Of a DNA stretch of 64,000 nt, positions 1 to 64,000 are shown piece by piece. The notes beneath the pieces are model-generated. The model saw only the letters and a program-made list of their open reading frames with translations. It did not search any database and had not been told where the DNA came from. Position numbers and translations under genes: made by a program. This DNA comes from Marchantia polymorpha subsp. ruderalis (lineage: Eukaryota > Streptophyta > Marchantiopsida > Marchantiales > Marchantiaceae). Position 1 is the first letter of the stretch; each line of letters begins with the position of its first letter. The stretch lies in assembly GCA_037833965.1 (NCBI GenBank), contig AP031357.1, positions 16,264,001 through 16,328,000 on the forward strand, given 5' to 3'.

Positions 1-686
1 CTAGGCAAGTGATTAATCGATTATCATAAATTTTGTGATAGCGTCGAGACATTTGGATGTAAATTGAGAAAAAGTGCAATTTTTTTGACAGATCAAATGA
101 TGATTTTGTAGATCGAATTGAGCAAAACAAATCGAGAAGAAAATAAAAAGTCAAGAGGCAAGCAGATTTTGGAGAGAGAGATCAAGATACAAAAGAGTGA
201 GAAAAAATTACTAAGGTGTGGCGGCAAGAAAATCCTAAATCCTAAGGGAAGATGATAAAATAAACAATTTTGGCTTAAAATACTTGAAAACAGCTAACGG
301 CTGAAAAAACAGCAGTCGCCGTTAAAAGACCAAACAACCAATGTTTTCGTAAAAAACTCTAACAACCTTTTCCTCATCATCTGGCAAGAAAATCCGTGTA
401 GCCATCGTTTTTTGCAGAAATTCTTCCTGTTGCCACAATTTAATCCTTGATTCAGCCAGTCAAAATAGCTTCTGTTTAACAAAGTGCCTCTCTAATTGCT
501 CAAGAAACATCTTGGAAAATAGATCTTAAAAAACCATAGGTTCCAAATTAAAAAAAAAATTCCTACCAATATTACAGATCCAGCCCTAGGTTCTTGAAAA
601 GCCGTGTGATGGAAGACTATCAAGCACGGTTTCACGATAAAGGCTAATCGTTTGGGCATAAACCTAAATTTATGTTTAAAATCCAA
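1..686. other. AT-rich unassigned sequence
   Basis: I see no convincing gene. The short reading frames have low-complexity composition and no recognisable motif. The stretch ends at the target-site duplication of the MITE beginning at 695. Confidence 0.4.
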
Positions 687-694
687 TTTATTAT

Positions 695-936
695 GGGAGC
701 CGCTAGTCACCACTCACTTTTTGCTTTTCACCACTCATCCCCAATTCTAAAGAACCCATGCGCACTTTTCTCGCGCTCCGATTTAGAGCCGCGCGGACAG
801 CCTTCAGACTAGCATAAGTTGCTATGGTAAGTTCTTGGTAACGATCCATGGTGATGTAAGTGGTGTTTTAGACGCGCTTTTCAAAATTGGGGATGAGTGT
901 TGAATAGCGAAAAGTGAGATCTGACTAACGGCTCCC
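695..936. mobile_element. 242-bp MITE with long terminal inverted repeats and 8-bp TSD
   Basis: The first and last roughly 53 bases are inverted copies of each other. The left end reads GGGAGCCGCTAGTCA and the right end is the complement of GGGAGCCGTTAGTCA; both arms continue inward through a shared CACTCATCCCCAATT block. The element is flanked on both sides by the identical octamer TTTATTAT (687-694 and 937-944), the expected target-site duplication. It has no coding capacity. An 8-bp duplication is typical of hAT (and P) superfamily transposases, but the GGGAG terminus is not the usual hAT CAGGG-type end, so superfamily assignment is open. Confidence 0.82.
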
Positions 937-944
937 TTTATTAT

Positions 945-2119
945 CTATAAAACCTGCTACGTGTTGTTTGGAAAAATATTAATTCAAATCATCTATCACG
1001 GATTTCCACTGAAAGTAATATTGTCAAAGCCATAAAACTCCAATTGATCGTCGTTTACCACATGATAACTTATATAATAAATGGTGGACATCTAGATACT
1101 GGTAATTTAAGAGCTTGAAGTACATTGCAAAAAATTTATTTATGTTACACATGCTCGAGATTAAGATTTGATTATGATGAAGTCAAGTACAATGAATTCC
1201 TATCTTACACATAATGTAGAGTAATCTCAACATTAAGATTTGATTATGAAATAGTCAAGTACAATGCTACATACGTGATGACTTTTATTTTGGAATAAAA
1301 AAATAAATGTCAAGTTGAAAATTATGGAGTTAAGCAAAACGTTGAAATCAAAATTTTCAAATTATAACAACAACTATTGGAGCAATCTTCAAGAATAAGT
1401 TGTGAGCATAGTTTTATTGCATATATAAATATTGTTTTTGAAACAATGAGATAATTATGACAATAGAAATATGTTGTTTGAGGCTACGGTTGGTATCACA
1501 TTTTTTATGTTAGAATTTCTTTTAGTATTTTTTTAATATCAAACGGTTCAACTTTTATGAAAAATGATAAATCTTTTAAATTGAAAATGCTTAATATTCA
1601 AATGTTTGATGTAATCCAACATGTATAAATTCAAGTAATATTTATTCCTAATATGAAAAAAATATTGGTATATTTTGGAACGTTAGATTCAAATTTTTGA
1701 TTGAAATTTTCAAAAGTAAATGGTTGAGGGTAAAATAAATGATAAATTATAATAAGATTCCCTAAACGTATCTATTTATACATGCTAGAATACATTATCA
1801 TGTGCAGTGAAGTCAACTTTACTAAATCTTGACTTGAGATGTTTTACGTATAATATCATAAACTAGTACACATGACTAGAAGTTTTTTCATGATTTTTGA
1901 TGCTCTCGTTCTAACAAATACAAAACTCCAATCATGAATATTGTTGGAAAAAAATTGATCATTATGCGATTTACAATGTGAAATTTTTCTACAAATGGAA
2001 CAAATTCCTAAAAAACAGCAATTGATAGAGCAATTTATCATTGATGACACTCAAGCATATAGATCAATCAAAATCGTGTACTGAAAGATCATCATATCAA
2101 ACTATCAGGGTTCCAATAA
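945..2119. other. AT-rich intergenic DNA with a short direct repeat
   Basis: No gene is recognisable. A block of about 36 bases (1158-1193, containing TTAAGATTTGATTATG) recurs imperfectly at 1230-1265, 72 bases downstream. The rest is AT-rich and probably old transposon debris. Confidence 0.4.
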
Positions 2120-3715
2120 AATATGTATTATGTAGTGATTTATTTATTTTTAAAGATCTTGATTTTGATAAAAAGTAAGGTGAACTCATTGCATTTATCT
2201 TGGAAGAAGTAGAACATTTTCTTTAAAGATAAGTTCAAGCATCAATCAATGAGTTTGAGTCGAATGTTGTTATGAAATTTGAGATGTAGTTTTGATATTA
2301 ATAATAAAGTTGGGAGTTAGTGAAGCTTAAAAAAATTCAAGCTTTGATTGATTACAAATGGATATTCAAGCTGAACAACGAAGTACAATGCATGATAAAA
2401 GTAGAATGATGATTTCAAATTTCACACAAAAAAGGTTTTGATTGCAACACAATTTTTTCCACTTGTAGCAAAATATGCTACAATTTGACTGATATCTACT
2501 CTAGTTGCAATATTTAGTTTGGTTATTACTAGATGGACGTAGTTACAACATTTTTGTACGGATCTTGAAAATAAAAAATACAAATGAAAAAACTAGTTGA
2601 TTTTGAAAAGGAATGTCATGGAAAGTTAGTTTGTTGAAAGTATTTATATGAATTGAAGCAAGTTCTTAAGCTATGAAATGCAAGCTTTGATATGCTCATT
2701 AAAGTTCAAAAATTTTCATGGAGTGTGTATAATTCACATCCATATCTAAAGAAGATGAATAATGAAATATTCAATTTCATTACTTTAGTATTTAATGTGG
2801 ATTACATGCTCATTTTGACAAAGACTCAATTCGACATCAATAGATACAAGAATTAAAAAAAAACTTTCCATTCAAGATGAAATATTTTGATAAGTTTAAG
2901 AAGATATTAGGTATATAATGTCATAGAGATTTGGAGAAAAAATGATTATGGTTGAATCAAGACAAGTACGGTCAATGTGTGCTTGACAAATTCAACATTA
3001 TAGAGTCTGAAAGAGTTTCAACACTTTTGGAAGCAGTCTTCAAACTTTCAGCAACTCAAAATCTAACAAATGTCATTAAAAAAAATAATGTCATTTATTC
3101 AACATAACAAAATTGTGGACTTCTTGATGTATTTGATGATGTGCACAAGAATTGATATTGCTGTAGATATGTTCAAAATTAGTAGATGCATATCAAATTC
3201 AAGGAAGTTGAAGTGTATTACAAGAAATTTAGAGAGATTTGAAAATTTTGAAATATTTATGACGCATTATTGACAATGTCATTACTTGTTATGATAAGTT
3301 AACATTGATTATGAATATGATCTAGAAAAATGAATCTATATCTAGATATGTGTTTATATTTGGTGATGTATGCATTAAGTACTTTGCAGAATTGCATAGC
3401 TCAATCCACACGGGAAGTTGAAAATCTAGTAGTAACAAAGCAACAAAGTAAACTAATTGATCTTAGAGGCTTATCACTAAGATCGGATTGAAACAAAAGG
3501 TTATCAATGTTCATCATAATAATCAAATTGCTTTACATTTTGCTGCAAACCAAGTGATGTACATAAGAGCGAAACACATTGACATCAATTATCACTTTAT
3601 CAAAGATTCATTGTGTGATGCAAATATTTAGTTCATCAAGATTGTAGGTATAATGAATACAACTGATGCGTTTATGAAAATTATTACTTTGGAGATTTTT
3701 AGAAGAATTAGTTCT
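2120..3715 (+). pseudogene. Degenerate Ty1/copia pol (reverse transcriptase and RNase H), relic 1
   Basis: Conceptual translation across several frames recovers the order of a copia polymerase. It starts with a spacer resembling that of relic 2 (35734-35922). The RT start follows (DYKWIFKLNN near 2350), then a GFDCN block near 2440, LYELKQ near 2650 and a decayed catalytic block (NVDYMLIL near 2800). Next come QDKYGQCVLDKFNI near 2960, the LMYLMMCTRIDIA block near 3125 and RNase H remnants with a KHID-like motif near 3575. Stops and frameshifts are scattered throughout, so this is an old dead copy. It is the same family as the relics at 35.0, 38.3 and 41.5 kb. Confidence 0.8.
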
Positions 3716-4000
3716 ACTTAGATCTAGTATAAAGAGTATTCTATATAAGTATTCCTTTTTGAACTTACCGCGGAGTATATGTTTCAAGTTTTGGGTTAAA
3801 CTTAATTAACTTAACGTGGTTTGAGTTAGATTTTGAATTCATACTAATTAGAGTGAGATCTATGGTTTTACGCTACCCTTTATAAATAGTAGCACAAGCC
3901 AAGATTTATTTTATCGAAAACCAAAGCTAATTTCTCGTTGTTCTCTTGGCATTCAACATATTCTATTGTAGGTGAGGTTTTTCTATTTGTGGGTTATATA
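3716..4000 (+). repeat. Probable 3' LTR remnant of copia relic 1
   Basis: The stretch directly follows the RNase H end of relic 1. It contains TATAAATAG at 3881-3889, a good core-promoter match of the kind found in LTRs. The termini are decayed and were not delimited. Confidence 0.4.
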
Positions 4001-7000
4001 TCTTCATGCATTTCTTGAAACCAATGTATTAATTTACAAGATATATGATTAATATAGAGAAAATGAAATAAACTCAAATTTTTGGTGAATTTAATTTTTT
4101 CTATACACACACGAATGAACATGATATAAATATATATTTCAGAATATCAAATCAAAAGTCAAAATTCAAGTTTTTTTAACCTTAGCTGATGTTTATATAT
4201 TCAAAATCGATTAAGAGTAATAGAATTATGAACATAAACCATCTGCATTATATGTAACTCTTGATCCACTTATTCATATGCTCTGATTGGATAAGACAAA
4301 ACAATCTTCCATTGATGTAAAGTACTTGAAATTTTTTTATCCTTGCAGAAAATAAAGCTTTTAAAAAAATTCCAAAATTTACATCAGAATTTTCAGTGTT
4401 AAACTATGAATGATCAACATACTAAATTGATCATTCTTTTTGAATCCATATAAACTATTTACATAAACTTTGGCTGGGATATTTAAATGAGTAACATAAT
4501 CTTAAATTCATTGTGTCAAGATTAACACGATAAGGCAGCACTCCAAATAACTCTCACCCATGAATTCCGCTTCGTTTACTCCCTCTTTAAAGTATGATAT
4601 AATACTAGTAAGCAGGAACTACCGAATTACCGTGAAGCTAAAACCCAAAGATGGAAATGAAGCAATTCTCAGAACTTGGACAAAGGTGCAACTTTGCGAT
4701 GAGTGCAAACAGTCAAGACTCAGGATGTCAGCCAGCAAAGAAAATTTGGACGTGCGAAGGACTCATTGAATATAAGGAGGTTCATGCACGACAAACTTTT
4801 AATGCAGCTTGTAAGTACAGCAACATTTGGACAGGCAGCTGGAGAGGAAGCCCCTTCCGCTAAATGAGACAGCGGGAAACCGGAGGGCTTCCATCAAATC
4901 ATGCAAGTATAACTGTCATTGGTGAAAATCACCTTACTTCATTCAATGTGCGCTTCATGATTGACTTCGAGAAACTGGAACTCAGCTCTAAAAATTCAAC
5001 TGATTTGTTCCAGTTCAAGGTGTACTATACAGTGGCAGTAGACACAAGTGATCACATGTCCTAAGAATCTATGTTTCAAGAAGTAGGTGATTGAAAGCAA
5101 CCTGCATCCTGATGCATGAGGTTAAGGCGATCATTACAGCAAATACAGACCTGCGATAATGTCGTATGGCACATTTCAATTCCTCTTTTTCGTTTACTTC
5201 GATACATAGCAGACAGCAGTAGCCTTGTGCATCCGGTCTCTGGTCAATGATCCTCTTTTCAAATGGCCGGAAAGTGAGATGGATGCTGACACATATCCGG
5301 TCTCAAAGTAATCATAAAACATGGCCCATGAACGATACATCGGGAGTTCCGTGGTCCCGTTCCACTCCTGTTATCGTGAGGAACGTGAGGAAGAATGAGC
5401 AGCGCACCTTTCCCTTCCGCTAGACATGTGAGGAGTGGATTCTCGAAGAGAGCGTCAATCAATTCCGAGCTGGTTCAAAAAACAGTATCTTCAGTCATTC
5501 CCACAAAAGCCATGTTACCTACTTAAATAATGCCCCAAGGCCGCTCAGGAGCTTGGTAGCCCGCCACGAAGCTCTCGGCAGCTTCTTGTGGACTGGGGAG
5601 TTTGGGAGAATAACTCAAGTGTGTTTCGCAATCTACATCGCGATGGCTTGAACACAGATCTCGTATTCAAGACATTTAGATTGCGTAATACAGACTTCAA
5701 AGTTTTAGGTGAAAGTAAGTGAAGGGCAAGTTTGATTGCATCTAGCATCAATGAGTCCATGGGGTGTCTGATGAACTGACACTGTAGTCCGGACATTACA
5801 GAACTAGTTACAACTATGCCCAATCTATTGTGGTCTGCATCCCCTGGGAGTTCACTCCTGTTGGTTGCCAGAACCGAGCAGCCAACCTCGAAGGCTTTGA
5901 ATGCTAAGGATAAGGAAGTGCTTTATTCTTCGTAGGTTTCAATATTTGGTGAATTCAAGAGCAGAGTTTAGATACTGTAGATCAAGTGCCCTCAAAAATC
6001 TGCGAGATTATATGTTTTTATTGCATCAAGTCATCATGCTTCGAGGTCCTTCGAATCATAACGAGGATGGCTCTGGGACGATCCACGTGCGTGAAATGCC
6101 GCAGATATTCAACAGTGTACTTGATCCTTATATTCGTGCTTAGCTCTGTAAGCTTGTAGCACTTAGTTTATGCTAACATTGCATTACTGGCAATTTGACC
6201 GTAATGGCAACCAAAGTTGTCGGCAACCAGAACAAGTGCCAATTTCATGATTTGTAATATACAATCTCATCCACAGAAACAGGTTCATGTGTCAACTGCA
6301 TCGGAGCTTGCTTCAAGGTTCACGAACCTGCAAGTGATTTCACCACTGTCCGAGCTCCGTCATCGATCGGTTGTGCTCTTGGCGCTAGTTGTTGCATCGA
6401 ACCTCGCAAAGCTCAGATGTGCACCGAAGTTGGTAAACTCTGTCAATGAGTTCCCCAGATTTGTCTTGAGAGGAGTACTGTAGCTACTGGCGAATGATGT
6501 ATTTCACTGGTCGTACGCCTAAGCTCATTTGTGATCCTATGTGAAGTTATGAACCCACAACAATATGTAGGCATAGATAACAACTGATCTTTTTCCAAAG
6601 TTTTTCATATCCCATATAGTTAGTATCTGAGCCTCAAAATCGTACAGTCCTTGAAGGAACTCTGAGGACTCTGAGCCTCTGACAGTTCGAGCGTCCTGCC
6701 GAGCTCCGAAGAAGTGGCGCACAGGCAGTTTCGTGTGTGTACGTGTGTGACTGTTGTGTGGATCATAGTGGAATGATGGGAGCCTACTGGGGTAGTTGAG
6801 GAAGATCAGTGGATGGTACGGGGACTCTTGCCCTGTCCTTCCAGCCTCAGAACTTGAGCATGTTCGGGCAAGTTCCGTAGTGTAGTCCTTTGGTACGGGC
6901 TTGGAGAACTTGCTTTGCTATTTGAATTGTGGAATGTTTGAACTAGGAATCGGGAAAAGGCGAATTCTCTCTTCTGTTGGCATCTGGAGATAGGAAAAGA

Positions 7001-8700
7001 ACAAACTAGAACCAATGTGAGTTCTTATCACAGTGATTACAAGTTTAGGAGTGGAGGGATCCGACTTTTTGTGTCAATGTGCTTGTGCTTTGAGGTCCTT
7101 TCCCTGTGAAAACCAGTTCTCAGAGGTTTTCATGTCTGATACTTTCTGTAGCACATGTATCTCGAGCTGCCACGAATATTCACTGCTGGGAAAGGTTCAT
7201 TGTCATTTTTAACTGCTTGCTTGGCTACTGGCCTTGAAATCACAAGAATGCATCATCGACACAAAACGGCTTTGAATGCCTTAATCGACAACAAATTGTG
7301 GATCCACATTTGAAAATGTCTTCGCTTTCCTCTTTTCGTATCGCCTCGAAAGTTGAATCTGGAACGACTAGGATAAATTTTCGAGATAAATAGATTGACG
7401 AGAGCCAGGCGAAAATCACAATTGTTTTGATGTCTGCAACCAAATCTGAGCAGAGGCAATCATTACAGGTCAGATCTTATCACGATATGATTTACTCTCC
7501 TTTAAGCTCTGGGGAAGTGTAAATAACGGGAGGAAGTGGCGTGTGGAAGAAATGTTACGAGCGTGTACAGTTTCCATATGCCTCGAGTGGAGGTTTTTCG
7601 GGTAGAGGCGCTTCGTAATATAGCTACAGGTGACGAGAGCCTTGCACTTCTTTTTGTCTGAAGGTTCAAGTGTAGCTTTATCTTCAATCAAGGAAGGAAT
7701 CTTATAAGTAGGCGTTGACTTCTTTCTTCCTACAAAATGCACCTCGTTGTTCAAGTCCATGATACCGTACTGAATAAAGCAATCGCATTGAACGGAGAAA
7801 TGATTAAACTTGTGGAGTTTTGATTCGCAGAGCAGATTTCGAGTGAAATGTGTGGCAGGGAAAGTGTCCTCTACATCATCAGAGTGCTTGCTCTTTCTTC
7901 GGGCTCGATGATAAATAAAATCTCGTCTTTGGGATTTGGATTCTTTTGCGTCCACTGTAGATTAAAGATTGTTGTGTTTGGGAAATATAAACAGCAAAGA
8001 GTGACGATTCAAAATGGGGGTGATGTTAGCAGCTCCATTACCGGAATGCGGAACTCAATGCGTTTTCTGGATAAAGTGTCAGGAGACGAATCTGTCAAAG
8101 ATCTTCTTTCCTGAGGCTCGTAAATAGATTCAACCAAGAGAGGTTCTATTAAGGCCTACGGTAGGGCTTATCCTACATCATTGTGCTTTATGACGAGAAG
8201 CATCTGAGTGTATATGCTATCAGAGTGGTCTGCACTGAAGGTGAGTTGGTCTGGTAATTCCACTCTAATGCGCTTAATATGCAAATGCAAAACTTGACGC
8301 GAGTCTGAATGAACTTCAAAAGGTTCCTTGCAAGTGTTTCTTTATACCATGATAGTAGATCACATAGTTTGTGTGTAACAATTGTTACACAAAAAAAAAC
8401 ATTGGAATGAAATGTCCCGACCGGGGACGGTGAGGTCAACGAAGGGTGCATTTCCCACTCCTCTGACTCTGGCGGACAGTTTCTACGCGAGGGAAGGAAA
8501 AAGCATATTTCAACCAGCCAGGCCCCATGCTCAGATGAGAATGTCTCCTCACAAATGTATCATAGATAGACCTAATTACTTATTGTGGTACGAAACTCGT
8601 GACCATCTTACCTGCTAATCGAAAAAATGTTCGCTCCATAACTTTTCTATAGTATCTATTGTGCAGTGAGGGCTGCTCCAAGCTGTGGATCTCCAGATCT
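4001..8700. other. Unassigned intergenic DNA downstream of the GDSL gene
   Basis: Composition shifts from AT-rich to moderate GC near 4.55 kb. The longest open frame (7470-7955, minus, 161 codons) has no recognisable domain, and other frames are short and unconvincing. The last few hundred bases before 8890 may be 3' UTR of the GDSL gene. I cannot support any gene here. Confidence 0.4.
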
Positions 8701-8889
8701 CGAAAAATACGAAGAAACTACTAGGAGTAGTCGCCAAGGATGTGGCAACGGAGAAAGGTCGGAAGTTTTTGCTTTGAGGTGACGGGATGATGTAACATGG
8801 ATCTCCACTGTGACAGAAGAGTGCATATGTTTATATATGTCGGTGGCCTTGACCAAGTATCCGCCTGTTGTTGGGTCGGTGGGCGCTCA

Positions 8890-11800
8890 CTACTTTTGCT
8901 TCCTGACCAAACCGAATGCTTTGACAGCAGTGTCAAAGAAGTATCGAGCAATGCCAGCGTTGAACTTGGAGCTGGGATGAAAACTGTCCCAGAAGAGGTA
9001 CTCATCAGCATTCTGGCAGGTGCCGGGACTGGCCTCGTTGCAGAGAATAGCCACCTCCACCGTTCCGGTACCACAGCACGCCTCGGACGTTTTCTTGAGC
9101 CCTGGAGCAACGCTCAATCAAACAATGCAATCAGTTTCTGGAATCGTTCCAGTTATCATATTGGCTATCATGGTGAGGCTCAAGGCAACGCGGGAGAACT
9201 CGAGTCCAGACCTCCAGCTGCATAAATCTCCCTGCCAAAAAATCTTCTCCCATATCCACCTGCTCAAATTACTCCAGACTGATGTACACTAACTCTTGCA
9301 ATCATTTTGCTCATTCATAAACGCTCGGCCAGACAGCTCTTTGAACACCACTACAGCATTGATGGAGCTAGACAGAAATGAAGGTGCTCAGGTTTCCAAA
9401 TTTGACACGCGCCCTTCATTTTCTCTGTTGCAGCCAGAGTATCGGTCTCATCGACACTCTTGTCAACTCGGAGAGGGGTCTGTCTGATAATCTGAATCGC
9501 ATTGTTGTTTGGTCAGTTGCGAACTCCCATGAAACATGGCTTTAAACTGGAATCTTGCCGTACACTCGGACTACAGAGACTGTAAGCTTTGGGCAATCTG
9601 TGCACTGCACTGATCAGTAAAGGTGCTTTAGCCCTACGTCCCTGGCGATGTCACAGGAGGGCTTAATGACGGGGCAAACGAGCAAGAGGATTCAGTGTTC
9701 AGTCGGCTCCAATGGGCTGGCTGAATGGATGTGGAACATGAGTTCCACCCGAAGAATTGAACTCCCGATGCGTGCAGTTCCAGGACGATCAGAGCTGACC
9801 GATTCGAATCATATTAATTAGAATAATCGAGTAGCTAGATGATCAATTTCTAACAATCTAGTCCAACGGCCTACAGTTATCGTACTGAGGATCCTCTAGC
9901 TGTCGGAACGGTACTGATGGCATGGGCCCACATCTGCACGTGCTTCTTCATTATGGGACATTCAATGACCTTCACGATCACAACTTCCGTTACGGGCCTC
10001 AGACTCTCACGACATCCACACTTGGGGCCCCCACTGCCGATACGAGGTTGATGGTGACGGTCTCGGAAATTCAAAGTCCAGCTGAGCAGAATTGGGCTCG
10101 TCTTCAGTCTCATGGACTGCGAAAGAGGCTTGCTCAGTCAATACCTCATATCTACCAGCGTTGATATATTACGGTCAAAGTAGTCGAGGACGGCGGGTCA
10201 CACTTCTCACACCGTGACATGCAAAACTGAATCTCGCTGAATCCAGTCGCGTTGTACACGCAACTCTGAGTCCACCAGAAATTCTCAGGGAGATGACAGC
10301 AGAGGGCAGCGGAAGGCGCTTGTCTTGGGTGTGGTACATGCCAGGCTGTCTGTGCCTGTCAGATTGGCCGGCCTGACATTGTCCTTGAATTATATACACA
10401 GTTGCTGTCTGCTGTTTTGACTGATGGAGGGGAGGCAAGGAGAGGAGAGGAGAGGAGGAAGAGGGACCTCGATCTATTTTACTGGCAAAAGTAGCAAGCA
10501 TCTCGATCTCTGCATCTTAAAGGAAAGGTTTATCATCTGAGGGAAGTAGGGAATGGAATCGCTGTCAATAGCAGTGGAGTGTTCGAGGGCAGAGTCACGC
10601 AATACGGACTGGACTGTTGCAGCTTCGGTGAACGTACATGTAACTTCATTGCAGCTGCAGTCACTGAAAATTCAGCGTGTCACGTTTGACGGCGTGGCGT
10701 CCCGAGAGCGATGGATACTGAGACGACAGAGAGAAGAATGTAAGAGATTCGATGGACTTACCATATTTGGCGGGGTTGTGAAACGCATCGTAGATATATG
10801 AGTAGGAGTCCAGGAGCACAATCTTGGCATCGGGCATCGATGGCATCATTTTGTCGACCTCGACTTTCAAAGCTGCGTTGAAGTCTATGGCGTTCTGGTT
10901 CAGGGAGTCGACACACTTGTTCGTTCCGAGTCTCAGTTTTATCTGAGAAGGAAGGCATCCGAGAGGTGGCATGCCCACAACTGCAATCCTCTTCGCTCCT
11001 GTGGCATACATTTCCTGCAAATGCACGTGACCGAGAATCAGGATCGGTCGTAACTCAGCTCATTTTCTCAAAAGCAATTTTACCTCTAGTTTGGATAAAA
11101 GATAACAACGTGATGCCCAAGAGGTCTGTGGATTTTATCGAAAATTTCGCAGTGACTCGTGTGTATGAAACACCCAAAGAAGAGTAGCAGTGAGTGACCT
11201 TGAGCAAGCCGATGGTACAATCCAGGAGCAAAGTTCTGTACTGGTCCTGGTTATACTTCTCTTGAAGCAAAATGTTCAGGTAGTAGTTATTGACGTAGTC
11301 ATTACTTCCTGTGCTCACAACAAAGATTCCCTCTTCGAAGATGGTGGCTGCTCTTGCGGGGCCGACTTGATCAGTAACTTGCCTCTGCCAGTCCTTGATC
11401 CACACCATTTGTTGAGACAAGGGAATGACGTTCTAGCACCACACACCACGCACACACTGTGTTAAGTTCACCTTCTGGCACACAGTATGCTGCAGTATGA
11501 AGCTCATCTCAGGGCCTCGGTCTAACAGACGAATCCAGCAACTCACTCTATCTACGTGGACGTCATCGAATAGATAAATCTCGATATATAATCAACGAAG
11601 TGAGTTCCATTGCAAGCACAAGTTCTTTCCACAATGATTGCGAACAGGCACCTCCGGTTTCAAATGTCTTAATGAGATTTATGAGATGTAAAGAGCAAGT
11701 GAGATAGGTCAAACTTACAAAGTTCTTGGCAGTCCCTTCGTAGAATCCCGAAGCTGAGGAAGCCGTGTTGATACCAGTCAATATAGCGCTGCCTTTGGCA

Positions 11801-12757
11801 GCAGGATCCAGATATGCCATAGGATAAGGGATTCCGATGAATTCAGCTGTAGAAACAAATATACCAAGGTTAGCAACATGCTGAATTGGTGTTTCGGCGT
11901 TTGGAACTTACCTGCGTCATGCTCAAACTAAAGAAATTGACACATTGTGAAGCCTCCCTCACATTCTTTGCCGTAGGATTACTCCATAAAACTGTGAGCA
12001 TGGCACATGTGTCTCTAGAGTACTATGTCATTTGCTAGGCTCTCCCCTGTGACTGCGCTAGACGCACGCCATGCTGATGAGCAGGCTGCTGTAAACTCTT
12101 CTTCCGGCTCAGATGAAAAGATGAATGCAATATACAGTGGTGCTGGGTCTATCTCTATCACAGCCAGCCATTATCAGACTGCAATTTCACATCCACATCG
12201 ATGACTTGTCTAAAGCCTCATGCTTCAGCTGCGGCTCTTTAAATTTCTCACTGCTGTATATTCGGAATCCGTGGAATTTGGATCCGTCGATATATGTTCG
12301 GCGATGCTAACAAGCCACTCGTTGTGAATTGCAGAACACTGAAGCGTGACACTTCCAAAGGGATGGATATTCAGAAGGATCAGCAGCTCCTCGACTATCT
12401 TCTGAGGTCGTTCCTCTTGGACCCGACCGAGGATGGGAATTCATAAATCTCCATCATGCCACGGCATATATAATCCTGCAGGTGTTTTTTTTTCTACTTA
12501 CCCACATAGTCGGGGATGATCTTCCCATTACAGAACCGTCCTGTGGGTCCAGCACTGAAATCACGTCCGTAAGGGCCGAAATTACTTTTGATGACAGTCA
12601 CGAGGCCATTGTTGTTGCCCACATCCACGGTCGAGTCTCCGATGATAATGAGAGCCGGGACCAAGGGCTCTTCAGCTTGAGCGAGTGCCTGCTGAGCCCA
12701 CAGAGATTGCGAGACAAGGATTACAGCCGCAACCATCGGCAATATCTGAGACGCCAT
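8890..12757 (-). CDS. GDSL-type esterase/lipase, five exons, 360 aa
   Basis: Secreted SGNH-fold ester hydrolase of the large plant GDSL family; the substrate cannot be inferred. Exons (minus): 12757-12502, 11846-11719, 11432-11199, 11014-10762 and 9101-8890. All introns are GT/AG and the joins keep frame, giving 1083 nt including TAG. The start sits in GCCATGGCG and is followed by a hydrophobic signal peptide (about residues 1-28). Block I is [11 protein letters not shown] with nucleophile Ser42. Block II is [10 protein letters not shown] from 110. Block III is GSNDY with Asn172. Block V is FWDSFHP with Asp329 and His332. The catalytic set is complete and 360 aa is the normal family length. 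Intron 4 is 1660 bp and contains a GA-rich tract (about 10426-10471). Splice sites are inferred from conservation and consensus. Confidence 0.93.
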
Positions 12758-15700
12758 GGCGCAGATCTTGGATAAGCTCAGCTGCTGAACGTACTCGCCG
12801 ATCGAGCAGAGCTCTGCGCTCGCACCCGGCCTCGCTGCTAAATTGGGCTTCTAAAGGAATCTGCTGCTCCGATCAGCCAGTCGTCAGCCGGGATCCCTTT
12901 GAGAGGAGTCCTACTGTCCATGCACGAAGACTACACGCGTTGTTCCATATCCGGATCTGTCAAATCTGAGCTCTACGGATTGAGCCTTGAGGATGAGGAG
13001 CTAGCTGCGATCTCAAGTTCGTTAGGCCTGGGAGACAGAAGCAGACCCACGTGCCAAGGGCAAGGGACGGGGACGACAAGTGCGACCAGCTCGCAGCCTC
13101 ACCCTTGGCAGGATAGCGAGCGAGTGAGAACTGAGAAGTGGGAGAAGGCTGCGAGGAATGGTGAGACAGACTACCGAGCAGCTGCCCTGCCCCATATATA
13201 CGATCACGGCCATATAGTTTCGGTCAATCATAGACATGCTGAAATATTAAAGTCTCGACCGACGGATTTGCAAGGTACAATGCCCCCCTCGCTCAGAGCT
13301 GTCCAATGGCGCGCAGCATTTAAGGCTGCCATCAATTGCCTACTACTGTCCGGTGAGCCACTCCAGTGCTGCCTCGGCCGGAGACGAACTCGTCCATGCG
13401 CTTAAACCTTCGCTGGCTCTTCCCAGACAGAAGAGAACGAATTTTGAATGCAAAAGTGTCTCCCTGTCCCCTTCGACACGACTGGCTGGTTCTTCTCATG
13501 GCTTTTGCAGATATCCTCCGATGTACTGGGGTAGATACCCACTGAACGTACGTCGAATACAGATTGGACTCGCAAATTTCCTCAAGACGACATTTGTTTA
13601 CTGTCGCATATTCGGCTGTGCTAATACAACAGAACTATACCCACCAACTTGGAGCCTCCGAGGTACAAGTTCTCTTCAAGTGCACTAAAAGCTGCATCTC
13701 TACAATATTTCATCCCCAGTAGCTGAGCGGGATCTCACAATTCTACCCCCGTGTCATTATGAAATCTGATCTGGTCGGCTGAACATTAATTTAGTCCTAA
13801 ACTCCCACTAATGTGGAGGCCGTGTTTACAGGAGGGAGTTCTGAAACCTCATGATCACTTCCTAATTTTGATTTTGCTTACAAGATGGTCGCCTCGGTGA
13901 GCTTGCTCCCCAGCTGTAAGCAACAGCGCAGGTTCAAAGGTCGAGCCGTGTGTCCCTTGAGAGTTTAGACCCAGGTCCCAGGCGATTCCAAAGGAAGGCC
14001 CAAGGAACATGCCAGCGACTGTTTCAGTCATGAATATTCTGGTAATAATTCGAGTTACAGTAAGTAGATACTCGTGTCCCGAGAGGAGGACGCAGCATTG
14101 TATCTTAGATCACACAGTACGTCAGATCGCCTTTCGAACCATGTAAATCTGAACAGCAAGAGCTTTCAGTGACTCAGACTCTCAGAGGCGTTAAGAGTCG
14201 CTTTGAAGATCCCCACATGACTGTACTTGACGCAAGCAGGTCCTGTGCTGATGCAGCTTCCAAACACCAGCGTTATATCGGAATGCATCTCTTGCTCAAG
14301 GTTTTTACGATTTCAAAATTACTATATTGAGAATCTTGTAAGGCGACTACACTGCATATAGCTTTATATCTCCAGCATGAGTCTCTGCTATATGCCGTGA
14401 TGGTGGCCTCATAAATCGCTCCTCTCCAAAATAAAACCCCCGCTTTACACGAGTGACTATGTGTAAGAAGGTTGCAGACGGCTTTACTGAACTAAATCTT
14501 AGTCGGATTATCAGCCTGCATAGTAAGATATCATTGTACAAAATATACAACAACATCGGATGAAATAAATATATAAACGATCAATCGTATATTCTATAAT
14601 TCTACTTTTTTATTTATATTGTTCAACTACGTCGTTTCGCTCCATAAGTAACCATGGCTGAACAGCTCGTGATTGGGTTTCAGGTGCTTCGTGCGTTCAT
14701 GCCAGATGCACCTTGCTGACTCCACAAGCATGTGGTGAGGTGTCCTGAACCTTCCTGTCAATGCTATCAACATGTGAGCGATTGCTGACGTACCATTTGG
14801 TTTCTCCAGAATTATTCATAACCAGCGGTTGGTACCCTAGTAACCAAGTAAGTGAAAAGTGAAAGGTCCCCATGTCCCTGTCATGATATATGAACATCAT
14901 GTAAGTGGCAATCTCCAAACTCTTCTTCATGAGTTTCGATGTGGTGGAATGGATATCTGTCGTGATTTCTCCTTTACTATTCATTTCTCTTCTTCCTGCC
15001 TAGTACCTTGTTTAATTCCTGACACCCACTCACTTGGGGTATGTTTGTTCTAGTCCGCCTTTTTGATGAGCTTCTCTACAAGTCTAGAGGGTGGCACACA
15101 TTTACAACCTGTTTTAACTCCTCTGTGCCGTTCCAGGAGAAATCTCATTCTCGAAGCCAATGCGTGGAGAGGAGGTTATTCAATGATCAAACTTCTAACA
15201 TCTGGGAGCACTATCACTGCTTGTACAAGATTCTGGTGAAAGACATGGGCTTTTTGAAAAAGACTATAGGTTGTCATTCCATTATTCCTTCCATAACCTC
15301 TCATACATCTCCCAAAAGCATTTCTGGAATTGAAGACACATGAATCCATTGAATCAGCTGAACATGGACAGTCTCTTTACTTTTCTTGACTCACGCTATA
15401 CATTCAGTGCTCAAGCATGAACACAGAGAAACATCGAGCCTCGACGATGATCTCAATGCATTCTCGGTCAAACTTCTTTCGATAACTTACGTGAACGTCC
15501 ATCAAATACACATACATGTGCGGATGACTGTCTTTCGTATCAGTACATCCCAGAACTCGTTCTTCAATAGGCTGCCCTGCGCTGCAAATCTGCATTCAGA
15601 AGTTTCTTTGCATGCCACTGACATGAGAGAAGGAAAACATGTTTGTGCAGGTCAGCAACTTTCCAGGAATCATCACCTTTTCATAGGTTCATGTCTTCTG

Positions 15701-18700
15701 TCTGACGTTGCAACCTGTTTTGTTCCAAAGATTTGACACTGAACTGGAGATTAACCCGATGGCTACTGCTGCAATTTTCTTCTGAATTGGCTGCAGAGGG
15801 TTTGGAAGCTTTGAAGTCCTTACGGGGGAGATGATATTGACCTATACCGAACACCGTAAAATGCTTTTGATATAAGCAATAAATTTTAATGCAAGAATCA
15901 CGTTCCCAGATATGATGTATGATGATGATGATGATCCTTTAACTCTTCCCACAAGTTTTCTTCGCTGGAATTCAAAACTTACTCGAGATAAGATTTTTCT
16001 TCCGATTGGTTTTGTAAAAGTTGGAAAGCAATGCTGGCATGTAAGAAATTGAACATCAATGAACGAGTACAATTATGTGAGAATCAAGGTCTCCATTCCT
16101 CAAGTACGGTGTACTGCCCAAAAGTATCTCGCAACTTAAGGGACAGTTCAAAGAATGATACGGCCCACAGAGGATCTGTCAAAGGGCGATCGATGCGGTA
16201 AATCTTTCGTAATTGCATTTTCTACTGAGTTTTGAACTTTGAAGTGCTAAATTGAATGAATACGAACTTGACCGGATCAAGAGTGGGTAAAGATGGACCA
16301 AACCAGAAATTGTACACTAACTGTATCCAAATCTGGAGCATAAGGGCTGCTGCCAGTAATAATGACTGGGACCAAACAGGTCAAAGTCGACGAATTTCTC
16401 TTCATGAAAGAGCGTGTCACATACATGGAAAGTCGAAAATTTAAGAGCCTCGCTATTATCTCAAACGATAATGAAATTCATGTCAGTGGCTAAAAGTTTC
16501 AGCAATCACGAACAAAAAGAGGTGTATCTTGGATGAGATATCGTACAACTGATGATGACCCAAAGTAGCATCTCTCTAGGATCTCTCTTTATATCCATTT
16601 CTCGAAATGACTTTTCCGCTGCTGCTGCTGCTTTAGACAATATGAGCTTTCTTCGCTGAGAAAGCCGAGTACTTCGAAACATGACATTCCTTCTCCATGT
16701 TCCCTCGCAGCAGTACTTACATTCAGAGTGCATTTCAATTCGAAGTGAGGAAGCCTAGAATCGAGACATTGTTCATGTCAAGCAGTCTGATAATGTTATG
16801 TACCGCGTTCTGTGCTCCAGTATGGTTGTACAAACATGCTCAGATGTCTATGAAGAATCACAATGGATGAAGATCATCGTACCCGATACTCCCTTAATAA
16901 ACTGACACAGTAGCTCCGATCCAGCTTCGGTCTTAATTATGGATAGCTCAACTCAGCTCTGTATTCAAAAACACTGAACACTCTGGTACTATGTTCGATT
17001 CCAAGCACCTCGCGAAACCGCTCCTGTAGCTTGGGGAATGATGTCACGACCTTCTCTTACTTGCGGCTAATGAACGAAGGACAACGTTCCCGAATCTGCG
17101 AAGTCAGAAAGTAAATCGCATCTTACGCTTTAAATTGACTCATTCAGGAATTTGCTTGATCATTTCGCACAAGTTTGCAATGCTGGAACAATTTTGACAT
17201 TCTATCAAATGCTCAGCATGCCTTGCAGCATATACGTGGGACTAGTACAAAAACCCACTAATCATTCTGAGATTACACATTCGGAATTGAAATCTGTTAC
17301 TATCAGGTGCATGCTCAAACCACCTGAAGATGATGACCAGAGTCACAAGTCACAGGTGCCAGCTCTTGTGTACAGCTCTGATTGGTGTCCTTTTTCCACA
17401 TCTCGAGCACGCATGATGAACACTCCACATCTCAGAACGACAATCTCTTGACCCAAAGATCGGTATAACTTTTGTTCAGAAGGTTAGATGAGCATGACCA
17501 GGATAGCCTGAGAACATGAAAGTGATTCGATCTCGCTGTCTGAAGATTGTGTCGACTTTGGTTGAGAGCAAAAGGAGATTATCATGGTTCGCAGCATAGT
17601 TCCGTTCGTCCAAGGCTTGGGCTTCTGAGCATTGTACTTGAACAAGTCACACCACCTTTACGGCGGCATTTCATGTCCTTTCCTTTCGATCGATCATCAG
17701 AATTAAATTCTTGGACTCTTGTAGGTGTTATGAGCATCGAGATTGATCACACGAAGTTAAAAGAATCTAATAATTATCCTGCTCTCATTGTGTTATCAGG
17801 ACCTCTTGGGAGAATTAACAATCTTTGCTGAGATTTTGACTTCTGGAAGCGAACAGAAAGACTTCTACACAAGCCATTGATATTGCTTCAAGAGTAGAAT
17901 TTGAGGAGTGCTTCGTCTTCTTCTTCTAATTTGCTAATGGATGCACCTCACCAGACTACATTCTAAATACATTCCTCGGTAAATGCAGACGGCTGGGTCG
18001 CCTCGGCTTCCTGACCTGGTCATTATATTCAAGGACGAGAGATTGAGTCATTTGCTTCCTCTCGGCACGACTCTTGTGCTCCACTCAAGCAAGTCATCTC
18101 CTTGCAGCGAAATAATACGTAATCATTGTGACTCTTCATTCGTGTTATCTGTGTGCAAGTCTTCCGAAAAGCACGTGGACCTCAACTCTTCACTTTTCTC
18201 AGAAGCAATTCTGGCTGAACGCGAGAGCGGCCACTCGAAAGCATCCGGCTCAGAAAAAGCAAGTTTCATGCCGCCGCTCAAGTGCAACATATCCTCGCAC
18301 GACAAGACACTTGGCCGCTTCTGCCAGTAAGCAAAAGATATGCTTTCCATCTCCTGCTTTATTTCTGACACCGAAACTCTACCAACAGCACTGAGCACCC
18401 CCTTCCACATTAATAGCACGTCTGGAATCGGAAACTAGCAAGATCCAGCTGCCACAAGCAAGAAAGCAGACATTCTCAACATGTCCACTACTTTCAAGCG
18501 ACTTTGTGCATACAGTACCCTTAGTTCATTGTCCACACCCGCACATAGCTGCTGAGAAACATCTCGCCAAGTAAGTACCCACAAGAGCAATCGGAGTAGC
18601 ATTGCAGTTCTTGACCCTGAGGTCGCTGCCAATATCAGCGATCACGTAGCCTTTTAGAAATAGTCAGTCCATTTTATCAAAACTGGAAGGGGTAGATCAC

Positions 18701-21600
18701 ACTCAAATCCTGACTGTCGAGTTCCCCCAAATTTTAATTCCCAGGGTTTTCCGTTGGTAAGAGATCACAGACCGAACTTCCAATTCACCACATCTCATTC
18801 CGGACGAACAAGCAGAGGTGACAGAGTCGCGGCACCATATTAGCTGACTATCTGGACACACACGACACTCGCCAGGTTTGGAAGCTAGCTGAGTGTGTGC
18901 TGCTGTTGTGGTGATCCAAACAGGTACCTCGGCTTCTTGAAACACAAATCAGGATCGATGTAAAACAAGTTTTCACGATACATTATATTAGATTACATAG
19001 AATCAACTCCTGATTACAACTGCAGCACACGCTCAATGAAAGAAAGTGTCTCTTGGCAATTAAGATCCCGTATAGCGCCACACAGGCTGTAACATTCTTG
19101 GCTTGTGGTAGGCACCGAATTCACTGCAGCAGTAGGGGTGAGGTATCTGAGCTCTATCGGTCAGATCAATGTCAATATACTCAACGGAATGTTTGCCGAC
19201 AATTTAAGCTCTCCTAGCGTGAAATTGGTCAGCGAATATGTTGCTGTTTGTTTTTTTCGTTGCACTACGGTTGTTCTTTTTGAGTTCCACATTTTCAGAC
19301 TTGAGTGATGATTGGATCCTTGCTGTGTTACCACTGCTTCCTCGCTGACGATCAAAGACTGAGGGGGGTCAGAACCTCATCACAGAGAAACAATGACGTG
19401 ACAATTGTGAGTCCACGGAGTTCATGTCATCGTCACCAAAGAGAAACGAATATACAAACTCCATCTGCTGTTCGACCGTTAAAAATCTGCTAAAAATCCG
19501 GTGTTGCAGTTGAAACTGAATGATACAGTCTCGGCGTCCTTAGATTCTGCTGACTTCTCGAGGATGAAGGTATGAGCTGTAAAAGTTCATACTCATCAAT
19601 CCTCAGTATGGAGTGCCCACCTCTGCTTTTCATCGATCGATGAAATCTGAACTTTCAGAATCTCTGTCGACCTCTCTAACGAACTCGAATCTTCTTTCCG
19701 CAGACTGGAGAATATAAATACCGGACAAGCAGAAACGTGGACATCGGAAGGGATGACACAAAAAAGCCATATCCTCTACCGTCCGTCACCTAAACTGTGA
19801 TTTCAGAATAAGGTCCTCAGAGAATGATCCCCGTTCAGATCGGACAACAAGGAACCTTCTCTTAATGGTATTTGTGCGGAGAACGCACATCACACGATCG
19901 AAAGACTAAGCTTTTACCAAAAGGTCTGGACTCAGTCTGGTGTGCCTCACCTTTTGGCTTCTGAGGACAGATCGAAACTGGCACAACAGACTGCAACGGT
20001 TGTTGGTCCTGCTGGCAATCGTGAAAAGGAGGGAACAAACTTTAATGTCCATGAGATTTCATAAATCTGAATAAGTTCTCGCGGTGATTACTTCCAGATC
20101 GAGATCTTTGATAATTTGGGATTGACATTTTGGACACAACCTCCACCTTGATATAGTGAGTGACATCAGAGATAAGTGCAGTGGTCTCTTCATATCCCCA
20201 TATCCATCTCCAGGAACACACATGTATGACCGCAACCCCACGCACACAGTTCTGGCAGATATTTTTTTACTCACTGTTTCCTGTATGCGCCCCTGCTGTT
20301 TTCATCTTTTTTCTAATATATAATAACATGTGTGAAGTCTTTTGATTTTGACCATGATAACCAGATCTGGAGTGTGCTTGATCTTACGGTATCTCCGAGT
20401 CTCATCACTGTCGTCTTTTGCTGGGAAAATTAACACGAGTCGGTCAGGCTCTCAGGAGAATTGAGTACGCAATGCTGATGAAACCCGTGTCACTTTCGGA
20501 ATGCTCGAAGCCTTAGATTCTACAGGAAGCTCACTGGGCGTAGTTTTTAAATTGTAAATCATGTAAACTGGCGTCACAGCACGAGTGATTAGCCAACCAT
20601 GCATGAACAAAGATCTGCTTAAATCATTGTTCAAAGAGTACAGTCTGTGCTATTACACATCAAGCATCATGAGGATACTGGAAGAATAAGATGGCTCGAT
20701 AAGTAGGCTATATACTTGTGCAGCAATCAAGTTGTTGCAGGACTCGATAAAACACAAGGTTTTCGTGGAGAATCCGGTGCTGGTCAGGAAGACAATCGGC
20801 GACGAACAATGAGCTTCACCATCACAGACGGCGAGGTACATGAGGGAAAAAAACACGAGCTTGCACAGCCTCGTTTGTCTGGTTAAACTCAAGATGGAGG
20901 CATATGGACAGTTCAGAGGCAGATTCCTCTCAATCTCTCTCGCACGCAGGCTATGAGTTGACATCGTAGGCCAAACTCTTTGGGCCAGTGATGGCTTCAA
21001 ACTTGAATTGAGAGAGAAAAGGTCCCAATCGGTTGAGTCAAATTCATGTGATTTGTTCGAGTCAATGATTTTGATGCTCTGAGGGATTGAAGAGTCACGG
21101 GGCCTGATTCACCTACCTCCAGGACCTGAACAACAAGCAACGCAGGCATCATCTCTTCGTCACTTATGGAATCTCTGGCATCATACGACTTCTTTAATCA
21201 CGGAGAAACTTCAGGATCTGAACGTGAGTCAAAGAAAGTCGCCTGTCAGTGCCACCGAATGGTACTACTATCTACCATAAACATTCATAATTGCCATTGT
21301 CGCGCCTCACACGAAGACGGAACGCAAACTCTCGGCAAATCGAAAGACAGCGACTGCTGCATTTCATTGCACTCCCTGTTCTGCTTCTCTTCTAGCTAAA
21401 CGACACCCCCTCCCCCTACTCCCAATCATCGTCCACCGTCTTCATCAATCTCTCAGCCTTTCCACAGACTGTACTGTACTGCCGGCACTCGCCCCTCATC
21501 AAATCCGCCAGCCTCGGCTGAAGTTATCCATGCTTCCTTTAGACTGGTGTCCAACGACTTAAATTTCCAGTCTCTTAAACATCTCATCATCATAACCTTG
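12758..21600. other. Long unassigned moderate-GC region
   Basis: About 8.8 kb upstream of the GDSL gene with no recognisable coding gene. All frames are short, and none shows a motif or an exon chain I could join. Simple repeats are present: an ATG-type microsatellite at 15913-15934 and a GCT-type one at 16617-16631. One minus-strand stretch (about 18570-18650) reads like a small exon between a weak AG and a GT, but I could not link it to a gene. Degenerate genes or non-coding transcripts are possible. Confidence 0.4.
13195..13200 (-). promoter_or_regulatory. Possible TATA box of the GDSL gene
   Basis: On the minus strand this reads TATATATG about 440 bases upstream of the start codon. It is the best TATA-like element in the moderate-GC upstream region. 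The implied leader is long, so the call is weak. Confidence 0.22.
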
Positions 21601-21838
21601 GGACCTATATCTTACAAACCCTAAACAACCTTATCATTACAATAGTCTTCCACTTAAGGACTCACTTTGAATACTAAATTTTTGATTCGTATTTAACGTT
21701 TTCATTTCCAGATCATTTGTGTAGAGTTCCAATGTACAAAAAATGTACGATATGACATCATTTCAAAAATGAAAAAATAAAATTCAAACAAATTTAGTGG
21801 GTGAATATGAAATTAATAATGAATTTAGCCCCTCCTAT

Positions 21839-21877
21839 CGCGAGTGCCAAAGACTTTTTTGAATCTTTGGCATCGCG
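21839..21877. repeat. Inverted repeat (hairpin), arms 14-15 bp
   Basis: The left arm CGCGAGTGCCAAAGA pairs with the right arm TCTTTGGCATCGCG with a single bulged G, around a 10-base T-rich loop. It stands out as GC-rich arms in AT-rich surroundings. Confidence 0.6.
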
Positions 21878-22300
21878 CCACTAATTTTTTGGTTTTTTTG
21901 CCTATTTTCAAGCGCTTCCTTCCCGTTTAACCCCTCCCACCCCCATTTAATAATACGTGTATCATGCACCATATGATACTCCCATTTTCCCCGGGTGTCA
22001 CATAATCATTTTGGCGCTAGATATGTCATGATACGAAGAAATAAAAGACTAGATTATTGGAACGAGATATTTGCATCTCGGCCTTTTCCCAATCCCGCAC
22101 TTGATGGTTAGACTTCTCGCGCTTGACTTCACTTCCCCAGAGCATAGAATGAGGTAGTAGTCTAGTCTCGAATATGAAATTTACAGTGAAATTTTTGAAA
22201 ATGTTAAAATCCCTGAAATTCATAATGAATTGGTTGAAAATGTTGATCCTTGTACTTAAGTGGGAAGTTACTGTAATTTATGAACTTCCATGAGTTTAAT

Positions 22301-22343
22301 ACCACTAGTGTTGCATCAAAATATTTTTGAAGCAACACTGGTG
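22301..22343. repeat. Inverted repeat (hairpin), arms about 19-20 bp
   Basis: The arm with CACTAGTGTTGCATCAAAA (left) pairs with TTTTGAAGCAACACTGGTG (right) with two to three mismatches and a loop of only a few bases. It may be a tiny foldback element or the core of a MITE. Confidence 0.55.
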
Positions 22344-22666
22344 CATATTAGCTCTTGGCTCGTCATTTCTCGCCCTAATGCGACTAGATTAAGTTGTTTG
22401 GATCATCAGTTTTTTCTGATTTCTTGGATAGCAACATAGAGTGGAAATTTGCAAGAATATCACCATTGGTGATTGTCACAGTGGCTAGCAGCTTGCTCAA
22501 CTCCTCATCATTTCTCACGACGATCTCTTAATTTTGTTAGCAAAATTAATTATAACACATTCGTCTGAGCTTGAAATTGGATCAGCAACATTCATACACG
22601 CACCTGTGTACTTTCAAATATTGCGGATCATACTCCCTCTCTTATCAAAAACGCTTCCAATTTTCT

Positions 22667-23248
22667 ACAGTATAACCTATCTAAGTTAATACTGTCGGTA
22701 CTGGCGGTTCTATATTAATTTAGACAGTTTATTAATAAAGAGAAGTTCTATGTTCGCATCATTTGTGGTGGGATTCTTATTTGTACATTGACTAGAGTCA
22801 CTGGTTCTTTATGGAAAGCTAATGTCTAGCGCAGTCGTCAAACCCGTAAGTTGCACTCCAGAGGAAAACAAATCATGCGTGTCGAGAACACAAAGCATTT
22901 TTGAAGTTATTGTTTCTTGAAGGGAGGAGAAGGGAAGACGAGAGAGTGCTCCTACGTGAACAAATGCACTTCGATGTTCTGTCGTTCTTGGCAAGGCTGC
23001 CGCGAGAAATAATCCGAGTCGGGACAATCAGGTCAGGAGTTCCGTGACACATGTTCTTCTTATCCATCCACCTCAGTTGTGGTCTCCGCCCCTCGCAACC
23101 CACATCATTTCTCTTCACCGTTTATTTCTCTACAATGATTATTAATATAAAAAAGTTTTGGGACTGCCTGTGGAATATTAATTATTACATCACGTATTTT
23201 AGAGGTTTATTAATAAATACATTGGCCGACTTGGGACTATACTGTATA
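22667..23248. mobile_element. Possible pogo/Emigrant-like DNA transposon remnant
   Basis: The left end reads TA followed by CAGTATAACC and then a TTAATA-rich tract, which resembles the termini of plant Emigrant/Lemi pogo-like elements. A matching end, ACTATACTG followed by TA, occurs near 23235-23250, preceded by a TTGGCCGACTTGGGAC block of the kind seen near such ends. The interior shows no transposase I can recognise. Only about 10 terminal bases match as inverted repeat, so this is tentative. Confidence 0.28.
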
Positions 23249-23423
23249 TATTAAATATCACAGGTTATTAAGTTAGACAGTATGAATTTAAACAGATTCT
23301 ATTGTAGTTCGGAAACAAGAGGCAAAAAACCAACTCTTAGCCCACTGCAGGATGACGACCTAGATGTGAGGCACCAGAGTTTGGAAGCACTGGTAAATCT
23401 TAAGAGTTGAAAGAGAACCTCTG

Positions 23424-24045
23424 TCATCCAATCTTGAAAGCGATGGTCAGAGTCCTATAAGGGGTCCACACTGAACAAGGAGTGTGTTTCTTGGGAGTAG
23501 GAAGGTGTCTCCAGCTAATATACCACCTCCCAAAATATATATTTCCGATCAATGCGTTGCACCCCCATTTCTCCTGGACACTTTCTGGAGGGTTCTCCTT
23601 CAACCAAGTGGATATAGCGTGCAATGATTTCTTCACAACAGAGAGTTCATCAAAGATCTGAACATGCTCGTTAGAATGCAAGGCGCAATCCATTAGTTGT
23701 TTTTTAGGTAGTATTCAAATCTGAGCACCAGTTTCATTGCGCATTTGTTTGAGAATCTTTTCATCCTTACCTAGCAAGTAGACAATCTGATTATTTGGAA
23801 CTAATAAACGAATTGTGACTAAACTTGACCCCCCGTCCTCGTCGGATCCATTGTTTCCTTTACTATCCACAATTCTTCAGTGAACTCTACATATAGCTTC
23901 TTGGGCTGGTGACTGGTTCTCCCTTTCTCTAGGTTGAGCTCCCTCTCTTGACATCTCTTTTGCGTTCACTGCCTTCCCTTTTCCAACCACCAATTCTTCC
24001 ATATTGTTTTCTAGAGACACCTTGCCTCTTTCGACCTTTACAATC
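23424..24045 (-). pseudogene. KH-domain RNA-binding protein pseudogene
   Basis: One minus-strand frame carries the end of one KH domain (SPAQEAICRVH) and a linker with an acidic GSDEDGG stretch. Most of a second KH domain follows: TIRLLVPNNQIVYLLGK, then MRNETGAQI, then CALHSNEHVQIF, then SVVKKSLHAISTWL. This order matches plant poly(C)-binding-like multi-KH proteins. The frame is broken by TGA at 23877-23879 and again at 23715-23717, and the GxxG loop is GKDE instead of GKGG. There is no intron between the domains, so this may be a retrocopy. Similarity is lost toward 23424. It is not expected to make a functional protein. Confidence 0.62.
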
Positions 24046-24935
24046 TCTTGCCATATCCTTATTCATTTCACGTTATTGATCTCCGTCTAACGCCCAAGAT
24101 GGTAATCACTCTCTATTCACGCTTGGAACTATGTCCGCAATTTTTATATGCCACCAATCTATTGACCTAGATATTTGATGATAATTCATTGTTTGTCAAT
24201 GACTCTTACTATATCTATAGATAGATATATATCTCTCTTTAGATACTATATTATAATATCCGTAATCTATATTTTCTAGAGTGCATAATCATTTGTGATA
24301 GAATCAACTATACTAAATTTTGAGTTAAGATGTTTCATGTGTGCCATTTTAGGCGGAAACTCATAAGTAATAGATTTTTCTTAGGCAATAGATAATTGTT
24401 ACTTGGCATATGTAAGTTGACTTTGAGTTTTTGAATATTTTGTTATGAGTAACCATCATAGGCAAGTCTTTGGTGTTGAAAATCACAAATCCATGAAGTT
24501 ACTTGAGTATATACATAGCGATGTGCGATGAATTTCTACCAAAATTTTACTATGAACTTTTTATTGATGATATTCAAGATTTTAATGAATTTTATTATTT
24601 GTATACAAATGTTATGTGTTTACAACTTTTAAAAGTTAAAACTATTAAGTTGAAAAATAAATTGGATACAAGATGAAATATTTACGTACGAATAATAACA
24701 AGAAATATATTTTTCAAGAATTTTGGAGCTAATCCAAAGAGAAGTAGATCATTTGTCATCTCATCGCGATTTATTTTCTGTAACAAAATGTTGTTTTCTA
24801 GAATCTCACTCAAGTAGTCTTCAAGTTGTGCAAAGTGTATAGAGCCGATGTCTTTTAACATATAAATTTTGGAAAGAAATTTTTATATTTTAGTGTATTT
24901 GATAAATCTTTCTACTTCTAGCGCAATTAACTTCT
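24046..24935. other. AT-rich unassigned sequence
   Basis: No gene or recognisable element is seen. A short T/A-rich TATAGATAGATATATATC tract lies near 24210-24230. Confidence 0.4.
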
Positions 24936-24944
24936 TGATAACAT

Positions 24945-25457
24945 TTAAATTAAATCACAAGTAGATGGTTTATATAGTTGTTTGAGAATTTTTGATTGTA
25001 GAACTTATCTATTCATGTTTGAACTGAATCACAAATGGATGTCTCATATAGTTGTTTGAGAATTGTGATTGTACAACTTATCTATTCATGTTTGAACTGA
25101 ATCACAAATAGATGTCTCATATAATTGTTTGAGAATTGTGATTGTACAACTTATCTATTCATGTTTGAACTGAATCACAAATGGATGTCTCATATAGTTG
25201 TTCGAGAATTTTTGATTGTAGAATTTATCTATTCATGTTTGAATTGAATCACAAATAGATGATTTATATAATTGTTCGAGAATTTTTGATTGTAAAGTTT
25301 ATTTACTCATGTTTGAATTGAATCACAAATAGATGACTCACATAGTTGTTCGAGAATTTTTTATTGTACAACTTATCTATTCATGTTTGGCTTAATTACA
25401 AATGGATCGCTCATATAGTTGTTTGAGAATTTTTGATTGTAAAATTTATCTATTCGT
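24945..25457. repeat. Minisatellite, about seven units of 73-74 bp
   Basis: The landmark AATCACAAxTxGATG recurs at 24953, 25027, 25100, 25173, 25247, 25321 and, as AATTACAA, 25394, giving spacings of 74, 73, 73, 74, 74 and 73. Each unit continues with a GTTGTTxGAGAAT block and TTATCTATTCATGTTTG. Units differ by a few substitutions and one-base indels. No frame stays open through the array, so it is non-coding. Confidence 0.88.
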
Positions 25458-26802
25458 ACGTAAAAAAATCTGCATATGCTAGTGGATGCTAGTGCAGTAG
25501 ACGTGGATCTGGAAGTTCGTACAGTAATGTCTAGTTGTTGAATATTCGCAAAGCTAAGCACAGATGGGCGTCATCCGCCGCAAGCTCAAGGTCATTTTTT
25601 TGAATTGCAACATCGTCTATCGTCTAGACGTTGACTTGAAAGGAACTTCAACGGAAATTCGGCGTCCGTCATAAAGAAAAAGGTGAGACTGTTCTACATA
25701 ATAAGAAAATATGGGAGAGAACTCCAACATCAGCCCAGCCGTGCTGTGTATGGGGTCCAAGTGTCTACAATAAATACATCTCCCAGAGCCAATTTCAGAT
25801 GCAATGACTCCAGTCGTGGAAACAGATAAGCTTTACATTGCTCTACGATCGCAACAACATACCGAATGAGTGTGTCATTCAAATCCGAGAGAAACGTAGG
25901 TCCAGATCGAACTTCATATCCACGCAGACCGTATCAGACATCTCAACTCCTCTCGAGCTTAACCTCGAAGGAGGCTAAACGCCCACAAAGTTTGTGCACA
26001 ATCCACGCCACAGTGCCATAGACTTAGCCAATGTCAATTTTTCATCGCAGAGTAACCAAAGTTAGAAAACAACGATTGGGGAATTCTTCAACAATCATGC
26101 GTGAGACGAGAAACGAACATGACCAGGACATCCTCACCTCGGTCATTCGATCGTGTCAAGTCATACTAGCAGTAAACGGCGACTGAAGGAAAGAAAAGGT
26201 CCAAATTCACTCTGGCTAATAAAATCTCTAATAGACATAGCCTCCGTGAAAGGCAAGAAGAAACTCTTGGATGGAAAGTATCGATTGTGGTATCATAGAT
26301 TGAAGTGCTCAACAACATTTCTACATGACTTGGGTACAGACATAGATAAAGAATATCTTGCACTTGTACACGAGTAGAGCAATAAGGTCCCAACAACCTC
26401 TTGATTGTTGTAGGAAGGAAAACACTCAAAAACTACGAGTTCGGAAAACTTTCGCAACAAAATCTATCATGCCTATCTGTCAATCCTATCTTGAACACCT
26501 CTTCAAGATTTTAACGTTTCTCCTACCACCGGAGTCAGAGGATAGCAAGCAATGACTTAGGTTGTCGAAAGAGAGAAAGTTCAGAAAAAGAATTCTGCAG
26601 ACTTCGTTGATCTAAACTTGCCCTTCACTCAACGAAATCTTAGGAGAATCTGCGACTGTTTATCATCCATATTATAAAGAACCCCAGTCACGCCAGCTGC
26701 AGCTTGACGAGCCCTCCAACACCACAGAAATCCCACTGCCGCGAGACTAACACTGTCTGCGCTACCTTGTGGCTTTCCACCTAGTGTCTAAGCCGTACTG
26801 AA
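25458..26802. other. Unassigned; distal part probably 3' UTR and flank of the ARF gene
   Basis: No independent gene is supported. The part next to 26803 should be the 3' UTR of the minus-strand ARF gene, since its stop codon is at 26803-26805. I could not place a poly(A) site. Confidence 0.4.
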
Positions 26803-29560
<2,758 letters not shown>

Positions 29561-30984
29561 GCAGTTATGCTGATGCTACGGTAGCATTCCACATATGGAG
29601 CTACAGACATGATATTTCTTGTCCGCGGACCATCTTGTTTACCATGTGGCAATTCGGTGGAGCTCCCTGGTTATGGTGATTTTTTTCCTTCGAGAATATT
29701 TACTACTTTCTCACAATGTTGTTCATTTGCCACCCTAGTCGTTTTGAGTTTCTCTTTCTTTCTCTACCAAAACTTTCTTTGAGTAAAATTCTCTGCCCTT
29801 TGTACATAATCCAAGCCCAAGAGGAGTGCACGCTAGTGGAATTTCAATTACAAACAAATGTAGAAGGTGTGCAAACAACTCTATATGTCGCAAGATCTTT
29901 ACAGTAATTTCAATTTTACAATACAGTTTACGTTCATAGGCAACAATTGCATGTATCATAAGTATGACTTCTATGCTCACTAAATTTACACAACAATTTT
30001 ATGTGAATACCATCTGTTCGTATATGCACTTGATAAAATTGAAATTGAATATAATTAAAATTGAAAAAAAATCTCATTTTCAGATATTCACGAAATGATA
30101 ACAACATTCAAGGATATGACAAAGGAGTTGAAAGTTCATGAACACACGTCAAATTGTGTTATATGATCAAACAGTTCTACTAAGTTATAAATAAATAAAT
30201 AAATATTAAAAACTGATAAACAACAATTCCACTAATTCTTAATATCAATCATGTAAATTGGATAGTTTAATAAAATTCTAAAATATTCAATTTTTTCATA
30301 AATTCAAGACATGTAGACTATAAAATTAATTGAAATAAAATTTTTTTAATATACAATATTTTAATAAATATCTAATTTATTTAGAAATTTATTTTTTAAT
30401 TGAATTTAAAAAAGATTCTATGACTGAAATCATTAGATAATATAGATGTTTATATGTATATATCAATTATTATTTCAATAAAATCAGAAGAAAAAAAATT
30501 CGAATAATAAAATTTAAAACATGTCAAGAATTCACTATAAGATATATCTGATTTTTAAAAAATTCTACATAAGATAAAATTGATCATTTTGACTTTAAAT
30601 AACACTGAATAAATAAGAGCACCAAAATAATAAGATATAAGAATCACTAATTGCTTGATCATGTTTGCAACATAGAGGATGAATTTTTTTGAGTAAATTT
30701 TCCCTCCTCCCAAAATTTATTCTAAATAATTAATCAAAAGCAAGACAATTATTATTTTATTTTTTATTATTAGATTTATTTTAGTTTACATTGTCAAACT
30801 AAATAGAAAAAAAGTACAAAGATTCTGATCTTTGATATCTTTTATGCTTTCTTATCATGTAGATTAGATAAAAAAAAAATTAAAAATATATAAATGGTAA
30901 TCTTTGAAAACCAATATCAATCAGCTCTGTATAAATTTTTAAATTTATGTGAACGGTCATTAGCAAATTTGTCAAAACAAAATA
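29561..30984. other. AT-rich gene desert
   Basis: Strongly AT-rich, with poly-A/T runs and a TAAA microsatellite at about 30190-30206. No gene is seen. Confidence 0.5.
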
Positions 30985-31826
30985 CTTTCAAATTTCATAG
31001 TCCATGAGAGATATTTGCTTGATGGGACCCATCAAATTTCGTTTATTCCGATGGTACCCCACGGACGGTGTGCCGTCGATGAGCTCTAGTAAATGTTCTA
31101 ATATGAATATGTTCTTGTATTTGTTCTTTTAAAAATGTGTTCTTGTAACAATATATTTTAATACGTGTTCTTATAAAAATATGTTCTTGTTTTTCACTAT
31201 CCAAGCTGCGGCTCTCTCCGGTATCTACCGACCAATGCTTCGACCAACGATTCTCTCGCGTGTCACTCCGAGCGAGAGCCACTTCCACCTCACCGACTGA
31301 TTGATGCGAGACGAACTGAAAATGCACGCTCTAGCATAAATTTCCTCTCTCTTCTCAGTTACCATGAACATGAGATTACGAATTACCATCGGCGACGCCC
31401 GCTGAGGTTCATCGACGACTCGTCACTCCTCGACACTCCATCCGCGGCGCATGGTCGATTTGGACCTTCTCCCTTGACGAATGCTATTCCCCAACCTCCC
31501 TCCCTTTTCCTCCCCCTCTCCTCTCCTTTGTCACACTCAGTACTATTCTACCACCGCCTCTCTTTGTATGAGTCTCCGAACTTCTTCCACGAATTTCTGC
31601 ACCGCAAATTGCAACTCGCTGCGGCTCGTCGGAGCTCCCGTTGATGTCGTCGCGATCGTGAAGCAAGGCTCTCACCGTCTGTTCATACTAGAATAGTCTG
31701 ACGTGTGCCATCGTTGAGGTCCCATCGGGTAAAACGAAACTTGATGGGTCTTATCAAGCAAATATGTTCTTGATGGGGTTCCATCAAACAAATATCTCTA
31801 GTCTATGAAGTTTTCAAAAGTTTCAT
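30985..31826. mobile_element. Inverted-repeat element with GC-rich core, non-autonomous transposon candidate
   Basis: Left arm 30985-31058 and right arm 31718-31826 are inverted relatives. Both carry CTTCATAG or TTTCATAG, GAGATATTTG, TTGATGGGACCCATCAA and a TTTCGTTT...CCGATGG block. The right arm contains a second partial copy of the TTGATGG motif. Between them lies a roughly 500-bp core (about 31200-31700) that is clearly more GC-rich than the surrounding AT desert, plus a short array of GTTCTTGTA-like repeats (31095-31190). Core frames (31481-31696 plus, 31043-31327 minus) show no recognisable domain. No clear target-site duplication was found. It could be a MULE-like element with captured host DNA. 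Confidence 0.55.
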
Positions 31827-32636
31827 ACCATTTGATATCATGTACTTTCAATAAAGACATCCTTGTTCTTTACAGATTGTCATCATATTTTTTTAGTCAT
31901 TCATCATGATACATATATACTTTGAAAAAATATAGACATGCCATCTCAATATTATAAACTCATTGAACTTATGAGAAATCATAATAAAATCAATTTATGT
32001 CAAATTTAATAATTTCTTTTACATTGCTTAAAATGTAAAATGTTAAATATTTATTCAATTATTTCAAAAAAAATCAACATAATTATATGATTTAAACAAT
32101 TATGTTTAATTTTCTATTTTTTTCAGTATTTATCTTCCAAAATTAAAAATATTTTTATTTACTTAGACTAAATTCACTGTAAATAGAAATTTAAAAATTT
32201 TCATTTCACTTGTATTGAGAAGCTCACAATTTTTTCATCCGATTTTGATGTATTTTATTTGAAAATTTACTCTTATTCATAAAATATCTATTTTAGCTTA
32301 AGTTTATTGTGAAATATATCTTTCAAGTTTTTAAATGTTAAATTTTTAAGCATATATTTAGCTTATCATTGTGTCAAAAGCTATTAGGATTAACTTGTTA
32401 GTACATAAAATTGGGAACAAGTTAAATAGAAAAACCAAAAATTCACCCACACATAATGACAACATACACACACATGATATATCATGGTACATCAATGGGA
32501 ACTACCTCCATGGATAGGAAGGCAAAAAATTGTATAATGAAGTGATACCGTTACAAAAGTAACTTGATTTCATATCCCAAGTCGAGGCGGTTACTAGTTA
32601 TATACAAAGGTTAACCTAGAACAAAAATTTGTTCTG
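31827..32636. other. AT-rich unassigned sequence
   Basis: AT-rich DNA without a gene. The final 200 bases may belong to a decayed LTR adjoining the palindrome at 32637. Confidence 0.4.
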
Positions 32637-32660
32637 ATTGTTGAGGTTGACCTCAACAAT
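32637..32660. repeat. Perfect 10-bp-arm palindrome next to a purine/pyrimidine tract
   Basis: Arms ATTGTTGAGG and CCTCAACAAT surround TTGA. It is followed by TCTCCTCCTTATCTTA, which on the minus strand reads as a polypurine tract. This resembles the PPT plus TGTTG start of a copia LTR, so the palindrome may mark LTR termini of a minus-oriented element. Confidence 0.4.
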
Positions 32661-35029
32661 CTCCTCCTTATCTTATGTTGAAGAAACTATAACCTCAATG
32701 ATCTATATAATTATTTTGTGGTAAAATCTAGGAAGAAACCTAATACTAAGCTGTAATCAAAACATGGAAGAATATTAATATAAAGAGATAACTGGAAAAA
32801 CCACTAGCAAACTCTACCTATGCTTCTCATGCAAAACCTGCATAGTAATGTTGAGGTTAATTGTGCTTGAGGAGTTACCACAAAACTTAGCTATATATAA
32901 CTAGGAGGGTCGATGATGCTGGGAAATTTATACCCAGGGTTTGTGTATCACTAAGAGAACTTCTTAATACACACTCTCTCACGCGTGTGAGCTCTCTCTG
33001 AACGTAGCTCTTAGAAGGATGAACGACATTGAACCTCGATCCGTGTATATTGTCTGACTAGCACTGATTGTGTCTCGTACTTGTCTATTTATCTGTCTGG
33101 CTATGATTATCTTGCGTGTTTTGGACTTAAAAATGATGTTAGAGTTGGTTGCGTTTTGTGATAATGTGTGTGGCAGGTTTGTATGGTCTCGAATAAAAAA
33201 CAAACTTTTTTGAGACGAGTTGAAAAAAATTAACACTAACGTTTTTTTGTTTTGATTTTTTGACAATGACAATTTTTTGCCGAATGATAGTTTTTCTTGT
33301 CGGTGATTGTGACATAAATCTGACAGTGATAGATTTTTGACAATGACAAAAATCTGGCGGCGGACGCATTTTTGAGAGTAGTGATGACAAGTGGAAATCG
33401 ATTGCCTTGTCTTTCACAGTATCATACATAATGTGCAAACATGTTTCAAAGGACGCCGGAATGCTTGAGGGAGCGATGCGGAACAAATTGATGTCAAGTG
33501 ACTCCTCGGGGCTTTACTTTAGACTATCATGTTCAATACTGTGGACCAATTATCAAACATCAGACAACATCAGTATTGAATTATCGGTCTCTCTTTGACC
33601 AGGGACTTGCAGATTCCACAGACGTGTGTGCTGCCGATCAACAGGATGACTCTACGTTGAGTTTTGTGCTGCACAAAAAGTACCATGACAATAGAAAGAG
33701 AAAGGTTTTACAAATGGCCGCAAATAGGATTACTTTGAAACCTCGGTGAATATGTTGGATGCATGTTGAGTTTTTTTGAACAACTGGTTCATTAAGTCAT
33801 GCGTCCAACGAAGTGTAAATTGCTTCCTTAGCATACAATTCAAGTGCCATGTATTTACTCTACTCATGCGTAGCTTGTGGATCATTCGCCCAGTGCCTGA
33901 GCAGTAGCAATATCTCTTCCAAATGTTTTTTGATGGGTGAACATCAATCATATCAAAGGCTAAAATTCTACACATTTCTCTTTCTCTGTTGAATTGGAAT
34001 TGCTTTGGCAGAAATATGTGCACATGGTGTCCAGGTTTATATCGGCAGTCAAACTTATGTGTACTACAAGTTTGTCAATTCAATACTCATCTCAAACCGC
34101 AAAGTGGAAGAAACTCGGCCATGTCATGTGCTTAAACTCAGTTAATAGACTTTTACGAATCGAGTATGGATTGTAATCTTAATTATCTAGCTCAATTATA
34201 ATCATTGGGCATTTAGACATGAGCAGATTTACTCTAATTCCCTATAGAGTAAGTTTTGAAACTAATCTCAAGGAGGTGATTGTTTTCAGGAAGAGTGAGC
34301 AACAGACGACAAAAAAGAACGTAACAACTTAAATATCTCAAAGGCTGATGAACGTCGTTGATCGTTGAAATGATACCCCTCCCATTCTTTAATATATAGC
34401 TTTTCAAAAAATCTTTTCAAAAATACATAGTATGTGAGTTGTACAAGTTTATAATACAACTTGGAAGTATGTACTACACTCAATTCTAGTTAGAGTAAAC
34501 ACACATAGCACTTACACTATTTATGGTTTTTTTCACTAACTTATAATCACACAAAACACTATTTACATTGTAGTCTCAAGCCTCAAAATAATCCCACGAC
34601 AACACGGGGAGGTGTGAGCACATTGGATAATCTAGGACTAGCGAGTGCAGTTCTCAAAACATTCCATCCGTTGGGCAGATTTTGTATATAAGGAATATTT
34701 CATCCAAAAGAATATTTCATCCGTATATATTTTGTTTGATAAAATCTTCGTTCGAATATAGACAAATTGGATATCATCGGAAAGATCTTGACGGAATTAA
34801 TGCACGTAGATACTTTTTAAGAGCTAAAAGATAATCCATAAGGAGAAAATTGTAGTGGAAAAAATCATCGCAAAAACAAGCAGGTCTACTTTCTAAAGAG
34901 CGTCGACTTTCATTCATGGTTAGTCAAGTTCAAGGCATGGCAACCATTGGCAGAATGTTGAATCCAAAACGATGAAATATAGGTTTAAGATGACGGTTTA
35001 AATCCATGCGAGAAAAAGATCTTAGTTTA
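32661..35029. other. Unassigned sequence, possible LTR debris
   Basis: There is no recognisable gene. A TTTTTGACAATGACAA block occurs twice (about 33256 and 33333). Open frames at 33407-33749 and 34930-35175 have no motif I recognise. Confidence 0.35.
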
Positions 35030-36380
35030 GGAATAGATCTTTTGAGAGGAAGACGATGGCTTGTTGGAGATGTCGCAAGAGTGACCACATCAAAAAAGAT
35101 TGTCTTGTAAGGATCAAAGATACAATTTTCATTCCATTGGCGAAAGTTGCAATCCTCTATTGGCAGATTGTTCAATTCCAGACAACGAGAAGTAGATGTA
35201 TGATCCTTGAGAGAAAGAGTTTACAGTATAGAGGTGAGAGCAAGAACTTTCAATCTAGAGGTAAGTACCTTGAGAGAAAGAATGTGGCTTGTTTGAGATG
35301 TGGCAAGAGTGGCCACATAAAAAATATTGTAGTGTAAAGAATAAAAACATTATTGTCCCTCCATTGCTAAATGATGCAGAGTACTTTGATCTCGAGGAGA
35401 ACAATTTTCTAGATGATGACCTATGATGCCAAAGTAGTTACGGGCTATAAGATTTAGTAGCATGTAAGATTTTTGTCAGTAGGGATGTTTCTTTCAATGA
35501 ATCACATCATTGAAAGAGGGGAAGATTCTCTCATGTTCTTCAAATTGACAAGGAAAAATCTTCACTCACGGATATGATTGTGGGATAGTTTAATCATTAT
35601 GTGATGAATGATTAAGAAGAAACATCAAAACTGGTGAAGTTTTTAAGGAACAAGAACTATTGGTGAAGGTTGGTGAGTCTCATGTATCTACACAAGATGA
35701 TGAGATCAATTAGAAATTTCTACTAGAAGATCAGTGACTCATGCTCATATGACTTCTAAAAAGTATGGTGTGTGGGCCAACTCATCCATTCTCAAAGATC
35801 GTGATATTGATACAGAGGATGTGCAGGATATTGGATTGATCTTGGAAGAAGTAGAATTTTGTTTATACATGAGAGCTCAAGCTGAGATCAATAAGCTTGA
35901 GAATTTTTTTGCTATGGAGTGAAAAATGTAGTCGTTTTATGAATAACAAAACATGAGAGCTAGTTAGGCTTCATGACTAATTGATTCCAACTGGATGTAC
36001 AATCTAAAGGACAATGGCAAAGACCTTCAAAACCACATTGATAGCTAGAGGTTTCACACGGGACAAGGGTGTGGATTTCAACAAAGTTTTTTTGCTTGTA
36101 AAAAAATATATTACAATTTGTCTTGCATGTGCACCGGTTGCGGTATTAAATCTTATTATGTATCATATGGATGTGATTACAATTTTTTTCATATAATTTA
36201 GAGGAGGAGATCTACATGAGACAGTTGGTTGGATTTAAGGTTAAAGATCAGGATAGATTGATTTGTAGATTGTTCAAATCACGTTATGGACTAGCAAGCT
36301 CTTAGGTAGTGGAACACACATTTTTTGATATGGTCAACAATTTTATCATGGAGATGGGATTGACACAGAGTCACAGACTA
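35030..36380 (+). pseudogene. Degenerate Ty1/copia gag-pol fragment, relic 2
   Basis: It contains a gag zinc knuckle (CWRCRKSDHIKKDC at about 35062) and a second, partly lost knuckle (CLRCGKSGHIKN) about 230 bases on, suggesting a local duplication. Then follow integrase-end debris, the spacer ILKDRDIDTEDV near 35790 and the RT start (ARGFTRDKGVDFNKVF near 36050, then YHMDVITIFF). The last recognisable parts are RQLVGFKVKDQDRLICRLFKS and a decayed end near 36380. Multiple stops make it non-functional. DNA around 35780-35870 closely matches 41530-41630. Confidence 0.78.
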
Positions 36381-38279
36381 TCATAATAAACATTGATCAC
36401 ATAATGTTTTAATCCCATTTCTATCATAAGCTGTAACACTAGAGTTTAGAGAGAAAAATTTACTCAAAGATGAAACATAAACTCTAAAGATGGGATATCT
36501 CAAATGATTTTTCTTGTTTTTATATAGATGTTTCAAACACATACACAAAGATATGATCTTCTTTCCATCATCCAATCATGTCATAATGAATTGATGATAT
36601 ACTGTAATAGTAGATAATTACCGAAATGGAGCATAATGGTGAAGATCCGATCTCACGAGGACAGAAACAACACCTGAGAACCAAGTAGTGTCACGAATTG
36701 ACATTCTATTGAAGAGTTTTACTTCTCAGGCACATGTCACTCCCAGAAGACACTCCTCGATTACGGCCGAAGGTCTGAAGAGCAAAGTATAATCAGACAC
36801 ACAACCTAAAAATTGTCCAACCAAAGCCTGCAAGAATCACACCCGACCCTGCACTCTGTATTCAGCGGGGAAATTTCTCAATATTACTCACTCAGCCGGC
36901 TCCATTGAGCTTCAAATTTACAGATTTGCTTAAATCATGAACTAGCCCCAGGCTACTCAAAACATTTGAATTGGACTCTCTACTTCAGATGCGATATCTT
37001 CGACAAACTTAAGCAACTCTCACACGGTGACAAAACACTCAATTTCACAAACGTGCAGAGAAATGCATACTGAAAGCTGGGAAACTAACTTATGGAAAAA
37101 CCCCCCAAAGGCAGAGCCATGGGCCTCTTTATTCCTAACTAACACTTGAAATGTTACTTGCTGTGATGCGAGCTCCCAACAAGTGCGACGTCATCCGACT
37201 TGGCAGTTACCACGCCCGTTGAGCTCCTATCTACTCCTATCCTACTCAAAACGGATGACAGTTTCAATTTCAAGTCTCATTCGTCTCCTCCAAACTGAAG
37301 ATGAACAAATTGAGCTTCATATCTAACTACCGATGCCCTGCTACTCCGCTAGCTGTCAATTCCTTCACTTGACGCTCTCGCTCCACCACGCGCTTGAATT
37401 CTCTCTCAAATCCCTTCAAGTCCAAAGTTTGAAGTCTCTTCTCCGAAGTCTGAAGGTTCACACAAACTCAAACTCAAAGCTCCGAATTAATAACTCCTTC
37501 AAACGGACTCCGTTGAGACTGAAATTTTGCAAGCATGTGCGTCCAGCTACAACCAACAACCCCATGAAATTTTAGCTCCAGTTGACATTCCAGCGCAAAG
37601 ATATGGCTTCCGCAAGATCCATGGCTCCAAGGCCGAAGACATTAAGGCCGAAGTTCAAAGTCTCTTCAGCCGAAGTCCGAAGATCCTTCAACCGAAGGCC
37701 CTTCTGCGCCTTCGTCTATCCATACCAGCCCCTTCTGACACTCATAACTTAGTGATAACTTATCCGTTTTAAGAGTTCTTGAGCTCGTTAGAACCAGCGT
37801 GCCAAGCTCTATCTATTTAAACTCTAAATATGTCAAGTCGTTAATAATTGAAAAAGGTATGAGGTATTTACTCTATCTGATCATAACTCATCTAATTCAA
37901 CTTTACTGCCTACAAGTAAAAAACACTAACTTGAAAGAGAGGAAGCTAAATGGATTCCACTACTACTAATTGGACCTTTATCATAAAATCCACTATTAAC
38001 TCCACTTTGTAGTATTCTTATTCTAAAAGTGTGAAAATACTAGTCTTCTACCTCTCAAACTTCTTGTTTCGGAAAAAAAAGAAAAAACTAAGCACCACAT
38101 ATACCTAATGAACACACGAATCGCGAACGTGTCGCTTCTAATTAATACACTAATTAGCACTTTCAATTCTTATCTAACAAGCACATGGATTGATGATGTG
38201 TCGCTTCCAACTAGCACACAAAATGCATCATGACACTATAGATATTTCACTATCATCTACTCTACTCAATATTGAATAA
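36381..38279. other. Unassigned; GC-moderate island at about 36.64-37.77 kb
   Basis: The island differs in composition from the AT-rich copia relics on both sides and has repeated CCGAAG motifs near 37630-37710. There is no domain in its frames. It may be a solo LTR or other repeat of a different family. The 37.9-38.28 kb part holds two related blocks sharing GTGTCGCTTC and CTAATTAGCAC/CTAGCACAC (about 38107-38156 and 38180-38220), perhaps the LTR of relic 3. Confidence 0.35.
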
Positions 38280-40470
38280 TCTATATTTTAGTTCTAGTTA
38301 ACTAAAGATAATTACATAAGCATGTCTAACCAAATAACTTCTTTTCCGCTTCTGCTATTGACATATATTCAACTTCAGTTGTACCAAATTACGCTCTTTT
38401 GTAAGGTAGATTTCCAACTAATGCTTCCATCACTAAATGTAAACACATATTCAATTGTGGATCTCCTCTTGTCAAGATCATGTTTGTAATAAGTATCAAA
38501 GTAGCATGACAAGTATTTCACATTGTGTAATAAATCATCAAACATTAGACTATAATTCATAATACTCTTCAAATATTTGAGAATCCATTTCACTACAACC
38601 AAGTGAACCTTATGTATATTCAAAATGTGTATGTTCACCTTGCTTATTGCTAGAGCAATAATAGGCTTAGTGCACATCATCAAATACATGAAGTTGCTCA
38701 CAGTTTGTTCATTATTTTCTCAATGATATCGGTAGTACATTGAGCAACAAAAATTCTAAAATGTGCTACCAAAAGAGTTCATACTTCTTTAGAATCAGCA
38801 ATGTTGTACATATCAAGTATACAACAAATAAACTTGACCTGATACAATCATAGACTCTTCTTTTCAAAAACACTACAAGTATCCAAACATAGTATACTCT
38901 TTGACTTCCTCAAATCCTTCATCTTAAATAGAATTTTCAATTGGTTCTTGCATTTATCATTGCTGGATTGATTCTTTGCCAAGATGAGCATGTCATATAA
39001 GTAAAGTACTAGAATAATGAGATTGAAAATTTCATCATTCAACTTCTTTATATAGACACAAGTATCATACATACTTTGTGAAAACCCTTGTGCCTTTATG
39101 AATTCATCAAAACAAATGTTCCATTGCATATGAGCTTGCTTCAGTCCATATAATGTTTTCAACAATCTACAAATCAAACTCTTTTCATCTTTCATCTCAA
39201 AGTCAACTGGTTGTCTCATCTAGATGTTTTCCTCTATATATTCATAAAAGAAAGCTGTTATCTCTTGTATATCTTCCATAACAAGATTAAATATCACAAA
39301 GAGTACACATATCACATGAATTGTAGTAAACTTTACTACAAATGAAAAAATTTCATTAAATTTCACACCTTCCTCCTGTGTGAAACATTCTACCATCAAC
39401 CTGGCTTTGAAGATTCTTGTGTTGTCAGCTACTGAATTGTTCTTTAGCTTGTACACCCACTTGCAATCAATCAACGCTTGATACTTAAGAAGCTCAACTA
39501 GCTTTCAAGTCTCGTTATCAATTATCAATTGCATCTCACGCTTCATAGCAGCAATCCATTCAAACTTATTGACCAAAGCTTGAATTTACTTTTAAAAAGA
39601 AGGTTTTTCTTCTTCCAAGATCAATGCAATATCATTCTCATCCGTATCAATGTTACAATCTTTGAGAATGAATGAATTAACCCATACATCATACTTGACA
39701 AAAGCTCTATTAGCACAATTTGATGATCTCATTGTAGAAGATTCTAGTTGAATTCTATCATCTAGTGTAGATACGTGAGGCTCACCAACAATAACTTGCT
39801 ACTCTAGTTTTTGTTACTTAAAAACCTCTTCATCTGTATTGATGCTCTACTTTGTGTCAGATCATTAATCACATAATGATCAAACTTCCCCACAACAACA
39901 ATAACAACAATCGTGAACTGAAATTTTTCCTTGTCGATAAGCCTGAAAATTCTTACTATATCTATGCTCATAAAAAAAAATCCCTACTAACAATAATTTT
40001 ACAAGCTACTAGAACCTATAGCCTAAAACCCTTCATACCATTAGCATATTCAAAATAATGACACTTCTTGAATGTAGTAACTACATTATAACTATTACTT
40101 TTGGATATGGGAGTATGACTAGTGCAACAAAATTTTTTTAGACAACTATAATAAACCATCCATTTGTGATTAAATTCAAAAGCTGTCAAGAAATTGATTG
40201 CACTAGAAGGAGAAAGATTTATCAAATAGATTGAAGTGTTGACATCTTTGGCCCAAAAAATCACATGGTAAATCTTATTGACTCGACATACTATGTACTT
40301 TCTCCAACACTCTTTGATTTAGCCTTTCAAAAGCAACGTTTTGTTGCAAAATATAAACTTTGATGAGATGACGAGTAATCCTTTCCTCTTTGCAATAACT
40401 CTAAAAATTCTAAGAATTATACTTTTCATCATTATTTGTGTCTTAATATCTAACCTAATCACTAAGTCAA
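38280..40470 (-). pseudogene. Degenerate Ty1/copia integrase-RT-RNase H, relic 3
   Basis: Read on the minus strand, from 40264 downward. The integrase C-terminal part comes first (FWAKDVNTSIYLINLSPSSA and, further on, FEYANGMKGFRL). The RT start is at 39474 (MIDCKWVYKLKNNSV, FTQEEGVKFNEIFS). RT continues at 39219 with LYGLKQAHMQWN, YDTCVYIKKL and a YLYDMLIL block that has lost the catalytic YVDD sequence. The RT end and RNase H start at 38701 (LMYLMMCTKPIIA, RRSTIEYVFTF) and run to TTEVEYMSIAEAEK near 38370. Frames are fragmented. It has the opposite orientation to relics 1, 2 and 4 but is the same family. Confidence 0.85.
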
Positions 40471-41519
40471 CTTTAGACTTAGTACAATCAATAAAATAAT
40501 ATATATTAAATTAAATCAATGAAAATTAATATGTAGTCAAAGTACTCTATCGTTAGAATCTAGACTTTGATAGAAGATAAAATAGAAATGCTCACTCAAT
40601 TCTTCTACAACTAGCTAGATATTAATTATTTTGCCATGTATAAAGATCATAGCTAAACGTAATCATAACTAGATAGATTTAGTCATAACTAGAATAACCA
40701 TGATGAATTCATTGGCTAATTCTATTAGTTATTCACACATACAACAACGGTTCTTGTAATAAAAATTTAAGGATGACAGATTCCCACATTGTGTAGTCAT
40801 CTTTGTGCGGTTGTTACAAACAGAGAAAGTCAGAGCTTATGCGTATATTTTGAGTTGGAATTCCACAATTGATACAAAAAGGTAAATGTAGTACGTTAGC
40901 ACCTGCTTAGATCCAACACTACGGAGCTAGAATTCAGAGTCAGAAAGTTAATTACAGAGAAAATGGTTGAATTGTTTGATAAACCGCTACCTAGACTACA
41001 TAATATTTAGCCAATTAAGAGGAGAAAAAAGAAACTACAAACATCTGGAACCTCTACTTTGCAAGATATCATGACTGGATTGTAACAACTTGAAAAGTTG
41101 CAAATGTGAAGTTAAGTAGTGATCAATGAGAATAAAGAGCTCGCCAAGATTGCACTAAGGCCTAGAGATGGGAGCATGATAAATGATCACCTTTGAGCTA
41201 TGGCTTCAAATTAGGTTGAAAATAACCACCCATCACCCGTGAGGAAAGAAGATGATCGATCACAAGCAAGAGCTCTTGCTAAAATTCATTTTCATTTAAT
41301 ATGGATAGTCAAGAAGTGAATGGTAAGATATGGGAAGTTGATTACCATGGAACTTCTTCATTACCTCAGACCAACTTTTGCTTTGAGGGTAATTTGTTGA
41401 ATGCGTGAGTTGATTCAAATCCATGCAAATGTCTTCATGAAATTTTAGGATAACATCTGTACAAAAAACAGATTCGCTACTAGGAATTATCAAACTGGAT
41501 CAGTATGACTCTTGCAAGG
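40471..41519. other. Unassigned, probably transposon-derived
   Basis: No gene is recognised. A frame fragment around 41080-41250 is rich in K/E/N and could be old gag, but I cannot support it. Confidence 0.3.
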
Positions 41520-41960
41520 AATGATTATGGGCTAATTAATCCATTCTTGAAGATCGTGATATTGATACAGAGGATGGGGATTGCATTATGTTGATATTGA
41601 AAGAAAAAGTAATTCTTGTAGAATAACTCAAGACTCTATCAATAAACTTGAGTGGAATGCTTCTATGGAAAAAGGTAGTGTTAGTGCTGAATATAACTGA
41701 AGATAAAAGATTTAGGTAAGTATAAGAGCAGATTAGGAATGTAACTTGGAGTAATTTGATGAAACAAAATTTATGGTAGAGTCAAGTTAAAACAAGTACA
41801 TTCAACATGTGCTTCACAAATGTAACATGACACACTTTGAAGTAACGTGACTTTTTGTACAACACATTTCAAACTTTTGCCAATTCAATATTTGATATAT
41901 GCCATTGAGAAGGGAAAAATGTCATCAATTCTTTTATAAGGAAATGGATAGCCGATCATG
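41520..41960 (+). pseudogene. Short internally deleted Ty1/copia fragment, relic 4
   Basis: The stretch 41524-41660 is nearly colinear at DNA level with 35780-35920 of relic 2 (GATCGTGATATTGATACAGA is shared exactly). It then jumps to material resembling the KYxxxVLxKFN block found near 2960 in relic 1 (about 41790-41830), so most of RT is deleted. Confidence 0.6.
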
Positions 41961-43420
41961 ACACTATGATATTTTCATTATGATATTTTTACATCACAAC
42001 TTCAATTAATAGTTTAAAAAATCAATGCTTTGATGATTTGGAATTTTTAATAAAAGATCAATTTCTATGTTTGTTAAATATTTAACAACATGATTATATG
42101 AATAAAAATTAAAATTTTGATGTATGAAATAATTGCAATAAGATATTAATATGTCATAGGTATAATTTTTCACCAGATATTTTTTTTATGAAAATAAAAA
42201 ATTCATGCTTTTTGAAAGCAAAATTATGTTTATGCGAGAATGTTAGATTAATCTTTCTTCAAATTTAAAATAGATTATAATCCTCAAAATATATTTAGAA
42301 TTTACTATTCACAAATTTTTTTTAATATATTGCATATCAATCATAATACTACATTATATTATATTCAATTACATTTCCAAACTTTAAACAAAATTGTGAT
42401 AAAATATTATATTACTTTAGCCAACATATAATTTAATTTAATTCATTTATATTTTATAACCTGTTAAAATATTGAAATTTATAAATAATTTAAATAAAGA
42501 TTTAAAATAAAAATATTAATATGTGTGACCTGAAATTTATTAATTTGAAACGTGTGGCAAAAATTATCTCAATAAATCACAATTATAATAAACTATAAGC
42601 TGTTGTAATTTTTTCTTTATTGATTTTTGTTAAATCTTGAATTTTCATCAAAAATCATATGAGAGAAGTTAGAGATTGTGTATACTCATTAAAAGACTTT
42701 AAGTCTTGAGAAATTCATACCTAGAATAATATTAAAAATATTTTTATTCTATATTTTTTATATTTTTTGTGAAGTATTTATGTTGTTATATTTTATGATA
42801 TTTGGAATTTATAAAAAATATTTTCAAATATTTAATGTAGGTTTTTTTTTGCAATGATTTAAAACGAAAAAGAGAAAATTATTTTTCTTAATTGTAGTAA
42901 GTGTGTTTTTACTCATGTTTTGAAATTTGAGTCAAATCTGATAAGTATAACCTTTTTTTCTAAAAACTACACTAACTTCAATTTTACATTGAGAATAGAT
43001 GTTTGAAAAAGCTTAGATACACATATATTTCTGTCTTTTAAAAGCATTCTTCTTAATCACTTGTATTTTATGAGATCAAATCTTAAATCTAATTTCAAAT
43101 GATGATAAACCCTCATATTGAGCTTAAGTTTAATTATTATAGTCTAATAAAATTACAATTAGAAATGTATATCATGTTGTATATAACAGCCATATAATAC
43201 TATTTTGAACTATCTTATTGTGTTTTTTGGTTCAAAAATATAGAGTGCAGAAGAACATCTTGTTTATTAACTTTCTAAGCATTTCATTATTATCTAGATG
43301 TAGCTGACAAGTCTCATACATATTTTTTTTAGTTGAATGCTAATAGGTCATAATGAAGTAAATGACATAGGGTCACCATTCCTATGTTGTCATCTCAAAT
43401 GAATTAGAAACACAAATCAC
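41961..43420. other. AT-rich gene desert
   Basis: Very AT-rich with long A/T runs. No features are seen. Confidence 0.5.
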
Positions 43421-45440
43421 ACCGTACAAGAACATGCGGGGATGGACACTACATTGTGCAAAGTGTACACGTAGTAGTTATACTTCTGGTTCACATGCCA
43501 TGAGGAAGAAAGTTCGAAATGTGAACAAGGGCGACGAGATCTTGCAAGGTCAGACGGATTCGACAGGTATTACATCCGAAAGAAGAGGCAGAAGAGGGCC
43601 ATGTACAATGAATGGGTCGTCGATTGACAGGATAGTGCAGGCTAGTCATGGATATTTAGCAAATGTGTAAGGACAGCGTCCCGCAATTCCGCAAACAATG
43701 AGTGGCTAATTGCATGAACGCTGAGTTTGGGAGGACGTCAAGAAATTCTGTAGTTCATCCAAAGTTGCAGGCTTATCATGTGCCCTGCTTTGAGAGGTTT
43801 TCGAAATGTTTGTGATTGGCGATCTTCACCCAAGATGTTTTTTGGCGGAGTAGGCTCTGCTCTCATTATCGATAGCAAGCTCAGACAGGTTTTCAGATGC
43901 TAATAGAGTTTGAGTTCGGAAGCTAGGGTTTCTACCGTGTATCAAAATACAGTACATGCAATATTCTCTTTTCGTGGATGTGGATAATTGACATTAGTGA
44001 TGAACGTTTACTTAAGATTAGAGAAACCTTGTTTTCCCATTACTTTAGACTGAAGCAGTTGTACCAAAATCTGGAATTGAGCCTATTTTATGTTTTTAAA
44101 GATACTTTTCTTAAGAGTACTCACTTTTGACAGGTTGCCAGCCATCAAAATATCAGATCTTTAATTTTCAAGCGCCGTGGTGAGTTTTTACGTTGCATCT
44201 TGCATTAAATATTGGCTGTGGAATATCGCAAGTTGGTTCTTAGTCCAAGGTCAAGTCAGTTTGTCTATCACCTAATTTTTGATATGGTCTTCACAATGCA
44301 TGCGCTTGAAGGCTTCGGAGCAAGTTAGGATTTAGACAAGTACCTTAATTTGTATGGAGCTTGGTTACATTCTTATCACGGGATATACAGGCTTGAAGCT
44401 GAAGAGTTTTGTATCCATAATCAGAGCGGCAGCAACCAGTAATAGTTCTACAAAAGTCAATATTAGCAAACTTGAATCTGAAGGTGGGGAGAAAAAGAAA
44501 TCGGGATTTTTGACGTCTGTAGGTTTCAAAAACTGCATGCATCTCTTGGACACAGACGTGAGCTTGCTGTGTTCTCTACATTCGAAGGTGAGTTAAGTTT
44601 ACTGCGCGTCTTTGTTACAAGAAGTCAGAATGAGGAATTTTATATCATATTATAGTAACTTATTCTCGTCAAAGTTCCAGTCCAAGGAATTCAAAAATGT
44701 TGAAGCAGATGATAGATGGCCCGTGAAGTTCCTTCTTTCAATTCCATAATAATATTGGAATTTACACCGATTTATGGAAGTGGACATGACATTTGTGTTT
44801 CTTTTACATCTTTCAAACTTATTTGTTTTGATTATATTTACAACACATTTAAAAAAGTGATGAAGTTCCATCTTTTGGATGAACAATAATTCTGTTGCCA
44901 ACAACCAAAGTTGTCAAGAATCAGAATATACATAGAAGGTACTTTTCGTAATATTAACTGTGATTTACTGTAAATTGTCCTGTACATGTTTCTTTTGTGA
45001 GAGTGAAAGACTTTGATGACTTAGAAAAAGTCCTGAGACAAAAAAGCAGCGAAGTCTCCACTGAAAGACTGCACAGCAACTTGGAAAGCAGCGAATTCTC
45101 TACAGAAAGAATCGAATCTATGGCTATGGCTCATAATGGCTTCTCGACACGGCGAGGGCTTTCATAATGGCTTCCGACACGTGAGTGGTTTGCTTTCCAA
45201 ATGCTCAAAGTTCATTCTATGCATTTGGGCTCTGACACGAAGAATTGGGTTGACTGGTGAGTATTTGACCCTCGCACCTTACTAAGCACAGCACTCGGAC
45301 ATGTCAATCAGAACCCTCTGATATATCCTCTGTTCGAGGTTCTCGGGATAAACTGCAGAAACATTTCTCGATTCAGCAATTCGATGACCTTGAGGCTTCA
45401 GTGATTCATAACACTTATAGTTTCAGCTAAATTGTTTTCG
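43421..45440. other. Unassigned upstream region of the GH17-lectin gene
   Basis: GC content rises at about 43.42 kb. I looked here for a first exon encoding a signal peptide for the GH17 gene and found none that is convincing. Open frames at 43434-43670 and 44354-44596 have no recognisable motif. Confidence 0.35.
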
Positions 45441-45448
45441 AGTTGAAC

Positions 45449-45815
45449 ATTGGGGCGAACCATAGTTCTGATTTTCCAGTGATTTTATGGCAGGGGGCTG
45501 GACAGGGATCTATTTCGGGGAAGAGGCTCCAACATCCCGAGCAGGATCCAGGTCGTCCAGAAGTTCCGACATATGGGCCAGCTATAGTCCTGAATTTCCA
45601 GCGATTTTATGGCAGGCGGCTGGACAGGGATCTGTTTCGGGGAAGAAGTGTACAACATCCCGAGCAGGACCCAGGTCGTTCAGAAGTTCCGACATCTGGG
45701 CCAGCTATAGTGCTGATTTTCCAGCAATTTTATGGCAGGCGGCTGGACAGGGATCTGTTTCGGGGAAGAAGGCTCCAACATCCCCAGCAGGATCCAGGTC
45801 GTCCGGAAGTTCCGA
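45449..45815 (+). repeat. Three tandem copies (122-123 bp) of the GH17 exon 5' edge
   Basis: The landmark TTTTATGGCAGGxGGCTGGAC occurs at about 45484, 45606 and 45729, so the period is 122-123 bp. Each unit holds a pyrimidine-plus-CAG acceptor-like end (TTTCCAG), then coding sequence for GWTGI(C/Y)FGEE and about 20 further residues. Copy 1 lacks one base in the GGGGAAGA(A)GGCTCC region and so is frameshifted. Copy 2 keeps frame but runs into a TAG (near 45707) at the unit boundary. Only copy 3 continues into the GH17 domain. The upstream open frame (45443-45997) is an artefact of this repetition. Confidence 0.85.
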
Positions 45816-48089
45816 GATCTGGGCATCACCCGCGTCCGCCTCTACCACACTTACCAGGGCACGCTCCAGGCTTTCTCCAACAGCGGCATTCAGCTCACCG
45901 TGGGCATAACGAACGCAGATATCCTCAGGGCCTTATCAAGTGTGAACTCTGCCAAAAGGTGGGTCGATCGCAACATCGTCCCTTATGGCTCCAGTAACAT
46001 CGTCGCTGTTACGGTGGGAACCGAAGTCTTTACTTCGCCGGCGGACAATTTGAAAAACGCACTGCTGCCTTCGATGAAGAATCTGAGAGAGGCGCTGAAT
46101 CTGGCAGCTAAGAGTGGGATCAAGGTCACAACAGCTCACTCTTTCGACGTCGTCACGAACATCTTCCCCCCATCTAGCGGCCAGTTCGCTGACACCGGAA
46201 GGATGCAGCCCTTGGTGAACTGGCTGGCCAGGGTAGGATCCGATTTTATCTGCAACATCTACCCTTACTTCACGTACATAAACTCCAATGGGCAAATCAC
46301 GTTGCAATATGGCCGTCTTGAATCTGGTTCTGTCATAGATTCAAACAATGGCAAGATATATACAAATCTTCTCGCACAGCAGCTGGACGCAGTTTATGCA
46401 GCTCTGGGGAGATTGGGGCAGGAAGAGATGCGCGTGGTCCTTGGGGAGATCGGCTGGCCCACTTCAGGAGGCACTGCCACAGATACGAACAACGCTCGGA
46501 TCCACAACCAAAATCTGGTGAACTTATCTAGAGGAGGAACGCCACTCAAGCCCAACTGGGGAATCCAGACTTACATTCTTGCAATGTTCGACGAGAATCA
46601 GAAGGCTGCTGGCTTACAGAAGAGCTGGGGTTTGTACAATCCGAGAAACTTCCAAGCGAAGTATACCATAAACTTCGGAAACTCACCGACCCTTAGCAAT
46701 CGCATCACCCAGGGAATGAGACTGAGTAGCGGACAGTTTGTCATGTCCCAAAATCGAGTCTACAGGTTTATCATGCAGGCTGACTGCAACTTGGTCCTGT
46801 ATCAAACTGGTGTCGGACCTCTGTGGGACAGCAATACCATTGGCAGCGCCTCGGATTGTTACATGGAGCTGCAATCCGATGGGGACGCTGTAGTGTACGG
46901 TGGTGGCGTTGCACGCTGGGCTTCGGGAACTGGCGGGCGTAATGATGGAGCTCACCGCATCGACGTTCAGGACGATGGCAGCACTGTCATGTACAACGAA
47001 GCAAATCAAGCCATTTGGGCTACCAACACAGCAGGCAGTCGCATCACCCAGGGAACGAGACTGAGTAGCGGACAGTTTGTCATGTCCAAAAATCAAGTCT
47101 ACAAGTTAATCATGCAGGCTGACTGCAACTTGGTCCTTTATCAAACTAATGTCGGACATCTTTGGGCCAGCCGTACCGAGGGAATGGCCTCGGATGGTTA
47201 TATGGAGCTGCAATCCGATGGAAACGCTGTAGTGTTCGGTGGCGGTGTTGTACTCTGGTCTTCGGATACTTTGGGGCGTAATGATGGAGCTCACCGCATA
47301 GACGTTCAAGACGATGGAAACACTGTCATGTACAATGAAGCAAATCAAGCCATTTGGGCTACCAACACAGCAGGCAGTCGCATCACCCAGGGAATGAGAC
47401 TGAGTAGCGGACAGTTTGTGGATTCCAAAAATCGAGTCTACAGGTTTATCATGCAGGCTGACTGCAACTTGGTCCTGTATCAAACTGGTGTCGGACCTCT
47501 GTGGGACAGCAATACCATTGGCAGCGCCTCGGATTGTTACATGGAGCTGCAATCCGATGGGGACGCTGTAGTGTACGGTGGTGGCGTTGCACGCTGGGCT
47601 TCGAACACTTGTGGGCGTAATGATGGAGCTCATCACATCGACGTTCAGGACGATGGCAACACTGTCATGTACAATGAAGCAAATGAAGCCATTTGGGCTA
47701 CCAACACATCGAGCGGGCGCATCACCCAGGGAATGAGACTGAGTAGCGGACAGTTTGTCGAATCCAGAAATCGAGTCTACAGGTTTATCATGCAGGCTGA
47801 TTGCAACTTGGTCCTGTATCAAACTGGTGTCGGACGTCTGTGGGCCAGCAATACCGCTGGCAGCGGCTCGGATGGTCATATGGAGCTGCAACACGATGGA
47901 AACGCTGTAGTGTACGTTGGCGGTGTTGAACGCTGGGCTTTACAAGCACCAAGGGACGCACGCTGGGCATCGAATACTTGGGCGCGTAATGATGGAGCTC
48001 ACCGCATCGACATTCAGGACGATGGCAACGTTGTCATGTACAACGCAGCAAATGAAACCATTTGGGCTACTAACACAGCAGGGAGATGA
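45732..48089 (+). CDS. GH17 endo-1,3-beta-glucanase fused to four GNA-type (bulb) lectin domains
   Basis: Predicted wall-acting glucan hydrolase with mannose-lectin modules. Residues about 5-318 are GH17: GICFGEEGSNIPS, the RVRLYHTYQ strand, VGTEVF with acid/base Glu98 (usually VGNEV) and LGEIGWPTSGG with nucleophile Glu239. Four lectin domains start at RITQG (324, 437, 550 and 663), each exactly 113 aa (339 bp) apart. Each has three QxDxNxVxY-type sites such as QADCNLVLY, though Asn is Asp in some (QSDGDAVVY). Domain 4 has a roughly 10-residue insertion near 737-746 that partly duplicates RWA. No signal peptide is visible. The ATG lies at the repeated exon edge and could be intronic, so a distant first exon or a truncated 5' end is possible. 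The frame is otherwise open through 785 codons. Confidence 0.88.
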   Translation: MAGGWTGICFGEEGSNIPSRIQVVRKFRDLGITRVRLYHTYQGTLQAFSNSGIQLTVGITNADILRALSSVNSAKRWVDRNIVPYGSSNIVAVTVGTEVFTSPADNLKNALLPSMKNLREALNLAAKSGIKVTTAHSFDVVTNIFPPSSGQFADTGRMQPLVNWLARVGSDFICNIYPYFTYINSNGQITLQYGRLESGSVIDSNNGKIYTNLLAQQLDAVYAALGRLGQEEMRVVLGEIGWPTSGGTATDTNNARIHNQNLVNLSRGGTPLKPNWGIQTYILAMFDENQKAAGLQKSWGLYNPRNFQAKYTINFGNSPTLSNRITQGMRLSSGQFVMSQNRVYRFIMQADCNLVLYQTGVGPLWDSNTIGSASDCYMELQSDGDAVVYGGGVARWASGTGGRNDGAHRIDVQDDGSTVMYNEANQAIWATNTAGSRITQGTRLSSGQFVMSKNQVYKLIMQADCNLVLYQTNVGHLWASRTEGMASDGYMELQSDGNAVVFGGGVVLWSSDTLGRNDGAHRIDVQDDGNTVMYNEANQAIWATNTAGSRITQGMRLSSGQFVDSKNRVYRFIMQADCNLVLYQTGVGPLWDSNTIGSASDCYMELQSDGDAVVYGGGVARWASNTCGRNDGAHHIDVQDDGNTVMYNEANEAIWATNTSSGRITQGMRLSSGQFVESRNRVYRFIMQADCNLVLYQTGVGRLWASNTAGSGSDGHMELQHDGNAVVYVGGVERWALQAPRDARWASNTWARNDGAHRIDIQDDGNVVMYNAANETIWATNTAGR

Positions 48090-49165
48090 GAGATTTTTGG
48101 ATTTGTCAAAGAAGAGAACATTTGCGATCTATGTCGGTCACTGAAGAACTCCAGTGACCCACAAAAACGAACATGCCATGGTCCATGGAGCTAACTAACT
48201 GCATCAGATGAGATTGAGCTTAGAGATGCAACTTTTCAAGTCATATAAAATCTGGAGATCACTATCGACCATCTACAAAATGAAGCTGCTTTCAAACACT
48301 CTGGCTTTTGGATCCGACGGAATTTTTTCAAATGCTTGTAAAAAAGGCATCGGGGAAGACTTCTTTGAAAAGAATGAACCTGTCTCGACCCTTCTCTGGA
48401 TTCCATATTTCTGCACCTTATGCATGCATGTCGTTGGCTTAAAGAACGTTTACTCTCACATCCAACGGACTCATCCACAACTCACGCTTAACTCACTTCA
48501 CTCATCCTCCATTGTGCATCATCAAGGAAAGCAAGTTGCAGGTATATGAAGTGGTTGTCAATCAATGAGTCAGGGTCGAATAAACTTCAAATCTTAGAGT
48601 TGAGGCTTTAGCATTGGGAATAGCTCTTAATGTACTAGCTATGATGTCATGTTAACATCAAAATGAATTTTACTAGTCGTGGAGTGGGCTTGTTTTGACT
48701 TTATGTGAGATTCGCAATTTGTTAAAGATTTCACTTGAAGAACTTGGGAGTATTGCCGTTTGGGGTGTGCGTGAAGAGGATTTCTTGGAGGTAGGAGGAG
48801 TAGATGGTCCGAGGAGGAATTGAAGTGTTGATTTTGGCGCGGGGAATTGCGAAGAACACAAAAGACGGAGAAAAGGGTACATGGCGAGATTCGGCATTGT
48901 GATGTGAGTTCGACCAGAAAGTTCGATCTGCTTCAGAAGAAAGATTTGGACGACTCCTGATTCTGCCTGATCCTCTCTTGGTCCGCTTCTTCTCTTCACA
49001 TGAGGACATTCACCTTCGTTCGGATTCGCTCCGAGCTCTTCGCATTAGATTCAATTAGTGGGCTGTGAATACATGTTGATTTAGATCAGGTTGCAGAGTT
49101 TGAGGTCTTTGTACATGGCGATGAGCCGTGAAGGCCGGAATGGATAAGATGGGAAAAATATTTAA
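48090..49165. other. 3' flank of the GH17-lectin gene, otherwise unassigned
   Basis: The first few hundred bases are probably 3' UTR. Frames at 48208-48549 and 48673-49009 show no known motif. Confidence 0.35.
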
Positions 49166-49561
49166 GACGAAGAGGGAAAGACTGCTGATGATGATGAAGG
49201 TGATACGGACTTGTCTCTCAAGTGGGAACAAGAAGAGTATCAGTGGATAGTTTGAGAAACTAATTTTCTTGAGTGGGATTTAGTTGCACTGCAAGACCCT
49301 ACTCCGCTTATCGTTTTCCACTTTGAACGATACGGCTCCAGTGGAGTAGATGGCTGGGCATTATTGAAGGAGCTAGAGACCCTGATCAAGAGGATTATTG
49401 ACAGCCGAAAGTATCTCGTGTGGGCCGTGAAACTAGATGTCAATAGCGAAGCTGATCTTGCTGCAGCCTTGAAGATGAAAACAGTTCCTACTTTGAAGAG
49501 TATCAGTGAGAATGACATGCTTTTTGCAGTTTTGCAGTCTGATGTTAGTGCAAGAGTTTAA
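49166..49561 (+). pseudogene. Thioredoxin-fold protein fragment with in-frame TGA (MRL7/ECB1-like?)
   Basis: A single frame encodes an acidic segment (DDDEGDTDLSLKWEQEEYQW), a TGA at 49253-49255, then LQDPTPLIVFHFERYG, GWALLKELE, VWAVKLDVNSEADLAAAL and KTVPTL. The order of a beta strand, a helix, a beta strand with DV, a helix and a cis-Pro TVPTL is that of a thioredoxin fold. The CxxC active site is absent. Acidic lead-in plus a CxxC-less thioredoxin fold recalls the plastid MRL7/ECB1 proteins, but that match is from memory and tentative. After TVPTL the similarity fades. The stop and the missing ends suggest a pseudogene. An exon starting at the AG at 49282-49283 is the alternative. Confidence 0.45.
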
Positions 49562-50379
49562 CCCGTGACGAATTTTGGCAATTTTACTTCAGAGTAGTCC
49601 CGGACATACTAAGCTTCATGTCTTGATGCAGTATCCTACACCATCGAACAACCCCTCCAATCTGCGGCTAGACAACGGTACTTAGTCTTTTTATGTGGTG
49701 CATCTCCACCTGTTCGTAGGATCAACAACGTCCTCTAGTCATATACGGGAGTTAGTTAGGGTACAGAATGGGCTGAGAAAATGAGACATGTTGGATGAAA
49801 TGAGTTATTTTTATGAAATTTGATCGGTTTGGCCCCTCGAGTGGGATAGCAGGTCGCAGGAGGTGAAAGGCCAACCTTGCTCGAGAACAAAGGTGGAACT
49901 GTGGCTTGAAACTTGTGGTCACAGAATATAGAGCAAACTGCGCGAGAGATGTGATCATTTAGATAGTGATCGGGAGGTGGGAAAAAATAGTAACCGTGCA
50001 ATGGGGGGAACTAGAAGCTGGTATCGCGAAGCTTCAAGGCGAGGACTTCAAATAGTACATGCAAACATACTCCATCATTTTAGGAAGTAACAGTAAGAAG
50101 ACTTTTGTGGATGGAGATTTGGCAGGTCTTGGTGGGGATATGAACATATCTCGCCAACATGCCCGCATAATCTACGAATTTGAGAGGAGAAGATTTGTGA
50201 TGGATTAACTTTGTAGTTAGCATAAAAAAAGTAGAGAGAGAGACAAAAAGAAGTAGGGGTTTTAGGGTTTCAAATATAAATTATGAGCATTTATTCTGAA
50301 GAGATGAAGGATTTAGATTTGATCTCTCACCCATTGCATTTGATCTCTTATCCATTACAATCTTAAGGTTCTGTACCCG
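49562..50379. other. Unassigned flank of the retrotransposon insertion
   Basis: No gene is recognised. The five bases before the LTR (ACCCG, 50375-50379) should be the target-site duplication, but the other copy lies beyond the window. Confidence 0.4.
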
Positions 50380-50408
50380 TGTGGTAACACACTTTTTGTT
50401 TTTTTTGC

Positions 50409-50410
50409 AG
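50409..50410 (+). other. Candidate splice acceptor at the LTR start (copy at 61078-61079)
   Basis: A run CTTTTTGTTTTTTTTGCAG, an excellent pyrimidine tract plus CAG, lies 11-31 bases into the LTR. In the 3' LTR copy it follows pol and precedes the second ORF1. Confidence 0.4.
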
Positions 50411-51735
50411 AATTTAAACAATTTCAGAAAACTAGTACCAAAGCAGTGTTTGTAGCTAGAGAAGGGTACGCTAAATAGAGTGGATTGATGAGATCGTCAC
50501 GAGGGCACAAAGAATCACGTAGTCGGATGTACCAACGCCAACGTCTTCGGCGCCTTTGGCAGAAGCCCCTTTTTGAGGTATCTCTACTCACGCGCCTCTA
50601 GCGTATAAGGAAGCTACGCTTCCGGCGCAGACACCTCAGGAGGAGGTTTTGCTAAAGACGTCAGGAGAAGGGCCCGGACCTCTAAAGGCATCCGACCATG
50701 AGTGCGCCTTCGGCGAAGCGCCGCTAGCGCGGAAAGGGAAAACCTTCATAACAATCGGGATACACGGTAGATCCAGTTGGTGGAAGTTGCATTAGACAGA
50801 GCTCGGGACGCTCGTTCTAACGAGTCCAAGAGCGCCGGAGATGGATCAGGAATGGAGAAGTTATGAGCGTCGGAAAACTCGTAGCCGGACATGCGCCGTT
50901 CGCGCTAGGGTTCACAGCCGGAAAGGATTCCCGTACGCCCTCGGCGATGCGCCTTCGGCGGAATCACGCGCTCACAGAAGGAAACCAACTCAGAGTCGGA
51001 AGCGCCCTTGGCGGCTGTTCATGGAAGGAAAGCGCCGGTCGGATGTACGCCTCCGACGTGGCGCTGACGGCCGGATGCGCTGGCATGAGTTGCGCTGACG
51101 GATATGCGCTGGCAGCAACGGACGAGGCATAAAGGACAAAATAGGCGGTACGACTGCGCGCCGGCGTAATTCGCTCCGGCTGGATGTGCGCCTCCAGCAA
51201 GGCGCCGACGGATAATGAACACACCAGCGGCGACACGCCTCCGGAGAAGGGCGGGTTAGGAAAAGACAACAGGGCCGACGTATACCCTGCAGCGGACTCG
51301 AGTCCGGAAGGTGGCGGCGGCGGGAGAATTCAACGTTTAAGCATGCGAATGCGCGCAAGGCGGAGACGTGAATTCGCGCATGCAAAGGGCGAACCGTTAA
51401 GCCGTATAGCCGGCTGCGTACGTTGCAACCAGTAAGAACGTTGGACGTTTTTGAAATCGGAGAAGAAAAGACTGCGCTCCAGTCTCATTCTCTCATTCTT
51501 GACTTTGCGATTTCCAGTTCCAAGATTACGCGCAAGGGCGGAGCGACCTGCAGTGAGAGTAGAGAGTGCGGAGACGAGTTGCGCAAGGATCTTGGCGGAC
51601 CTTGAAAGAATTGGAGTAGCGATCTCGAACGAGCGCAGAGAGAGTGAGCAGTCAGTGCTTGAGTGGCCGACGCGCAGTGGCGATTGTGAGAGAGCGAGCG
51701 AAAGGGAGAACGTTTGTGTGTGTGCAGGCAACGCA

Positions 51736-54291
51736 ATGTCGAAGGTTCCCCAGCTGCGAGTGTCTCCACTCAGGGTGCCACAGATCGGTCTACGCGCATT
51801 TCAAGATGTGCTGTTGAGGTTGAAGCTCGATTTTCTCCTATGGGGGTGGAATTGGACGTGTCCGGAGATGGTGCGCGAGTATCTGCAAGAGAGACACAAG
51901 CCTTCTCGCGGATTTCGCCCACACCCAGAGAGATGGGAAATTGGCAATTGGGCGCAGGTGTTGGGCAGGTGTGCCGGCGAGGAAGGGGATCTCCTCTTCG
52001 AGGCCGACAGCGTGAAAGTGTCCCAAGAGGAAGAAGTCTCTTACAATGAGCTCTTCAAGGTGGCTAGACATCCCAAGAACGGTTTCCGGACTCGGGATTA
52101 CAAGGATCGATTGCGGAGAAATGTCGCGACAGCATTGCTGCAGATATTGCAGCCGACCAAGACCGCTTACATGCATGGTTGGCAGGTAGAGTTCGTGGAG
52201 CTAGTGTTGTCAGGAGCTCCGGTGCATTGGGCACGACTTCTGTGGAAGGTGACGCGCCAACATGCGCAAGAAGAGAGGGGAGGAACGCTCAATCATCTAT
52301 CGCCTTACTTAATCGTGTTTTACCGGGCGATGGGATGTTTGACGAATGCTGAGAAAACTCGGTTTCCGCAGCTGAGCCGGTCTTATCCAGGTAGATATTC
52401 GAGGGAGGCCGAAGTAGACACGGATCCGGACGAGGAACCTGCCAGTACGCCTCCGGCTCCGGCTCCAGCCAGAGCAGCAGAAGAACGTCGAAGTGAGCGC
52501 ATTCCGCGCAAGCGGAAGTGGGATGAGAGACCTGAGGACAGGCAGCCGGAAGTACCAGCTGCGCCGACTCGTGGTCGGCCCACCCCCGAGCCTCATAGTC
52601 GACCAAAACAGAGGGCACGCAGAATGCCAACTGTTACTGAGGAGACCAGGCGAACTCCGACCCGGCGGAATCTCACACAGGAAGAGATAATCACTCAGGT
52701 TCTAGGGAAGACGGCAGAAACCTCTGCACAGAAGGCACCACGGCCTTCGGGAGGAGATGGACGGACTGACGACCGGCCGACTGCGAGTCGGATGACTGAA
52801 AGTCGACAGACGGAAGGAAGGCCAACTGAACGGCGCGTTGAACCGGACAGCAGGCCGGAAGCGGGAGAGAGTTTGGCTGACGAGCCAACAATCCTCAGAG
52901 GGTCGTCTTCGGCGGAAGGCACTTCTGGAAGAACGCCACCAACAAGTAGGCCAAGTGGAGTCAAGACGCGCAGGGTGTATCCGACTCCCAGTCGGACAAC
53001 TAATGGTCGGCCGATTGCGAGTCGGACAACAGAGAGTCAGCCGGATTCGCCGACTGCAAGACGGATGGGGCCAACGACCAGTGTGCGGACGCCTTCGGCG
53101 GACGCACCTTCAGCAAGGACACCTTCCGCGCAGATTGCGCCGGAAGGACAGGCAGCAGAAGCGGGCGGTGCAAGAGTGACAAAAGTCACTACGGCGTCGA
53201 CCCCTTCACAAACCGAAGATCGAGCCGGAACAGGGGCTCAAGCAGTGGGATCTCCCACTGCCCTGGATATTTTAGCAGGCAGTGGAGCAGCAGTCGCAGC
53301 AGAAGCTGCTGCGCGCCACAGTTCCAGGGAGTCGCCAAGGGATTCGGTGGCGACTGAAATCCTCGCGACTGAGGATGATACGAGCTCGGAAGAGCAGGAA
53401 GAGGAGTCAGTGCAGAAAACGCCAACAGGGGTGCTGTGCGAACAGATAGTTCCACTCCTGCGATATCTGGATCGCAAGACATCCAAATACGGAAGTGCCT
53501 TAAAACCGCAGTCTTATGTGGAGACAATCAGGCGAAGGACGAGGAGCAAGGTGGCAAGGTGGGCCTCTAGATGCGGAGTATATGTGGATAGGAACACCGC
53601 CCTCCGACAACACCTGGCGGTCACCCAGAAGCTGTACCAAGCCTTGCAGCAGCAGAAGGAGGATGCGGCGACGAAGAATCAGGCGGAGGCCGAACTAATA
53701 CGGGCAAAGATCGAGTCGGAACTGCAGGAGGAGCGGAGACAGAACGAAGTCCTAGCAGCCGAGCTTGCGCGCCAGACGCGCGCCTTAGAGGAAAGTCAAA
53801 GAGCCCGGAAGGAGGATGAGGAGTTGTTGTGCAACTTGCAAACCGAGTGCTCGGATTTGAGGACACAACGTGCGGATTTAGAAATGCAGCTGGCAGAGGT
53901 GGAGAGCAGCAGCAGGGCACGAGGAGAGTTGGCGGCACGGGTGACTCGTTGTCTAAACGGATACACCCATTGGGAGGTGGCAGCTCAAGAGAGGATTACA
54001 CTCCGGGAGTTCGAGCTTCGGGCGGCGGCATTGACGGAAGGTGACAGTCGGAGTCGGCGGCGAGTGGCAAGGAAATTAGAAACTTTTCTGTCGGGTGCGC
54101 GCGACACTATGGCGCACTTGCAGTCGGAAGTCACTGCAGCGCTCCGACGCCTGGGGTTACGCAGCCGGTCGGAAGACTGGCAGGGTAGAGATAGTACGCG
54201 GAGCAGTCCGGCGCGCAGGAGGCGCAGCACCGGATCTGCCGAGTGCAGTAGAGTAGTTTGGTTTCGCGCAGATGCTGCGAGTGGTAGATAG
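51736..54291 (+). CDS. ORF1 inside the LTR: 851-aa protein with N-terminal globular region, disordered Ser/Thr/Pro/Arg middle and coiled coil
   Basis: Function unknown. The frame is open from 51451, but the only in-frame ATG upstream of the conserved-looking region is at 51736 (GCAATGTCG), nine bases after a TGTGTGTGCAG acceptor-like site. Residues 1-215 look folded (Trp-rich, with GWNWTCPEMVREYL and a VHWARLLWKVTRQHAQEE helix followed by LSPYLIVFYRAMG). Residues about 225-540 are low-complexity with repeated ASRxTExR-type motifs. An acidic DDTSSEEQEEES lies near 548. Residues about 620-735 form a long heptad-like Q/E/A/L coiled coil. The tail is Arg/Ser-rich. There is no zinc knuckle, protease, transmembrane segment or signal peptide, so it is neither gag nor an envelope protein. 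The N-terminal pattern faintly recalls the accessory plant-transposon-protein region of Athila-type elements (inference). Confidence 0.8.
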   Translation: MSKVPQLRVSPLRVPQIGLRAFQDVLLRLKLDFLLWGWNWTCPEMVREYLQERHKPSRGFRPHPERWEIGNWAQVLGRCAGEEGDLLFEADSVKVSQEEEVSYNELFKVARHPKNGFRTRDYKDRLRRNVATALLQILQPTKTAYMHGWQVEFVELVLSGAPVHWARLLWKVTRQHAQEERGGTLNHLSPYLIVFYRAMGCLTNAEKTRFPQLSRSYPGRYSREAEVDTDPDEEPASTPPAPAPARAAEERRSERIPRKRKWDERPEDRQPEVPAAPTRGRPTPEPHSRPKQRARRMPTVTEETRRTPTRRNLTQEEIITQVLGKTAETSAQKAPRPSGGDGRTDDRPTASRMTESRQTEGRPTERRVEPDSRPEAGESLADEPTILRGSSSAEGTSGRTPPTSRPSGVKTRRVYPTPSRTTNGRPIASRTTESQPDSPTARRMGPTTSVRTPSADAPSARTPSAQIAPEGQAAEAGGARVTKVTTASTPSQTEDRAGTGAQAVGSPTALDILAGSGAAVAAEAAARHSSRESPRDSVATEILATEDDTSSEEQEEESVQKTPTGVLCEQIVPLLRYLDRKTSKYGSALKPQSYVETIRRRTRSKVARWASRCGVYVDRNTALRQHLAVTQKLYQALQQQKEDAATKNQAEAELIRAKIESELQEERRQNEVLAAELARQTRALEESQRARKEDEELLCNLQTECSDLRTQRADLEMQLAEVESSSRARGELAARVTRCLNGYTHWEVAAQERITLREFELRAAALTEGDSRSRRRVARKLETFLSGARDTMAHLQSEVTAALRRLGLRSRSEDWQGRDSTRSSPARRRRSTGSAECSRVVWFRADAASGR

Positions 54292-54324
54292 GATAGCGTA
54301 GTGCTAGTTAGGATCTTTTGAGAG

Positions 54325-54330
54325 TATAAA
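54325..54330 (+). promoter_or_regulatory. Putative LTR TATA box
   Basis: GAGTATAAAGTAG lies 34 bases after the ORF1 stop and is the best TATA match in the LTR. Transcription from about 54355 would place ORF1 wholly in U3 and give a leader of about 980 bases before gag. Confidence 0.5.
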
Positions 54331-54735
54331 GTAGATCAAGGCGTTTTGCCTTGGGACTCTTCCAGTTTCGGAAGTGCAGATCAGGAACTCACTTTCTTGG
54401 CGTGTTTGTGCATTTTGGTCCTGGCACCACGTAGAGAAGCTGCAGCATAGCGAAGTTACCGTATGTTGTAGTTGAAGGCCTTCGGCTGAATGTTCAGAGC
54501 TAGTACCCGGTTAGAGACTTGAGTAGTGCGGATCTGCACCTGCGGGTGATTTCTGATGCTCAGAGCCGGCTGCGAGTTAGAGACTTGAACAGTTCCCCCT
54601 TACTCCTTCGAGTGACATATCCTGATTGTACTCCTACGGGAAGTTTCCCCTGAATGCCAATGTGAAGTTTCATTACTTCGTGTAAACCTTGGTTTGTAAT
54701 TCAGGTTGTGTGTGTGTTACTGGATCGTGTTTTCA

Positions 54736-54741
54736 GTAAGT
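54736..54741 (+). other. Candidate splice donor in the LTR leader
   Basis: TTTTCAGTAAGT gives a strong CA/GTAAGT donor downstream of the TATA box and upstream of the PBS. It could splice to the acceptor at 61079 or 62396 in the 3' LTR. Confidence 0.35.
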
Positions 54742-55033
54742 TCTCAGTCGGGTCTGCACTCCCTGCGTTTTGTGTGATAGTCGAGGGTGACGTCCACGGC
54801 GTACGTAGAGGCTTCGTTCCGAAGTGAGAAGTCCAGTCCGGGTACCCCCGCTAGTTCCTGGCGGAAGGGCAGTAAAAGCCGGAGTGGGAGGCACTTCCTG
54901 CAGAACCTCTGAGTGAACTTGCGAGACACTTTCCTCCTGAAATCCGAAGCGGAGGTCCTGACCGACCTCCGAGTTGTGCTTTTTGCCAGTTTCAGGTGTG
55001 TGTGTGTGTGTGTTGAGTGACCAAGCTGTACCG

Positions 55034-55095
55034 TGCATCCTCCGAGCATCCTCCGAGTTGAGTTCCTCCTCCGAGTCGAGCCTCCGAGTCGAGCA
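55034..55095 (+). repeat. Short CCTCCGAGT-type direct repeats in the LTR leader
   Basis: About five near-copies of CCTCCGAG(TCGAG), with related single copies near 54964. They lie between the donor site and the PBS; the function is unknown. Confidence 0.55.
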
Positions 55096-55271
55096 CTACA
55101 GTATTTCTGGGAGTGACAGTCGCCTAGAATTCAAACTCTACCAAAAGTCTGTTAAACGTGACACTTTTACTCTGTGTGTTGCCTCTGTCCCTGTGGGTTC
55201 GATCTTTTTACCACCATACTGCAGTTTTAGCCTTTGGTGGGTTATTACATAAGGAGCCGACAACTTCTTTT

Positions 55272-55289
55272 TGGCGCCGCTGCCGGGGA
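55272..55289 (+). other. Primer-binding site, tRNA-Asp type
   Basis: TGGCGCCGCTGCCGGGGA is complementary to the plant tRNA-Asp 3' end with one difference (C for T at position 9). It fixes the LTR's 3' boundary just upstream and so proves that ORF1 lies inside the LTR. Athila-type elements use the same primer. Confidence 0.88.
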
Positions 55290-55332
55290 CAGTGCGTCAA
55301 CACCAGAAACCTTGAGCAGCAATGCTCGGTGA

Positions 55333-58170
55333 ATGTCGACGAGCGATAGTGTGGGAAACCTGAGTGCGAGAGCCACACGGAAACTCCGTCGAGATTCAGA
55401 AAAAGCCGTGGAAACAAAACGGCGAACTAAAAAGAAGACTCCCAGTGAGGACTCTGCAGAAAGATCGCCATCACCGACTACTGGAAGACAAAGGCGTTCC
55501 AGTTCACCTACCGAGAGCATTGAGCTAACAGTTCTATTGGACATCCCTCCGACGGGAACTCTTCCTGAGTTTGGCCAACCTAGGATCAGTCCGTCGACAG
55601 GATCACCGATGGCAGAACATCAAGCCAATCTCCGCCAGGTGTTTTCCCAACCTACCACCAAACATTCGTATCCAAGATACACGGGAACGGGCGACGACGA
55701 TGATGCAGATTCATACATAAAGCTCTTCGAGTCTGTCTCCATCGCCAATCGTGAGACCAGTGATGAAGACAGATTACGAATCTTTCCTAGCCTGCTACGC
55801 AGACGAGCGCGTAGCTGGTACAACCATGAGAGCACCGACCCCACTGGCATCCGGACCTGGGCTCAGCTCAAGGAAAAGTTTCTGAAGCGGTTCCGCGAAC
55901 TCGGATACGACAGTCGAGTTCTGACCCGGCTTCGAAATCTTCGACGCGAGCGGAAGGAGAATCTTCGAGACTACACGGAGAGATTCCAAGACCTCCTAGA
56001 TCGAATTCCGAAGACAGGCCCGGGAGAACCGTATTCGGTACAACAGGCAGTGGATTGGTATGTGACGGGGCTCTCAAGAGAAATGGAGACCTTCTGTAGG
56101 AGAGGCAAGACTGACACAATCCAAGATGTGATAGCTTCCGCGGAGACCTTTGAGACGTCAACCCTTGACACTCGAAGACGCGACCGACGGTCGACGAAGA
56201 AGAAGTCGCAAGGCGGACGTCGGAAGAGAAGGAACTCGCCTTCCTCGACAGAAGAATCAAGCTCCTCCGAATCAAGTTCTTCCTCGGAGGAGGAAGAGGA
56301 CTCGTCATCTTCAGAAGAAGAAAGACGGAAGAAGAAACGCAGTGCGATCAAGAAGAAGGATCGAGGTAAGGGAATCCCAGTGAAGACTCAAGGGGACATC
56401 GCAGCCAAGGTAGACAACCTGGTGAAGAATTTTGCGGACCTGAAAGTTCATGTAGTGGGAGGCCAAGACCGACGTAAATCACCTGCGAGACAACGAGCAA
56501 ATCTCTGGTGTACTACGTGCGGACAGGTGGGACATGCCAACACGGAGTGCATGTCCGCGAGGCCATCTTACCCAGTGAATGCGGTCGAATGGGCACCACA
56601 GTGGGAGACCCCCATGTATTATGCTGAGCCGCCTATGTATTATGCTGAGCAGGTTGAGGACACCGCCTACTCGGTACAGACAGCTCCAGCTACAACTCCG
56701 AACCCACCGGTGCATATACCGCGCTTTGTTCCAAGGGAAATGGCGGGTACACTCCCACCAAGACGCATGGCACCTCCAGGAAATCACACAGGAAATAACC
56801 GACCTCGAGCACAATTCGATGGTTGCTACAACTGCGGAGACATGGGGCATTACGCGCCAAGTTGTCCCCACCCGAGGAGGCCAATGGGGTATGCACCATT
56901 GTGCAGCAATTGCAAGAAGTCCGGACATACAGCAGCTGAATGTGACCAGCCCCAAATCCCTAGGCCAGCCGTGCGTTTCGTATCAACACCTGGCAAGGAA
57001 GAAGTGCAAGTCAACCAGGTAGAACTGAGTCTGGACCCAGCTGAAGGAGACGAAGTATGGCCAGAGGAAGAAGTAATGTGCGGTCGGGTAGAAACCCGAA
57101 GTTCGAAGAGGAGAGGAGAAGGCCATGAGGACACTCGCCGCCTTGAGCGTAAGGAAGAGAGAAGGAAGTCTAAAGAAGTTAAAGAAGGCCAAAGGAGAAC
57201 GCCAAGTACACCTCCGGCTATGAGAAACACCCAGCCGGAGCAGAACTCAGAAAAGGCGGACAGGTATTCAGAAGAGTTCCGGACTCGAGATTACCTTCCG
57301 GACATCAAAGATGAGGTGAGTCACCTCATCAAGGAAGCACTGAACGCCGGAATGACATCCGACGACCGGAAGGCGGTTAGGCCCCCTACACCCCTTCCGA
57401 CCGCGAGTACAGGGAACCTTCCGGCTGTGACTTCCAACACTCCCTACGACATAGTGAAAGACATGGGGAACCAGAGGGCAAATATTTCCTTCCACCAGTT
57501 GTTGGAAGACAATAAGACGTACAGGAGGATGCTGATGCTTTCGTTGCGCCGACCACGCAAACCCCGAAAAGAGAAACTTCCGGATGTGTACAGAGTGGAA
57601 GGAGGAGACCTAGGACCACTAGAGATCGAAGTAGAGATCGGAGGCTGTGTCATTCAGAAGGTACCAGTGGACTCCGGCTCGGGCGTGAATATCATGACCG
57701 AGGAGACAGCGAACTCCTTGGGGTTCCAGACCTTCGAGCCTACATCCCGAGTATTGCGACTGGCCGATCAAACACGCAGAATGCCACTAGGAATGTTGAG
57801 CAATGTGAGAACCAACATTGGAGGAGTGGACTTTCAACTGTCCTACATAATACTGCAACCTCTGATGAAGAAAGGTTATGATGTGCTGCTTGGCAGACCT
57901 TGGCTATACGATGCCAAAGCAAGGTGTGACTGGAGTAGGAAGAGATTACAGTTCCGTAGCCCTGCGGACCCTCCGACTGTCATTACCGTACCGTGGACCA
58001 AGGTACCTCATGAAGGCGAAACACCTTCCACCACCTCCGGTTACACAACCGGAGGGGAGACCAGCTCATCATGCACTTCAGAGACCGAAACGTCGGAAGA
58101 CTTTGTGGGCTACGTCACTTGCTGCTCCATTGAGGAGGAAGGAGACGAGGTGTATCCGGATGACGAATAG
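55333..58170 (+). CDS. gag-pro: Gag-protease polyprotein, 945 aa, ending in a leaky UAG
   Basis: Structural protein and aspartic protease. The start ATG lies 44 bases after the PBS; a 13-codon upstream frame (55322-55363) overlaps it. Residues 1-100 are basic and Ser-rich. Residues about 110-275 are the Retrotrans_gag capsid region (RRRARSWYNHES, WAQLKEKFLKRF, LRDYTERFQDLLDRIP). Residues 276-375 are a Ser/Glu/Lys tract. Three CX2CX4HX4C zinc knuckles follow: CTTCGQVGHANTEC (about 394), CYNCGDMGHYAPSC (about 498) and CSNCKKSGHTAAEC (about 524). The protease has the VDSGSG active site with Asp780 and the flap-side motif DVLLGRPWL at 850. The end is acidic (EEEGDEVYPDDE). The frame then continues past UAG directly into pol. 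Confidence 0.94.
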   Translation: MSTSDSVGNLSARATRKLRRDSEKAVETKRRTKKKTPSEDSAERSPSPTTGRQRRSSSPTESIELTVLLDIPPTGTLPEFGQPRISPSTGSPMAEHQANLRQVFSQPTTKHSYPRYTGTGDDDDADSYIKLFESVSIANRETSDEDRLRIFPSLLRRRARSWYNHESTDPTGIRTWAQLKEKFLKRFRELGYDSRVLTRLRNLRRERKENLRDYTERFQDLLDRIPKTGPGEPYSVQQAVDWYVTGLSREMETFCRRGKTDTIQDVIASAETFETSTLDTRRRDRRSTKKKSQGGRRKRRNSPSSTEESSSSESSSSSEEEEDSSSSEEERRKKKRSAIKKKDRGKGIPVKTQGDIAAKVDNLVKNFADLKVHVVGGQDRRKSPARQRANLWCTTCGQVGHANTECMSARPSYPVNAVEWAPQWETPMYYAEPPMYYAEQVEDTAYSVQTAPATTPNPPVHIPRFVPREMAGTLPPRRMAPPGNHTGNNRPRAQFDGCYNCGDMGHYAPSCPHPRRPMGYAPLCSNCKKSGHTAAECDQPQIPRPAVRFVSTPGKEEVQVNQVELSLDPAEGDEVWPEEEVMCGRVETRSSKRRGEGHEDTRRLERKEERRKSKEVKEGQRRTPSTPPAMRNTQPEQNSEKADRYSEEFRTRDYLPDIKDEVSHLIKEALNAGMTSDDRKAVRPPTPLPTASTGNLPAVTSNTPYDIVKDMGNQRANISFHQLLEDNKTYRRMLMLSLRRPRKPRKEKLPDVYRVEGGDLGPLEIEVEIGGCVIQKVPVDSGSGVNIMTEETANSLGFQTFEPTSRVLRLADQTRRMPLGMLSNVRTNIGGVDFQLSYIILQPLMKKGYDVLLGRPWLYDAKARCDWSRKRLQFRSPADPPTVITVPWTKVPHEGETPSTTSGYTTGGETSSSCTSETETSEDFVGYVTCCSIEEEGDEVYPDDE

Positions 58171-58176
58171 CAACTA
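58168..58176 (+). promoter_or_regulatory. Programmed stop-codon readthrough site (UAG CAA CUA)
   Basis: Gag-pro ends TAG and is followed by CAA CTA, an exact match to the UAG-CARYYA consensus of tobamovirus-type leaky stops. No other stop occurs in this frame from 55333 to 61011. Pol has no ATG before the RT domain region, so readthrough is the simplest way to make it. Confidence 0.82.
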
Positions 58177-61011
58177 GCAGCCGGACTGGGCAGAAGCGAG
58201 ATCAGTCACACAGAGGGGATTGTTGACCCGAGTGATTGCTGCGAACTGCAGCTCAGTCCAGGTAAAGGCTTGAAGGTGTCAAGCCAGGTACAAGGAGAAG
58301 AGTTGAACAGGGTACAGGCGTTTCTTCGCCAGTATGAGGATGTCTTCGCATGGAGGATTGAAGACATGAAAGGCATACCTGCAAGGTATGGAGAGCACAG
58401 GATCGACTTGTTGGACGAGGCAGTTCCGGTTCGCCAACGCCAATACAGGCTCAACCCAAAATATTCATTATTGGTGAAGGACGAAATCGATAAGTACCTG
58501 AGCGCAGGAATCATCTACCCGGTACTTAGTAGCGAGTGGGTGTCGCCTATCGTGATCGTACCCAAGAAACTGACGGGTAAGATCCGGGTGTGCCAGGACT
58601 TCAGGAAGCTGAATGCAGCAACGAGGAAGGACCATCACCCTCTCCCTTTCACGGACTCTATTCTGGACCATGTAGCAGGGCATGAATGCTACAGTTTTCT
58701 AGACGGATTTTCCGGCTACAACCAGGTGTCCATCAGGGAACAGGACAAGGACAAAACAACCTTCACAACCGACTGGGGAACCTATGCTTATCACAAGATG
58801 CCGTTCGGTCTGTGCAACGCGCCAGCGACGTTCCAGCGGATGATGACAAACATCTTCCAAGAGCACCTGAGGAAGTTCCTAGAAATTTTCATCGACGACT
58901 TTTGTGTCTTCGGTAAGAGGTCGGAGCACCTTAACCATCTTCGGCAAACGTTCGACAGATGTAGGGAGAGCAGCTTGTCCTTACACCCTGAGAAATGTTT
59001 CTTCTTCATGACCAGCGGAATCCTGCTGGGGCACCGAGTTTCGTCCGATGGCATTGCAGTGGATGTAGAGAAGGTGAAGATTATTCTCGAACTGCAGCCG
59101 CCAACGAATCTGCGTGAGTTGAGGGCCTTCCTTGGCCATGTAGGTTATTACAGAAGGTTCATAAATATGTATGCCATCTTGGCAGCCGATCTGACAAAGC
59201 TGCTTAAGAAGGATGAACCCTATGTGTGGGGCAAGGAGCAACAGCTGGCCTTTGAAACGCTCAAAGCCAAACTGACGACTGCTCCGGTTCTGAGAAGTCC
59301 GGATTGGAACAGACCTTTCCATGTCTATGTAGACACGTCGGCGTTTGCAATCGGGGTGGTTCTCAGTCAGAAGGACGACAACAAGAAAGACTACCCGATT
59401 TACTTCGCGAGTCGTCAGTTGTCAGCAGCAGAGAAGAAGTACACGACAACTGAGAGGGAGGCGTTGGGAATGGTGTACTCCTGTAAGAAGTTCCGACATT
59501 ATTTGATCTGCTATGAGTTCGTGTTTCATGTAGATCATTACGCCTTACAGCACCTGGTGAAGAAGGCGGATCTGTCCGGACGAATTGCCAGGTGGGTGCT
59601 ACTGCTGCAGGAATTCACCTACACTGTACAGACACGAAAAGGCGTTCACCATGAGAACGCGGACTACCTCTCCCGACTATGGACCGAACCCATAGAGGAG
59701 GAAGTAGTGGATGATTTTCCCGACGAACAACTTTTTCAGTTGTCCGCCAGCCATGAGTCCAGGTACGCGGACTTATACAGGTTTCTGCTCACACTCCAAT
59801 GTCCGGAAGGATTGGATGCGGAGCAGCGCACAGTCTTCGTTCATAAAGCGGGACCTTACCAGCTTCAACAGGGGGTCTTGTTCAAGAAAATGGCAGACGA
59901 GAGGTTGTGCAGATGTCTAGAGGAGTCTGAAGTACCGCGAGTTGTCAAAGCCATGCACACAGAAGACGCTGGTGGTCACTACGCCACCAGAAACACAGTG
60001 ACCAAAATTGTGAATGCAGGATACTGGTGGCCGACGATGTTCAAAGATGTACACGACTACGTTCGCAAATGCGACAGCTGCCAGAGGACGGGAAGGCCGA
60101 CTCCGACCACGAGATGGCCTCTTACACCAATCATGCCATTAGCACCATTTGAAAAATGGGGGATCGACTTCGTGGGACCAATACAACCTGTCACTAAAGG
60201 CACGCGCAGGCGCTACATATTGGTAGCAACAGACTATGCGACCAAGATGGTGGAGGCAGAAGCCACAAGGCACGATGACGCAGCCGCAGTAGCACGGTTC
60301 ATATTCGAATCAATCATCACCCGCTACGGGTGCCCCCTAGAAATAGTCAGTGACAGAGGGACGCACTTTCTGAATCAGGTGATAGAAAGTTTGACGCGGC
60401 ACTTCCAGATTAAGCATCGGAAGACTACTCCATACAACCCCAAGGCAAATGGTCTGACAGAGAAGTCCAATGGATTACTCTGTAAGATACTCCTCAAGGT
60501 AACTGTAAACCATGCTCATGACTGGGACACCAAGCTACCGGCCGCCTTATGGGCATATAGAACGGCAGAAAAAGTCACCACCAGGCAAACACCTTACTTC
60601 CTAGTTTATGGGCAGCATCCGATCTTACCCATCGAATTCGAGATACCTACCAAGAGGACCTTAGATCAGAGAAGGCTGGACGCGGAAGAAAGTCAGGCAT
60701 ATAGACTGCAAGAGGTAATGGCACTGGAGGAAAGACGTCAAGAGGCCGAAGATCGGACAAAGCAATTACAACTCAGGCGGAAGGAGAAGTACGATCGAAG
60801 GCTCAAACCAGTACTGCTGGAGAAGGGCGATTTGGCTCTGCTATACGATAGCAGACATGCTAGATTTCCAGGCAAGCTCCACTTGAGGTGGATGGGACCT
60901 TACAAGGTGATAGAAGTTTTTCCAAATGGATCCATCCAACTCGCAGAACTGACGGGAGAATGGTTAGGCACCCGCGTGAACGGATGGCGTCTGAAGAAAT
61001 ACCACGTGTAA
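58171..61011 (+). CDS. pol: Pol: reverse transcriptase, RNase H, integrase (readthrough extension of gag-pro)
   Basis: It makes the cDNA and integrates it. The frame is the gag-pro frame. Positions below count from the TTG at 58270, the first possible initiator; the first ATG is only at 58366. RT has VCQDFRKLNAAT, the palm motif FIDD (207-210) instead of the common YVDD/YIDD, and LGHRVSSDG. RNase H has HVYVDTSAFAIG with Asp355, and TTTEREALGMV. Integrase has an HHCC zinc module (His about 563, CDSC at 601-604) and core residues Asp633, Asp695 and Glu731 with exact D-D(35)-E spacing. The end is a GPY/F module (RWMGPYKV, about 873). There is no chromodomain, and no envelope-like ORF fits in the 25 bases before the PPT. 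All catalytic residues are present. Confidence 0.94.
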   Translation, partial: QLAAGLGRSEISHTEGIVDPSDCCELQLSPGKGLKVSSQVQGEELNRVQAFLRQYEDVFAWRIEDMKGIPARYGEHRIDLLDEAVPVRQRQYRLNPKYSLLVKDEIDKYLSAGIIYPVLSSEWVSPIVIVPKKLTGKIRVCQDFRKLNAATRKDHHPLPFTDSILDHVAGHECYSFLDGFSGYNQVSIREQDKDKTTFTTDWGTYAYHKMPFGLCNAPATFQRMMTNIFQEHLRKFLEIFIDDFCVFGKRSEHLNHLRQTFDRCRESSLSLHPEKCFFFMTSGILLGHRVSSDGIAVDVEKVKIILELQPPTNLRELRAFLGHVGYYRRFINMYAILAADLTKLLKKDEPYVWGKEQQLAFETLKAKLTTAPVLRSPDWNRPFHVYVDTSAFAIGVVLSQKDDNKKDYPIYFASRQLSAAEKKYTTTEREALGMVYSCKKFRHYLICYEFVFHVDHYALQHLVKKADLSGRIARWVLLLQEFTYTVQTRKGVHHENADYLSRLWTEPIEEEVVDDFPDEQLFQLSASHESRYADLYRFLLTLQCPEGLDAEQRTVFVHKAGPYQLQQGVLFKKMADERLCRCLEESEVPRVVKAMHTEDAGGHYATRNTVTKIVNAGYWWPTMFKDVHDYVRKCDSCQRTGRPTPTTRWPLTPIMPLAPFEKWGIDFVGPIQPVTKGTRRRYILVATDYATKMVEAEATRHDDAAAVARFIFESIITRYGCPLEIVSDRGTHFLNQVIESLTRHFQIKHRKTTPYNPKANGLTEKSNGLLCKILLKVTVNHAHDWDTKLPAALWAYRTAEKVTTRQTPYFLVYGQHPILPIEFEIPTKRTLDQRRLDAEESQAYRLQEVMALEERRQEAEDRTKQLQLRRKEKYDRRLKPVLLEKGDLALLYDSRHARFPGKLHLRWMGPYKVIEVFPNGSIQLAELTGEWLGTRVNGWRLKKYHV

Positions 61012-61035
61012 ATGTTCGCGTGGGCGCTCACAATT

Positions 61036-61046
61036 GAGGAGGGGGG
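61036..61046 (+). other. Polypurine tract
   Basis: GAGGAGGGGGG followed by CA and then the 3' LTR TG at 61049. It primes plus-strand synthesis and fixes the 5' boundary of the LTR. Confidence 0.9.
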
Positions 61047-61048
61047 CA

Positions 61049-64000
61049 TGTGGTAACACACTTTTTGTTTTTTTTGCAGAATTTAAACAATTTCAGAAAA
61101 CTAGTACCAAAGCAGTGTTTGTAGCTAGAGAAGGGTACGCTAAATAGAGTGGATTGATGAGATCGTCACGAGGGCACAAAGAATCACGTAGTCGGATGTA
61201 CCAACGCCAACGTCTTCGGCGCCTTTGGCAGAAGCCCCTTTTTGAGGTATCTCTACTCACGCGCCTCTAGCGTATAAGGAAGCTACGCTTCCGGCGCAGA
61301 CACCTCAGGAGGAGGTTTTGCTAAAGACGTCAGGAGAAGGGCCCGGACCTCTAAAGGCATCCGACCATGAGTGCGCCTTCGGCGAAGCGCCGCTAGCGCG
61401 GAAAGGGAAAACCTTCATAACAATCGGGATACACGGTAGATCCAGTTGGTGGAAGTTGCATTAGACAGAGCTCGGGACGCTCGTTCTAACGAGTCCAAGA
61501 GCGCCGGAGATGGATCAGGAATGGAGAAGTTATGAGCGTCGGAAAACTCGTAGCCGGACATGCGCCGTTCGCGCTAGGGTTCACAGCCGGAAAGGATTCC
61601 CGTACGCCCTCGGCGATGCGCCTTCGGCGGAATCACGCGCTCACAGAAGGAAACCAACTCAGAGTCGGAAGCGCCCTTGGCGGCTGTTCATGGAAGGAAA
61701 GCGCCGGTCGGATGTACGCCTCCGACGTGGCGCTGACGGCCGGATGCGCTGGCATGAGTTGCGCTGACGGATATGCGCTGGCAGCAACGGACGAGGCATA
61801 AAGGACAAAATAGGCGGTACGACTGCGCGCCGGCGTAATTCGCTCCGGCTGGATGTGCGCCTCCAGCAAGGCGCCGACGGATAATGAACACACCAGCGGC
61901 GACACGCCTCCGGAGAAGGGCGGGTTAGGAAAAGACAACAGGGCCGACGTATACCCTGCAGCGGACTCGAGTCCGGAAGGTGGCGGCGGCGGGAGAATTC
62001 AACGTTTAAGCATGCGAATGCGCGCAAGGCGGAGACGTGAATTCGCGCATGCAAAGGGCGAACCGTTAAGCCGTATAGCCGGCTGCGTACGTTGCAACCA
62101 GTAAGAACGTTGGACGTTTTTGAAATCGGAGAAGAAAAGACTGCGCTCCAGTCTCATTCTCTCATTCTTGACTTTGCGATTTCCAGTTCCAAGATTACGC
62201 GCAAGGGCGGAGCGACCTGCAGTGAGAGTAGAGAGTGCGGAGACGAGTTGCGCAAGGATCTTGGCGGACCTTGAAAGAATTGGAGTAGCGATCTCGAACG
62301 AGCGCAGAGAGAGTGAGCAGTCAGTGCTTGAGTGGCCGACGCGCAGTGGCGATTGTGAGAGAGCGAGCGAAAGGGAGAACGTTTGTGTGTGTGCAGGCAA
62401 CGCAATGTCGAAGGTTCCCCAGCTGCGAGTGTCTCCACTCAGGGTGCCACAGATCGGTCTACGCGCATTTCAAGATGTGCTGTTGAGGTTGAAGCTCGAT
62501 TTTCTCCTATGGGGGTGGAATTGGACGTGTCCGGAGATGGTGCGCGAGTATCTGCAAGAGAGACACAAGCCTTCTCGCGGATTTCGCCCACACCCAGAGA
62601 GATGGGAAATTGGCAATTGGGCGCAGGTGTTGGGCAGGTGTGCCGGCGAGGAAGGGGATCTCCTCTTCGAGGCCGACAGCGTGAAAGTGTCCCAAGAGGA
62701 AGAAGTCTCTTACAATGAGCTCTTCAAGGTGGCTAGACATCCCAAGAACGGTTTCCGGACTCGGGATTACAAGGATCGATTGCGGAGAAATGTCGCGACA
62801 GCATTGCTGCAGATATTGCAGCCGACCAAGACCGCTTACATGCATGGTTGGCAGGTAGAGTTCGTGGAGCTAGTGTTGTCAGGAGCTCCGGTGCATTGGG
62901 CACGACTTCTGTGGAAGGTGACGCGCCAACATGCGCAAGAAGAGAGGGGAGGAACGCTCAATCATCTATCGCCTTACTTAATCGTGTTTTACCGGGCGAT
63001 GGGATGTTTGACGAATGCTGAGAAAACTCGGTTTCCGCAGCTGAGCCGGTCTTATCCAGGTAGATATTCGAGGGAGGCCGAAGTAGACACGGATCCGGAC
63101 GAGGAACCTGCCAGTACGCCTCCGGCTCCGGCTCCAGCCAGAGCAGCAGAAGAACGTCGAAGTGAGCGCATTCCGCGCAAGCGGAAGTGGGATGAGAGAC
63201 CTGAGGACAGGCAGCCGGAAGTACCAGCTGCGCCGACTCGTGGTCGGCCCACCCCCGAGCCTCATAGTCGACCAAAACAGAGGGCACGCAGAATGCCAAC
63301 TGTTACTGAGGAGACCAGGCGAACTCCGACCCGGCGGAATCTCACACAGGAAGAGATAATCACTCAGGTTCTAGGGAAGACGGCAGAAACCTCTGCACAG
63401 AAGGCACCACGGCCTTCGGGAGGAGATGGACGGACTGACGACCGGCCGACTGCGAGTCGGATGACTGAAAGTCGACAGACGGAAGGAAGGCCAACTGAAC
63501 GGCGCGTTGAACCGGACAGCAGGCCGGAAGCGGGAGAGAGTTTGGCTGACGAGCCAACAATCCTCAGAGGGTCGTCTTCGGCGGAAGGCACTTCTGGAAG
63601 AACGCCACCAACAAGTAGGCCAAGTGGAGTCAAGACGCGCAGGGTGTATCCGACTCCCAGTCGGACAACTAATGGTCGGCCGATTGCGAGTCGGACAACA
63701 GAGAGTCAGCCGGATTCGCCGACTGCAAGACGGATGGGGCCAACGACCAGTGTGCGGACGCCTTCGGCGGACGCACCTTCAGCAAGGACACCTTCCGCGC
63801 AGATTGCGCCGGAAGGACAGGCAGCAGAAGCGGGCGGTGCAAGAGTGACAAAAGTCACTACGGCGTCGACCCCTTCACAAACCGAAGATCGAGCCGGAAC
63901 AGGGGCTCAAGCAGTGGGATCTCCCACTGCCCTGGATATTTTAGCAGGCAGTGGAGCAGCAGTCGCAGCAGAAGCTGCTGCGCGCCACAGTTCCAGGGAG
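61049..64000 (+). repeat. 3' LTR, first 2952 bp; continues past the window
   Basis: It repeats 50380-53331 at a fixed offset of 10669 with no difference in any predicted protein. Its missing end should lie near 65.9 kb. Confidence 0.92.
62405..64000 (+). CDS. ORF1, second copy in the 3' LTR, cut by the window end (532 codons visible)
   Basis: Same start context (TGTGTGTGCAG, then GCAATGTCG) and the same predicted residues as the first copy. It includes the folded N-terminal region and most of the disordered middle; the coiled coil lies outside. This copy lies downstream of pol on a genomic transcript and is the one that a spliced subgenomic mRNA could express. Confidence 0.78.
   Translation, partial: MSKVPQLRVSPLRVPQIGLRAFQDVLLRLKLDFLLWGWNWTCPEMVREYLQERHKPSRGFRPHPERWEIGNWAQVLGRCAGEEGDLLFEADSVKVSQEEEVSYNELFKVARHPKNGFRTRDYKDRLRRNVATALLQILQPTKTAYMHGWQVEFVELVLSGAPVHWARLLWKVTRQHAQEERGGTLNHLSPYLIVFYRAMGCLTNAEKTRFPQLSRSYPGRYSREAEVDTDPDEEPASTPPAPAPARAAEERRSERIPRKRKWDERPEDRQPEVPAAPTRGRPTPEPHSRPKQRARRMPTVTEETRRTPTRRNLTQEEIITQVLGKTAETSAQKAPRPSGGDGRTDDRPTASRMTESRQTEGRPTERRVEPDSRPEAGESLADEPTILRGSSSAEGTSGRTPPTSRPSGVKTRRVYPTPSRTTNGRPIASRTTESQPDSPTARRMGPTTSVRTPSADAPSARTPSAQIAPEGQAAEAGGARVTKVTTASTPSQTEDRAGTGAQAVGSPTALDILAGSGAAVAAEAAARHSSRE

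Follow-up and report, generated by a model that had tools for sequence, protein, structure and literature searches.

Organisation of the element

A complete Ty3/gypsy retrotransposon of Marchantia polymorpha subsp. ruderalis, 15,539 bp long and with ACCCG at both flanks, begins within the window (the whole stretch of 64,000 nucleotides that was analysed) and runs past its right end. The end of the 3' LTR, at window-equivalent 65918, was taken from the genome stretch adjoining the window and agrees with an expected end near 65.9 kb. The following features were located, all on the forward strand except the target-site duplication (TSD), which has no strand.

50375..50379: TSD ACCCG, left copy; the right copy follows the 3' LTR, beyond the window
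50380..55249: 5' LTR, 4,870 bp, TG...CA, TGTGGTAA...TTATTACA
51736..54291: ORF1, 851 aa, copy within the 5' LTR
54325..54330: TATAAA, predicted to act as core promoter for the genomic RNA, with a predicted start near 54355
54337..54353: inverted repeat CAAGGC-GTTTT-GCCTTG, which recurs in relatives
55272..55289: primer-binding site (PBS) TGGCGCCGCTGCCGGGGA, complement of the tRNA-Asp(GTC) 3' end plus CCA
55333..58170: gag-protease ORF, with Retrotrans_gag, CCHC knuckles and a weak aspartyl protease match
58168..58176: TAG CAA CTA, in-frame junction of gag-pro with pol
58171..61011: pol, with RT, RNase H and integrase by Pfam scan
61036..61048: polypurine tract (PPT) GAGGAGGGGGGCA, whose context CACAATTGAGGAG is common to other groups
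61049..64000: 3' LTR, the part within the window
62405..64000: ORF1 copy of the 3' LTR, first 532 codons; complete in L011, with one amino acid different

The original prediction of an LTR of about 4.9 kb that encodes its own 851-aa protein was thus confirmed, although the LTR ends at 55249 and not at 55262. Assignment to Ty3/gypsy is based on the LTR pair, the TSD, the PBS, the PPT and the order gag-pro followed by RT-RH-INT. The PBS is an 18-nt complement to a tRNA-Asp of the same genome, and a fitting tRNA 3' end was found in all 29 listed genomic sites; the one site that was fetched is called tRNA-Asp(gtc). A second PBS behind a shorter LTR would have spoken against the layout; the PBS core matched only at 55272 when both strands of the whole window were searched. 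The TAG CAA CTA between gag-pro and pol is what we take to be a tobamovirus-like readthrough context.

The two LTRs differ at one of 4,870 sites (position 53771), which lies within ORF1 and changes a residue, so that the two ORF1 copies, earlier described as identical, are one amino acid apart. Ten LTR pairs carried 0 or 1 substitution each, one of them compared across 4,389 bases only and another having 15 gap columns. The element is a very recent insertion.

Placement within Ty3/gypsy was examined using published criteria. With a cut-off of E 1, the Pfam matches of pol included no chromodomain, as in chromoviruses, and no second RNase H, corresponding to the additional RNase H (aRH) of Tat elements, was found in the Pfam scan. 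The tRNA-Asp PBS agrees with the non-Met primer tRNAs of the Tat/Athila superclade, Asp being among those listed. No Pfam match was obtained for the Athila ORF-1 domain (PF03078), which occurs in 16% of elements, and ORF1 likewise did not match the Ogre-type plant mobile domain (PF10536) or the Transposase_28 domain of the Retand/Grande type. Phygy, a moss non-chromovirus, is a short element with an NCGN target preference, as opposed to the 15.5-kb element found here, with TSDs such as GGAAG, ACAGT, TTTAT and AGCAT.

ORF1 in family copies and diverged relatives

ORF1 is the sole long frame of the LTR, with 951 codons from stop to stop, whereas none of the five remaining frames exceeds 164; when the LTR was simulated 1,000 times under an order-1 Markov model, the longest frame was 411 codons. 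The frame is intact in all 21 fetched LTR copies, which come from 11 elements and are spread over seven contigs (C1, C2, C3, C5, C6, C7, C8); a break in most family members, which would have spoken against the prediction, was not seen among these copies. Both ends were read in 20 of these copies, L018 being cut by the edge of the fetched stretch. An alignment of the LTR copies had no gap columns in ORF1 versus 19 in the remaining LTR, and at 52 of the 53 best-scoring genome places (a set picked by score) ORF1 had no internal stop. Three parts of the protein were distinguished.

About residues 1-235: N domain, conserved
About residues 257-262: NLS-like PRKRKW, in a variable linker
From about residue 561: C part, conserved, coiled coil

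In line with the coiled coil proposed earlier, the AlphaFold2 model of ORF1 has a long coiled coil with a predicted helix of 178 residues; for the N domain the model is of low quality, with a mean pLDDT of 49.5. In 20 of 41 ORF1 homologues a loose NLS-like PRKRKW pattern was present, many of these homologues being fragments, and this short basic motif is the single feature that would suggest a nuclear location. A Pfam scan of ORF1 returned no family above cut-off, and a PDB search no match at E 0.1. Two protein searches, in which the best-sharing 7,994 and 7,995 candidates were scored, gave named matches from Marchantia polymorpha in every case, and no donor gene from outside this species was seen among these candidates.

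Homologues of ORF1, about 30-60% identical by fragment, were found inside single LTRs of two diverged groups, and the LTRs bear TG...CA ends and TSDs. Subfamily B has ORF1 within single LTRs flanked by GCTTC in one case and AAAGT in another, two loci having been read for each TSD; at L018 and L036, also B-type, the two LTR ends were not both located. The group C TSDs are TCAAA, TTACT, TAGTT and TGAAG, with an imperfect pair GCACC/ACACC at one further LTR. An old element on C1 carries integrase (61-76% identical), followed in turn by the PPT context seen in the window, the start of an LTR and ORF1, and may likewise hold ORF1 in a single LTR, the end of which was not found. Stops occur in ORF1 at many listed places in the older, diverged groups, and the frame is broken in all three group C LTRs that were read for frames. 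Two loci were considered as host genes or intact genes and rejected. At P0004, a candidate domesticated host gene, the N part of ORF1 is broken and the surrounding LTR is itself interrupted by a further insertion, and at P0016, a candidate intact gene given as 902 in the search column, the longest ATG frame is only 296 aa.

Selection was measured by dN/dS between the window ORF1 and its relatives, excluding columns with gaps or stops, matches above 90% identity and minus-strand matches. The N domain gave 0.146-0.172 in four of four fragments. The C domain gave 0.20 in one of five fragments, dS being saturated in the other four; ratios of 0.0 reflect such saturation and are not estimates. The nine fragments contained 0, 1, 0, 9, 2, 1, 1, 0 and 0 in-frame stops; in the one with nine (L018), matches overlapped so that 21 codon positions entered the count twice, and its dN/dS figures are rougher than the others. 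Between families the synonymous sites of ORF1 are near saturation, yet both end domains are conserved. Within family A the ratio is about 0.52 (23 synonymous and 25 nonsynonymous changes).

Because of the between-family dN/dS and because ORF1 is placed alike in the LTRs of diverged groups, we conclude that ORF1 is under long-term purifying selection. The original prediction had also proposed selection, from the identity of the LTR copies. That argument is not supported, since one LTR serves as the template of its partner during reverse transcription and a near-identical pair indicates a young insertion only.

Promoter position and working model

The TATAAA at 54325 has no second occurrence in the LTR, whichever strand is read, and begins 34 bp past the ORF1 stop. 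The TATA box together with the inverted repeat follows ORF1 both in the family of the window element and in the five LTRs L027, L020, L037, L019 and L041, and in L020 and L037 the repeat has one change that is mirrored on both arms (CCAGGC...GCCTGG). Allowing up to two mismatches, the motif has 6,281 matches in the 241-Mb genome, compared to none for a reversed control. As the only TATAAA lies 3' of ORF1 and recurs in relatives, ORF1 is most likely located in the U3 part of the LTR and follows pol in the genomic RNA, as is the case for Sag of MMTV. This argument from the promoter is incomplete, because a comparable TATA box is absent near the 3' part of group C LTRs and the L041 LTR carries another TATAAA close to where it begins (L041:355). 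The T-rich start of the window LTR seemed to offer a good splice acceptor, but the AG of that site is not conserved between groups, and no conserved acceptor was found upstream of ORF1.

Our preferred reading, to which we give a probability of roughly 0.45, is that of a recent Ty3/gypsy element with an intact 851-codon ORF1 in each LTR, most likely in U3, encoding a predicted nuclear coiled-coil accessory protein that would act in trans on the LTR promoter of its family. The genomic RNA would start at the TATA box just 3' of ORF1 and would have the order R-U5-gag-pro-(TAG readthrough)-pol-PPT-U3[ORF1]-R. ORF1 would be its final gene, which reverse transcription would then copy onto the opposite end. 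Expression of ORF1 may depend on a promoter lacking a TATA box, within the 1.36 kb of U3 ahead of it, or on a spliced RNA. The N domain may bind DNA or RNA of the element, possibly the conserved inverted repeat beside the TATA box, and the coiled coil would make ORF1 oligomeric, enabling it to counter silencing or to tune transcription. Solo LTRs would be stand-alone gene copies under this model.

Several other explanations were weighed. ORF1 may be a particle, RNA or movement protein, serving packaging, RNA export or cell-to-cell spread like env-like and other extra ORFs, and lie in the LTR only since the PPT moved upstream. It does come straight after pol and the PPT, the region between pol and the 3' LTR being the site of sense extra ORFs in plant elements according to PMC7264820, and its coiled coil and basic regions would also fit RNA binding. 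The recurrence of the NLS-like motif in homologues and the failure of ORF1 to match any gag or RNA-binding family point the other way, and we regard this explanation as rather unlikely. It is improbable that ORF1 is instead the first cistron of the genomic RNA, translated from the leader, with the main promoter upstream and an R of several kb: a pyrimidine-rich, initiator-like stretch was seen by eye upstream of the ATG, at about 51480-51530, but the only TATAAA of the window LTR is 3' of ORF1 and is likewise placed in the five other LTRs.

A passenger without a role in the element, whether a frame open by chance or a gene captured from the host, would suit an ORF that has no named function and has stops at many listed places in older groups. 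This is very improbable, being largely refuted by a between-family dN/dS well below 1; in addition, the placement is kept across groups, and all named protein matches among the candidates scored are from Marchantia polymorpha, with no outside donor gene. A chance frame in particular is ruled out by dN/dS together with the 951 open codons against the simulated maximum of 411. Nothing was found in favour of a misassembly or of a composite LTR, in which a separate ORF1-bearing repeat would have inserted into a short LTR of the usual kind; both are refuted by the 21 copies on seven contigs, 20 with both ends read, and by the TG...CA ends and TSDs that surround ORF1 in diverged groups.

Comparison with known systems and significance

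VANDAL elements are DNA transposons, unlike the Marchantia LTR element. The likeness to VANC of Arabidopsis VANDAL elements would extend to the working model only, that is, an element-encoded protein acting on DNA of its own family, as stated for the VANC anti-silencing proteins in PMC5735166 and PMC10398659. In layout, the element resembles MMTV, where an accessory gene inside the LTR makes the LTR long and is present in one copy at each end; PMC3026287 gives LTRs of about 1.3 kb, with Sag encoded in the 3' LTR. MMTV is an animal retrovirus, the Marchantia LTR is almost four times longer, and ORF1 has no Pfam match above cut-off or PDB match. The position of ORF1 within the LTR is observed, and its position within U3 would follow from that of the TATA box.

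The antisense ORFs of Grande (gene23), Retand and RIRE2 and that of PvRetro13 are similar to ORF1 in that an accessory protein of unknown function is kept across copies; a nuclear location of GENE23 and an SMC domain in PvRetro13 are reported in PMC7264820. As described there, these ORFs differ from ORF1 in being antisense, between pol and the 3' LTR, and in single copy per element. Limited searches of the plant literature gave no plant family with a gene-bearing LTR among the matches listed, in agreement with the original prediction that no such family had been described.

LTRs are usually taken as regulatory, non-coding ends. Here a selected gene lies inside the LTR and is common to several groups, as a plant counterpart, in layout, of the MMTV sag gene, and the accessory gene now occupies the same sequence space as the promoter of the element. 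A wider and rather doubtful reading is that a plant retrotransposon lineage has made its LTR a self-contained cassette of a gene and a downstream core promoter, with two copies per insertion and a free-standing copy in each solo LTR, and that the nuclear coiled-coil protein may recognise its own promoter palindrome, thereby protecting or activating the whole family of motif-bearing copies. Solo LTRs, usually dismissed as relics, can retain a coding gene, and both repeat masking and LTR-based dating in Marchantia touch coding sequence. As Marchantia is a laboratory plant with many near-identical copies of the element, the function of a retrotransposon accessory protein is testable in it.

Boundaries and coding regions of the element

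The window covers C8:16264001-16328000 in a genome of 241 Mb in nine contigs. The main features of the Ty3/gypsy element, in window coordinates, are as follows.

50380-55249: 5' LTR, beginning with TGTGGTAA and ending with TTATTACA
51736-54291: ORF1, 851 aa
55272: primer-binding site (PBS), TGGCGCCGCTGCCGGGGA
61049 to window-equivalent 65918: 3' LTR, with the same start TGTGGTAA and end TTATTACA

The two LTRs differ at one of 4,870 positions, and ACCCG is found on either side of the pair. The core of the PBS occurs once in the window, both strands being checked. The pattern searched for, a tRNA-like 3' end, matches 29 sites genome-wide, each of them carrying the base that fits the PBS; one of them was fetched and called tRNA-Asp(gtc) by ARAGORN, with a 3' end that was judged from the sequence to be one base too long.

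The interior codes for gag-protease and RT-RNase H-integrase in one frame, separated in the window by TAG followed by CAACTA (58168-58176, TAG CAA CTA), which we take to be a stop-readthrough context of the tobamovirus type. All nine copies having this junction (the window and eight loci read as translation only) show a stop with the residues Q-L directly after it.

Two further features were seen in the window. A 785-aa ORF at 45732-48089, with 339-bp direct repeats in its DNA, encodes a family 17 glycosyl hydrolase fused to mannose-binding lectin repeats, and at 24944-25505 a sequence repeats every 73-74 bp, in seven overlapping copies.

Conservation of ORF1

The frame of ORF1 is open from stop to stop for 951 codons, against a maximum of 164 in the remaining five LTR frames; the longest open frame in 1,000 order-1 Markov simulations was 411 codons. 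All 21 LTR copies examined retain 851 aa, with 0-20 amino acid differences from the ORF1 of the window; they come from 11 elements, that of the window among them, and one copy, in stretch L018, is truncated downstream of ORF1 where the fetched stretch ends. The alignment of LTR copies has no gap columns in ORF1, 1 before it and 18 after it. A genome search for ORF1 gave 52 places without a stop among the 53 best-scoring, a set selected by score and made up of near-identical young copies.

Selection was evaluated by comparing the codons of ORF1 from the window with those of nine relative fragments; pS was near saturation (0.66-0.79). For pN, the N domain (residues 1-235) gave 0.23-0.30 (4/4 fragments), the C domain (from 561) 0.28-0.31 (5/5) and the linker 0.34-0.49 (all five fragments having enough codons). 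The corresponding nonsynonymous/synonymous ratios were 0.146-0.172, 0.20 (from the single fragment with a finite dS) and 0.22-0.33 (from three such fragments). These ratios are rough at such divergence, but the contrasts between synonymous and nonsynonymous changes and between domains are clear. In the window's own family (family A), 11 copies showed 23 synonymous and 25 nonsynonymous single changes, a ratio of about 0.52 and a value to be expected of young copies under weak filtering.

Protein searches gave 16 and then 41 homologues of ORF1 among the best-sharing 7,994 and 7,995 candidates, and every source-named homologue came from Marchantia polymorpha; six (P0001, P0021, P0025, P0036, P0038 and P0041) carry no source name. 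For two proteins from subsp. ruderalis, the genome is matched at 98-100% by pieces of P0016, and at 98% (residues 81-710) and 94% (residues 1-90) by P0004; the genome is therefore probably from this subspecies or from something very closely related. The gene model P0015 (MARPO_0006s0274, Marchantia polymorpha) joins an ORF1 piece, 84% identical and covering 16% of ORF1, to a long stretch rich in K, E, R and D and to a gag domain; it may stem from a transcript in which ORF1 and gag are spliced together, or from an error in the model.

ORF1 in related LTRs

Four of the ten two-sided family A elements have a related LTR as host and sit in its ORF1 region (stretches L018/L019; L020/L021/L035; L026/L027/L034; L028/L029/L036/L037), which may reflect target preference or simply abundance. 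With the sides read separately, GCTTC stands before the start of the C1 host LTR (L034:2412) and again behind its end (L027:9123), which makes this LTR about 4.9 kb by arithmetic; the host LTR on C6 has AAAGT on each side. Both are single LTRs of subfamily B, flanked by target-site duplications (TSDs) and with ORF1 inside; the remaining two hosts were located by one end only. ORF1 fragments of subfamily B are 40-64% identical. In a third, older group (group C) they are about 30-46% identical and lie inside three single LTRs flanked by the TSDs TCAAA, TTACT and TAGTT; ORF1 is broken in all three. A fourth single LTR of this group with ORF1 has the TSD TGAAG, and a fifth single LTR has the flanks GCACC/ACACC. 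In an old element on C1, integrase (61-76% identical to that of the window) is followed by GCTCACAATTGAGGAG as context, then by the beginning of an LTR and lastly by pieces of ORF1 (35-45% identical). A single LTR of group C separates these pieces from the LTR start, and the other end of the element's own LTR was not found. As the single LTRs of both groups and this old element carry it, ORF1 is part of the LTR across several groups; in the old element, as in the window's family, it comes after a pol of one and the same kind.

Junctions of polypurine tract (PPT) and LTR were counted genome-wide by pattern, giving 1,167 (599+568), and a slightly different pattern with the B-type LTR start gave 675 (352+323); both reversed controls gave 0. 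Some B-type junctions are evenly spaced on one strand (11,184, 11,092 and about 11,198 bp; C2:31345310-31378892, C3:20852727-20874941 and C3:22622608-22645033), a spacing compatible with complete elements arrayed in tandem and sharing LTRs. The copy in L018 and L019 (C7:22.09-22.11 Mb) has LTRs in opposite orientation, both with intact ORF1, and the same outer 5-mer (GGTGG/CCACC); it looks like a self-integration product. In L025 (C7:23.68 Mb) the internal start TAAGG, and not the 5-mer CTCCC, comes after the second LTR, and this looks like a head-to-tail LTR-internal-LTR-internal arrangement.

Predicted promoter position and possible role of ORF1

TATAAA occurs once in the LTR, both strands counted, at 54325, beginning 34 bp past the ORF1 stop. 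It is followed by this feature.

54337-54353: inverted repeat between the TATA box and the expected RNA start

The motif GTATAAA(G/A)TAG with the inverted repeat behind it is also found in L027, L020, L037, L019 and L041. L020 and L037 have one paired change in the repeat, both arms being altered together; a protein-binding palindrome or an RNA 5' hairpin is possible. With at most 2 mismatches allowed, 6,281 places in the genome match the motif (reversed control 0), those listed being exact matches on C1. If each match were a full LTR, this would amount to about 30 Mb by arithmetic, an upper estimate. From the sequence we infer that the genomic RNA starts after ORF1 in the window's family, subfamily B and the L041 type, and ORF1 would therefore lie in U3 and be the last gene of the RNA. 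Against this reading, the TATA box is absent from the 3' part of group C LTRs, and L041 has a second TATAAA close to the LTR start.

No Pfam model was above its cut-off for the window's ORF1, and a PDB sequence search gave no match at E 0.1. Other members gave single Pfam matches to Extensin_1 (0.00019) and CENP-K (0.0018), each in one of nine members; these are consistent with low-complexity and coiled-coil stretches. AlphaFold2 models the C part as a long coiled coil with a 178-residue helix and the N part, with uncertainty, as mainly helical. A loose NLS-like PRKRKW pattern is present in 20 of the 41 homologues. A role in the particle or with RNA is almost as likely as the reading we favour, namely that ORF1 may act in the nucleus as a regulator of the LTR, by analogy with the nuclear accessory proteins that exist in plant elements (excerpt of PMC7264820) and with VANC proteins (excerpt of PMC5735166).
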